Origin: Telmatactis stephensoni
Taxonomy: Eukaryota; Cnidaria; Anthozoa; Actiniaria; Isophelliidae
Direction: 5' to 3'
Length of the DNA stretch: 64,000 nt
Assembly (NCBI GenBank): GCA_029948255.1
Contig: JALIZF010001870.1
Span: forward strand, 948,501-1,012,500
The notes beneath the pieces were generated by a model. It ran no database searches. It was not told the DNA's origin and saw only the letters and a list, made by a program, of their open reading frames with translations. Both the position numbers and the translations under genes were made by a program. Below are positions 1-64,000 of the stretch, piece after piece (position 1 is the first letter of the stretch; the number at the start of each line of letters is the position of its first letter).

Positions 1-3000
1 TGGAAATGATACAAGAGAGTATCTCCAATATCATTGATAGCAATATCAAAGGTTGGATCTAAGTTATTTTAATTATGTGAATGACAATGCATTCTTAGTA
101 TTCTTAAACTGAGGCAAAACAGCATTATCAGATATATACACAGCTAGCAAGCCAGACGTCTCGACAGAAATTTATATCCATGCATTTACTAATGGAACCA
201 TAAACAATACATGTAAATGTGGCTATATTTAAAATTATAGGTACTATTTTGAAAAACGTTCTGTACTAATACATGCCAACTTTTATGTTTTATCAAATTA
301 AACTGTTTATATATACAGTCAGCAATATATTGTATTATAAACTCAATATATATCAGATAAAACCATCTCCATACAGTACATGCCATATCATGTATTGCAT
401 TCTGATCATTTTTGATTAGAAACATTTTGATACATTGCGTACACGTCAGCAGTGCTTTGCATGCCAATGTTGCATGTACCTATATATCTTATTTTCTATC
501 CCGAAATAGATAAACTCTTCCTAACAGCTAATACCTTTAAATCAGATTAGAGACCATGACCAACAGAAGCCGTCATGTACATTTTGCTTTTCTTAAAACA
601 ATTTAAAAAAGACACACCAGCCACAGGCATATTCGTGATATTTAAAAATTATACATAAAAGGGGGCACTTTATTTGTGGCCTCAGATGGCTTATTTAAAT
701 CTACAATAACCACTTACTAGAAGCTGCAGAGCAAAAAACATGCAAACTGCAGGCATAAAAATGGGCCACACGGTCCTCTAAAAGATTCATCCAAAATTTG
801 ACTTGCCTTCACAATATTATAATTGTTTTATCATCTCCTGATCAATTCTGAAGCAAGTTTGTCTATGAATGATACATGTTCATTATGCATATACATGTAC
901 ATACAGTGTACTCCCAAAAAATGTTTATCAATCACTACATTATCTGCAAAAAGAAATCTGAGCCTATAGAATCAGTAATCAACACAGAATCAATATTGAT
1001 ATGATGAGGTTTTTCAAACTTCTGATTTCCCTGTTAATTAAGCTAACAATATGATTGTTAGTTAACTCCTCATTTTTAAGATGAACAAATCTTTTCAACA
1101 GACATATTACAGAAAATAAACTGACCTTCAAAACCTACAGTTGCTGTATGTGCCACCGAGGCAACACCTAGAGTTTTAGCTAGTACTATCAAGAAGAAAT
1201 TTGGCAGAGTGTGAGGAACGTTTGCGAATGGACTTAAGAAAGAGTTGCCACTATAATTATACTTCGCGTGACTTGATCTTAAACGTCAAATGTTTACAAT
1301 GGCTGAGGGTATTGTGTCAAAACAACATTCCGTGGTCTATTCAGCAGAGAAGATGAAAGCACATTCAATTGATCAGTTTCATTTTAAAGGCTGAAAACAA
1401 AGGTCATTATCAAGTACTACGAAAAGGAAAAACTTGCATTCATTTGAAATATTTCATGAAATAAATATTGGAATGTCTTAATAGTAATAACAGCCACAAT
1501 AAACAAGTTTGGGAAATATAATTTTTTTTTGTAAAAAAAAAATGGCAAGTTTTTAGCAGATGTTCAAAATTTCAGCTCAAAGCCTTCTGTGAACATTTGA
1601 TATTATCATTTAAATCAGAACTGAAAAATGTCTGTAGCCATTAAAACCCTTAGGACTCATTCAATTCTGACAAAAACAAAAAACACAACTTTCAAGTGGA
1701 AAAATTGATGGAACTTAAAAGTGGAACATGATCAGTAAGAAATGAAACTTACGTGGATATGCAAATATTACATGACATGTATCGAATATAATTCTTATTT
1801 AAAGTCGAGTTTGTATGGCTGTCAAAATGGCACTGCACGGTCATGGCATGGTTACAGCAGGAATTTCGAATGTTTTTATAGACATCACGGCACTACTGAC
1901 ATGGTCACGATAGGGCGCAGTCTCTTTTACACTGCTCACTCGAAATCTGCTCTCAGGAGGAATTGAAATGTAGCTTAATTAATACTCTAATGTTGAAATA
2001 ACGAAATAAAGAATGTTCCAGATAAAACTTACATTTGTTGATTTCAAATCTTGCATGCTTGGCATTGATTCCTAGATGGTGGTACTCGTCACATTTCAAA
2101 CACAAAGCCAATGGAAATCCACTGTTAATTTCCTGACATACCTCATGATGACAGACCTATGAGGAAACATGAATATACATGACATCTTAATGGTCACACT
2201 TTCAGACATTCATCATTATAAAATGGGCAAACTGTTATAGCCTATGGAAGACAGCTAGTCATAGTCTAGCTGGTTTAAAAATACATGTATGTAGCAGCTG
2301 GTTTAATATTAAGTGGTTTCAATATTTTTAATAAACCCTTGGAAGCCTGCATTTATAATAATGCAAGGATTGATAAACTAAGAACACAGGGCAACTGAAA
2401 TTTTGTGTGAATAAAGCTGCCAATGGCAATGACAAATTATAGACAAGGTGTCACTGACAATATGTCATGGTATAATATATATGGCACAGTCCCTTTCACG
2501 TCCATATAAAAGATCTACTGAATCTAGGTCATTGTGCTTTTGAAAAGTATACTGTAAAAATAATAAAGCACGTACAGTTCGTATGAAGGTGACATGGACA
2601 GTGTCATTCCACATGACAGGTGCATTGCCATTTTCACAGTCATTCAAAATCTACTCTGTAATTACATGTGGATATAAACTATTACAAAAACATACAAAAA
2701 ATTAGCTCCTAACAGTATATACATGTACAAGCTCCACAATTTATTGCATTAAGCATTTAAAAATTTAGAAGTATGTAGAGAACAAAATAATTTAAAATTG
2801 CAGCAATATCTATTCGCATTTGTCCCCTGATTTTAGCAGCGTGCAGCTACAATAAGTCCCAACTGGAGGGGTTCTCACAAACTAATGTTACTTATTTTTA
2901 CACATCACGTAAAAAGTGTCACCTAAAGGGTGGATCAACCTGATAAATAATGAATTTCTCTTATTCTAACACTTTCATTTTTGTTTTAGTCATAGTTTTA

Positions 3001-6000
3001 AATATATGCATGATGTTGTAATATGAGACTGTAAGTATCAAAATAAAGTAGTTCTATTACCATAATCCTTGATAATCTGATTATAAGAACTGACAGCCTA
3101 AAAAAGCTGAATTACAGTTTTTAAATCAGAGTCAATTTGTATCACCTGTTACAGGATAAATCATAGGTTTGGGGTTTGATTTATAAGATTTATTTTGCCT
3201 TGCAATTTAGAATTTGAAATTTTTGCACCAGATAATTCTTTTTGCTAATTAAGGAATATAAAATGCATGTGCATGTCTCTGTACTGTGATATAAACACGA
3301 TGGAAGATGTAGAGCAAGAGAAAAGCAAGATTACAAATGTAGGAACATGAGGTGTAGCCGAATGTTTCTCTGACTTGCTTTTCGAGTGCTCTACATCTTC
3401 CAGAGTGTTTACATGGTATATCACAGTACAGAGAAATAAGCGATCGTTTTATATTCATTTGCTTTTATAGAACATTTTTGACGTTTTTTGACAAGCTATG
3501 TCTCTGTCCTCTGATATAAACATGGTAGCCAGCCAATCAGCGCGCGCGTTATATCTCTTTATAATACATAATATACTAGATAGTTTCAGATAAATGACAA
3601 AAATTTTCTCAAGTAAAGGAAATGTATGTACATTTACGCAATATAAAATTATAGATTATAGTTTTGAAAATTGGTACAGGATATCTGGAATAACTTTGGG
3701 TAAACAAGCTAATTAACCTAATAGTGTTTGATGCGTCATAAGGTCAAACTTTAACTTATATTAATACCACTTGTAGACACCTCTATATAATTTTAGATAC
3801 CAATTGTTACTTCAATTGCAATATTGAGGCCTAAACACAAAGCAAAACATATTGTATTGTAACGTCTTGAAAGGGGCTTATACATGTAGGATAATTTGCT
3901 GGTGGTTTTTCTTATATGACTGCAATTTTCTGCCCTCCCCTCCCCTCCCCTCCCCCCAAAAAATCAAAGTATCAAATTTCAAATGTGACAAGTTTTAAGA
4001 GCAAACATATGCATAGCATAATTTTTGTTTTCTTGTAAGTTATAAAACTTCCCATAATGAGACCCCAGAAATTAAAGTCAAGTCTACTAGGATATATTAA
4101 GTAAGTGAAGTATATTATGTGCAACATAGTGTTGTGTACAGCTGTTACAAACTCCATTATTTCCGATTTTCTCAGATCAGGAAGTAAGTCTAAAAATATT
4201 ACAATTCATCAGAAAGTATTAACAATATTATATCAATTTGTCAATTTTCTTAAAACAAAGAATTTTATAAAAATAGATTCTTATAATAAAAACAAATAAT
4301 GACAATAAAGTCTCCATGATTATTATTGACTGTGTGATCATTTTTAGGGGTGTGATATGTGGGCGTAGAATTTATCGTTTTTACAGTTTGAATGACAAGG
4401 ACTTCCTGTAATATGAGACTGAGATTATAATACACCATATGCAGCTTCTTGCATTGTCACTAGCAATTATTATAAATAAAATGTACTAAGTTAATACATT
4501 ATTAATATTATTGTTGTACTATGCATGCATTATTAGATTCTGAAACGTTGGCAAGGAAACATTTTAATTAGCATTTTTTAACTTTCTGTGCCTTAGGCCA
4601 GCTTCTAGAATATTTTTGATTTTGATTACTAAACATGCTGCAAATAAATAACCTAATTATAAGAAATCAGCTGAACAAAGAGCTCTTCATATCTATTGTC
4701 TTTAAAACAATGCTCCTCTAGATCTATTGTTTGTATTGGTGTTACAGATGACTATGCACAATTTGCTGCATATACATTATTTAGAGACCATATCACAGAA
4801 ATATCATACACTGTAGCTAGACTATACTACAGAATGTATGACAATATTAAAATGTGATGATGCGTTGCATGACTGCACCATAACAAAAACAAAGTCAGAT
4901 ACCAACCAGTATCCAGAGGGTCACGGGTTCGATTCCCGTCAGGTTGACTCGGAAAATTTTTTCTGAGTTCCCTGTACAACTAGGGACAAACTGACTACAT
5001 TTCTCTATTTCCCATCCTTGTTGATTAACTTAATTCTATCTAATAACAGTCAGAACAATTCCTTATTTTGGGAATAAACCAGTTGTGAGTTAATGTTCCT
5101 TGATTTCCATTAAGATAATCACAACTTTGAGGAAATTAAACAACTGCTAGTTGGAAATCTAAAGTATTGCTTTTTACATTCAAATACAATATATAAATCT
5201 AGCCTAAGGCTAGCTTTTACCAAATTCTACAGAAAATATTTATATGCACAGTCAATCAAGGCCGACATATGGGCAATATAGAACTCTGAATTGGTCTATT
5301 AGAGGTACGTGTATTTGTACACGTACATGTATTTATACTGTATATTATGTACTTATTGACTGAGTTAGGCTGGGCTGGATGCAAAAATATTTGACTCAAG
5401 GTTATGCCATACATGCCAAGCACAGCGAGGTCCATATACAAATGACCAGGAGCCAAAATTCCCCATCCAGCACAACCCAATTAACTCAGTAAATTAATAA
5501 GCATTTTATCACATGACCTGTTTTTTAATAAAAAGTACTAAAAACTCTCTTAAATACAAAAATAGAAATATAGCATGCAGAAACAAGCAGGCGGTCATTC
5601 AGGTTTTTACAGCCTGCTTGAGCAAATTAATAAGCTACCTGTATAGTACGGCCCCAATCACGTCATCTTTTCTGAAGGTTTTATTAAGAGCATGCAAGCA
5701 GAGAAATACGGGTCATATATATAATTGTTAATATTACAAAATGTACTTCAGTCTGCTCACTGAAATTCAGGACTCAATATCTTTATTGCAATTTTTAAAT
5801 TATAATAAAAATCTTGTACCCTGACCAAACCACTAAGTGATTATACCACTTTTTATTTAACAACTAATTGACAAGGAATAGCTATAGGTATATGTATATG
5901 TCATGTCATTGGTTTGAGAATATTTTTGGTTCGGACATTTTCAAACCAGCCAGTTTCCTTTCTCCAATAATTATTTTCATAATAGAGTACCACAGTGATG

Positions 6001-9000
6001 ACATCATAAAAAATCAATGTTTTGTTTATCAAATTTTGTTTCTAAATAGATCTGTTTTGCTTGGCTCAATGTTTTCCCAATCCTCTTCCAAGGGGGAATG
6101 AGATTCTTTGTCCACAGTGAACATTCTTGTGTGTCTTCTTAATTAAAGGATTTCAAACAAAGAAATGCAGTTCCCAATAGGACTGTACTGGGAAAACATT
6201 GAGCCAAGCAAAACAGGTTTATTTTGATAGAACATTATGAAAGGATATTACATGCCAAATTTCTTGGAAAGCAATTAATTAAATACTGGCCCAGATGTGG
6301 GCAGCTGAATATATAATTTCTCCTAACAAATTGCTGTCAATTTGGCTTGGACCCTTACTTCAGGATCCAAGCAAAATTTGATTTGTATAGGGAAATTATA
6401 CAGCGCACACCTATACTGTATCTCAGGCAATATTTAAACGATTTCCATAGAATATATTTAACAAATATATATCTTTCATATCAAAGAGTAAAATTGAATA
6501 AATCAAATTTTAGACGCGTGACTTTGAGTTGTGTGACATAATTCACGGGCTTACAACTCGACCCAAAAAACATCCAAACCATCAAAATATCTAAATACAA
6601 ATCTACAGAATAACTCAAACCACAATTTTCTAAAACATATACAAGAATAGAGCTGGTAGGATTCAAAAATAGATTTTAGTTTGAATTTTTGTGACTTGTG
6701 ACGTCATGTGCAAACGAAGAATTAGTCTAAAATTATAGCAACTTACAATTAAACCCAGCTGGGTTTCAAATTTCAAAACCAAAAATAATTTTAAACCAAA
6801 AATTAAAACAATCTTAAATAAAATACACATGGGTATTCAAAAATAGATGGCCTTATATGGCAATTCAAAGGATTGCACAAAGCACAAAGAATATAGCAGC
6901 ATGTACAGTAGTAACATACAGCCCTCGGGAAAATTCTAGCCATTGTGGGGATCACGATAATGTAGCCATTAATGGAGATACAGTACATGCATGGCTGTAA
7001 CTGAGAAAACCATTGTGTAATCACAGAAAGTATCCATACCCCAACCATGGAGGGAATTGGAAATTCTGGAGGGGAGGGAGGTCAGAGAAAGAACAAATTA
7101 CAGAGTTTGTATGGTGAGAAATGGAAGTTCCAGAGGATAGGGGGTCAATCTTCAAATTTCCTCTGTCATGGGGGTATAGATATCTCCTGGAACTACACAT
7201 TAAAATAACTTCAAATTTGAATCTGGAAAATCCATATTAGGGGCAGGCCTACATTAATAGAATTTACGTTACCTTCACAGCGACACTTTTCTTGATCTGC
7301 ACACTTGTGTTGCATAATTTCCCATCACAGAGACGCAGGGAATCATCTACAAAAAGAGAAAGTTGTTTTAGCTGAACCTTGCCAAGATAATATCAATAGA
7401 AATTGATAGTTGATATGAAGGCAATGACAGTACTTAAGATAAGGCTGCTCTTTTCCTGAGTACCTAAGAGCCGGCTCCATGAGAATTGATCTATTTTTAG
7501 ATAAGGTATACCTAATTTAAAGTTGATTTAGTAATGCATTTTAGAGCTTTTATACAATGCAAGCTGCATAAAAGAAACAGCACCAAATATGAACTATTAT
7601 CACTCAGCAGGGATTCCTTATTGCCATGCAATAAAGAAACAGAAAACAATGCCACTTTTCCTGACAGCTTTCAACATCTCAATTCACATTTAATTAAGTG
7701 CAATCAGCTCATGATCTATATATATCCTGGTATTGTCTGAATCTTCTGTACTCAATCTTCCTAGAACTTCCATATTTTGTGCAACTATAAAATGCATATC
7801 TTTTGAGTAGCTTCAGATCATTTATGCCTATTAGATAATTCCAAGGTTTTATATAAATATAACAATTGTAAAATCCATTAAATGATATTTTTGGCTCAGA
7901 AAATTTCACAATGATTCAAAACTACAACCAATAAAAATCAATGTTTTGCAACAAAGACAAATCAAGAAATGTTTTGAAAACTTTGTGGATAATATATTTT
8001 TGAAATATATTTTTAAATCTTAGTACTTCTAAGGGATATATGTCAACTTGATATTCAGAATTTCTGAATAATATAGCCAAAAAAATTTATCAAAATAAGG
8101 TAAAAGTAAAATTAAAGTAAAATATATAAAAATACAAATTAAATAATTAAAAGTATAACAGAAATATAATATCATTAAGAAATGAAAAAAATTTGCTCTG
8201 CATGAGAAATAGCAAAAAATTCTTCCAGTTGGCCAGTGGTTTATCAGTGATATGGAATGAGATATTCAAAGTAACTCAACAGCTTATCTATATCTTTGTT
8301 TTATAAATTGTTACAAAAGTTTTGGACATTTTAATACTAGATAATTTCTGCCAACCTCCTGAAAGCTAAGAATCTAACAAAACAATTCACAGAATTGTAA
8401 CACATATTTCAAACAACTGACCCCCCACAGATTTAAGCTCCACGTCCGATTGCTTTCGCCGTTGATAGAACGAACAGTAACGAAAACCTTTTACACACAT
8501 CACTGACAACCAAATTCTAAAGCAATAAATTCAGAGAAGAATACATTCGAATCAATGTCAGTTTCGAACGTTTCGAACGTTTCATCAGATTGACAATCGA
8601 TAGGTGTGTAACAAACACTAATGATGGAGATTACATCTCCTCTTGACAAAGATTTATCAAATTTAAGTCTGTTCGGCTTCTTTCAACAGGTATTTTCATC
8701 GAGGTAATGGCAGTTCCAAAATAAATCCGAGAGTGACATCCAGTTCTTTGGACGGACGAGGTGTGTTTGGGAAATAGAAAGGAATTTGTCTGATATATAT
8801 GACAGGCCCCAGTGGAGTTCCGAGGCTTCTGATAAATAAATTTGCATGTTTGGCACTCTATAGAAATTAGAATACTCAATGCTGAACACAAGAATCAATA
8901 GATTTTGATTAAACATAAGAACAAGACGATCGTATTATTCTAAATAGAAAACTTATAAATTAAATTTGACCTAAACTCTTGTAGCAATTAAAAAAATGTT

Positions 9001-11767
9001 TGCTTGCAGAACGTCGGCTCGTTAACCAAATCCCCAGATTGAGTCACAGACCAGAGCTAAATAAATAAAACCTAAAGTTCAAGCGAAAAATAATAGTTTT
9101 GTATTTACCCGAATTCTCGTGATCCCCATCGTCCCGGCCTACAACGAGAAAATGAGTCGCTGTTAGCAACTATAGCCCAAGCAAATTAAAATTGATGATC
9201 GAAGCTTCGATCCTTGGACGAAAATCTCGTCTTTTACCGGCTCATAACAGAAACCCCAAATCGAAGCTTTGATCATCCAACAATAATATTAGTAAGAAGG
9301 CGAATTAACATCTGATGTCATAAATATACAAGCAAAATATCAAATAAGAGTGAACTTGGAATAAGCTTTAAAAATAAGAAACATATGGAGAAGAATATAT
9401 GGGACCAATGCAAGTTTTGACGACTTTCCAACTACCGAAACCATATCCAACGCATCAACAATCTATTATTCGTACAACTCCCATCAATAAACTCACCAAG
9501 CTCGGGCATCTTTTAAGTATATAATCTATCGGGAGTCTTCCAGCCCGATTTCATTCCTTTACGACGAAGAACAAACGATTTATAGATTTAAAACAAGAGT
9601 AACAAGGCCCAAACAGGACTCGAGTTTGACCAGCACTTCAATAGACAATCGCGTTCTGGAGTACGAATTCAAATCTTTGTTGATAAAGAACAGGTTGTAT
9701 AGTTTCGCCGAAGATCTGGTCGATGCACGGCCATTTGAACTTGAGATCCAGGCAGCTAGTTTTCCTGGTAAAAGGGCTTGAAGTTCATGTTTTGGTCAGC
9801 ACTGAGATAAGGTCAAACTGTACTACTAATTTCCTCCAAGATTTCAAAGCCGAAACAAGAAACTACTCGGAAACTGCGTCGAGCCCGGGTCGTGACGTCA
9901 CACGGCTGCCGAAGCTAACGAATGCGCAAGTGAGGGCCAATCAGAAGCTGGAATATTTATATAAAGGTGTTAGAAACTCCCACCATGCTTTGCAATATAT
10001 TTTTTCCTTGAATTTTGTCAAAATGTGCGATGTTAATTTTCTTTTATCGTAATGTATCAAAATTATCTACAAACAGATTAAAGTTTAGTGCATTGTAGTC
10101 GAGGCTCTTGATAAAGCTGACAACGCAACTTTCGCAACGTTTTGGACCAGTGGATTTACGTCCGGCATTATCACCTTCTCTGGCGTAATGTGTTACCTCC
10201 CGGGCCGTAATTCTTCGCGGTTAATACACGGAGCTTTGCGTAAATACGTGAGACAAATTTAAGGCGCTGTTACACTGTGCAATTTTCCCGGCAACTTGTC
10301 TCGCAACGGCGTTGCAAAACAAGTTGCAGAGAAAATTATGGCGCTGTTACACTGTGCAGTTTTCCCCAGCAACTTGCAATATTTTTGGCCAGTTGCTGGG
10401 GAAAATTGCACAGTGTAACAGCGCCATAATTTTCTCTGCAACTTGTTTTGCAACGCCGTTGCGAGACAAGTTGCTGGGAAAATTGCACAGTGTATAAACA
10501 GCGCCTTTAGGGTAAGGTAAGTATGGGAATAATTCGTGGGTATGACGTCACTAAACTTGGGCTTTAGGCCAACTATTGTGACGTCGTTGTGAATTGTGCA
10601 GTTAATTGGGTTAATAATTTTACTTAAATCATTCTATAATGTTACTTAAATTAATCTAAGAACATAAGAAGGCCATATCCATGAGTGAAGAAAATATGGA
10701 AATATTCCAAGATGAAGTAAATACAATTTACAGTTTAAGGCATCTTTAGTGACGTTATTCTGAAGTCAACTATATATAGATTTTATATATTTATTTCTCC
10801 GCCCAAATATTTGATCCAACAAATATTACAAAAATTATTCTAAGATTACAAGGCCTAAGGGCGTTCTTAATGAGGCCTGAGATGTTTTATGAATTTGTAT
10901 ACAAAACAAGAAGTTCAGTCATTCGTATAAATGTACGTGAAAAGAGCTAAAGAATGCAAGACAAGCTTTTGTCTAGAATAGACATATCATAATATCTGAT
11001 CTTTGTTTATTTATGTAATACATGTACGTAGACGACATGACTAGGAAACATAAAATCTGTACCGATCTGGTCATGTTCCAACGAAAACTCAAGTCAAAGG
11101 ACGTTTTGACGTGCTAGGCTGCGATCTGAATTTGCCGAATTTCTTCTTGATAACGTAAAAGTTTTGCGTCTCACAGATCCAAGGCAATTGAGCTGAGATA
11201 CTCTTGGCTTGACGGAATGAAAAGTCGAATCAGTTTACGTATGGGGCTAGAGTACATCACTATGGAATATAAATTTTCCCAAGCAAAGCCGTAAAGCATG
11301 TGAAATGAGTTTCAATTCATTACAAAAATTACAAAAACAATAAACAAAACAAAATAAAACAAAACAAAACTTTAGGCTTAGAATGGATCACGAAGCTAAG
11401 AAAGAACAGAAAGAATCAAAGAGAGAATAAACCTTAAGAAAGAGAGAGAGAAAAAGAAAGGAAGGAATGAGGAACTTTTAAAAAGAAAGAAAGAAAGAGA
11501 AAGGAAAGAGAAAGAGGCAGAACGAAAGATAGAAAGAAATTAAGAACTTTTAAAAAGAAAGAAAGGAATGAAGAGGAACTTTTAAAAAGAAGGAAACAAA
11601 GAGAAAGATAGAAAGAAAGAAGGAAAGGAAGAAAGGAAGGACGGAAGAAAGAAAGAAAGAGAGAAAAAAAGAAAGGAAGAAAGAAAGAAAGTAAGGAATA
11701 ATGGAAGAAAGAAAGAAAGAAAGAAAGAAGAAAGAAAGAAAGAAAGAAAGAAGGAAAGAAAGAAGGA

Positions 11768-11855
<88 letters not shown>

Positions 11856-14800
11856 AACAAGCTGATCATATAAATATAATGGCGTTAATGATGACAATGT
11901 TGAGCTGTCATTAGCTATTTGAAAATCATACGCCTGAAACCATGAAGAACAGGCCAAAGATTAAGCTTATTAAAGCAGCTGTCAAGTAGCATTAGAATAT
12001 CGAAAATAAACAGAATATAATCACAAATATACGCTCTTTATCTCAGGAAAACATTCTATTTCCTAGCGGCAAACTTCACTAAAACATAAGTATTGATAAG
12101 ACCAGTTAATTGTAGAAGCAATCTTATAATTATATATTTCTCCCTTTCATTGCAGCCGCGGATATCCAACAGTGGGTTGTGGTCGTGTAGATAATTGAAG
12201 CACAATTGAAGGCCGACAATGTGATGCGGAAGCTGTTGATCACCTTCAAATAAATACACCAACTCAAAGAAATAATTTTGAGTCGTATCTGTCATTTTGT
12301 TCAAGTTTTAATAAGCACTTAAGTCATGAATTTGTTTATCTTGATCAAGTGTTCGCAGAAAATAGAAAGATTACAGGAGAGTAGGGGGAGGGGATGGTGA
12401 GGAAGGACGAGCGAAAATCACGAAAACGATCGAGAAAGGGGAGGGAGTTCTAAAACTGGTAGTTGGTAAAACTTTTCTTTTCCCTGAGGACTCAAAAACA
12501 AAATAGTTTGCCCGGTTTCCAAGGTCTTCTGACAACCTCGCCTATAAATAGCGCCTACAAAAGGAATCGAAGCAGAGGGGAGGGGTCGGGAGGCTGGCGA
12601 GAAGGATTAAGACAGATTAAGAGACTATTGACAAAGAGAACTGGGAAATGAAGGGTTGGTTGGTTAGTGGTTAAGAATGTAATTTAAAATTAAAAATAGT
12701 TGAAAAACTAAAGTGTGGGAAGTGGAGATGGGGATAGATAATATCCAGGGGAATCGTAAACTGGTAAACTCTGGGATTGAAATGGAATAAATTTACAAAC
12801 GAATGGGAAATGAATTGACATGGGCAGATGGGGGAAGTCAGATGATAAAGACTAGGAAATTCAGAAAAGAGCTGTGTGAGAAAGAAAATGGTCCTTAGAG
12901 GGAAGGGGGAAGGGAGGCGAAGGGGGAGGGGATGAGAAAACGCCCAAGAGCAAGGATAAAAACAGGAAGAGCAAATAGGCTCCATCTAGAATTCGAAATG
13001 ACGTAGATGATAAACGTATTTTCGTGCGCTAGGATTAAAAACTGTAACATGTTTCAGCATGACGTATTGTTTAACCCAAAAAATCTATTTTTACACATTT
13101 TTACGGGCTACTTCATTCATTCCCATGACGTAAAACATTCCGAGGTGAATACTGTCTGTATAGGTTTATAAATGGCTACATAAAAACAGGATATCAGTGT
13201 TAAAAGAAAACGTCATCTGCGAGAATATAAGCTCTAGCGTGTTCTCATTGGTTAATCCAACAGGAAATATTTCTTATAAAGTATAGCAAAAACCGGCTGA
13301 TTGCTATGATAAGCTTTTAACTGAACGGATTTATCAAGCGTGCCATTCGGTCTAATACGAAACTATGCATGCGTATGGCTTTGAATAACTATGTAAATAT
13401 GGAAACTTCTTGAAATCAAGTCATTAGCACTCAAGTGGCTTCCTGACGCACGTGACGAGCACGTGAATCAAATGTTACACTCCGTAAACCTTTGAAAATG
13501 AAGCCCAGTGATAGTTCACTTTCGATATTCTGGTTGAGCGATAACGCACAAAGCAATCCAAGACGAGGCTCCGGGGAAATAAAAGAATATATAAGGATTA
13601 CTCCATTGTTTCCCCGGAGTCTCGTCTTGAATTGGTTTGTGCTTGCTTACTCAGCCAGAATATCGAAAGTGGGCTACTGTCTGCAAGCAAGTGCAAGCAG
13701 ATTATATTCTCAATAATGCTATGTTGATGGAGAGAAGACACTGAGTTAGGCTACATCCACTAATCATGATAAATTTGAAAATGCATCTTTACTCTACGTT
13801 TTTGCGTCTTAGACAAAAGAAGATCACCGTTTTAGTGTGAACGGAGATCTGCAATTTAAACAAGTGTGGTTGCAGACATTATAAGTAGATGGTATTATGC
13901 AAACTTTCTAGGAGGACCAGGAGACCATACTACTAAGAGAGCGAAACTGGTATTGATGTTTGCGTGATGTGCTTGGCGCTTATGGTCATTTTTAGTAACA
14001 GGACGTTGACGCCATCGCGCGCGCAAACAATGAAATATGATTGCCGAATGAGAAACGCTTTGTTTCTGCGCTCGCATAAAAATCAAATTCCGCCTTGCTC
14101 GCACGATATGGCGTTAACTTCCTGTTACTAAAATAACCATAAGCGCCAAGCACATCAGGCAGACATCAATCCGCGAGTTTCGCTCTCCTAGTGTTATGGT
14201 CTCTTGGGGGGAATATCATTTATATAGCAATATTGCTGGAAAACAATGAAAACTTGTTTTGTGAAATAGCTATTTGATATAACGCCCACTCTAATTGGCT
14301 AAAAAACGCCGCATGTGGCGCGTGCTTTATGACAGAATAGTGCACGCATCCATATTTTCTATTTTTTCAGTAAATAACAAAAGGAAACAATTTCGTCCGA
14401 AGTGAAAGTGCCAAAGTAAAAGAAAATACTAGAAGTTTGTGTTGTGTTTTCGTGGCAAACAATCGACATTCTCAGAAAACCGCACTTCCTACATACAGTA
14501 AAAATTTAATTGATTTTAACTTCTCCTTAAGCATGCTCTCTAAACAGATGCGTACTAGACAGCTGAGACAGTGTGAGGATCAGAGAGTCTCCGGCTTCTC
14601 CTCTTTTTCCAAGAGGGTTTGTAGGAAGCTCGAGCAGGAAACATCGAAATTTATCAAAGAATCTATATATTTCTTGAGATAATTTTGTGTGAAACTCTTT
14701 CAAGAAGTTGGGGAGAGCTGTTCCTTTCTTGAACAATGAGCTTTTCCTGGTTGCTCCTTTTTGGTCCAGTTCAGAAGCGCCGCGAGCGCGCGCCGAGCGT

Positions 14801-16143
14801 CAACTGGATATATTGCACGTAAATCAAGGTTGATCGGTTTTATGTGATGTTAGGCATCCGTACTTCCAGCTTATTCAATTTTCTAACTATATATCTAGTT
14901 AAACACTACCTTGTAATGACATATGTAAGACTTGGAATAGATTTTCAACTCCTTTTGCAAGCTCAGTTATGGCGCCCACCCGTTGGCATTGCTCGAGTGC
15001 TTTGTCCCAAGTTCATTATTCATGTTATATAGACGGTCCATTAAGTTCAGTAGTGTTCTCTATGTAGGGCCAAAACAAAACCATCCTCGCATACCCCAGG
15101 GGATCTGTGGGCGTCTTTTTTCCTGTTACCAGTTTCTCCTCCCCTCTTTAGACCGATATCTTTATTAATTCTATTCGCGTTGATTTGTTTGGTATATTGT
15201 GAAAGAAAATGTTGTTCATTGCTCGGCGGAGAAGGGGGAGCTAGGGGGGGAGGGAAGGTATACTCAAATATAAGAACGACTGAGAGAAACGAAACCCTGC
15301 TGAGAACTAGTTTGAAAATTTTGACATTTGACTTTGGGACTCTGGGAGCAAAATATAGAATTTTGTTTCACATATATCTCCAAAAATACAAATTAAAATG
15401 CAGTAATAAAAATTATCATGTGTTTCAAGGCACGCACTGAAATACAATCATGCTTATTGTAGGTAGTCTGCGTTACAGTTAGGCTAACCAAGGATTTGTT
15501 CGGTTGTAATGCAGGCTACTAGCATTTCGAAATGATGAAACTATGTCAAAATCGATTTAAACCCTTTCCATTTCAGACATTTTTGCAGTCTACTTGAGAT
15601 TCAAATATCGGCATCTACAGTTATGTAAGGATTCTGAGAGCCTAGATATCATAATTACCTTCACGAGTTCTCTTGAGCAACGAATTACTGCAAAGTTCTT
15701 CAAGATTTTATTCTTCAGATTCCAGCCACGTCCAAATATTTGGGATTTTTGTGAGTATTAGTCCGATAAAGTAGCTGCGAACACGCCCTGGTGAAGAGCT
15801 ACTATCATCAATTAGGAAATTGCAATGAAATATCTAGTGAACATAAGTTTCCTTATCGCTCGTAAATTCATAAAGGTCTTTTCAGTAAATGCAAAATATT
15901 GTTAAAATTCGCAGACAAAACAAGCGCGCACTAATGAAAGGAGAAAAACTCGCAAAATAAGAGGCATTTAAGATCGGTAGGAAAAATAGATGAATGAATG
16001 AAAGGGGGAGGGAAGCAACAAGGAAAGAATGGACGGCGAAAGAGAGAAAGAAAGGAAGAAGGAAGAAAGAAAGGAAGAAACGAGGGAAGACAAAAAGACA
16101 AGAAAGAAAGGAAGAAGAATGAAAGAAAAAAGGAAGGAAGGAA

Positions 16144-16230
<87 letters not shown>

Positions 16231-19200
16231 CAAGTAAGAAGAAGAAAAAGAAGAAAAAAGAATGAACGAATTCGCAAACAACGGATGAAGCATTAGCGAA
16301 TAAACATATCAATAAGTACTAAAAGAGTAAATAGTGGAGAGGAAAGTTAACTATCACAATTTGATTGTTTTTATATGCAAATAACACTACCCTATTGTCT
16401 TTGAGAGAAACATGAGAACTAAGTCGGTTCTTTCACTAATAAAAAGCTTTTAGTATCTGTGAAAAGATATCATAGATCGCTGATATGAGTGATTGCCTGT
16501 AGCTGACTATCTCCCTTCCTCTTATTACTTGTAAAACATAAAGCTTACAGCTGAAAATCATGAATTTGTTATCAGGGAGAAAGATGTTGATCTGTTTGCT
16601 TTTAAGACAAATGAATGATGAATGAATCATGGATGAATGGATATGAATCATGGATGAATGGATGGATGGATCGTAGGACGGATGGATGGGTGAGAAATGA
16701 ATGAATGATCATAAATGAACGAAACAAATAATGAATACATTGATGAAGGAACGAACGAATGGATGGATGGATGGGTATATATAGTCGGATAATTTATCAG
16801 ATGGATCGAAAAATGAATAAATTAATGAATGGGATAAAAGGATGGATAAAGAATGAAATGGAGAGATGGAAATTGATGAATGAATGAATGAATGAATGAA
16901 TAAATGAATGAGACATCTGATTACATAGGTATGTATCGATAAAATCACGAGCTGCTGATAAAAATAAAGTGAGTACGCCTACAGTGAACGGATCAAGGTT
17001 GACAAAATGCGGGATGAATTAAGAGAAGTGAAAACCATCATGTCTAACGGAGATCACTTCATGAATGACACAAAATAGAGCCATAATAAATGAAACGAAA
17101 AATAATAAACACAGCCATGATAACTCATAATGAGCTTTCAGTGTGCCAATAGCGTAACAAGGCGTCAGTGAAAATTACAGTGAAAGAAAATAGAGTTAAA
17201 ACTGCATTATAAAATTAGCTGTACCAACTGTATTGAAAATGTTAAGAGAAAATGCACTGAAAAAGGAGTTAAAATTGCACGAATTCGCTGGAAATCCTGA
17301 TTATTATTACATGTTTATGTTTTAGTGTTATCTTTTTATACAAATCGTAGTAAATAAAAATTAAGAAATTCTACAAAATATGTCAAAGTGTGTGTGTGTG
17401 TGTGTTTCACGAAAACAATTCCTTAGGAAGGGCTACGCCGTGTGCGTGCATTTCTTCCATATATCTCCCGATATCTTCCTTTTAACACCACAGGGAATCG
17501 ATAACATTTGGAGATATTCTAGGGAATGTTCTAGCGATCCCTGGCAGCGCATTTAAAATCAAGAAAAAACTTACTTTCATGGTAAGATATGGCCATCTTT
17601 TTCTGCGACTGAGATCTGAGAAACGATCTTTTAATACAACCGCGTACGGTCTCCTTCATTCGCTCAAAATTCATCTTCTTGAAGTCTCTCATTTTTTCAA
17701 GCTTCTAAGACACCTCCAGTCACTTACTCGAAAAAATATGCACCTACATGAAATATTTATCGTATGTTGTATTTTGCATGGTAAATTCGCTTAAACGTTC
17801 TTGACCGCTGTGACTCGAAATAAATCGATATGACGTTGACGCGGTCGCGGTGTTTTTGCCTTGTTATGGAGACATGCTTCCGATTTGCAGCCTAATAGAA
17901 GGAACGTTCGAGATTAAGAGTCAACCCTCTGTAATACGGACAATGAAAGGGGCCAAGTGTCCGTAGTAGAGAGGTCTTGTTTATTAAGACATGCTTTCGA
18001 TTTGCAGCCCATTAGAAGAGACGCACGCGATAAAACACAACCAACCCTCTGTAATACGGACAATGAAAGGGGCCAAGTGTTCGTAGTAGAGAGGTCTTGT
18101 TTATTAAGACATGCTTTCGATTTGCAGCCCATTAGAAGAGACGCACGCGATAAAACACAGCCAAACCTCTGTAATACGGACAATGAAAGGGGCCAAGTGT
18201 CCGTAGTAGAGAGGTCTTTTTTATTAAGACATGCTTTCGATTTGCAGCTCATTAGAAGAGACGCACACGATAAAACACAGTCAACCCTCTGTAATACGGA
18301 CAATGAAAGGGGCCAAGTGTCCGTAGTAGAGAGGTCTTGTTTATGAAGACATGCTTTCGATTTGCAGCCCATTAGAAGAGACGCACACGATAAAACACAG
18401 CCCGGCAAACCTCTGTAATACGGCAAGAGAACATAACTAATACTCTCTTGAATACGGACATTAAAACGGGGGTAAAAAAGTAAAGTAAAAGTAAAGCGAC
18501 CATATTTTACGTCGATAGCTCGTGACAGTAATTTGGCTAACTGATAAACTTGAGGTCGACGGTGCGCTCGTTTTACTCCCCTCTCTCCTTCAGTGCTCCG
18601 TTTTTTAATGGTATTTAAAGCTAATTAAAGCTACACAGAAAGGAAAGAAGTTGAAACAAGGATGCGAGGTCACTGAGGATCGAACTAGGGACCTCTCGCA
18701 CCGAAGGCCGCGCACTAACCAACTGTGCCATCCTTGCTCCTAGAGTAGATTTCGTATGTCTGTGAAAACGGCACTGTACGGTCACAGCACGATTACGGCA
18801 GGAATTTCGAATGTTTTTATAGCCAACAAGGCACTGACACGGTCACGGTACGACGCCGTCCGTTTCACACTCATACAAAACCTGCTCTATGCCAAGTGTC
18901 CGTAGAAGAGAGGTGCCCGTTAAACGGTGGTTATCTCGTATTACAGAGGTTTATAGACCTTTTTACCAATGTCACGCAAAATTGCCATTTTCAGTGCTTT
19001 TCATTAAAACAAAAATTTATCTCCACAGATCAATTTATCGTTTCGAATTTAGTAAACCTGCGAAGTTTCATAACAATCCGTTGCAAAGTATTGGCAATAT
19101 GAACGCCCAAAATTACAAAGAAATGTATGCCAGGGAGTCCAAGGTCCACATTACTGAGCTGTCCGTTATAAAGAGGTTGTCCACTTTATAGAGGTTTTAC

Positions 19201-22200
19201 TGTGTATTAAAGTTGTTGGTCAGTCAATGAGTACTCGGTAGACGTGGGCGGTCGGTCTATTTTAAGCATTACCCTGTCGTACGTACGGTACTTGAGTGTT
19301 TCCCCACAGTCTTTTGATTTGATAACAAGCTATAATGCATCTGTTCCAATTCTTCCGTTAGACATTATGGTTCAAGGAAGCTGCGACACTTCTGTTAGCT
19401 CCTGTTCCTTTCACTCACTTTGAATAAAAATCTAATGCCCTACAATACTAATCCTACACATATTTTTCTAACTGCGTTCAGTATCTCAATTGTCAGTTGC
19501 AACTTTTTCAGATGATGCTAGAAACAACGCGTCTTCAGAATTAGCCTGCGTTACAGCCGAATATTAGAAATAGGCGTTGCGCGCCCACGCAGACAGACTA
19601 GCGGTTTACGAATGAACAAATGGTTTACGATATTCTTGTTCAAACCGCTAATAAATGATGTCTCTCAAATCAACTTCCGCTTCCGATTAAGTCGACAGTG
19701 AGACGACAAGGTGGGGATACGCCTACTGTAGCTCCCTGACTTCATCGCGTGACTCTCAAAACGTCACACATTCGCTTGCAGACGGGCCGACGCTCATTTC
19801 TCAGCAAAATCACGCCAAATCAAAAGCATGCAATCCGTGTCAGTGCCGTGATGTCTGTAGAAATATTTGAAATTATTGTCGAGAACGAACCATACTGTTT
19901 TTTACACACACAAAAAACGGCTCATAATAGCTCGACTCCAACACTTCAAAATCTTTAACTTAACTCCAACAGTTCAAAACCATATTCTCAGCAAAGTACA
20001 TTCAAGCAAGTTCACGCCCTTGCGATCTTGGCGTTGCACACTTTTACCCGGCTCTGCGTTTAAAGAAAAGCTGTATTTTTTCTGAAAACAACACCAGCGA
20101 CGTGCTTGGTCCTGCAGTCACGCTAAACCGGTCTGCGTAATAATAAACGCCTACGCAGACAGAGACCTTGATATTAACGTCACGTTAATTCGATCCGGAT
20201 ATTTTTGTTCTCAAAGAACGACAAAAAAATTTGTGACGTCGTAGTTCAAACTATAGGTGGAGTCGAGAAGTATAAATAATCTTTTGAAAGGCTTAAAGGC
20301 AAGACAGGATGAACTGATGAAGGGTTTCCTTAGATGCTGGCCACTGTGATGACAAATCCTTGTAGACACTTTGCAACTTATGGAGACTGCGGATCACGCA
20401 AAGATTTTCCTGCACCCGATCCACCGGTTAATAAAAGGAGGGATGGAAGTTGGCTGAGAGCAGAGCGGAGCAGAGCAGAGGAGGGGAGAAGGCGCTGTGT
20501 CGCCAACTAGTAATTCAAGTCTTAGTGTGTTGTCTGCAGTCCCTACTTTTCCTCTCCCTTCTCCCCTCCTTAACTCGTCCCCATTGCCGCTCGTCCGCGT
20601 ATTCTAAAAACTCGTCTCACTGAATCTGGAGGAAAAAGTGGGACTGCTCGCAGTCTAAGACGAGAGGGGGAGAGGAGTAGAGAGGGCAGCAGAGGAGGGC
20701 TGAGGACAGCACAGCAATGGAGAGGACAGGACAGCAGAGAAGAGGAAAGAACACCTGAGGAGAGCAGAGCAGCTAGAGTAGAAGAAGAGAGCATAGGAGA
20801 AGAGAGCCGAGCCGAGCCGAGCCGAGCCGAGGGAGAGTTACGAGAAAAGGGAAGAAAACACAGATTACGTTTAGCAGCTACAAATGCAAAAATAGGGAAC
20901 AAAAGGGGACAAAAAGAAGACTATGAAATCATAGCTAAAAGTTGCGCACTTGACCTTCAATTCATCAGCATGAGCTGCTGAAAAGAAAGTGTTCTCTTTG
21001 GTGAAAGATGACATACAATACGATGACATTGATAACAAAAAACACATACTCTTTATATGGACTCTAAACAAGACCTTTGGTCTGAATTTGAAAATTGGAT
21101 TATTCCAGAGCAAATAATGTTTTGATTTTCCAACGTGACATGAAGAAATCTAGAAACTAATTGTTTACGAATTCCAAAAACGGAGTAAATAATATTTTTA
21201 ACAAATAGCTCGGATACAAGGTACACCATTGAACATGTACACGCGGCCTCACAAATGCTGGTACAACGTTATTTTATAACTTATATAATGTTAATTATAA
21301 GATAATATCATATTCTACTGATTTTTATCTCACGTAAAGTGGACACTTAAAATTTCGAGGTATAATATTTAATTTTTGTTATCGATTTTTTATCTCAAAG
21401 TTCAACAATTTGTGATGCCCTGGAATCACTGAGACGTGATTTAGGACAAGGGCTTTTAACTTTTCTCTTGTGTTTTCAATTGCTATATGCTTTTTACTAA
21501 GGAAGCTTTGAAACTTTTTCTCCTAAAGAAACCAAAATTTACCATCAACAAAAAGAATTTACAAAGTTATCAAAACAGTTTAATATCGTTTGCGTAGGAC
21601 GCTGTAGGCGGTCTAGGACGTGAACCATAGCAATTGGATTTGCTCGAAATTGTACGTATGTTTATAAAGTTAAAAAAACGTATCACGTAAAACCTCGGGC
21701 AAAAATCTTTTTTGTTTGGTATTATCTGTTCTCAAACAATTGCATTACCAAATTTAATAATTTCTCAATATGTTTAGCTCACTAACGCAAAAAAATCGTT
21801 GTTATTGAACTTTCAAAATTATAAACACCATTCACTATACTTAATGGAGCATTCGTTCAGACTACAGTAGGTAAATATAATAAATAGAAATGATTTTTAG
21901 GGCCCAAGGTGTCTACCATATTCCTAAATGTAAAGTCTTTTGCAGAGTTATAACCAGTAAATCAATCAAAATTACAGTGTCAGAAATATTATGTATTCTG
22001 CCAAGATTGTCAAGTCGAATTTATTTCGCCTAATGTGAAAAAGTAAAAGCACTGTTTCGCCAAATGTGAAACTGGTAAAAGCGCCAACATTATTTTTTCC
22101 CATTTGATCGTAAAAATGCCAAATCCTCTTTGGTACTCTTTTCTTTTCAATTGTATTCTAATAGATCGTATTTGCATTCTATTCTCTCGGTTGGAGTGAT

Positions 22201-22547
22201 TTCAGTTTGACAAGAACGAACACTTGAGATCAGCAAAGCGTTAAAATTGGATTACTAGAATGATGAAATATTATCAGTTTAAAATTTCTCAACATGTATT
22301 TCGTTACTTCTCCGCAAATTCTACTCAACAAGGTTGCCATAGATATTAAGTAATTGCTTACTTTCTTAAATATCATAAATGGCACGCAATCCAATGAAAA
22401 CAGATGGTTTAGAACTTACAGTTTTGTATGAAATCGCTTCTTACCTGAGTCTGTAACAGCGGATTCTTGTTCGTCCTCGAATTTATCTATGCTTATAATA
22501 ATTTCAGTAAACTCCTCGTTCTTCTGCCCGTTTCCAAACGTCACCAT
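1..22547 (-). CDS. Cys/His-rich (B-box-like) protein, 5' part, unidentified, runs off the window
   Basis: This is a spliced minus-strand gene; its 3' end lies before position 1. Coding exons in transcription order are 22547-22445 (starts MVTFGNGQKNEEF), 9138-9109 (30-nt exon, GRDDGDHENS), 7346-7273, 2156-2033, 1167-1126 and 58-1. Each has AG/GT borders, and the phases 1, 1, 0, 1, 1 fit at every junction with no stop. Exons 3 and 4 together carry CDGKLC, VCHHEVC, LCLKCDEYHH and a following His, spaced like a B-box or similar treble zinc site. The N-terminal 45 residues are acidic and look disordered. I do not recognise the family, so I give no function. The long introns hold the repeats listed separately. 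The exon chain is well supported by phase. Use of the distal first exon, 13 kb upstream of exon 2, is less certain because another candidate first exon lies at 9.5 kb. Confidence 0.6.
1803..1953. repeat. Inverted-repeat element, TTTCGTATG family, copy 1
   Basis: A MITE-like element whose ends resemble GAGTTTGTATG and CGAAATCTGCTCT. The core has CACGGTCA/TGACCGTG-type words around GGAATTTCGAATGTTTTTATAGAC. Three further copies lie at 18742-18888, 39498-39599 and 46513-46644. It sits in the last visible large intron of the B-box-like gene. Confidence 0.75.
3245..3568. repeat. Foldback element, ATGTCTCTGT family, copy 1
   Basis: Nested inverted repeats: ATGTCTCTGTACTGTGATATA and its complement, and GGAAGATGTAGAGCAAGAG with its complement. 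A GCCAATCAGCGCGCGCGTTAT end follows. The same structure occurs inverted at 54036-54341. Confidence 0.8.
4917..4975 (+). repeat. tRNA-like 3' fragment (SINE piece)
   Basis: Contains a perfect T-arm, ACGGG TTCGATT CCCGT (4922-4938), including a consensus B box, but no A box or acceptor stem. It is probably a truncated tRNA-derived SINE. Confidence 0.55.
5345..5500. repeat. Inverted-repeat element with GGCTGGGCTGGATG ends
   Basis: CTTATTGACTGAGTTAGGCT and GGGCTGGATG on the left pair with CATCCAGCACAACCC and TAACTCAGTAAATTAATAAG on the right. It is about 155 bp. Confidence 0.65.
6052..6216. repeat. Element with 28-bp perfect inverted ends
   Basis: 6052-6079 starts CTGTTTTGCTTGGCTCAATG and 6189-6216 is its exact reverse complement, ending GAGCCAAGCAAAACAG. 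The 109-bp interior shows no coding frame. Perfect ends suggest a recent insertion or inverted duplication. Confidence 0.8.
7022..7207. repeat. CCATGGAGGGAATTGG repeat, copy 1
   Basis: Runs CAGAAAGTATCCATACCCC...ACCATGGAGGGAATTGGAAA to TGGGGGTATAGATATCTCC...AACTACACA. The ends are an imperfect inverted repeat. The second copy is in VPS15 intron 14. Confidence 0.7.
9497..9509 (-). CDS. Candidate alternative first coding exon (MPELG...) of the B-box-like gene
   Basis: On the minus strand an ATG with A at -3 opens four codons (MPEL) plus one base and runs straight into a GTGAGT donor. The phase (1) is exactly that needed for the 30-nt exon at 9138-9109, giving MPELGRDDGDHENS. A GC-richer segment with CRE, CCAAT and TATA-like sequences lies 0.4 kb upstream. 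The match of start, donor and phase is seen directly; that it is used as an alternative promoter is inference, since 13 nt is short enough to occur by chance. Confidence 0.35.
9890..9968. promoter_or_regulatory. Promoter-like segment with CRE, CCAAT and TATA boxes
   Basis: This locally GC-rich, CpG-containing stretch holds a perfect CRE palindrome (GTGACGTCAC, about 9891-9900), a CCAAT box in GGCCAATCAG (about 9936-9945) and a TATA-like TTTATATAAAGG (about 9956-9967). In plus order this is a canonical CCAAT-TATA layout. Read on the minus strand, the same AT motif gives TATAAATA and lies about 450 bp before the candidate first exon at 9509. I see no convincing plus-strand gene directly downstream, so it may serve the minus-strand gene or be bidirectional. 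Confidence 0.35.
10263..10505. repeat. Long near-perfect foldback element, GCAACTTGT family, copy 1
   Basis: Ends GGCGCTGTT and AACAGCGCC. Both halves contain the block GCACAGTGTAACAGCGCC, with AATTTTCTCTGCAACTTG beside it, in opposite orientation around a short centre near 10385. The DNA could fold into a long hairpin. It lies in an intron of the B-box-like gene. Confidence 0.85.
11437..11858. repeat. GAAA/GGAA microsatellite and purine tract
   Basis: Purine-only tetranucleotide repeats over about 420 bp, pure (GAAA)n in the last 90 bp. Open frames of FLSF or similar across it are repeat artefacts. Confidence 0.95.
12360..12960. other. Purine-rich, non-coding stretch
   Basis: G/A-skewed plus strand (GGGGAGGGG, GAGGGAAGGGGG) without repeated unit or supported exon. 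It lies within the large intron of the B-box-like gene. Confidence 0.5.
13513..13685. repeat. Foldback element with GATATTCTGG arms
   Basis: CACTTTCGATATTCTGG, GCACAAAGCAATCCAAGACG and GGCTCCGGGGAAA on the left face TTTCCCCGGAGTCTCGTC, TTGAATTGGTTTGTGC and CCAGAATATCGAAAGTGGG on the right, around a centre near 13596. Confidence 0.75.
13750..13860. repeat. CTACATCCACTAATC repeat, partial copy
   Basis: Has GGCTACATCCACTAATCATG, GCATCTTTACTCTACGTTTT and CCGTTTTAGTGTGAACGG, related to the copy at 42.2-42.4 kb. Confidence 0.5.
13905..14215. repeat. Foldback element with GAGACCATA ends
   Basis: GAGACCATACTACTAAGAGAG, GATGTGCTTGGCGCTTATGG and AGTAACAGG on the left pair with CCTGTTACTAAA, CCATAAGCGCCAAGCACATC and CTCTCCTAGTGTTATGGTCTC on the right. 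Confidence 0.75.
16035..16260. repeat. GGAA tract followed by (AG)40 dinucleotide array
   Basis: Imperfect GAAA/GGAA repeats run to about 16147, then an uninterrupted AG array from 16148 to 16227, then AAG-rich sequence. Confidence 0.95.
16605..16920. repeat. Degenerate GAAT/GGAT tetranucleotide microsatellite
   Basis: ATGGATGGATGG and GAATGAATGAATGAATGAAT blocks are interspersed over about 300 bp. Confidence 0.85.
17860..18480. repeat. 120-bp tandem satellite, about five units
   Basis: Units repeat at exactly 120 bp from about 17920 to 18410 (shared words CTCTGTAATACGGACAATGA, GACATGCTTTCGATTTGCAG), with decayed units at both ends. Related words (CCAAGTGTCCGTAGAAGAG, GTATTACAGAGGTTT) recur near 18892-18955 and 19150-19195. 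Because 120 is divisible by three, long open frames appear on both strands; I do not regard them as coding. Confidence 0.85.
18654..18741 (-). repeat. tRNA-derived SINE or tRNA-like sequence
   Basis: On the minus strand GCAAGGATGGCACAGTTGG, TTAGTGCG (A-box-like) and GTCCCTAGTTCGATCCTC (B-box-like) are spaced as in a tRNA, and CAAGGATG pairs with CATCCTTG as an acceptor-type stem. The T-stem is imperfect, so a SINE head or tRNA pseudogene is more likely than a working tRNA. Confidence 0.6.
18742..18888. repeat. Inverted-repeat element, TTTCGTATG family, copy 2
   Basis: The best-preserved copy: starts AGAGTAGATTTCGTATG and ends CATACAAAACCTGCTCT, an imperfect terminal inverted repeat, with the shared GGAATTTCGAATGTTTTTATAG core. 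It begins immediately beside a tRNA-like SINE. Confidence 0.8.
20455..20835. repeat. GA/GC-rich low-complexity tract with GAGCC repeats
   Basis: Short AGAGCAGAGGAGG-type repeats, and GCCGAGCCGAGCCGAGCCGA at about 20807-20831. No exon is supported. Confidence 0.75.
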
Positions 22548-25180
22548 ATTTACTTATAACCAATCTATCGTCTTTAGAGTCAGCTCATTGATTAGATTTG
22601 ACTATGAGCTCTGAAAACTTCCAACTACCAAATTGCGGTATTTACCGACACATTAGAAATGTAATACTGGCCAAGTAGCAGAAATTTGAGCCGTTCATAG
22701 CGTTGTTGCCAATGGCGGTCAACTGAGTTGGGGGATTTTGAAGTACAATATCCGAGGTTTTAGATTATCCGGAATTACGTGCCTCACTGCGTGTTGCCTG
22801 TGCTTGTCACGCTCTTTACGTATTGACGTTTACTGTACGGGGGGGCTGCAGAGCAAAATGAACAGAGCTGGGAAGGGCTCCACGTACGTAAAAAAATCGT
22901 ATCCGACTTCCAGCAGGACAAACAACAGAGTGTTCGAAATAGAGAGGCTGGAGTTTTAACAAAAAATGATTAAAGTGAAACCCGTGTGCTTTCGATAAAT
23001 TAGTCCCTCCAAAACGTCAGGTTTAAGAAGCACCAACCCCTCTCCCCAATTCAATACTGGTCTTCGTAATGCTTCCCCCTGACTAGCTCTACATCTCCTA
23101 AATTGCTACGAAGGGTTCGTATTTTGCAATAGTAACTCACATCCGGTTTTAGAGGTAAACTTTTTCTTATATCCGACATTGAACAAAAGTTCGACCTACG
23201 TAGTCTTGTCCCATGTGGGCCAGTGTGACCATAATGTGTTGTTTTGACCTTTGAAAAGAGCTACAAAATATGTGCGGTTTTGGTTGCTTGTGCTGGTCAC
23301 GAGACGATTTTGACAGACTAAAGCGTATTTACTCGGGCTACCTCTGGTAGCTCGAGTCTAGGTTTACCTTTTCGGTCTATCAATCTATCTATCAACGTCG
23401 CAAATCGGCAAATTACCCAGAAGCCTTTGGGGTACACTGTTGACCACGAGGCTTCCTGTGGTCGCGAGAGATTGAGAACAAAATGGCGGACGCTTATCAA
23501 TCGGAATTTATCGAACTTATATTGGCTTTTAATCTCAAGATACTTTGCTTTTAATCGTTAATATCGAATTCTCGAATTTAGTGGTGACCTTCTTACCAGC
23601 TCTTGTAATCAACTTATAATGTATTGATCGTACAAGAACACGAGACCTAAGATTGATTTGTGGCAGCGAACTTCACTTGAGTCACTGACATGTAAGACAC
23701 GGAGATATTGTTTTTGGATCAGTAGTTTGTTTAAATTAATAATATTTCACCACTGCTTGCACATTATGTTTGCTTATATAAGCTTTATTTATACACGGTG
23801 TCTACAGTCATGCTCTTCCTGAGAGCCATGTTAAAAATGAACTAATTAAGCTTAACTAACAATATCTACAATGTTTGTTTTTAACTGAAAGACAAGGAGA
23901 TTCTTGCCTTTGCGTAAGTAAGGTGACTAGGGTGTATTCAATAATTAAGCCAGGAAACAGGAATTAGTAATTGGTGCAAAATTACACCAAATAAACAATG
24001 GAAAACAAATGTTTTTTTTTTATTATTAACTTATATTTAGTGCAATCTGTATTTTGTACAATGTCATGATTATATTGAATGCACTTTACTGTCAATCATG
24101 CTCATGTTCAATGTTAGCAGATAAAAATATAGTGATGGATAATCATGGAAATGATAGTAATGTTTATGAGACCTTTATATACATGCTTATATTAGCAACA
24201 ACTGAAGAATAATTTTAGAATGTACAAAATGATATATTTTAGTATCATTTTGTACAAGCTTTGTGCAACCATGTTCACAGAGACAAGATAAAGTGGATTG
24301 AATTGAAGATGTTACTGTATGTAGTAGTATCAGATTGATGTGCATGGAGGAGCTATATATGGTATCAGTAATGAGCATATATTGTATGACATTACACTTC
24401 TCCAAATAAAGCATCATCAACTGACTACTATAATCATTGATCTGCTCCATATTAGAAACATGGTAATCCATGTATTGAAAAGTTGTGTTAAGAAACTGAA
24501 ATGTACTGTACTGAAATGATTTCATAGAAAGGTAACTGTGGTACTTCTAGAATCTACCAATGTGATAACAGCAATATCAAACTCATTTTAACTTGGTCAT
24601 TGAAACAGTCTGCTGCAGTTTGTAAGTTTTGTTTCCATAAATCAAAGTAAAAAAGTACAGAATAGAAATTTAAATTGTCTAAGCTATAATGTATTATCTA
24701 TAGATCATATTGGATCATTTGGTAGGCATTTACAAAATAAAGCAGACCATATACTGTATATGTCTGGCGTGATAAAAAGACCAGCAGTATATGAATAACC
24801 ACCAATCAGGTGGTACAATTACCTTCCAAAAACGTTCTCCCTGGCCAATATAATTTGTGTTCTACTCTGCAGTACCTGTCATTTTTGCAATCAAAAGACA
24901 CTGACAAGTCAAACTGGTTTGCATCAACTTCTGTTCTCCATTTCTCCCCAAGTATTACACAGACGTAGCCCGAGTAAACGCCTATTAGGCGTCTAGTTCG
25001 ATTTCGATTTCACCTTAATATCTTTGATAGACTAATTAATATTGCTTCAATATTATTTCGCTTATATTTTCGTCGATGCTTCAGTTATCATATATTCAGT
25101 AATTACTTTCCCATTGTTTCAAGACACTTTTCTTTAAATGGATTAATATCCTGCTTTTTGGTTTTCGTTTCCTGTCTTTG

Positions 25181-25476
25181 TTCATTGTATTTTTAGTGTA
25201 TAAATCAATATTGTGTAATAGTCATCAGGGGATTATTTTATTTACTTTCATTTTCCAATTAAAGTGTAGCATTTTTTTGTCACATGCCCGTCACGGTATC
25301 ACTAGGGGCGAATCTACCTGCCCTCTTGTTCATTGTATTTTCAGTGTATAAATCAATATTGTGTAATAATTATCGGGGGAATTTTTTATTTACTTTCATT
25401 TTCCAATTAAAGTGTATCATTTTTTGGTCTCACATGCCTGTCACGATATCACTAGGGGCGAATCTACCTGCCCTCT
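25181..25476 (+). repeat. Tandem duplication of a 148-bp unit
   Basis: 25181-25328 and 25329-25476 share TTCATTGTATTTT, GTATAAATCAATATTGTGTA, TTTCATTTTCCAATTAAAGT and ATCACTAGGGGCGAATCTAC with few changes. Confidence 0.9.
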
Positions 25477-25754
25477 TGCAATACAAGCTGCAACAAGTTA
25501 CTAAATGTTTTCGCGAATTGTATATTCTATGCATTATTTAAACAGTGAAGAAAGGCATGCTTCTCCAAGTTTGTTTCTTATTTTTGATGTCTAAAATTGA
25601 AAGGCTTTTGAAGACAAAGCTCAAATGAAAGACTCTAAAATTTTCAATCGGATTTTTTTAACGCTGTTTCTGTTGGGTTTTACTTCATGTAGTCACAACG
25701 ACATGATCATATTAACTGAGGCTCGACTACAGCAGTAATGCTTTTTATGGAATA

Positions 25755-25832
25755 AACTCAACTCAACTCAACTCAACTCAACTCAACTCAACTCAACTCA
25801 ACTCAACTCAACTCAACTCAACTCAACTCAAC
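25755..25832 (+). repeat. (AACTC)n tail, probably the 3' end of a retroelement
   Basis: About fifteen AACTC units follow TTTTTATGGAATAA. A pentamer tail after such a sequence is typical of non-LTR element 3' ends, but no RT frame is visible just upstream. Confidence 0.7.
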
Positions 25833-27008
25833 TTGAATTAAGGCTTTATTTACGTTTAAAATAGCTTGAAGAAGACGCATCAAATGTCTTATTAATGTAT
25901 TTGGAATTTTTTTGTGCATAGCAAAATCGTATTTTAGAGCTTACGAATTTACCTGCATAACTATTGCGAGATAATGAGCTTGGGCTGCCTGTGGCTGAGT
26001 CAGTCCGGAGCCAGAGCACATGACGATGCAAGTTTTGCTATCAAAAGGCCATCTGAGTCAAAGCAAACAACGTGCGTCTAACTCATGCATGTTAGCTCAT
26101 TCGAACGGTCCAAATTCTGCTCTACCATCATAATTATCTCTTGTGATCTGTTATATATCGGTTCGCACTTCTCGTAAGATCTAAATATAAGATACCCTCA
26201 CTGTAAAACAATAGAAGACTGAAAACAATAGAACGAGTAGACAATAGAGTGTACTGTTTTGTTTCTCCAATCACATCAAATCTTCCCAGTACTTCAGGTA
26301 TATACCGATAGATCTAGAGGCAAAAGGGCATGGCACGATCAATTTAAGGATTTGATAACTGAAATATCCGATAACTATATTGTGTTCATGCTGATGAAAG
26401 ATTGCTTGAAAGCTAGAGTGCATGTATATGCCTAGCTTTCTTCAAATGGTGAACGCTCACATAGTTATACAAAGGTTGTAGACTCAGATTATAGACTTAC
26501 GCGTGCCGAAAACGTTGCTCAAAACGAAAGTATAAGGAATTCTTTTAGTGTCTAACGTTGTAAGGACCTTGAAACAAAGAGCTCAGTGTCCAAGCAAAAA
26601 CTGTTGAGAATGGAGAACGAAAATTTGGAAATAGGAGGAAACAGAAGAAGGATTTTATACAATAATTGAGTTCAATATAACATGGATCGAGTAAAAATAT
26701 AGCAATTTGGAGCGCACGAGCTCCTGAAAAAATATATCATGATAAAATAAAACAATTGGGATGATGACAGTTAAAGAAAAAGGGAAGAAATGGAATATTT
26801 TTCTTTGAGTGTCAGTGGTAAAAACTAAAAAGCAAATAAGGACAAGACCTGAAATGTTGGTTTTGTGTGATATATTTGTTTAGATGGCCCATATTTTGGG
26901 TGTCTAGCTATCATATAAGACATATAACGTAAATTTGCATTAGAAGAAATTATATTGGGTTATGATTCAAAATATTTGAAAATACGTTCATTTTAGATCC
27001 AGAAAAAT

Positions 27009-30000
27009 TCAATGAAATGGAAAAAATGTCTTTCTTTTAACTAAAAAGATTTTGATTATCGATGCCATCTTTATTCTCTCAAAGTTTCCGATCAATAAGT
27101 TGGGATTCGAAAATCGCATATTACAATGAAAAACTTCATGAGAGCTAGAAATATTATAATTGTCAGTGTCAACTTCAGTTGAGTTTCGAAATGCTATTTT
27201 AATGCAGAAAATCAAAAAACCTCGCTCTGCAGTTCGAATTCCGTGACCGATTTTTGTTTCTCCGACCCTTGAAGCAAAATACAAGTCAAAATTTCAAATT
27301 GTTAAAGTTAAACGAATTAACACTTACCGAAGTAATTCACAAAAATATCAATTATGCACATTCAAATTAGAGCATTTTCCTTATCAACCTTTGTGCCACA
27401 GTTCTTCGTTTTCTGTCTTTCACGGCCTAATGTACGTTCAGTCTCTATTTTTTGACATGAGTCATTCAAACGCTCATGATTTGTTTTTTGAATGACGGCC
27501 AGTCATAAGCTCGCTTTGCGAACTAAATCATTTCAAAGTATCTTTAAAAAAATTATCACCTTTAACAGTTCCTCTTTTAAAGCCATTGAACCGGTGTCGC
27601 CGGCTAAGACTGAACGAGACGGAGAACGCCTTAGGCCCTATTTGTCTATTTAGCTGGCTAACACTTTTTCTAGAGAATTTATAAAGGAAACAAAAGACGA
27701 TTTTACTTTGTTGCTCGCGGGGTGGTTGCTCCTATTACCACCCCGCGCGCAACAAAGTACATTTTTTGCACGAAGTAGAAGAACAGTCAAAGAAACTTTT
27801 TTGCACGCGGGATGGTAATACGAGCAACATTTGCTCTGCAACTAGCAACGCAACAATATTGCGCGACAAGTTACGCGATTTTGTTGCTCGTATCACCGGG
27901 CCTTGTTATTCAGTGCTCTTCCGAGTCTTTATTTAATTTCACACTCGAAGAAGCAGACATTTATTACTAAACTAAGGACCTACTACAAAGTTTGTAAGTC
28001 TTTTCTTGTAACGATTACTGAAATTGACGATGACGATTATCTGAAATTTTCCGGATTTAACAACAGACATGCACTTTGTTCCTAACTTTCCGAACTCCAA
28101 AAGGAGAAAAATGAATACGACGTGGATAAGACCTAAGGCAAAGAGAAGACTAAAGGAGGCTTGAGTGGCATAACGGAAAAACTGCAAAGTTAGCTGTTTT
28201 TACACTTTTTCATTTACTGGTCATGATACATCGAAGCGCAATATATGATGTGTCACCATGATTTCTTAAGGTTTGTCCCCCTCTCCTCTTAATGTTGGTG
28301 TTTGGGTTCGAAAATTCAAAGCCGGCCTCATGGAGTTGTCATCATTACAGATATTGGAGTAGGGGAAGGGAACACGGGTTGAACGCCTTTATTGCAGATG
28401 ATTGTAGCTGCCATTGCCTGCGGCACTCAAAACCGCGCCGAATCACAGTAAAGTGTCTAGGAGATATTCACGAAAACGAGCCAAAAATGATGATTTCTCT
28501 GCTGATCAAAATGTCACTTCTCCCCAAATACTGAGCATTCACTAAAATTTTAGTACCATTTGACATTTTGTTCTTTGAGCCGCTTGGATACAAAAACAAA
28601 ATATTGAGTTCTGTAACAATCACAATCAATTATCAGTGAGGCCATTAAACTACGTTTCCGTCCTAATTAAGAAGTCTGGTTAAAGAAACATGAAAAGTGT
28701 AAAGAAATTCTGAAACATTTGTACTAGAAGATAATCATTCATGCACTTACCAATGGAATAACGCACAAAAAGCTCCTCCACAAATCCCAGTGAAATTGAA
28801 AGAATGAGTTCCATTTATAGAGGCGACAATCCAAAACGACTTCAAGATTTTGGCAATGGCGTTTTTGAGCTTCCTACGAAATTAGAAAGCAGATTTTAGC
28901 AATATCAAGCTTAGCTCAGTGAAACTGGGAAATCGTTTTATAATCTAAAATGAACTATCATCTCTTTGTCCCACATAACAAAATTTGAATAGGAAATATT
29001 CTGTTCATTTCGCTGCTAAAAATCGACAAAAGATAAGGATTGAGTGTTAATTAAACGGGAAGTCACTGTCGCTTTCGTCTTAGGTGAACTGTTTAGTTTA
29101 TTGTTCATTTCCTAAGGGCAGATGTTGATGGCAATACATAATGACGTTTCTCCCCTCGTTTAATATTTGTATATTTCTACTAAAACGTAAGTATTATCAA
29201 ATTTAACTGAGTTCTATTTCTATACTGGACATTCCTTCCTTTGCTATCTCGGAAATATTGACAATTTCAATTCACTCTTAAAGTCCTTAGCTAGCATTAT
29301 TCAAATTCCATGATGACCAGTTCTACCTTTTAAAGAATTCAATTCAGGAAAAAACCTTCACCCATACTAAATTACACCGATTTATATATAAGCTTAAGCT
29401 TACTCACCTGAATCCTTAACTCTACATTTTGACATTTAACTGCTGAACGTCCTATCTAGATATCACTCTATGATAAGCTTAGAATACAAAAATTTTCCTC
29501 AAATCCGCTACCGTTAGAAGTTTCGCTACAAACTAGGGCAAAAAACTCTCGAGCGAAGTTCGACGTCAAAATTGGCTCGAAATGAAGATTTTCCATACTT
29601 CAACCCCGCCAAAATCAACGGATTACTATGAGACTAAGACGGCAGCTTATCCAACAATTTGACATCCATCTCGTGTAAATCTTCTTCAAATTTGAATTTT
29701 CAAACCATCTGTCTATTTGTCAACTAAGTGAATAAAAAAAAGAAAAAAAAAACACAATTTTTTCGACCTACCTGTCACGTTTAATAGCAGGAACATATTG
29801 CTCTAGGCGAGACTTAAAATGAGTCAAATCTTTCAAGAAACTATTACATTTTCTCCCTGAAGACACGAAAAACAATTTATAAAGATTATCTTAGTAAATT
29901 AGATACGTGAAAATTGGAAAAATTATGATAAAATAATTAAATTACTAAAGCTGCCCTTTTTCGTTGAATTTTGCAAAAACAAAAAAAATTGGCTAATGTA

Positions 30001-30143
30001 GCGAGGCTGCTAAGCTTGTAGGCCTGGTTACTTTGCATTTTCCGGGCTCTGAAGAAGACAACAACTTGTACACCGATATCTGTCACAGAGAATCCGTTAT
30101 TTAAAGTTATCTTTTCATTAGATGAATGAAAAAACGAAGTCAT
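27009..30143 (-). CDS. Small protein of unknown function, divergent from VPS15
   Basis: This is a predicted four-exon minus-strand gene: 30143-30032 (ATG, MTSFFHSSNEKITL), 29856-29772, 28873-28751 and, less surely, 27267-27009 with a TGA stop. All junctions have AG/GT borders and phases 1, 2, 2 match, giving about 192 residues. Exon 2 reads as a charged helix (SFLKDLTHFKSRLEQYVPAI). Exon 3 continues with a basic helix and then a Gly/Ala-rich hydrophobic stretch (FTGICGGAFCALFHW) with two N-X-T sequons just before it. A charged helix followed by a small-residue hydrophobic segment is faintly like apolipoprotein-L-type proteins, but I cannot assign a family. Its start codon is 91 bp from that of VPS15 on the other strand, so a shared promoter is likely. 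Exons 2 and 3 are the most secure; the last exon could be a chance open frame. Confidence 0.4.
27640..27900. repeat. GCAACTTGT-type inverted-repeat element, copy 2
   Basis: Contains GTTGCTCG...GGTGGTTGC and TACCACCCCGCGCGCAAC facing each other, then GGTAATACGAGCAACA, GCGCGACAAGTTACGCG and TTGTTGCTCGTATCACC. The vocabulary is shared with copies at 10.3 kb and 46.9 kb. Confidence 0.6.
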
Positions 30144-30234
30144 GATGTAGTCCTTGAGTTATCCTAGTACTTTGAAGATTTCTAGCCTGTTAAAATTTCT
30201 ACATCGTTGGATGTAAGGTCGTAAAGTTGGAGTC
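30144..30234. promoter_or_regulatory. Bidirectional intergenic spacer between VPS15 and the small minus-strand gene
   Basis: Only 91 bp separate the two divergent start codons. The spacer is AT-rich, without an obvious TATA or CpG cluster. Both 5' UTRs must start within it or, more likely, overlap the opposite coding exon. The head-to-head layout is seen directly; shared regulation is inference and depends on the small gene being real. Confidence 0.4.
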
Positions 30235-33200
30235 ATGGGGAACCAGTTAACTGGAATTGCGCCTTCACAAATTTTGAGTGTTGACCATTATTTTAGTGAC
30301 TTGTCTGATTACGAGTTCGATGGGAGGTGAGTAGATCTCTCTGTAATCCCTTAGCTCTATTATATAGAATAGTAAACCATTTCTTCATTCCTGTATGCAA
30401 GAGATCTAAGCCAATACAGTATGCGTGTAAACTTTTTTCTGAGAAGTCGATCACCTTGGTTTCGAACTATGTTGATATCTTGCTCTTTTAATTATTGTAG
30501 AATTGATTGATTTCTTGTTAATTTTATTCACTGCCCCAATTACTATAGCATATTATTGTATTTGTATTTCATTTTATTTATTCTTTAAGTTCCAGCAATA
30601 GACCTTTATCACAATTAAGCTACTATAATCATTATTAATTGGTATATTATGTGTGCTCTGATTGGTCGAGAACCATGTGTGATTACAGTGCACACACATA
30701 TATGACATCAATGAATCTTAGTACGTGTGTTCTGATTGGTTAAAATGTTTTGATGAATATTATATAAAACAAATAGATTCCATTTTTCTGTGGGTCTGTA
30801 ATCTAATAGATGCAAAGAAGACATCAAAATGTGGTGAGAACAAAAGTTGCGCCACACCTTTCAACTTTGTTTTGAGGCATTCTTTTTGTTTTCACCACAT
30901 TATGATATCATCTGTACATCCATTTATATAGAGTACAGACCCACGATATGGAGTATATAGTAGTTATACAATTGGTTTATGGTGGCATACTATGGAATAT
31001 TCCACGAGTCACTTGTATTTTCTAGTATACACACGAGCCTTTAGGCGAGTGTGTATACATGTATATACAAAGAAAATGCAAGTGACGAGTGGGATTGTCC
31101 ACAGTATACCACAAGAAACCATTGTATAACTATTTTATCCCACGCCAGAGAAAATACAGCAATTGTGCAATGTGTCATGGGAAGGATCAGTGGAATACTG
31201 CCAAATATACAATGGCTTTCCTGCTTTCTGATTGGCTATATTTTCTATGGTGTACTGGGATAAATTAGTTGTATCATGTTAAAGATTAATTCAGTCAGAA
31301 CCGAATTATTTAAAGGCACTTTTTTCAATAGATTACCATATTTATGGAACAACTTGCCTGATAAACTTAGGACTTCTAATCTTAGCTTATCATTATTTAA
31401 GAGACAATGCATTGAATTTTATAAAACTAAAAACTTTGATCCTGACCGCCCACATGTCACTTGGACGCAGTGATCTGATAATGATGATTTAATTCTGATA
31501 GGCTACATTATTTTGTAATGACAATTAGTAATAATCTGCTACCGACGAGTTTTCACTTCATATGGGCGGTGTGGGGTGTTTTCGCTTGCTTGGGCGGTGT
31601 GGGATATATTATGACAATGTTTATTGTCATGATGTATCCTACATTGCTTGTGGCGCGTGGGGGTGTCCTGTATTGCTTATGTGGAGTGAAAACTTGTTGG
31701 TAGCAGATAGATATATTAATATAGGATATGTCGATGAATATGCGACGAATATGATAGGATAGATGACTAAATTTTAACGTTCTTTTGTTGCTGTTTTTTG
31801 TTTAAGTGTTTGTACATTTTTTGGGTGGACTAGCTCGAATGGATCATATGTTCCCTTCTAGTCCTTCCCCACTGCATATTTTTCTTAGTATTGAGTAGTT
31901 TTTTCGTTGTATTTATTTAATTTCTGATTAGTTTTCTTATATATGTATGTACATTTTCCCTTATGTTAAAATGCAGTGTAAATGGATTAAATTCATAAAT
32001 TTAAATTAAAAAATTAAAATTAAGCAAATTGTTGGATTTTATGATATACAAAGGGGGCTTTGGGTTATTTAGGAATTATCTAGAAACATTTTATATTTTC
32101 TGTTTTAATGTAAGTAAATATGTAGTTTTTAGATTAGTTGTTAGGCAGGTCCACACCAGCCCTCAGCTGCTAGATTTTAAACCTGCATATCAAATGAAGT
32201 ATGTATGTATATAAAATTATATATTAAGCAGATGCCTGACAATCCTTACTCTGACTCATCTAACAAAGTTATTGTTTTGCTGATTAAGATTGAGGTTTAA
32301 GCTGGGCATCTGCATATGATTATAATGTATCTATGTGAAAAGTATTTATGTTCAAAAAATAAAAAATAATATTGTCAGTATTTACAAGCTGTAAAATAGT
32401 TAATATATTTAAACCAATTCATCCACATTTCATGTTCCTGATCAAACAAAACCTAATGGATTGTATGTGTACATTTACATAAATTTGCATACCATATATT
32501 TAATATTTGTTTTGAATTCCTTCTACAAAATAGTTTGGGAAGCACAAGATTTTTTAAAGTGGCACGTGCTCGCCACAGGTGAGATTGAAATGAATGTAAT
32601 GATCTGCATGCACCAGCTGCCTGCCTGCCTGTCTGTCTATCTGTCTGTCGGTAGGTCTGTCTGTCTATAGATCTGCCTGTCTGCCTGCTTGTCTGTCGAT
32701 CTGCCTGCCTGCCTAACTGTCTGTCTGTCGATCTGCCTGCCTGCCTAACTGTCGGTCTGTCTATCTGCCTGTCTGTCGGTCGGTCTGTCTGTCTATCTGA
32801 CTGCCTGCTTGTCTGTCTGTCTGTCTGTCTGTCTGTTGTCTGTCTGTTTATCATGTCTATCTGTTTACTTGTAATTTTGCTCTCCAAGTTTGAAAACCCA
32901 ACTCAATTTTTTCAGCATATGTCTCCCTTTCACTTCGTGGTGCCTGACAAACACATTACTGACAGTGTCTTTAATAATATATTGTCATTTACAGAGAAGG
33001 TCTGTGTGTTGTCAAGGTCTTTGCTATCCAAGACCCTTCACTCCCCCTCAAGACATACCAAGATGAACTTAGAGACATCAACATAAGACTATCCAATGCA
33101 CCCAATGTTATACCATTCCAGAAATCTATCCTTACTGATAAAGCCAGCTTACTCTTACGACAGTTTGTGAAAGATAATTTGTATGATAGAATCAGGTAAT

Positions 33201-36200
33201 ATTGTCCTCAATTAAAAAAAAATTGTACATTCTACTTTAGAAATACATTAATGTAATATGATGTAGTCCAACTCAGATTTTATCTTAAAGTTGATTTAAA
33301 AAACTTTCAATTGTTATTTTCAGTACAAGACCATTTCTAAATCTTATAGAGAAAAAATGGATTGTTTATCAACTGTTATGCGCATTAGAACAGTGTCATT
33401 CTGTAAAGGTAAATTAGGTTATTCAACAATTACGCTACAGGAATCTGAATGCTTTTCTGCACTTGCCATATTCTAAAATGGCCAGGCCACTCACATGATA
33501 ATCTGGATATATGGTGCCCAGGAAAGTAAAAAATATTGTAATGAAATCTTGGAATTTTCACATGCAGTGTTTTGATTGCTTGATGCCTGGGGCATGCAGT
33601 TAACTGTCATTTTGGAATTAGCACATTAATCATATATTCGCCACTGTTCTGTTAATTTATGTCATTAACATGAAACATCACCATCATCATCATCATCATC
33701 ATCATCATCATTATCATCCCCACATATTACCATGGAACTCCTGAAAGCATACAAACTGAATTCATGAATGCCAGGTCTCATCCATTCCTTTGGGAACCAA
33801 AAGACAGTGAAGCAGTTAGCCATGTTGGATGAGCAAACAAGAGACGCTAATGAGAAATCTTTTGTTGAAGTTCATCCAAGATGGCTGCAATAATGTTACA
33901 TGAAACCCAGCAGTAAGTCAAATCAGCCAAAAATCTACAATAATTAAAGTTGCAAGACAATCCATAACAGTGTAAAATATATATGCCTTGGCATACCCAA
34001 CTAACTTTCATGAAATGAATTTTCCAGGTATGCCATGGCGATATCAAAACAGAAAATATCATGGTCACTAGTTGGAATTGGGTTTTACTCACAGACATTG
34101 CGAGCTTTAAACCTGCATATCTTCCAGAAGACAACCCTGCAGACTTCACTTTCTTCTTTGATACTTCTCGGCGTCGAACTTGTTACATTGCACCTGAGAG
34201 GTTTCTAGATTCCAGGCAATCTGATGCTCTTTATTCTTTGACTAGTGGAATGTCATCGGATTCTCAAAGTAGTGTTGGTCCCTAGTTTACCTAATATGGA
34301 CTTGATTCAGAGACAGAAGGGAGAGTTGCAGCCAGCTATGGATATTTTTTCTCTTGGGTAAGAGCATTGGTAGCTTAGTTACTCAGGCTTGAGCTTCCAG
34401 TGGAAGACCCAGGCTTTTAAATTGTCAGGAACTCTAACATATTCTTTTGTTGAGGTGGTCATGTCCATAGCTTTCTTTGTGATATGAACTGGGGAAGGAG
34501 TTGAGAAAAAAGGATTTTAGCAGCAACTATGTTGTCTTGGCCACAGGAAGCTTGTCAAGTACATTGTAAAGGCATTAACAGTGTCCAGTTGCTTTGGGTG
34601 TGACTGGTATTTGAAGCAAATGGAGTGCAGTTTAACCCTTGTGGTTTAGCAATTCTCACATCCTTGTTTTTACTTTTCTCCTATATCTGTATACAGTCAT
34701 GTTGTCTGGTGTACATGTAGCTTATAAATGGAGCACTGATGTAGTAGTGGGAGTGGGAGATCCACCAAACATGCTCTAAGGAGTGTAGGAGAGTGAAGTC
34801 TAAGTACATGTACATGTTGAATATCAACTTTTACATTTTTATCCTTTTTTAGATTACGATTGAATTTCTTAAATTATGCACGTAATCTAAAAAAGGATAA
34901 AAATGTAAAAGTTGATATTCAACATGTACATGTACATGTGGTGCTAATCTTATTCTTTATTATATTATTTTTAGATGTGTTATTGCAGAGCTGTTCAGTG
35001 AAGGAACAAAACTGTTTGATCTATCAGAGTTGCTGGCTTACAAAAAGGGTGAATATGATCCCAGGCCATCTTTAGAGAAGATTGAAGACAATCAAATAAG
35101 GGTATGTTGAACTGAATCTGTAAAGCTGATCAATGCAAGCATTGATTTTTTATGTGGGCTTCCTGTGGTAACACAGGAATTCCCATCAAGACAGAAGAGC
35201 TGTTTGAAATGATAATCATTGTACTTATATTGTCAGTAGTACTTAGATGATGAAGACAGATTTATTCCATATAACTAAGAAAACCTATGACATGACCATG
35301 GCTGCAAAGATTTGGACAAGAAATGCTTAATATTTATAATTAAGAGTTCTTGTTACTTTGACAGGAAATGGTTGAACACATGATATCTAAGGATCCTTCC
35401 AAACGATTGGTAGCTTCTGATTACTTGAGAAATTATGGAGGTAAGAGCTCATGAATTTCCCATTCAAAAGACTCTACATGCATGAGAGCTGACAATGTTG
35501 CAGACATTGGACAGTTAGGGCACACATTGTATACAATCATGTTATAGTTTCACACAAGTTTGTATGAAAATTGTATTACTAATAATTAGAGTTATGTAGA
35601 GTCTTTATGTAGAGTCTTTTGAATGGGAAATTCATGAGCTCTTATTGTCTATCACTATATTTGCAGGTTCTGTATTCCCTGAACAGTTCCACAAATTTTT
35701 AGAAACTTATATGACAAGGTTTGCAACCCTGCCTGTTTTAACTTCTGATGAGAAAATTAGCAGGTAACAAGTCCTTCTAGACTCTGTAACTATTTGAATC
35801 AGGGGAGAAAAGAGGAAGATACTGGGCATTGGGTGGGGTCCAAACTGTAACTCTTACATGTATGTTCTAAGGCCCAAAAATGTGACTACTGTGCATATAC
35901 ATGTACATGTATTTGCATACTTTTCTTGCAATATCCTGCTTGTGACTTCATTAAAAAAAGCAAACAAATAAAAATAAAAGAAACCAACCAACCATCCACC
36001 TTGAGGGATGTCCACTTTACATGTATGTATGCAGTAGGTGACCACCTTCCTTAAAGGGCTGTTACTGTTAGAGGTGAGACACTTTATAGAGGTGTCATGA
36101 ATCCTTAAAGGGCTTTACTCCTTAGAGGACTACCCGGCCATCTATGAGGGGTGTCCACCTTAGAAGGGTATTCACCATACCTGGCTCTTCACATTATAGA

Positions 36201-39200
36201 GACCTGTATCCACCTCAGGGAAGTGTCCACTATAGATGGGTGTCCACCGTGGAGGGGTTATCATTTTAGGGAGGTTTCCAGCTTAGCATTGATGTGTGTC
36301 AACCACACATTGAGGGGTGATCACCTAAGGGAGGTGTCCACTATAGGTGGGTCTCCATCTTTAGTTAGAGGGTGATCACCTTTGGGAGGTGTCCCCCTTA
36401 CGGAGGTGTCCACTATAGGTGGATGTCCATCTTAAATGGTGATCACCTAAGGGAGGTGTCCCCCTTAGGGATGTGTTCACTATAGGTGGGTGTCCATCTT
36501 AGAGGGGTGATTACCTTAGGTAGATGTCCACCATAGATGGGTGTCCACATAAAGAAAGACAGTGTCTTTTTTAGAGTGTTGTCCACCCATACATGTATGT
36601 ACATTTAGATAGACCTGTGTTCACCTTTAAAGGGGATGATCATCTTTAGTTAAGGCAGTGTCCACCTTAGATACAGTAGGTGTTTATCTTAGGGAGGTGT
36701 CGATCTTAAAGAAGAGGGTTGCACCTCAGAAAACTGTCTACCTTGGATGGATGTCTGCCTTATGTATGCCTTATTAATCAGAAATACATTATTTTCTTAA
36801 TGTATCATTATTTTAATGAGAATATTTTCTGTACAGAATAAAGAGAGACATTGACCTGATCCTTAAAGAGCTTCTTCCTCAAGAAGAAAATAGTGAAAAA
36901 CCTGTCAAAGATAAAGATGGTATGTTGACTTATGAATTACCTGCCTGGGTATTATCCTTTTGATAATTCAAGTGTAGAAAACCAAGGAACATATTAATAG
37001 TATTGGTTATTGGTTGGGGGCAAAGAAAAGTACTGATTAGAAGAGGATGGAATGGGAAGGTAAGGCAAGAAGGATTCTAAAATCTAAAAGGTCAATATGA
37101 AATCTCAAAAAAAATTGTTTTAATTAAATTTAATTTGTTTCGTCTTGTTTTGTATATTTTTTGTCACAGTACCACAGGTTTACAACAATTCAAAATATTT
37201 CATAGTTACATTGAAACTGCATATGAAGCAAGTCACATCATCACTCATTTTGTTGTTGTTGTTGTTATTTTTGCAGGTTATCTTGTTATTGTAGTCTCTC
37301 TCTTGACGTCCTGTGTTCGTACTTGTAAATACTGTGTATCCAAGCTTACTGCCTTGGAGCTCATGCTTACTCTGGCTCAGCATGTTAATGATGAGATTAT
37401 TCTTGAGCGATTACTGCCCTATATGCTATACATGGTTAATGACACATTGCCGCAAGTCCGTGCTCAAGCCCTGAGGACACTAACACATTGTTTACATCTT
37501 GTAAAGAATATTGGAAGAAGTGATGCAAATATCTTTCCTGAATACATTTTACCAAGGTATTATGTTATTAATAATAAATTGTATTTTGATATTTAATTAG
37601 TATATACAGTGACATCCATTTCTCTATCAGTCGGTCAATCAGTTCCAGTCCAATTTGTCAGTTTGTCTGTCTGTCCATCTGTCTGTTCATCTGTGAGTGA
37701 GTGAGTGAGTGAGTGAGTGTACACAATGAGCCTCAAGTTCAATTAAAGCCTTCACTTGTTTTAACTATAAGTTGATAATTGTCTTTCCAGTTTAACTTGG
37801 CTCACACAAGACTCAGAAGTAATAGTTAGACTTGCCTATGCTGAGAGTATAGCATCATTAGCAGAGACAGCTCTTAAGTTCCTTGAAATGGCACAACTTG
37901 ACCGCAGCAATATCATTAAGGGAAGCCAAGATGATACTCCAATACAGTACCAGGTAAAGAAATTAATTGTTAATTTTGTTTCAACTAGAGTTCTCTAAAA
38001 AATACCCACGGCACCAACATACATACATGTACATGCACTGGTCTGCACACAATGCAATTTTTCTTGCAATGTTACATCCATCAGCCAGATAGACAGCTTT
38101 ATCTTCACATGCTTATTGTCCATTTCAAAGCATGTGACATTTTCTTGAGAATAATCACTTTATTTTGAGAGGGTGACACTTGACAGTAGAGCACTGATAA
38201 ATTTGCAGCCTGTCTCTTATCACTAAACTTCTAATACCTGTATGTTGTACCTACATGTATATCTCATTTCTCAATTATTTCTAGGGAAGCTATGATACAG
38301 AATTGCAAGCTTTACATGAAATCATCCAAAGAAAAGTCGTCACTCTACTAAGTGACCCAGAAAACATAGTCAAGCGAACTTTGCTAGAAAATGGCATCAC
38401 TAGATTGTGTGTGTTCTTTGGAAGACAAAAAGCTAATGATGTCCTCCTTTCACATATGATTACTTTTTTAAATGATAAATATGACTGGCAGCTACGTGGG
38501 GCCTTCTTTGATAGTATAGTTGGAATAGCAGCTTATGTTGGTTGGCAGAGTTTGGCAATGCTTAGGCCTCTTTTAGAACAGGTAAAGTTTGTTGACATTA
38601 CCTTCATAACATAGAACCAGTAATACAGGGAAAAACTTGGATTTGTAATCCATGAGTTTAAAATGGACTGGTAAGCATTTTGTGTACAATGTACATTAGT
38701 AGAACAAAATTGGGGGCAGCTGTCAGTAATGATGCTGCCATTGCTGAATGCCAGCCTGTATCCAGCATTGAGGGATCTGAGAGAGTTGACAGCTCACCTT
38801 CATATATAAACAGCTTCTTAGTTCTGTCTTGGTAAAAAATTTGCCTTGGTTACAAGCCTTGGTCAGTAATAATATTACAGTCTGTGGTTATGGCATTGTC
38901 TCAATTCAAAGTATGAATTCAAAGTAAACTTACACAGTTTGACACATGTTCAATAGATAATTATGTGTTTGTACTTGAATGTATTGTTGCAGGGATTGAG
39001 TGATACAGAAGAATTTGTGCTATGTAAAGCTCTGAAGTCTTTAACCTGCCTTGCTGAACTTGGTCTTCTTCCAAAACCAACATTAAGAGACTTTGTCTCT
39101 GAAATTGTTCCCTTCCTTTGTCATCCAGTAAGTAAACCCCTTATTGATTTGGTTTACATTGAACACAGTCTAAGGTAGAAGCCTTGGGGACTAGCCACCC

Positions 39201-42200
39201 TTTGAGAGAGTTTAGAGGTATAAATAGTGTAGAGCAAGCAGAGACTGTACATGCCCTTTCACCCTAAAGTGGTCTTCCAGAGGGCAGATAATATCCTATC
39301 CTGTACTTGCTCCACCCATAAGTTCTCTGTCATACAGTTATTTAAAGCTACTGACATTCAATTTTATAGATTAGAAGAAAGCCAGAACATGAATGTGAGG
39401 TTTGCATGATGATAGGCATCAAATCATTACCCCCTCACCAAGAATGGCCATGCATTCTGAGCAGATTTTGTCTGAGTGTTTAAAAATAACACTGTAGACC
39501 TGAGCACAGTTATGGCAGGAATTTTGAATGTTTTTATAGACAACACGGCACTGACACAGCCATGTCATGGTTCTATCCATTTCACACTCATACGAAAAAT
39601 GTTATAACCAACTAAGCCAGCCTTCACTTCGTCATTACATTATTTGACTTTCACTTTCTCATTACATTATTTTGTTATTATTTTGTAACAGGATACATGG
39701 GTTAGGTATGGTGCTGTAGGGTTTGTAGCAGCTGTGGCAAGAACCCTTAATGTTGCAGATGTACACTGTAATTTATTACCATTACTTCAACCATTCCTGA
39801 AACAACCTGTAGTTCAAGTTGATCAAGAGGTGAGAATTTACCTACCGTTACTGCAGTTTTCGATGTTCTGCAAATTCTGGCATTCAAACACTAACAGCCA
39901 ATTGTGCATTCCCAGAAAATATTCATACCCCCACCATGGAGGGAATTGGAAATTCTTGAAGGGAGGGGGGCTAGACAAAGAACAAAATTACAGAGTTTGT
40001 GTGGAAAAAAATTGGAAGTTTTTTGGGCATGCATAAGGGCATGCTCCATTTACAAAGTTCCTCCATGATTCAATGGGGTATTGGTATTTTCTTGAACTAC
40101 ACACTGGCATTTTGCTTCTGTCTATCAAAACAACAAAATTAAAAAAAGTTAATAATAAAGATCACTAAAAAGTTTCGATTAGAATTGCTTTATGCAGAAT
40201 CACTCCACTTGGATATCAAAAGTTGAGTATTCTTTTACTTCAAGGTCATTCTTGTAAGCCTTCTGAAGGAGCCAATCAACAGGGGAGTTTATGATTTCAT
40301 CATCAAGTCACCTCACATTAATGCACTGTTTGACAGGTAAATATAAACGTTTTGGTATATCTTTAATTTGCACTTTATTAGAAAAATATTTAAGGTGGTA
40401 GAGCACCTGATTTCAAAATGACATCCTGATAAAATGTGGGCCATGTAGCCTGAAAGTGAGGCTGTTGGGGCTGAGACTTGTTTCAGCATATATTAATGAA
40501 AACACTGGGGAAGACATAGCCTCCTCCGCAGGCATCACTGTTCTTGGGTTTCCTTTGTAAAAGAGTGGCGATAGGGGAGAATGGGGAGAGAAGGGGCCGG
40601 AGAGAGCAAATAACTGTTACAAAGGAAGCCCAAGGTGGAAAAATAAGGAGTTGCCTGTGGAGGAGGCTAGGGAAGACAAATGACATCATTGCAGTTTTCT
40701 TACTATGACAATTTTCAAACTGCTTGCAAAAATTACTTGTAAACAAAAACTGAGCTTTTGGTTCATGACTGAGAATAATATACATTTATTTTTGAAATGA
40801 AATATCTTTGGGTGAAGACCAAAATATTGCACGAACGTCAAAAAGAATAACCAAATAGAATAGAAAGTCTTTAATTGTGTAACTGTTATTTTGTTATAGC
40901 CTACAAGATCGTCAACTAATGAGAAATGTCTGCCGAAGTGGTCAGCGACCAACTTACCCAGAAACACAAGAAAACCTCGTCCCTGTGTTCCGAAAACTTC
41001 ACTCACAGGGGGTGACAGAGGAAGATGAAGACAAACTTCTATATCTGAAAGAAATAATGCTCAAACTACATCGGGCAAAAGCCAGGTACTTTTATTCAAC
41101 ATTACATTACGTTTTGTGGCCTAAAGAGAAGGTGCTTATTGTTTGAGGATTTCATTAAAGATTGGGAGCATATTAAATTTTCAAGAAATACAAAAATTGT
41201 ACATGTAACAGTGTTATTTTTTCCATTCTTCCTTGCTACTTTTTACTGCCACAACTGCCATTTCCAGGAAGACATTGCATCTCATTTACATCTTTTACTC
41301 AGTAATTTAGATCAGCCTGACAATGAGACCATCCAAGTTGGAGAAATAGACCTTAAGTTGTCTGGCAAGTCTGTACTAAGGCGACATGCTGATTTAGCCA
41401 AGTCTGGAGAAGGGAAGACTGAGAACGTTGGTAAAAAAAGTAACTCTAAAAACAAGAAACAAAGTCTTGCTGAGCAACAAATGGTATGAAATTATTCACG
41501 TTCAGACTATTTTCAGTTCACAGTAGTAGTCCTTCTCCTCATGACGGCCCACAAAAAAGTTTTAATTTCTTTTCTTTTTAACTTGACAATTTTTTAGATA
41601 GTTGCTCTTGTTCAAGCTAGAATATTAAGTCTGATAGCTTTGTCTTTAAACTTGGCTAACGTTAAAATTAAAATCCGCACGCAAAGTTTTGAGTTATTTG
41701 ATTTTTCTGCCTCTTTGTGTCTACGTTTATCGTGGAATCCATTATTTCACAGAATCCAGAATGGCACCAGATGTTTGGATTTTCAGAGTCGAGCTCAACT
41801 CTCTCTAGAAAAGATGGTACTCTCCCACCACAGAATCCATCAAGACCAAAGTCTCCATTGAAAAAGACAGTGTCTGTCCCAGCTGGACAGGTAGAACATT
41901 GATTTCCATTTTTCTATTATATCAGAGTAACTGTTAGGTATTCACAGACTAGATAGTATAACATTAAAAAAAAGAGGAAACAGTGCTGTTTTTTAAACTT
42001 AAATCCATTGTTAGGAGCAAGAACGAGTGAGTCTACGTCTACACTAGCCTCCCAGCAGGCGTGTCCTTTATCTCCTTACTTTTGGGCCTCCTGTGTCACA
42101 TGACCAAGAGGCACTGTAACCCCGCAAGACAAAGAGGATAATTTCTTGGCCAAGTCTCGCTCGGTCAGGGTAACAAAGGGTTCCCATCAGAAGGGTTGCC

Positions 42201-45200
42201 TTCGGAGGAAGCTACGTCTACACTAATTCAAATAATTTTTAAAGCGCATCTTTCCCCTACGTTTTCACCATCCACACAAAACATCGTTTTTCTTATAGAC
42301 ATAAGACAATTACCTGTTTTAGTGGGGACTGATGCCCAAACCATAAAAGATGATGTGTTTTCCATTTATTCTTTTTTGATAAGAATAGATGGCGTAGCTA
42401 GGATTAGCGCTAATCTTGGGCGAGTTTCTTGAAAGAGCCGATAACTTTACGGGCCCATTTATTTACGGGTAAAATTACGGGAGGTGCACTTGTAAGCGCC
42501 ATGTAAACGTTCTGTAAAATCATAAAAATTGAAGTTAACTTGCGCTTCGGGTAAGTTAACGGCCTCGTAAAATTATCGGGTCTTTTGAGAAACGGGCCCC
42601 CTGATTTCTCTGGCAGAGTCTTAAAGTTTGCCTCACTCTATCACTGTTTAGTCCTTCTCTCAACCTCAAATCTGAATGAGTCCAGAGTAGAGCTCTACAC
42701 ATACCAAGGCAGAGTGGGTGGGACACTGATGGAGGGAGGAGGAGATTGTAGGCACTGCCCATCCCCCACCCCCAGTATTCCGGCCCCCCTCTCCCTATAC
42801 CCCCCTCACTAAAACAAAAGGACCTTTGAATATTTTCGATAATTTTACAGACAACATTTGAACCTCAAGAAAGACCCCGAAGTCCATCAGGTCCACAGCC
42901 CCCTATACCGGGATCTCAACGACCTGATTCTGCCTCTACTCTCTCAAGACAAGCATCTGTGTCATCCAGTCTACATTCACTTGATGCATCACAGAATTTT
43001 GTCCAAGCAAGATTCGCTGACTGCAAGCTGGAATTGAGAAAACTTGTTCATCACAAAAGAGACCAATTTGCGGCTGGTATGATTTACAATTATCAATAGG
43101 AGTTTTAAAAGGAGTAGTATTTAAAAAAGCCCGGACACAAAATTAAAATTACGTACATTTCACTCCACTGCACTTTGTGCTCTGTTATCTCAATGCAGCC
43201 TCACTCAAAATGAAAGCAGCCCAGAGATATTGAGTAAGGAGTGCAATCGTGATTGGTCGAAGTGGCTATGAACATGTTTGAAATAGACGAGGAATTGATA
43301 ATATCCAAGTTTTAAGTCAAGATAAATCTTACAATTTAGACCTTTTCGTGGCTATCACTCTCACGGCTACCATGTATCATCTAAAGTATTTCGTTTTTGA
43401 AAACTGTTGTAGATACGAAGGAAAAGGATATTATTGGTAGTGTATTGTCTGAAGGAAGAAAACCAGTTCAACAAAGGTAAGAGTTTTTCAAACTTGTCTG
43501 TTCACGATATTAAGATATTTGATGGCTTGTAGCTGTTGTTAACACATTGTACTCGACTTGTCTCATTCAAGATGGTCTCCAAAAGGACAACTTGTCGCAC
43601 ATCTACATGAGCACAAAGCAGCAATCAACAGGTGAGTTGATCGTAGAAAACGTAAAAGTGAAGAAATGATAATTCTAGAAAGGGACCCAGAATAGTACCC
43701 CTGTGGAATGCCATCACGTCAAATTCTGGCTGTGAAACGATGTCGCTGGAAGGGTCAAAGAACAACTCTCTGTCAAATGCCATGGCAAAATTTAGACAGT
43801 AAGAAAAGGTGATATCCCTTGAAGAGCTAAGGATATTGCCATAAAACGTAACCCAAGTAGTTCAAGAGAAAAGAAAGAGTTGTTCCCTTCGAACAACTTC
43901 TCAACTTCTCTTCCTCTTGTGTTCAACACTTTTTTGCACCTACACGCCCCTCGTGGAAATCAGCTGTTGTGGGGGGCTAGCATACATGCAAAACAGTTAT
44001 AGCTTGTCGTTAAAAGAGTGGTGTTTTCTTTGTATTCCTATAGAATTCAGCTCAGTCAGGATTCACAGTATTTTGCCACAGCATCAGATGATGGTTCTGT
44101 CAAGTTATGGGACTTGCAAAAACTGGATGGAAAAAGTCTTATTAATAAATCTCGCCAGACATACAGCAGACTAGGTAAGGGATTGATTGAACATAACACA
44201 AGTTTTGTACCCATGCAGGTAACGAATTACATGATAATTCAGCACTGATCACAACTGCCATGAAGTCTAAAAATTTTCCGATCTGTACGGTCCACACCCA
44301 ATGACGTTCTTGATTATAAGAACCAAAGTGTCTATTTGCAACTTTGGTCAATCTAGATATGGTCATTGAAATCCATATTTCCGTAGAAGTTATCATACAC
44401 ATACACATATTTTACCAACAATGGTAAATCTCCACATATTTCTTTCAGGTTCCAAGATGAAGGCTCTTGTGTTTTGCCAAAGTTCTAATTCCATCGCTTG
44501 CGCATCTGATGAAGGCATTCTAAATGTGTTTAGGTAGGTATTTAGTATATGTAATGAAATTAGGCTAATTTTTGAAAGGCCCTTTTTTTCCTCCGCCTTC
44601 TCACGCCTTGGACAAAAACAAAACAAAAAACAAAACAAAACAAAAAGACAAATAAAGAATACCATATCAATGTCGACGAAGGGCCAATACGGGCCATCAA
44701 AATATATGCGTTTCCAAACAAAAACGCCTTAGTGCGGGCGCAAAATATATCTCCAAGTAGAGTATTAGGTACTGAGATTGATTATTTCTTCTCAGGATCG
44801 AGCAGTCCTCGCTGCAACCTGCTTCAAAACTGCAAGTCTACCAGAAGAAAGTCAACCCCACAGATGAGGGCTGTATCGTAGACATGGCGCACTTTGACAC
44901 AGGTAACGAACTAGTACTTTCGACACTTTTTTCGTTTTGAATAAACTTTTAAACAAACATGCAAGTCAGTGCAATTCATCTTTTGGAGATGCGATGAGAT
45001 GTTCGGATGAGGTACAAGACGCCAGTACACTTTTGTAAAAAAAGCTGGAACACAATGAAAAATGCTGCCAATTATTGCTAGTTAATGATTGTTTGTTTTT
45101 AAACTCGCGTCAACTTCTGGGGGTGCTTACCATTTAAACCAATCCATCTGGTTGGAAATCGTTTGCCAATGGTAAAAAAGGGTGGGAAACTTGACTTCCG

Positions 45201-48005
45201 ACAAATGGTGCGCGTGTCAAACGGACGAACCTAAAAGAGCGGGAAAGTGGATTACCTCAATCGAAAGACCGAGTTTTTCGGAACGTTCCCATCAGAATGA
45301 CTCACACCGTTTGTTTTCCAACCGGAATTTCCGGTTTTTCCGGTTAAATGGTAAGCGCCCCCATTCTAATTGGAACAGGCCCTTACTCGGGGATAACCAT
45401 CGCTAGAGGAAAGATAGAATGAAACTCTGATGAATACTTTTATTTCCTTAGGTTCACAGTCAGTGCTGACATATGCTACTTCTCATGGTTCTGTGTGTGG
45501 CTGGGATTTACGCTCAGCTAACATGGCCTGGAAGCTTGTCAACGATCCATCTAAAGGTATTTGTATAATAACTTGTATATTAAGCGCGCTTACTGATTGG
45601 TCGAGAACCGTGTGCGATTACAGGTACACATGCATATAGCTGACGTCATTCGACTCTTACGCGCAGCTCTGATTGGTTGAAGTGTTTCGATGAATATTTT
45701 ATAAAACAAATAGATTCCATTTTCCATTTTTCTTCCAGGTTTAATCACTTCATTTGTAGTTGATCCATGTCACTGTTGGCTGGTCGTTGGTACAAGTACA
45801 GGAAACATGGTTTGTTGGGATTTAAGATTTCAGTTACCCATAACAAGCCTTGCACATCCTACAGGTTCGTTTAGTCGAAGTAAATTGTGTCTTCACTTCA
45901 CACCGTATACCTCGCCATACCCTTCCCCTGTTGTTTGCAAATCCCCAGTATCTCGAATTCAAACCCATTCAGTTCCTGGAATTTTTTCCCGGTGAATTAT
46001 TATTGGTCATTTCGCCCGGCTAGCTATTCGAACATAATTTGGCTTCCCCTTCGGAGTTTGGTATATAGCGGGGTTCTTATAAGTTGCGATTTTTTTGTAG
46101 GTGCAAGAATCCGTCGTCTAGCCACACATCCCTTAGAGCAATCATGGGTAGTTTCTGCAGTCCAAGGGAACAACGAAGTTAATATTTGGGACTTGGAGAC
46201 TGGTTCCAGAAGACAAACATTATGGGCTAGTAACACACCACCCCTTTCACAAACTCAGGTATAGCAACAACTTGACCTTGTATTTTGGGTGGAAATGGGT
46301 TCAACTTTCTCTGGGCTATGGGTACAAGGATGAAAGCCAGAACACTCACTACAGGGGGAAACAGTTGTATCTGGGAAAAGCATTTTCGGGTGCACAGGGA
46401 TCCCATTTACTATTTCATAAGTACCGAGATTTACTCACAGTGAAATATATCCTGTATAAAACGTTACGTACAACAGTGGACTTGGTCGCATCGAATAATA
46501 CACGAGTCGTTGCAGAAGTGTTTACGTATGACTGGGAAAACGGCATGGTCACGGCACCGCACGGTTACGGCAATGTTTTTATAGGCATTGCGGTACTGTC
46601 ACGGTATGGCGCAATCCGTTTCACACTCATACGAAATCTGCTCTAGTGACCGTGCCCCGTTACACTACGACAGCTTTTAACGCAATAATACGCGAAAAAT
46701 AGGCGACTTAGATAACACGTGAACTCGTCTCGTCCAAGACGCGACTTGGCGAGTAACAGCAGTCCAAGTGTTTGCGTCTTGATTAAAAGGTGTCATTAAT
46801 ATGGAAAGTTCACGTCTTAGGAAAGACGCCTCTTATTTTCACTGGTATAGATGTGCGGTAATACGAGCAACATATCGTGCAACTTGTCGCGCAACATTGT
46901 TACAAGTTGTAGAGCGATGTTATTACTGTATTACCGCCCCACGCGCAACTTGTCACGCAACAAAAATCGATGTTGCAGGTTGAGGCAACTTGATTTTTGT
47001 CGCATGACAAGTTGCACGTTTAAAAGTCCACAGTGTAGCAACATATATATCACGAAACGTGACTTCAACGGAAATGAAGGAAACCGGAAGCGTCACGCAG
47101 TGTCTTCACAGGCAGGCTACAACCAGCCATGAGAAAACTGTTTGGGCGTACCTACGTAACGCCTCTTGCCCCAACTCTTTCGCAAAAGGGTAACCTTTAC
47201 CGACATTTTTTTAAACATTTCCAATTATTTTTCCTAGGTATCACCACATGCTGTCCACGCCCTGTACTCTAGCTTACCAGACACCAGTCCATACATCATT
47301 ACAGCAGGCTCAGATAGACGCATTAGACTATGGGACTTAGCTTTCCCTGAACACTCACAGATGGTGGCTGGGGCAGCTACTGATAATCTGAACAATGTCG
47401 TACTGCAATACAAGTAAGTCTTAAAACCATCCTTAATATAACAGGTAACAGGGACCACAGAGCACCTTGAAAAGTTGGGAGCTAGCTTTTGAAAATCACT
47501 TAAACTACCCAGTCAAAAAAAAGTTTCAAACAAAACATTTGACTAGGTAGCATCGAAAGTAGAGGGGGAACATTTGACTAGGTAGCACAGAAAGTAGGGA
47601 GGGGGGACTATAGGAGTAGGGTGATCATAATGGAGGGCTTTTATTGGAACATAAGATCAGGAGTTATTAATGAGTGAGAACACTAAGTAATCAATAAGAA
47701 CTTATCAATAACTATACCCTAGTCTGTAGAGGGATTAAGATCACAGGAAGATAGTCATACAAAGATTATTATGTATGCATTCAATTTCATCCCTTAGGTC
47801 ACGATTGATAGATGGTACAGAGGTTTTCCAGGAAATCTACTGCAAGCCACGGCAGGGTTCCATACATGAGGACATGCCTAGAAGGGGCCCAGAACAGCCC
47901 CCTGTGGGACACCACGAGTGCATCAATGATTTAATTGTATCAAAGTCCCCACAGAACTTCATTGTAACAGCTGGGAGGAATGGAGTTGTAAAAATATGGA
48001 AATAA
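30235..48005 (+). CDS. PIK3R4: Phosphoinositide 3-kinase regulatory subunit 4 / VPS15 (29 coding exons)
   Basis: VPS15 is the pseudokinase scaffold that joins VPS34 and Beclin-1 on endosomes and autophagosomes to make PI3P. Exons: 30235-30326, 32534-32578, 32995-33195, 33324-33408, 34028-34357, 34975-35101, 35365-35440, 35667-35763, 36837-36919, 37277-37556, 37791-37953, 38285-38581, 38993-39127, 39692-39829, 40245-40336, 40900-41085, 41268-41483, 41753-41890, 42851-43076, 43413-43476, 43572-43631, 44044-44174, 44449-44533, 44796-44902, 45452-45556, 45739-45864, 46101-46258, 47238-47413, 47798-48005. The start [14 protein letters not shown] carries the Gly2 myristoylation signal. HGDIKTEN (about residue 144) and LLTDIASF replace the HRD and DFG motifs. 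The HEAT region runs from about exon 10 to 16 ([20 protein letters not shown]). WD40 repeats fill exons 21-29 and end in VVKIWK. About 1,408 residues, against roughly 1,358 in human. Frame breaks in exon 5 and at the exon 16/17 junction are described separately. AATAAA overlaps the stop codon. Confidence 0.96.
30655..31263. repeat. Composite foldback element, CTGATTGGTCGAGAACC family
   Basis: Starts with CTCTGATTGGTCGAGAACC and TTCTGATTGGTTAAAATG. The centre is a strong inverted repeat (TATACAATTGGTTTATGGTGG and GACTCGTCACTTGCA-type words, about 30963-31128), and the right end is TTTCTGATTGGCTATATTTT. The left 130 bp recurs at 45.6 kb. It lies in VPS15 intron 1. Confidence 0.65.
31264..32025 (+). 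mobile_element. LINE 3' fragment in VPS15 intron 1
   Basis: The open frame at 31276-31473 ([20 protein letters not shown], then [14 protein letters not shown]) matches the end of non-LTR retrotransposon ORF2 proteins. It is followed by about 550 bp of non-coding 3' sequence that ends in an A/T-rich tail near 32025. It is 5'-truncated, lies in the sense orientation of VPS15 and abuts a foldback element on its left. Confidence 0.75.
32608..32860. repeat. CTGT/CTGC tetranucleotide microsatellite in VPS15 intron 2
   Basis: Interrupted (CTGT)n, (CTGC)n and (CGGT)n repeats fill most of the intron, from 30 bp after exon 2 to about 130 bp before exon 3. Confidence 0.9.
33676..33718. repeat. (CAT)n microsatellite in VPS15 intron 4
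   Basis: About thirteen CAT/ATC units with two interruptions. Confidence 0.9.
34243..34285 (+). other. PIK3R4: Frame discontinuity inside VPS15 exon 5
   Basis: Upstream codons read through [12 protein letters not shown] in one frame, which ends at TAG (34283-34285). The conserved continuation ([19 protein letters not shown], then CVIAELF in the next exon) is in the +1 frame, which is itself blocked by a TGA just before this interval. One base is extra, or two are missing, within about 40 bp. A GT...AG stretch of exactly 34 nt ending at 34285 would restore frame if spliced, but that is shorter than usual animal introns. An assembly indel is the simplest reading. Confidence 0.8.
34806..34933. 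repeat. Perfect 53-bp hairpin in VPS15 intron 5
   Basis: Arms 34806-34858 and 34881-34933 are exact reverse complements (left arm begins ACATGTACATGTTGAATATC), with a 22-nt loop. The right arm ends 41 bp before exon 6, in the branch-point region. Confidence 0.9.
35442..35644. repeat. Perfect 38-bp inverted repeat starting in the VPS15 exon 7 splice donor
   Basis: Arms 35442-35479 (TAAGAGCTCATGAATTTCCC...) and 35607-35644 are exact reverse complements. The left arm begins at the T of the donor GT, so the donor lies at the base of the possible hairpin. The right arm ends 22 bp before exon 8. Confidence 0.9.
36000..36760 (+). repeat. Degenerate minisatellite in VPS15 intron 8
   Basis: About thirty diverged copies of a unit near 22-26 bp with the words GTGTCCACCTTAG, GGGAGGTGTCC and TAGAGGGGTGATCACC fill most of intron 8. 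Confidence 0.75.
37693..37719. repeat. (GTGA)n microsatellite in VPS15 intron 10
   Basis: Six to seven GTGA units. Confidence 0.9.
39498..39599. repeat. Inverted-repeat element, TTTCGTATG family, copy 3 (left-truncated)
   Basis: Shares the core GGCAGGAATTTTGAATGTT and the end TTTCACACTCATACGAAAA with the other copies. It lies in VPS15 intron 13. Confidence 0.7.
39905..40105. repeat. CCATGGAGGGAATTGG repeat, copy 2
   Basis: Same order of blocks as at 7.0 kb, including ACCATGGAGGGAATTGGAAA, TTACAGAGTTTGT and TTGAACTACACA. It fills half of VPS15 intron 14. Confidence 0.7.
40505..40675. repeat. GCCTCCTCCGCAGGC inverted-repeat element in VPS15 intron 15
   Basis: TAGCCTCCTCCGCAGGC on the left pairs with GCCTGTGGAGGAGGCTA on the right. 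Inside, CTTGGGTTTCCTTTGTAA pairs with TTACAAAGGAAGCCCAAG. Confidence 0.75.
41084..41268 (+). other. PIK3R4: Phase mismatch between VPS15 exons 16 and 17
   Basis: Exon 16 ends KLHRAKA plus AG at a GTACTT donor, leaving phase 2. The only good acceptor (TTTCCAG, 41261-41267) opens exon 17 in phase 0 ([11 protein letters not shown]). One base is missing across the junction. Options are a weak phase-0 donor downstream (AAG/GTGCTT near 41130, adding about 15 residues), or a one-base error. Together with the exon 5 break, the total coding length returns to a multiple of three. Confidence 0.6.
42212..42400. repeat. CTACGTCTACACTAATTC repeat, copy in VPS15 intron 18
   Basis: Shares CTAC-TC-ACACTAAT, GCATCTTTCCCCTACGTTTT and CTGTTTTAGTGGGGAC words with the sequence at about 13750-13860, which has CCGTTTTAGTGTGAACGG. 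It is probably a MITE of about 150 bp. Confidence 0.55.
42416..42600. repeat. TIR element GAGTTTCTTGAAAGAGCCG in VPS15 intron 18
   Basis: The left end GAGTTTCTTGAAAGAGCCGA, then TAACTTTACGGGCCC, pairs with the right end read in reverse (CCGTTTCTCAAAAGACCCGA, then TAATTTTACGAGGCC). Length is about 185 bp. Confidence 0.65.
43675..43870 (-). mobile_element. Degenerate LINE reverse-transcriptase remnant in VPS15 intron 21
   Basis: On the minus strand the sequence reads GIPQG, then after a one-base shift TILGPF, which is the conserved RT block. Weaker similarity to the preceding RT region (a helix ending in ...SFL, several stops) lies upstream. It is a short, frame-broken remnant antisense to VPS15. 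Confidence 0.5.
45118..45363. repeat. GGGGGTGCTTACCATTTAA inverted-repeat element in VPS15 intron 24
   Basis: The left end GGGGGTGCTTACCATTTAAA pairs with the right end GGTTAAATGGTAAGCGCCCCC. Length is about 246 bp, with CCAATC...GGTTGGAAA next to the ends. Confidence 0.75.
45588..45730. repeat. CTGATTGGTCGAGAACC family copy abutting a VPS15 splice acceptor
   Basis: Shares CTGATTGGTCGAGAACCGTG and ATAAAACAAATAGATTCCAT with the copy in intron 1. It ends in the polypyrimidine tract of the acceptor at 45738, so exon 26 follows within about 10 bp. Confidence 0.7.
46513..46644. repeat. Inverted-repeat element, TTTCGTATG family, copy 4
   Basis: Runs from GTTTACGTATGACTGGGAAAACGG to CACTCATACGAAATCTGCTCT and carries the CACGGTTACGGCAATGTTTTTATAGG core. 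It lies in VPS15 intron 27. Confidence 0.75.
46846..47040. repeat. GCAACTTGT-type inverted-repeat element, copy 3
   Basis: Runs from GTGCGGTAATACGAGCAACA through GCAACTTGTCGCGCAACA and TATTACCGCCCCACGCGCAAC to GACAAGTTGCACG. It lies in VPS15 intron 27. Confidence 0.65.
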
Positions 48006-48009
48006 AGAT

Positions 48010-48131
48010 CAAGGGGCCCAGAACAGCACCCTGTGGGACACCACAAATGCATTAGTGACTGTATCAGAGTCACCACAGAACATTATAGTAAAAGCTAGGA
48101 GGGATGGTGTTGTAAAATATATGGAAATAAA
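48010..48131 (+). pseudogene. Decayed tandem copy of the last 126 bp of the VPS15 coding sequence
   Basis: Directly after the VPS15 stop, the sequence from GGGGCCCAGAACAGC to GGAAATAAA is repeated. Copy 1 (about 47880-48006) codes for [13 protein letters not shown]...VVKIWK. Copy 2 lacks six bases near its middle and has scattered substitutions and an in-frame TAG. It lies in the 3' UTR or downstream flank, and again ends in AATAAA, so it may supply a second polyadenylation hexamer. Confidence 0.85.
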
Positions 48132-48524
48132 CTCAGTTGTTTCCTGGACAAAAATATATTTCTGATCAGAAAATAAAAAATGGAGGAATATTTGTAAAAC
48201 AAATAGGTTGAAATTATGGAAATAAAAAGGAATGAAATGTTGTTGTAAATCATCAGGTGGCAAATAATAACTAGAATTTCATTTATAGCCAAAATCCTTG
48301 CATTGCAACAGTTTTTCCAATGTTGGTTCGAGCTTAATAATAACAAATCTTTAGAGAGGATACTTCCGTCACGTTGAGTGGTTTTCAGGGAGGTCCAGGG
48401 AGCTTATTTCAAATCAACCAATGATCAAACAAATTCCTGAGAAATGGATCATAAAAGACAAAAACCCAACCAACGCTGTAAAAAAAACAAAAATACAATA
48501 TGAACATTTATAGTAAAGCCTACT

Positions 48525-48662
48525 GGGCCCGGTTGTACGAAGGTTGGATAAAGTTATCCACTGGATAAGAGTTATCCACTGTATAGATTTTGTATAGATT
48601 TTATTCGCTGGATAAGGATTTATCTGCTGGATAGTGCTATTCACCCTTTGTACAAACGGCCC
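48525..48662. repeat. MITE-like element, CCGGTTGTACGAAG family, copy 1
   Basis: Starts GGGCCCGGTTGTACGAAGG and ends TTTGTACAAACGGCCCC, about 138 bp, with internal GTTATCCACTGGATAA words. It lies 0.5 kb downstream of VPS15. Confidence 0.8.
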
Positions 48663-49343
48663 CTGCACATTGACAAAACTGCCACACAAGACACTTAGCT
48701 CAGACAATTTCTCACTGTGTGCACATCAGTTTTGCTCTTTTACCTGCCTCGCAAGGCAATGCAACAATTTTATATTTTGTTTGATATTTTTATGCATCTG
48801 CAGTGATCATGAGCAATTTTCTCATCTGAGCCAAGTGCCTCACATGGCAGTTTCCTCACAGTTTCTAAACGCAGGATTATGATAGGGTCTACTATACACA
48901 CCCTTAATAAAACCAGGAGTACAAATCAATAAAACAATTTTATTCACATATATATTTACATGAATAATAGCTTTTATTACATGCACAAGAGTTTTTTTAC
49001 ATTTATAAATAAATATTACATATTAGTTTTTTTAACATAAAATATACAGTCTCATGCCCCTAAATGGCGACTGGTATACAGTGTCACTACTGATTTAAAG
49101 CCTAAAAGTATAAGGAAAATCATATTAAATTTCAGTAATTCTTTTAATTACTACTAATGCATTTGAATGGTTCCCTGTGAAAATGACCTAAGTGAATTTT
49201 TAATGGATGTCCTGAAATTTATTTTTCCAGCATAGAAAAATTAATTATACCATTTTATACCATTGAAAAAATATCCTCAAAAAAGTCACTTAGGCCATTT
49301 TCACATGGAATTCTTCATTTGTATTGTTAGTGAATATTGAATG

Positions 49344-50103
49344 CAGGGCATCTGACGTAATGCGGCAAAAAAAGTAAAATTATGCAAAATTTCAGACCAA
49401 ATTGTGCGGCAAAGATGATTGATTATGCGGCAAAAAGGACTGATTATGCGGCAAATTATGCAATCTTTTTTTTATATGTTGATAAGTTTTAGGGGTAAAA
49501 ACATTTTATTTGCATTTTTTATAAGGCGTAAGGAATATTTAGAATTGAAACAAAGCATGAAAAATAATTTTTGAATAGTAGATAATCAATATTTTTGTTT
49601 TTAATTTCACTACAAGATGATCTTAATACTGTCATATGCATAATTATCAATCTTAACTAGAAATTCATCCATTTTCGATTTTTTTCACTGTAATTTACTT
49701 AGGGCATAGAGAAAAGCATGTTTACTATAAATATATATGTTGGCAATGCTGATTGGATCATTGACAGAAAGGAATTGTTCGATTTGAACCAATAGCAAAT
49801 GGCGTTAGAACAAAACTAGTGCCAGTCTCTTTGCTCTCCAATGCAAGTGACTCCTTGAAGATGGGTGAAAAATCATTCGACTCTGGCCTGTTTTCGTAGA
49901 CTTTTCGCTAGTTTTCACGAGCGTATTTACATTAAAATGGTTTGTATCTACATATGTCTTAAGTATTAGTGACATTTCATTTGATTTTAGTAAAAAAATA
50001 TGAACTTTTTGGCAATTTATGCGATTTTTGGTGATTGTGCGATTTTATGCGATTTTAGGTCAATTGTGCGAAATCGCATAATCGCGTTATATCAGATACC
50101 CTG
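49344..50103. mobile_element. Non-autonomous DNA transposon with TIRs and 6-bp target-site duplication
   Basis: Termini are CAGGGCATCTGACGTAATGCG on the left and, inverted, CAGGGTATCTGATATAACGCG on the right. The six bases TGAATG flank both sides (49338-49343 and 50104-50109). Subterminal regions are built of repeated TGCGGCAAA (left) and TGCGATTTT (right) words. There is no transposase frame in its 760 bp. It lies between VPS15 and the TDP-43 gene. Confidence 0.75.
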
Positions 50104-50431
50104 TGAATGAGAAACAACCAATGCTAGAAATATAGACAGTTATTAAGAATTTTTCCCAAGTACTCACAAAAGTTAATCTTTGGAATCTTCATTTCAAATA
50201 ATGTATTTCTTGAAAGAGATACATTCACTTACTATTGATACCACACTAGGTTGTGCAACCTTCCTTGCAAGAGCAAATTTAAAGCAACACATTCAACAGA
50301 ATGCAAGTAGATTCTGTACAATACATGTATCTAAAAAAGAAGAAAGAAAGATATTAGAAAGATAAATTGACTGCCTGTAGCTGAAAATTAGAAAATCCCC
50401 ATCATTAATCAGTGAGTTCCCTAAGGATCAG

Positions 50432-50594
50432 CCTGGGTAGATTTAGGGGAGGAGTGTAGGGGTGTGCATACCCTCTCCTGAGGTGAACCATGAATCCTTT
50501 TTTTCAATATTTTTCCAAAAATATCCCTCTTGGCTGTTTTCAATTTATAGATAGGTGCACCCCCTCCTGAAGATAATCCTGGATCCGCCCCTGC
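50432..50594. repeat. GGATTTAGGGGAGG-type MITE, copy 1
   Basis: Starts TAGATTTAGGGGAGGAG and ends GAAGATAATCCTGGATCCGC. The interior TTTTTCAATATTTTTCCAAAAATATC is shared with the copy 0.6 kb downstream. Confidence 0.75.
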
Positions 50595-51048
50595 TCTTGT
50601 TAATTATTCTCCAGGCACATGGCAAATTCAATCAGTGGCTGTGAATCATAACTTTGTTAGGGTTTTGCCTGGCTGTCCTTGGGAAACTGAAACCAAGTTT
50701 GATAATAGACATCTTGGTCCAGGTTGTTTGAAAGCAGGTTAGCACATGACCCAGGGTTAAGAAAACCATTGATTTTAACCTTGGGTTAGCACTAACCACT
50801 TTGGAACAACTGTGCTCAGTAGTCTTGACCAGGGGTCACATCAAGATGCCTTCTAGTTTAAAATCTCAATGAACCACCTGATATTTATTACCTGCACTGA
50901 ATACTTGGGTTGATTCACTTGACTTTCTCCTGGATACATTTAAGTGCATTATTCTTCCCTCTATTTACTCCTCTAACAAAAATCAAACAAGATCACAGTG
51001 AGGTTCTATTTAATATCAATTACATATAATTTACTGTATCCCTTCAGG

Positions 51049-51196
51049 GGTGGATTTAGGGGAGGGGTGCGTACCCCTCCTGAGATGACTTTGAGTCCTT
51101 TTTTCTCAATGTTTTTTTCCAAAAATATCCTCTCGCCCGTTTCCAACTTATAGATAGTGCACCCCCTCCTGAAGATAATCCTGGATCCACCCCCGC
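51049..51196. repeat. GGATTTAGGGGAGG-type MITE, copy 2
   Basis: Starts GGGGTGGATTTAGGGG and ends CCTGGATCCACCCC, with CACCCCCTCCTGAAGATAAT inside. It is a direct-orientation copy of the element at 50.4 kb. Confidence 0.75.
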
Positions 51197-52566
51197 TCTT
51201 GTTAATTCTTCAGGATCAACACCCATTTTAAAATACAAATTCAAAGATTAAGAAAATGATTTTCAATGTTTACCCAAAGATGACTAAATTCTGAGAAACA
51301 GTAGGGGATTGCAATACTTTTCATTCCTCTCATGACCCTGCCTTACAAGGAAGACTACATACTTTCTACATTGTATGGTACTTACAGCTCTTCATATCAT
51401 GAACAGTCTACTGACTTTTAGGAATTCACGCCTCTCGGACTCCTTGTTTCTCCTTCACTCCTCGTCCATACCATACATGTTGGTCAACACTCGTTGGCTA
51501 TCTCTCCTTGACTTCACAAATTGTTCTCGAGATACATATACCGTAACTTCTACACTGCACATTGTTGTTCTCAAGTACCCTGTTCATTCTGGCAAAGTAC
51601 TCTCCTCTCCAGTCAGGTTATTGCTGTTGGTAATTGTATAGTCTAAAAAAAGTCCTTGATTCTGACCACACTGTTTTGGCTTGCTTACAAGTAGTCACTC
51701 AAGTGACTGATTCAATGTTCAGACGATTCTGTAATCTGCAGTTGAAAAACCTACAGTACTAGTACATGCGTAGGTAGGCCAGTACTTTCCTCTCCAGTCA
51801 ACTGATAACTTGCCATTTGTCTAAATTAGTTCTAACATCTCATCACCCTTTTCAATGTTGGATGCAAACTTTTCAAACAAGTTTTAAAACATGTCTCTCA
51901 ATGAAGTGCTCAGGTGGTATTAAATCTCATACCATCATTATGCCGACACTAATACTCTACATTTTCACTTACTAGTAACTTGGCAACTGCTTGCAGAAAA
52001 GTGTAAAACTTTGATGCTTACCACCACATTCAAAAATAACAGGCAATTTTTTCCCTTTTGTTTTTGTCTCCCCCTTTTCACTTCATATTTTATTTGTTTG
52101 TTTTTTTCTTTTCCAAGCAAACTTCCTCAATTGACTCTGCATGCAAAACAACTCAGAATACAGACCCACAATGTTTTATTTCATTCACTTCACAGTCATA
52201 CATATATCTTTCACTAAATACATCGAAAGGGTTATTTTCAAAGTCTCTTTTCTACAAATCTGTTACTAACATGAAAAGTCTTGAAGCTAAATGGTCATAA
52301 GTCACTCTCAGACACATGGAAAGTTTACTTTCTCTAATGAAATGCATAAAGCTATCATAAAGGACCATAAACTACTCTTTTTTATTTTCAGCAAAGGAAT
52401 ACAATCATCTAGATTCCAAAATGCCATTTGAAAACTCCTTAAACATAGGGAATCAAGTTTTAAATGTACCAATAAAAACAGTTAAAATTAGCAACATTTA
52501 AGGCAAGGAAGAAGTTATATACAGTTTTCATTCATTTGACTATATCATAGTTACAGTGATAGTTGT

Positions 52567-55500
52567 TCACTTTCTAGGTGTAGTGGTCTGGGTGGCCCCT
52601 CTTGACCATGTCTTGTTTGGTGCCCCTGATCCCATCATGCCTTGCATACCGGCAGGCATCATATTCATCATATTGTAAGCTGATGCGGCATTGGAACTAT
52701 AGTTACTACCACCACCCCCCTGTCGAACACCCCACCCTGAATTCCACATGTTATAACCCATACCGGTAGGGTAACCTGAAGATGCCGCTGCCCGCATGGA
52801 GTTAGCCTTTGGTTCAGCAAACTTAACATTAAGAATTTGGTCACGAAGACGATGGTTTTGTTGAATGACACTTTGTGCTGCCTCACCAGATGAAAATGTT
52901 ACGAAACCAAAGTTCCTGTTGGGTTTTGGGATGTAGACATCAGTGAGTTCTCCAAATTGACTGAAGTAATCTTGAAGTTCTTTCTCTGAATTTCCTTCTG
53001 GTAGGCGACCAACAAAAAGTTTTTTGGGAACATTCATCTCCTCCTGAAATAATGAGAATTTTGTTGAAATTTGCCAAAGATTATAGCTTTTTAATGAAAC
53101 TGTAAGTAAAACGTCCCACCCATGTGCAATAATAAAAATGAGTCCTTTTTTGTCAAATGTGCATCAGAAGTCAAATAATTACTGCCAAAACTGCGCATGC
53201 ATGTGCCTATTTTGCCAAAGCAAGACCTTACTTTGTATAGCAACCAGCAATGGTACATGTATATTGCAGTATACCCTTAGTCTTATGAGAAAAAAGGAAA
53301 AAAAAACTATTCTAAGATGCATGAATTGTGGGTGTTACCCTTGTTCTTGGAAGCCTGACTTCACAGATTCTGTTTTGGATTCGATGGGACATTGACAGTA
53401 CATTTTTGGCATGTTCATCATCCAGGAATCTAACAAAACCAAACCCCCTTGATTTTTTGGTCAAGGGATCAACTTTAACCTGCAAGGATAAAGATGAATA
53501 TATTAGGAATCACTGTCATCATTAAGCACACTTTTTATCATCACTATCATCTATCATTATCAATGTTAGAGTTGATAACTTTGCCCCCTAAGATGCCACA
53601 GTTTGTTCACAAGTTCCCTAGTTCCTTTGAAACTTTCAAACTTCATTCATTGAACAATTAAATTTAGAATTCAAATATCTCCTGAAATTTCATCTAAAAA
53701 CTATGAAATTTTTGTTTGTTTGTGGATGCATTTTATCATCATCATTAAAAGCAGTTTGTAACCATTTTTAGAGGAAATTTCAGGAAATATTTGAAATCTG
53801 AATGTAAACACATTACTCTTCACTGAATGAAGTTCCAAATGAACTTGGGAACTTGCAAACAAATTTCGGAATCTTAGGAAGCAAAATTTTGTGACATCAA
53901 ACTGTAATACAGCAGTTTTAATACAACTGTGAAAATGGTACTATCAGCGAACTAATTTTCACAGTCATATGAAATCTAATTCTATATGCAGGTGTGTCCA
54001 AATGCAATGGACACACCTGATCACACACTATTTTCATTTTATAAAATACTTGAGATATAACGCACACGCTGATTGGCTGGTTACCATGTTTATATCAGAG
54101 GACAGAGACATGGCTCGTTAAAAAACGTCGAAAGTATTTTATAAAAGCAATAATATAAAACGATCGCTTATGTCTCTGTTCTGTGATATAGACACTCTGG
54201 AAGATGTAGAGCATTTGAAAAGCAAGAGAAACACTCGGCTACACCTCGTGTTCCTAAGCTTGCTTTTCTCTTGCTCTATATCTTCCATTGTGTTTATATT
54301 ACAGAACAGAGACATGCGCGTGCGTTTTATATTGCTTAATGAGAGAATAAAATATTATGCTCAGCTATTAGAAATGGACATCACTAGTTGTCATCTTGAA
54401 TAAGGAAAACCAAGTACAATATAACTTAACGTTGAAATTGTGTAAAAAAATGGAGGTTTTGTGCATTTGAAGCACATTTATGGTGTTGTTAACATTTGCT
54501 TCACTTATTAAATCATTTATGAGCATTGGGCTTTCTTAATAAACACTGCCCCAAAATAAGCACTGCATCAGAATCCCAAAAAACTAAATAAGCGTCGTGG
54601 CACTAAAAAGAGTAAATATGGTACCTACAGTATACATAGTCTCTCATTTTTAACATCTTCACTGTATACATGGACATATATATAATATACCTCAATGGAC
54701 ACATGCCGAGCACTGACCACTTCTCAAGTTCCCGCTAGACCTACCTCACAATAATCCACTTCTCCAAACTGGCTAAAGTAATCTTTCATTTCTGGTTCAG
54801 TGGTTCTATATGGTAGTCCAAGTACTATAAGATCACCTATTCCTTCTACTTTGGTTATTTTGGTCTCTGGCTCTTTTCCTGTTGGTGATTCTTCTATCTT
54901 TCTTTTACTTGCAGTATCTAGATTAAAGAATCATACAAGTTTTTAAATAGATGATGGAAACTAAAATCATCACAGTTGCAGCATCTAAATATAATAATCA
55001 TACAAGTTTCATATAACAAATCATGTAAGTATAGTTTGGAAACTACATGTAAAAATCAAAATGGTTTGAAATTCAGGCCAAAAAATAATATTTTCAAACC
55101 ACAGCATGGACATGTATCAAGGTAAGTAAGTTGAGAATATTTTACTCCAAACAAACAATCTATAAAAAGACAGAGTACATTATTTTGTCTCTTCTGAAGA
55201 TTCTTTTTTCAAATGACAAATCTTTAATACTCTGAGATAGTTTGCTAGAACAAAACCTGCCAGTAGCTTATATAAATACTTCTTTCCTAAAATAAAACAC
55301 TTCTACAAATGAACAACAGGTTCAAAAAGAAAACTCACCAATTTTACTTGGAACGACCATGAACAAAATACTACCCCATCCTTCGTCAAACGGCGGGTAC
55401 AGAGTATTTTCTGCCAGCCGTACTCCTCGCAGTGATTGCGAATCAAGGCTACGATATCTCAGTCCACAGGCACCAGGAAATTGTCCTTGTATGTTTGACA

Positions 55501-55588
55501 ACAGAAGTGTGCCGTCTGGTTCGGTTGGGATTTCGATGGCTTGGTCTGGGCAATTTTCATCTTCGACGACTCGCACGTATTGCGACAT
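52567..55588 (-). CDS. TARDBP: TDP-43 homologue (TAR DNA-binding protein), RNA-binding
   Basis: TDP-43 is a nuclear RNA-binding protein acting in splicing and transcript stability. Exons in order are 55588-55339, 54917-54745, 53479-53339 and 53043-52567, with phases 1, 0, 0 fitting. The result is about 346 residues, against 414 in human. Residues 1-83 form the ubiquitin-like N-terminal oligomerisation domain ([23 protein letters not shown]). A basic KRK at 88-90 sits where the nuclear localisation signal is expected. RRM1 has LIVLGLP (113-119) and RGFGFVRF (152-159). RRM2 has KLFVGRL (196-202) and NFGFVTF (232-238). The C-terminal tail, from about 275, is only some 70 residues and contains [16 protein letters not shown] start at MSQY because the family starts MSxYxRV and the upstream in-frame codon is GTG. 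An AATAAA on this strand lies at about 52386-52381. Confidence 0.95.
53577..53897. repeat. Foldback element in the TDP-43 intron between exons 2 and 3
   Basis: The left arm (TTTGCCCCCTAAGATGCC, CAAGTTCCCTAGTTCCTTTG, TTCATTCA) pairs imperfectly with the right arm (TGAATGAAGTTCCAAATGAA, CTTGGGAACTTGCAAAC, ATCTTAGGAAGCAAAATT) around a centre near 53735. Confidence 0.65.
54036..54341. repeat. Foldback element, ATGTCTCTGT family, copy 2 (inverted)
   Basis: Same modules as the copy at 3.2 kb in opposite order: GCTGATTGGCTGG, then ATGTTTATATCAGAGGACAG, a TCTGGAAGATGTAGAGCA stem and AGAACAGAGACATGCGCG. It lies in the TDP-43 gene between exons 2 and 3. Confidence 0.8.
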
Positions 55589-55874
55589 GTTGGAAGGCAC
55601 TTCACTCCGGTATCAGCAGTTATTTTATGCTTAACTTTCACAAATAAGCAGACGTTTATCTTAGCTAGCTCTCAGTAGCAAAACTGTTGGTATAAAAGAG
55701 TCTTGTGGTCGATAAAATCGAGGAAATTTAGGTCAAACCGTGGAAAACAATATGGCCGACACGTGAAGATCTGCGCCCGTGATGCATTGCGGTCACAGGA
55801 TACAAAGGAAGCCCAACACAAACTACAGCCGCGCCTAGCCTGCTTTATCTAAGCGACGCAAGAAAAATAGCTCT

Positions 55875-56008
55875 GGGGCCGGTTGTACGAAGGGTGAATA
55901 GCGCTATCCAGCGGATAAATCCTTATCCAGCGGATAAAATCTATACAAAATCTATACTGTGGATAACTCTTATCCAGTGGATAACTTTATCCAACCTTCG
56001 TACAACCG
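55875..56008. repeat. MITE-like element, CCGGTTGTACGAAG family, copy 2 (inverted)
   Basis: The same element in the opposite orientation, GGGGCCGGTTGTACGAAGG to CCTTCGTACAACCG, about 134 bp. It lies about 0.3 kb upstream of the TDP-43 start codon. Confidence 0.8.
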
Positions 56009-56492
56009 AATTATAAGCCATTGGCCTCTACTGTCTAATATTATTATGCCTTTCATTGCACTAGACAAAATATACAAAATCATTTATGTAAATTAGTATT
56101 AAAGCTTTTTTAATTTCATGATGCAATCCAACTTCCAAGCCGTTTTTAGCTTTTAAGTTATTTTTGGAAGTTGGGACCAGCTAAACGTTCAACTTTTCTT
56201 TTAGATAACTAGGTAATAGTAAGACTGAGGGTATTAAAATGTTGTTCTTGTAGACATTAGGGCTGATTAGAAAAGCACATGAGTCTCCCGAAAGAAATAC
56301 ATGTATGTCTCGTCAATTAATTTTCGCGCAAAAAAATGCGTAAAAAATGCGCAAAAATTAGTAGAAAACACTGAGTAACTGAAGTAAAAGTTAGTCGTTA
56401 AATATACCAAATTAGGATCTGCACATTGGAAATGTAGTGAATCAATTCTATTCAAAGGATACCGATCAGGAGACGGATATGAAAAATTACCA

Positions 56493-57732
56493 AGTATTTT
56501 AGAATGATGTCATCTATTCAACCCAATGGTTTTCGGTGATAAATTGCAAAAAATAGAGAATTTTTTAGCCTTCTCAGGCTCAGAACTTTTTTTCTTTTTT
56601 TTAAATCCCCTTTTTTAACATTTTTTGATTCAAATATTTAGGCTTTTTACCAAGTAATTATTGTTTACTTTTTACCAGTTAAAAAGATCGAAAATTAATC
56701 TACGTATTTCGTTTCCTGCTTTACTTCTTTAATTTATGCGATCAAAAATTTCTTAAATGGCTGAGCATAAAGAGTGAGATATTTTTACGCCGCCTTAGAA
56801 CAGCAGAACAGTTAGAACTTTTTCTTAACAGGCAACAGGTAGCCGGCCTAATAACAGAGAGTCTTTGTAGTAGTCTCCTTTCTTTGTTTTCTTGTATTTG
56901 TCCTGAACGATTTTTGTTTCAGTTGTTTCGTAAGCTAGAAATTTAAGTTCCAAAACAAACACAAAACTGGAAAGTGTTGAGTCAACATTGCTAATGACTG
57001 CTAGAGTGAATGACTAAAAGGGATCAATTTTGAAACAAACCACGATTTGCGCACGCTGTTTGTAACACCATGGCAACATCTTTGTTAATTACCTATGTAA
57101 CGTACGCTCAAAACCCTGATGATGGCCAACATGGCCGAAAGCTTGGTATATTAAAAGATCAAAAATTTAACGCAGATGATACAATTTTGGTCCCTTTTTA
57201 ACATATGCCTGCATACAAAGAAATTTTGAACTCACGATTTATTTGTTCTACGGTCAAGTTATAACTAATATTTAATGTTATCCAATTCAAATTTGAAAGC
57301 ATTCTTTATTTGTGTATGGTTTGTAAGTTTCGTTTGCACAAGGGTATTTGAGATTAAATAGGAACTCTTAAATACGCATCATATCTAATGATGCCAAAAC
57401 ACATCAGTCGCGAATTAAAATGTCGTGAACGATAAAATAGAGCTATTGGAGGCTCTAGATCTAGTGAATTGTAATTTCATTATGATGTATATCGCTAAGC
57501 TCAGAGCAGTTCCATTTTTAATAGCAATTGTTAATGCCTAACATGAATTTTCGGGTCTGAATGCAAAACAAATCTTATGATCAGGTGTTCATAGCTGTAT
57601 CAATAGTAAAATGTCAAGAACATGCATCAAACACTTTTTCTCTCACTATATACTATACATCTTTCAGCCGATTGCTCATTCACTAATAAAGCTATAAAAG
57701 ACGAAACATCTGAAGATTAAAGCTATGTAATT
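56493..57732. repeat. Segmental direct duplication, copy A
   Basis: From AGTATTTTAGAATGATGTCA to GATTAAAGCTATGTAA; the same order of sequence recurs at 58096-59592. Shared landmarks are GAGCATAAAGAGTGAGATAT, ACAGGCAACAGGTAGCCGGC, CACATCAGTCGCGAATTAAA and GAAACATCTGAAGATTAAAG. Copy A holds about 190 bp (57035-57230, including GATGATGGCCAACATGGCCG) that copy B lacks. No coding frame is supported. Confidence 0.85.
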
Positions 57733-58095
57733 TGCTTGAAGAATTTTCAAATCATTTCATTTCACCAATTTATTTAATTACCAAGCATGGCGTCTCAGTT
57801 TTTCATTGAAACCGAAAAATGTTATCAAAAGCGTCATATACAGTAAATAACGTGTGCCCAGTCGAAAACGGGACATAACAGTTCTAAATGAGGTCTGTTG
57901 ATTTGAAGACTTGTTGGTATTTGGTATAATAGATGATGTCGTGATCAAGGAGGTAGTCGTGTATAAATAGTCTGTAAATAATTGCACAATTCAACCTCTG
58001 GTGTAATCGCATTATTGTTAATAAACTATCTATTTCTACTCTAGATCTTTTTGTACATTGCCAATGACGATTTCCTTGATCATTTTCTAGTCATC

Positions 58096-59592
58096 AGTAT
58101 TTTAGAATGATGTCATCTATTAATTCAACCCTATGGTTTTTGGTGCCGATAAATTGCAAAAAATACAGAATTTTTTGGCATGGATTTATCACGTACTTCA
58201 GTTATCGTTGCATTACTTAAACTAGGGAAAAATCAGTTTTCAATTTCGAATAATTTTCATCCAAGTTATCTTCTAAGCGAGTCAATTCGATGTCTGAGCT
58301 TCTCTATTTTTTATTGTTTTATTCGTATTCTTTCTTTTATTATTATTTTGTTATTAAGACTAGTAACAGCTGGTCAACCTTACCGACATGAGAATCTTTT
58401 TAGTTGAATCTTTATGGCTAGCTGAGCATAAAGAGTGAGATATTTTTACGCCGCCTAAGAACTTTTTCTTAACAGGCAACAGGTAGCCGGCCTAATACCA
58501 GCACTCTGCTCTTTGTAGTAGTCTCGTTTCTTTGTTTTCTTGTATTTGTCCTGAACGATTTTTTGTTCCAGTTGTTTCGTAAGCTAGAAATTTAAGTTCC
58601 AAAAACAAACACAAAACCGTTGAGTCAACATAGCTAATGACTGCTAGAGTGAATGACTAAAAGGGATCAATTTTGAAACAACCCCGGCACGATCTATTTG
58701 TTCTACGGTCAAGTTACAACTAATATTTAATGTTATCCAATTCAAATTTGAAAGCATTCTTTATTTGACCTCAATGAGCTTTTATCAGGTATTTTTAAAT
58801 TCGTAAAACAGAAAAAGAATTGCCATAGCTGGAAAGAGCATGTTAAAATTAGGAAGACAGTGAAGTTTGAAGGAATTAAATCCAAAACTCGCAAGAATAT
58901 GAATTTTTAAAAAGTATGACATTTTAAAAAAACCTTTGCTGGTAGGCATCACTTGCCTACCAGCAAATGTTTCATATAAAATTTCGATTTCGGAAAATTC
59001 ATATCTTCGTGAGCCAGTTTGAAAGTTACTTCATTCAAACTTCGATCAACGTTTTGCTAATTTTGACATGCTCTTTCCAGCTATGGTAATTATATTTCTC
59101 AGTACTGTGACTTTTGGAATTACATGATAAAAGCTCATTATACATATATGGTCTGCAACTTTCGTTTGCACATCAAGGTTATTTGAGATTAAATGAGGAA
59201 CTCTGAAATACGCATCATATGCTAATGATGCCAAAACACATCAGTCGCGAATTAAAATGTCGTGAACGATAAAATAGAGCTATTGGAGGCTTTAGATTTA
59301 ATGAAGTGTAATGTAATTATGATGTACATCGCTAAGCTCAGAGCAGTTCCATTTTTTAATAGCAATTAATATACCATGATATACTGTTAATGCCTAACAT
59401 GAATTTTGGGGTCTGAGTACAAAAATACAAAACAAATCTTATGATTGGGTGTTCATAGCTCTATCAATAGTGAAATGTCAAGAACATGCATCAACCACAT
59501 TTTCTCTCTTACTATATACATCTTTCAGCCGATTGTCCATATTCACTAATAAAGCTATAAAACACGAAACATCTGAAGATTAAAGCTATGTA
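58096..59592. repeat. Segmental direct duplication, copy B
   Basis: Matches copy A along its length with small substitutions and indels, and carries an extra foldback element of about 370 bp at 58768-59140. It ends 370 bp before the start codon of the secreted-protein gene. Confidence 0.85.
58768..59140. mobile_element. Foldback element inserted in copy B of the segmental duplication
   Basis: Ends are ATGAGCTTTTATCA and TGATAAAAGCTCAT; internal arms include TTGCCATAGCTGGAAAGAGC with its complement, TTTGCTGGTAGGCA and TGCCTACCAGCAAA at the centre. Copy A has an uninterrupted site (TTCTTTATTTGTGTATGG), so this is a real insertion. Confidence 0.85.
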
Positions 59593-59960
59593 AGTGTAAG
59601 TTTCCGCCTTGTGTTAAGGTTCGACAAATATCACGTTCCTACTTATATTTAAATTTCATCCAAGAAGCTTTTTGAAAGGACTCTTGTCCAGCTAGCAACC
59701 AAACTATCCAGTAATAGCTTAATATTTACTAATTAAAAGTAATGCAAACGTTAACACTTAAGTCTCTACTTCAAATATTTTCATCAAACAACAATCAAAA
59801 ATGGGATACTTAACTTCGTCTTCAGTAACACGAATTTTCGTGATTTGAAAAATCACGTAAAGCAGAGCAAATCTCAGCTCTCAGATCATTCTAGCTCAAG
59901 CACTCAGTGGAGCTGGAGATTCATCTTTTCGTCGAGCCTTAAAAGTTGCAGATTTCAAGC

Positions 59961-61778
59961 ATGAAGGTTGACTTGAAGTTGATCATTTTGGTACTATTTT
60001 TCGTGGTTTTGGTTAGTGATGTGAATGGAATCTTTGGCGGAAGACGGTAAGTACAACAAACTTTTGGGTTTTCGCGGATTTTCACCTCAATTGCGCGCTG
60101 ATTGGCTGAGAAGGATGTGGTCTCACAGATTTAGAACTAAAACAATTCGAAGAGAAAAAAAGTCTCAAGTTCAAAATTTCGAAGATGTTTTCAAGGCATT
60201 CTACTAATGGTATTCAAATGTCTTCATGATTTGGCACCATCATATCTAAGCGATCTCATTGTCACATACAAGCCCAGCCGAACATTACGTTCAAGCTCTA
60301 AAAACTACTTGGTTGTCCCGCACTCCAGAACAAGAGGATATGGAGATCGAGCTTTTTGTGTGCATGGCCCAACATTATGGAACAGTCTGCCCGATGAATT
60401 GAGAGCTGAGAACAATTTTGTAAAATTTAAAAAACAATTGAAGACATATTTATTTTAGTATTAACACTCTACTGAAGGTCATGAACAAGAAAATTGAATT
60501 CTAACTATATTTAAATTTTTTATATACATGCACATCTTTAGACATCATATAGAAATGGAAGATCTGATATACGTCAATGTATATCATATCTTCCATTTGT
60601 CTACCATCTTTATTTTTCTGTGAATTGTAATTTATATAACACAGCGCCACTGAACTTTAGGATTTTGGCGCTATATAAGTCATTTTATTATTATTATTAT
60701 TATTATTATTCTGGAGTCCAAACACGCCTCAACTCGCACTAACTCGAAGTACCAAAAGTATATTTTTTGCTTAACTTGTCTTAACTCGCCTTAGTTAGCA
60801 TAGGATTTCATAAAAGTAAACGGGGTGGGGCCATTTTTCCTTTGAATTCGCCTGCAGCCGAAGTGGTAGCTGGAGAGGCCGATTTCAGTACTTAACCTCA
60901 ATTGCGCGTTGAGTTGACTGAAATGCAAGTCATCTGATTCTCGAAATTTTGAATCTCGCAGATTTGGAACAAAATCGGAGATAAACAAAGTCGCAAGTTA
61001 AAAAAGGTGGAAACTGATTATTCCTTGTTGAAGTAATTTGATAATGAAAACTGTAATAATTTCCAGGTTTTCAAAGGCAAGCTTAGATTTTTCATGAAAA
61101 GCTGAAACTGTTCATTTTAATTATGGCTGTGAAGTTTTGATCGAGTCGAATTTTCCTTGAAAAGCTTGTCTAGGTTTCCTCAAGGCTTGCTCAACAGTTA
61201 AACGTCGAAGTACTGAAAAAAGGCTTTCTTGAGATTCCATAAAGGTAATTAAATACAGAATATATTAAACATTGCTGGCAGTTTAATTCTCAAAGACACT
61301 CGCAAAGTTCAGTCGGGCGAATGAAAAGTTTGAGCAGGAAATCGGTGCCGCGCGTCATTGACGGGTCCAAACTCCCGCCAAAAACACCAGCCAAAACTAA
61401 TAAATATATATTTTTCACCATGACTTCAACCTCCAAATTAATTTATCCACTCTTTTGTTTTCGACTTAATTTGAAGTGAAGAGCAAATGTTTCAATTTTT
61501 CAATGAAAGTTTACTTGATGCACTTGTTGATATGCAGGCGTTACCAAGGCTATTATGGCAAGAAGCTATCATTGACGTTGAATGCTCCTAAGTAAGTTTG
61601 TCTTTTGTAGTGTTCGTGTTCATATTGGTAAATTTTAGAGAAAGTTTACCTCAAAAATAAATAGATCTTATTAGACAGTATAATTACCAGAAGTACTATT
61701 TGATAATCGTTAATGTTCATTTCTTTCTTCAGTTCATTTTTATCCTTTGTCCTTTTTCTTTCTTTCTTTCTTTCTTTC

Positions 61779-61809
<31 letters not shown>

Positions 61810-61941
61810 CCTTCCGGCCTTGCTTTTAAAAGGAAAAGACTAAAACTTATTTAGTTCATGTTTTTGTTGATCTTCCTTCCTTCCTTTACTTGCTTTGTTT
61901 GTTTCTTTCCTTCTTTCCTTCTCTTTCTTTCTTTCTTTCCT

Positions 61942-62010
<69 letters not shown>

Positions 62011-62021
62011 CTTTCTTCCAT

Positions 62022-62065
<44 letters not shown>

Positions 62066-62517
62066 TCAGAAAAGAAAAAGCCTAAAAAATATTTACTTGA
62101 TGCTTCTGTTTATCTGCAGGCGCGGCTATTATGGGAGGTAAGATTCTGTCTTTTCTAGTTGATTACTTCTGCTGAGACAACTAGTTTTATTGAAATATAC
62201 ATTTTTTCAGTGGCGGCAGAAGGCGATCATCGACCTTGAATTCTCCACAGTAAGTTTGTATTTTATAGTAATAAATTTTACAGAAAGTTTACCTCTCAAA
62301 TTACAGTAATTTATTTGTTAATCGTTAATTCATATTAAAGTTAATTTCTTTCTTCAGTTCATTTTCTCCTTTTCCTTTCTTTTTTTTTTCCCTTCTTTGT
62401 TTTTGAAATGAAACGACTACATGAGATCATGTTTTTGTTGATCTTCCTTCCTTCCTTTACTTGCTTTGTTTGTTTCTTTCCTTCTTTCCTTTCCTTTCCT
62501 TTCTTTCTTTCTTTCTT

Positions 62518-62552
<35 letters not shown>

Positions 62553-63742
62553 GTACGTCTGTCTTTTAAAAATGAAAGCCTAAAAATTATTTACTTGATG
62601 CTTCTGTTGATTTACAGGCGTGGCTATTATGGGAGGTAAGTTCGTGTCTTTTCCAGTTGATTACTTCTGCTGAGACAGGTATTGAAATATAATTTTTTTG
62701 ACAGGAGGCGATCAAAGACGTTGAATTCTCCTAAGTAAGTTTGTCTTTTATAGCAATAAATTTTACAGAATGTTTACCTCTATAACTACAGTATTTTTTT
62801 TTGTTAATCGTTAGTATTATGGTCTCTTGTCGTTATATTTTATATTAATTTTAAGTTCTTTCTTCGTTTCATTTTTATCCTTTGTCCTTTTTCTTTCTTT
62901 CTTCTTTTCCTTCCTTGCTTTTTAAAGGAAAAGACTCAAAATCTGTCTTTCCCTCTGTCTTTCTTTCTTTCTATCTTCCTTCCTTCCTTCCTTCCCTATT
63001 TTTCCTTATTTGTCTTTGAAAGGAAAAGACAGAAACGACTAAAACTTATTTAGGTCATGCTTCTATTGATCGTCCTTCCTTCGTTCCTTTTCCTTCTTTC
63101 TCTTTTTCTTTCTTTCTTTCTTTCTTTCCTTTTTTTTTTTTTTTGTTTCCTTCTTTCTTTTAGAAAGCTAGGAAAAGGTTAAAAATCTGTTTACTTCATC
63201 GGTTTGCTTGTGCTTTTGATCTGCAGGCGTTACTATTATGGCGGGTATTATGGAAAGTAAGTTCACGTCTTTTTCACTGGTTACTTTTACAGAAACAGGT
63301 TTTATTGAAATATACATTTTTTTGTCAGGAAGCAGTTTCTGGCGGATGCTCCTACTACAGCACCTTCTAAGTAAGTTTGTCTTTTAACGATTTAAATTTT
63401 ACAGAAGGTTTACCTCAAAAATAACAGTATTCTATTTGTTAATCGTTAATTTATATTAATGTTAATTTCTTTCATTTCTTTTTTTCCCTTGTCCTTCCCC
63501 CTTTTTTTTCCTTCTTTGTTTTTAAAAAGAAAAGACAGAAAAGACTAAAACATATTTAGTTCATATTTCTGTTGATCTTCCTTCCTTCCTTTACTTGCTT
63601 TGTTTGTTTTTCCCTCTTTCCTTTTTGTTAGTTTTTTCTTTCTTTCCTTCATTCTTTTTGGAAAAGAAAAGACTAAAAATTATACCTATTAAATTTAATT
63701 CATGTTTCTGTTGATCTGCAGGGGCTACTACTATTCAGGGAA
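59961..63742 (+). CDS. Secreted basic Tyr/Gly-rich repeat protein, 5' part (nine small exons), continues past the window
   Basis: Exon 1 (59961-60046) encodes a clear signal peptide (MKVDLKLIILVLFFVVLVSD, then VNG) followed by IFGGRR. Eight more exons follow: 61538-61591, 62120-62137, 62211-62249, 62618-62635, 62705-62734, 63227-63256, 63329-63370, 63722-63742. Every one is a multiple of three in length and every junction is phase 2, with GTAAG-type donors. Two kinds alternate: RGYYG-type exons (18-30 nt, 21 nt in the last) and linker exons (RRRSSTLNSPQ, RRSKTLNSPK, KQFLADAPTTAPSK). The 54-nt exon 2 holds both types fused (YQGYYGKK plus LSLTLNAPK). No stop is reached by 63742. The mature chain is strongly basic. 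G-KK and G-RRR after YY resemble amidation and dibasic processing signals, so a peptide precursor is possible; an extracellular matrix or antimicrobial protein is the alternative. I do not recognise a named family. Confidence 0.6.
60205..60711 (+). mobile_element. LINE 3' end (CR1/L2-like) in intron 1 of the secreted-protein gene
   Basis: Residues MVFKCLHDLAPSYLSDLI, then RTRGYGDRAFC, PTLWNSLPDELRAE and FKKQLKTYLF are the typical C-terminus of a non-LTR retrotransposon reverse-transcriptase protein. It is followed by a short 3' UTR ending GGCGCTATATAAGTC and a (TTA)n tail at about 60684-60710. The copy is 5'-truncated and same-sense as the host gene. Confidence 0.85.
61865..62070. repeat. (TTTC)n microsatellite in intron 2 of the secreted-protein gene
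   Basis: Pyrimidine tetranucleotide array of about 200 bp between exons 2 and 3. Related CT-rich tracts occupy the later introns at 61755-61810, 62440-62555, 62895-63000, 63080-63160 and 63590-63660. Confidence 0.95.
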
Positions 63743-63839
63743 GTAAGTTCGTCTCTTCTTTTTCATTGGTTACTTCCACAGAAAAATTAATTTATTTATA
63801 ATTAGTTCGACGTTCATATGTTTCTGTTGATCATTTTTC

Positions 63840-64000
63840 CTTACTTGCTTACTTGCCTACTTCCTTCCTCCTTCCTTGCTTGCTTGCTTCCTTTTCTTTC
63901 TTTCTTTCGATTCTTTTTCTCTCTCTTTCTTTCTTTCGATACTTTCTTTCTTTCTTTCTTTCGATACTTTCTTTCTTTCTTTCTTTCGATACTTTCTTTC
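63840..64000. repeat. CT-rich microsatellite at the window end
   Basis: CTTCCTTGCTTGC repeats change into TTTC units with a recurrent higher-order unit (TTTCGATAC) at 63926, 63960 and 63984. The last stretch after exon 9 shows no further exon. Confidence 0.9.

Follow-up and report, generated by a model that had tools for sequence, protein, structure and literature searches.

Near the end of the analysed window (the whole 64-kb stretch of DNA), nine exons lying between 59961 and 63742 splice into an open frame of 112 aa, which is best read, at a probability of roughly 0.4 and on the strength of its sequence features, as a secreted, highly basic precursor that would be cut into YY-amides. The putative tandemly duplicated unit comprises two exons, an A exon encoding [R]GYYG and a B exon encoding a spacer that ends in [AS]P. 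An in-frame TAA lies at 59940, 21 nt upstream of the ATG. The end of the window cuts the gene, and the stop codon and last exon were not seen inside it; the stretch 63743–64000 offers no other AG...GTRAG candidate (within 120 nt), so that an exon after exon 9 would be beyond the window. As the first-pass annotation had described, a signal-peptide-like exon is followed by eight exons of 18–54 nt, all of them multiples of three (8/8) and entered in phase 2 (8/8). GTAAG is the donor in 9/9 exons. The alternation of RGYYG-type and STLNSP-type units that it also reported holds from exon 3 onward; exon 2 fuses both types, and only its position makes exon 8 STLNSP-type. A further acceptor for exon 4, also in frame, lies at 62220, and its use restores YYG-RRR. 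Coordinates are given in Table 1.

Table 1. Exons and short introns of the gene model, in positions of the window.
Feature	Position	Strand	Length (nt)	Description
Exon 1	59961–60046	+		signal-peptide-like MKVDLKLIILVLFFVVLVSDVNG, then IFGGR; phase-2 end; visual assessment of the signal peptide and its cleavage point
Exon 2	61538–61591	+	54	fused A+B unit RYQGYYGKKLSLTLNAP, without internal intron
Exon 3	62120–62137	+	18	A-type RGYYG
Exon 4	62211–62249	+	39	B-type (S)GGRRRSSTLNSP
Exon 4, alternative form	62220–62249	+	30	
Exon 5	62618–62635	+	18	A-type RGYYG
Exon 6	62705–62734	+	30	B-type RRSKTLNSP
Exon 7	63227–63256	+	30	A-type RYYYGGYYG
Exon 8	63329–63370	+	42	KQFLADAPTTAPS in B position
Exon 9	63722–63742	+	21	A-type GYYYSG
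Short A-B intron 1	62138–62210	+	73	homologous to the other two A-B introns
Short A-B intron 2	62636–62704	+	69	
Short A-B intron 3	63257–63328	+	72	

Phase 2 is the sole phase that keeps all eight exons (2–9) open. No other phase is open in exons 2 and 6; each of the remaining six has one or more other open phases, and four of the eight are open in all three. A splice-site scan for open phase-2 exons of 15–60 nt, divisible by three and running from a pyrimidine-rich YAG to GTAAG, recovered seven exons in the 2.26-kb ladder; 300 first-order Markov shuffles gave 0.107 on average and never more than 2, and other 2.26-kb stretches (100-base steps, either strand) three candidates at most. With 8 pyrimidines each, exon 2 and the 62211 acceptor fell below the threshold of 9/15 and were missed. 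When the length rule was dropped, the ladder gave nine candidates, seven of them multiples of three, and the same scan in phases 0 and 1 returned five and five, so the openness of short exons alone carries little information. The YYG tripeptide occurs six times in the three forward frames of the ladder vs. 0.034 times in 500 shuffles. Because the copies are duplicates, the scan and YYG counts both overstate the number of independent events.

The ladder arose via tandem duplication of exons along with their introns. Pairwise, the short A-B introns are identical at 57/67, 53/69, and 51/68 positions, and the 73 nt immediately 3′ of exon 9 match them at 41–47 of 66–69 positions. TTTC microsatellites occur inside the introns. 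Given this joint duplication, the common phase and length of the exons are not independent facts, and we rejected counting the exons as independent evidence. Aligned with spliced exons 5+6, exon 2 stays in register, its A part being two codons longer; it is the unspliced counterpart both of these exons and of 3+4 when the 62220 acceptor is used, with the register kept over the joint. As an intron-free A+B unit it supports the splicing model, with the short introns being real. Between units 3/4 (alternative acceptor) and 5/6, the coding part differs at 7/48 positions, the short intron at 10/67, and the downstream flank at 15/89; exon conservation is not clearly higher than intron conservation. 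Only four of six unit pairs have pS > pN, and dN/dS was rejected as proof of selection because sites were too few and the outcome mixed. Across the four complete units, the Gly after YY reads GGC, GGG, GGG, and GGA and has thus been kept despite third-base change.

Homology searches with the spliced model gave no match at E ≤ 1 among proteins of ∼62–198 aa (8000 candidates sharing most words scored) and none at E ≤ 10 in a second protein search among proteins of ∼133–421 aa (5524 candidates). A control query, the neighboring TDP-43-like ORF, gave 12 matches, with Exaiptasia diaphana the only named organism, which indicates that the protein database contains cnidarian proteins; this ORF is single-exon, and the control is therefore no proof that the database holds spliced transcripts of this animal. 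No Pfam family scored above 11 bits, the only trace being a fungus-induced protein model (E = 0.56, 11 bits vs. a cut-off of 24) over residues 10–35, mostly signal peptide. Solved structures returned one chance-level match only (ribosomal uL3, E 0.57), and Rfam nothing at the gathering threshold in 50000–64000. Failure to find a matching protein among the 8000 and 5524 candidates scored would fit a repeated region of which the exons are decaying or non-coding remains, not spliced as modeled, as would the introns of the closest pair being about as conserved as the exons, the intronic TTTC microsatellites, and the openness of 4/8 exons in all three phases. Against such decay, which we regard as highly improbable, stand the seven candidate exons that share one open phase and the fact that exons 2 and 6 have no other; in addition, all exon lengths are multiples of three, while the short introns measure 69, 72, and 73 nt.

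Downstream of the signal peptide, the protein contains five G[KR][KR] sites compared with a mean of 0.73 in composition-preserving shuffles (p = 1e-4); for the alternative exon 4 the shuffle mean is 0.67 (p = 5e-5). The Gly + basic sites in this part comprise three of GR type and two GKK. Seven basic runs are preceded by G in five cases and by P in two, and YYG is followed by at least two basic residues three times with the reference exon 4 and four times with the alternative one. The residues before the five YY units are RRR, KR, QR, KR, and K, with YQ intervening in the first. The Gly plus dibasic pattern that the first-pass annotation pointed out is thus enriched over shuffles, with the qualification that a phase-2 joint AG|G or AA|G itself encodes R or K, so that one residue of a joint dibasic is probably in part a by-product of the splice consensus. 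Its statement that units can be dropped or skipped without breaking the frame was borne out in silico: with exons 1 and 9 kept, 128/128 combinations of exons 2–8 stay open. When exon 4 takes its alternative form, these combinations carry R or K as the joint residue at 512/576 joints and Q at 64; joints are dibasic at only 388/576 with this exon form and at 324/576 with the reference form. Since internal exons are multiples of three and enter and leave in phase 2, their gain, loss or skipping would alter copy number and mix with the frame intact.

If the protein enters the secretory pathway, a prohormone convertase would cleave at the G-[KR]n sites, a carboxypeptidase would trim the basic residues, and PAM would turn the Gly into an amide, releasing YY-amides, possibly of the form [AS]PxRGYY-amide. 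Were internal KR also cut, the predicted products would include YQGYY-amide, GYY-amide, and YYYGGYY-amide. Were internal KR/QR spared, N-terminal trimming to Q or X-P, as has been proposed for cnidarian peptides, could instead yield pQGYY-amide, SPQRGYY-amide, SPKRYYYGGYY-amide, and, with the 62220 acceptor, APKRGYY-amide.

Cnidarian amidated neuropeptide precursors (Antho-RFamide, X1PRX2amide, and others) have a signal peptide and short repeats followed by Gly + basic residues, features that the present gene matches with its signal-peptide-like exon 1 and its repeats; as a further likeness, Q and X-P may protect N-termini here. A published screen for cnidarian preprohormones asks for a signal peptide, at least three GKR, GRR or GR sites, and at least three highly similar peptides before them (PMC7523074). 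Here, a signal peptide is recognizable by eye in exon 1, Gly + basic sites number three of GR type plus two GKK, and YYG-basic recurs three to four times, two of these being GKK, a form absent from the pattern as stated in that source (PMC7523074), so that this last requirement turns on whether GKK is counted. The sea-anemone precursors described in published work carry acidic or other, not basic, residues before the peptide (PMC9545775, PMC7523074), whereas the YY units here are preceded by basic residues; the gene could fit this rule if KR were spared and trimming stopped at Q or X-P. It also differs from cnidarian precursors in drawing its units from separate microexons and in having almost no acidic residues. 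A Tyr-amide, pQQWTRYamide, has been predicted in a corallimorpharian (PMC7523074), and a string search in the main texts of a set of cnidarian neuropeptide papers found no YY-amide. In support of YY-amides, a placozoan peptide is named YYamide, with which the amidated YY C-terminus is common by name only (PMC6737977), and a placozoan precursor with basic residues flanking its units has been described (PMC5612019).

With the reference exon 4, the 89 residues that follow the presumed signal peptide comprise 15 Y, 15 G, 20 K+R, and 1 D, with a pI of 10.5. The 112-aa model lacks both Cys and an acid-rich mineral-binding stretch, and the composition of the spliced protein suggests disorder. The net charge of +19 and single acidic residue of the part after the signal peptide fit an antimicrobial or an adhesive protein no less well than a peptide precursor, and the first two are strong rivals. 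The gene may encode a structural or adhesive secreted protein, a rather unlikely option on our estimate, in which YY beside Lys/Arg would form sticky or cross-link units, possibly oxidized to DOPA or cross-linked as dityrosine, with TLNSP as spacers. Tyr adjoining Lys/Arg, reportedly a feature of mussel foot protein 3, and the alternation of two unit types both speak for it. Small in-frame exons of tropoelastin likewise alternate between two domain types, but the present gene is far shorter, has dibasic sites, and lacks hydrophobic elastomer repeats in the part seen. Elastomeric proteins alternate elastomeric domains with cross-linking elements (PMC3291537). An adhesive role sits less easily with so short a protein (≥112 aa in the part seen), the frequent dibasic cleavage sites, and the lack of Cys and of an acid-rich mineral-binding stretch, and no matching cnidarian protein was noticed among the titles and abstract starts of the literature matches listed.

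A cationic Gly/Tyr-rich antimicrobial peptide or its precursor, which we rate as rather unlikely, would use the basic YYG repeats to bind microbial membranes, with exon duplication varying their copy number. Nematode NLP/caenacin repeats differ from the YYG-KK/RRR + TLNSP unit found here. The likeness lies in NLP-27 to NLP-34 and the caenacins being secreted, Gly/Tyr-rich, and, through the history of their naming, neuropeptide-like by name, a composition that the 15 Y, 15 G, and 20 K+R of 89 residues and the pI of 10.5 recall. Published work characterizes the nematode NLP/CNC peptides as rich in glycine and tyrosine and holds that, NLP-32 excepted, NLP-27 to NLP-34 resemble neuropeptides by name alone (PMC2453101). 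No homology to them appeared in the general protein and Pfam searches. The fungus-induced protein trace is below cut-off and falls mostly on the signal peptide, and the dense dibasic sites would probably fragment a long peptide that passed convertases.

The nearest known gene layout is that of the schistosome microexon genes (MEGs), which the first-pass annotation overlooked in stating that it knew no named family with this layout; its interpretation as a whole is partly supported. MEGs make small secreted proteins from a 5′ exon with a signal peptide followed by mostly symmetric exons, mostly <36 bp, and MEG-26 genes have an internal duplication of an exon-length pattern (PMC4671649, PMC5825161). 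In the present gene 5/8 exons (6/8 with the alternative exon 4) are <36 nt and 8/8 are symmetric, compared with 26/33 in MEGs 26–32 (PMC4671649). As to the long flanking exons of MEGs, the 5′ exon here has 86 coding nt plus UTR and the 3′ exon is beyond the window. MEGs presumably belong to a different phylum, and kinship was judged from general protein and Pfam searches (no match, ≤11 bits); in addition, the exons here repeat two unit types and their joints are mostly basic. Sea anemone 8 (SA8) toxin genes are described as encoding secreted peptides in 3–5 microexons and as having a pro-cleavage site and cysteines (PMC10210398); cnidarians thus do have peptide genes with short exons. Our model lacks Cys, although the 3′ part beyond the window might differ in this respect, and forms a repeat ladder with nine or more exons. 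For cnidarians, neither such a repeat ladder nor a YY-amide precursor was found among the open-access full-text matches listed.

A more far-reaching and decidedly unlikely proposal is that the exon-intron layout itself encodes peptide processing in a cnidarian microexon gene with combinatorial YY-amides, analogous to MEGs but independent of them. Phase-2 joints would write Lys/Arg, each A exon would give YY-Gly, and each B exon would give an N-terminus protected by X-P; the various splice forms would remain in frame and retain the majority of basic joints. Returning to the preferred reading, a gene spliced and processed as modeled would encode a peptide precursor in which a ladder of symmetric microexons determines the copy number and the mix of peptides. 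It gives concrete peptides for mass spectrometry and makes the tuning of peptide output by exon skipping testable.

The first-pass annotation's signal-peptide exon and eight small phase-2 exons hold up: the nine exons splice into an open frame of 112 aa, MKVDLKLIILVLFFVVLVSDVNG-IFGGRRRYQGYYGKKLSLTLNAPKRGYYGSGGRRRSSTLNSPQRGYYGRRRSKTLNSPKRYYYGGYYGKKQFLADAPTTAPSKGYYYSG, in which the hyphen marks the presumed signal cleavage, placed by eye. Exons 2–9, hereafter the ladder, comprise units of the [R]GYYG type (exons 3, 5, 7, and 9, "A"), spacer units (exons 4, 6, and 8, "B") and a fused A+B exon 2; their lengths (54, 18, 39, 18, 30, 30, 42, and 21 nt) are all multiples of three, and each is entered in phase 2. 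GTAAG stands at 9/9 donors, and an in-frame TAA lies 21 nt upstream of the exon 1 ATG. The spliced frame contains no stop codon, and the remainder of the window behind exon 9 (to 64000) showed no further exon candidate, so the gene is incomplete in the window. We regard the nine-exon model as probably real. Since each of the nine donors (60047–63743) reads GTAAG and is in phase 2, an in-frame TAA would fall right behind the joint codon whenever one of these introns is retained; read from the sequence, retention behind a Gly-ending A exon would give a protein terminating in Gly-Arg or Gly-Lys.

The short A-B introns (73, 69, and 72 nt) are identical to one another at 57/67, 53/69, and 51/68 positions, the stretch behind exon 9 matches them at 41–47 of 66–69 positions, and the flanks behind B exons match at 53–76 of 75–90. 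Introns are thus repeated along with exons, which identifies the ladder as an exon-intron unit duplicated in tandem and accounts for the shared phase and length of its exons. Exon 2 bears A and B parts with no intron between them and, save for two additional codons in its A part, matches the register of spliced exons 5+6, and that of exons 3+4 when exon 4 begins at 62220. Alignment to this unspliced exon is independent support for the predicted removal of the short introns as drawn. In exon 4, the homologue of the exon 6 acceptor is this 62220 site, nine bases downstream of the one originally chosen, and it gives RGYYGRRRSSTLNSP in place of RGYYGSGGRRRSSTLNSP.

A scan for exon-like segments (pyrimidine-rich YAG; 15–60 nt, open in phase 2 and a multiple of three; GTAAG) found seven candidates in 61500–63760, a count that is non-independent because the exon copies are duplicates, vs. 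a mean of 0.107 and a maximum of 2 in 300 shuffles. Beyond the ladder, equal-length stretches on either strand (100-base steps) held at most three, several being overlapping variants of a single site. Exon 2 and the exon 4 acceptor at 62211 escaped the scan, each one pyrimidine under threshold. Control scans of the ladder in phases 0 and 1 gave five candidates each, since the shorter exons are free of stops in other phases too; all eight are jointly open in phase 2 only, and exons 2 and 6 in no other phase. With the length rule dropped, 7/9 ladder candidates were multiples of three.

The proposed Gly-plus-dibasic amidation pattern stands insofar as the sites are present: five G[KR][KR] follow the signal peptide vs. 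0.73 in composition-preserving shuffles (p = 1e-4; mean 0.67 and p = 5e-5 with the alternative exon 4), and the residue ahead of the seven basic runs is G in five and P in two. At phase-2 joints, AG|G encodes R and AA|G encodes K, and the splice consensus itself partly accounts for one basic residue per joint; it does not account for the second, which sits inside the following exon. When exons 2–8 were skipped in silico in all 128 combinations, retaining exons 1 and 9, no stop codons were found. The joint residue was R/K in 512/576 cases and Q in 64/576 with the alternative exon 4 (reference: K/R 464, Q 64, S 32, N 16), and joints were fully dibasic in 388/576 (reference: 324/576); entry joints of exon 9, where G comes next, never were.

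In silico cuts at every run of at least two basic residues yield YQGYYG, GYYG-type, and YYYGGYYG fragments and leave SSTLNSPQRGYYG intact because its QR is monobasic. Cuts at G + basic only, trimmed to Q or X-P, would leave, ahead of amidation, QGYYG, APKRGYYG, SPQRGYYG, and SPKRYYYGGYYG if exon 4 takes its alternative form; its reference form turns the second into APKRGYYGSGG. The X-P fit is consistent with the trimming rule proposed for cnidarian peptides in available sections of PMC7523074 and is no test of it. As far as the available text goes, basic residues are absent ahead of the peptide in the cnidarian precursors described (PMC9545775, PMC7523074), whereas the ladder model has them, which counts against the fit. 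We do not assign the gene to the cnidarian neuropeptide class. In a placozoan precursor, basic residues flank the units (PMC5612019, in part), and a placozoan YYamide is named in excerpts of PMC6737977. String searches turned up no YY-amide in five cnidarian neuropeptide studies (main texts), the nearest peptide there being the predicted pQQWTRYamide, and a full-text search for RGYYG/YY-amide-type strings returned no cnidarian precursor, judging by titles.

Protein database searches with the spliced model gave no match among the candidates scored, the Pfam search of the window no family above 11 bits for the ladder protein, and the solved-structure search nothing apart from one chance-level match. 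A control search with the neighboring RRM-containing ORF found 12 proteins, among which Exaiptasia, with its TDP-43, is the one organism named; this match suggests that the DNA is anthozoan. The ORF is 66% identical to Exaiptasia TDP-43 and 67–97% identical to six further proteins of 155–163 aa, suggesting a short conserved TDP-43-like paralogue.

Positions of the ladder exons discussed and of other features in the window
Feature	Position	Strand	Remarks
VPS15/PIK3R4-like gene ORFs	37135–38614	+	two Pfam VPS15-like_hel matches, one above cut-off (E 1.2e-8) and one below it (E 1.5e-3)
ORFs	41139 and 46272		no family in Pfam search
Weak beta-propeller trace	45887–46264		Pfam E 0.04, below cut-off
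120-bp minisatellite, four copies	17922–18402		96% matches; long ORFs on both strands
Single-exon 156-aa ORF, one RRM	52567–53037	-	66% identity to Exaiptasia TDP-43
Tandemly duplicated pieces	57233–59508		just upstream of ladder gene; 1.46–1.86 kb spacing, 92–98% identical
Exon 1 (signal-peptide-like)	59961–60046	+	
105-codon open fragment, intron 1	60141–60458	+	presumably resembles the C-terminus of a reverse transcriptase of non-LTR retrotransposon type; no match in Pfam search
Exon 2 (fused A+B)	61538–61591	+	
Exon 4, reference	62211–62249	+	
Exon 4, alternative	62220–62249	+	

Divergence in the closest unit pair is similar in coding (7/48) and intron (10/67 and 15/89) positions. Proportional synonymous change exceeds nonsynonymous in four of six unit pairs (computed with the alternative exon 4, leaving two codons out of unit 2 and the extra codons and last joint codon out of unit 7/8), too little to prove selection. 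Two remaining signs may hint at it: the Gly behind YY uses three different codons across four complete units, and exon lengths are all multiples of three vs. short introns that are not all so.

For the ladder gene, the interpretation that ranks first on its own is a YY-amide precursor, tentatively put at a probability of about 0.4. Close behind rank an adhesive or matrix protein and, a shade lower, an antimicrobial peptide, each unlikely taken singly; a net charge of +19 with almost no acidic residues sustains both. That the ladder is non-functional or wrongly modeled we consider improbable.

The closest design to that of the ladder gene is that of schistosome microexon genes, which, in the portions of PMC4671649 and PMC5825161 available, encode their signal peptide on a long 5′ exon, consist in the center mostly of exons <36 bp (26/33 exons symmetric in one set), yield small secreted products, and appear to make variants through splicing. 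In the ladder gene, five or six of eight exons are <36 nt and 8/8 symmetric, so the likeness is one of layout. Sea-anemone SA8 toxin genes, from which the ladder model differs in lacking cysteine and in forming a repeat ladder, have three to five microexons (PMC10210398, in part); short-exon peptide genes are therefore not new in cnidarians.
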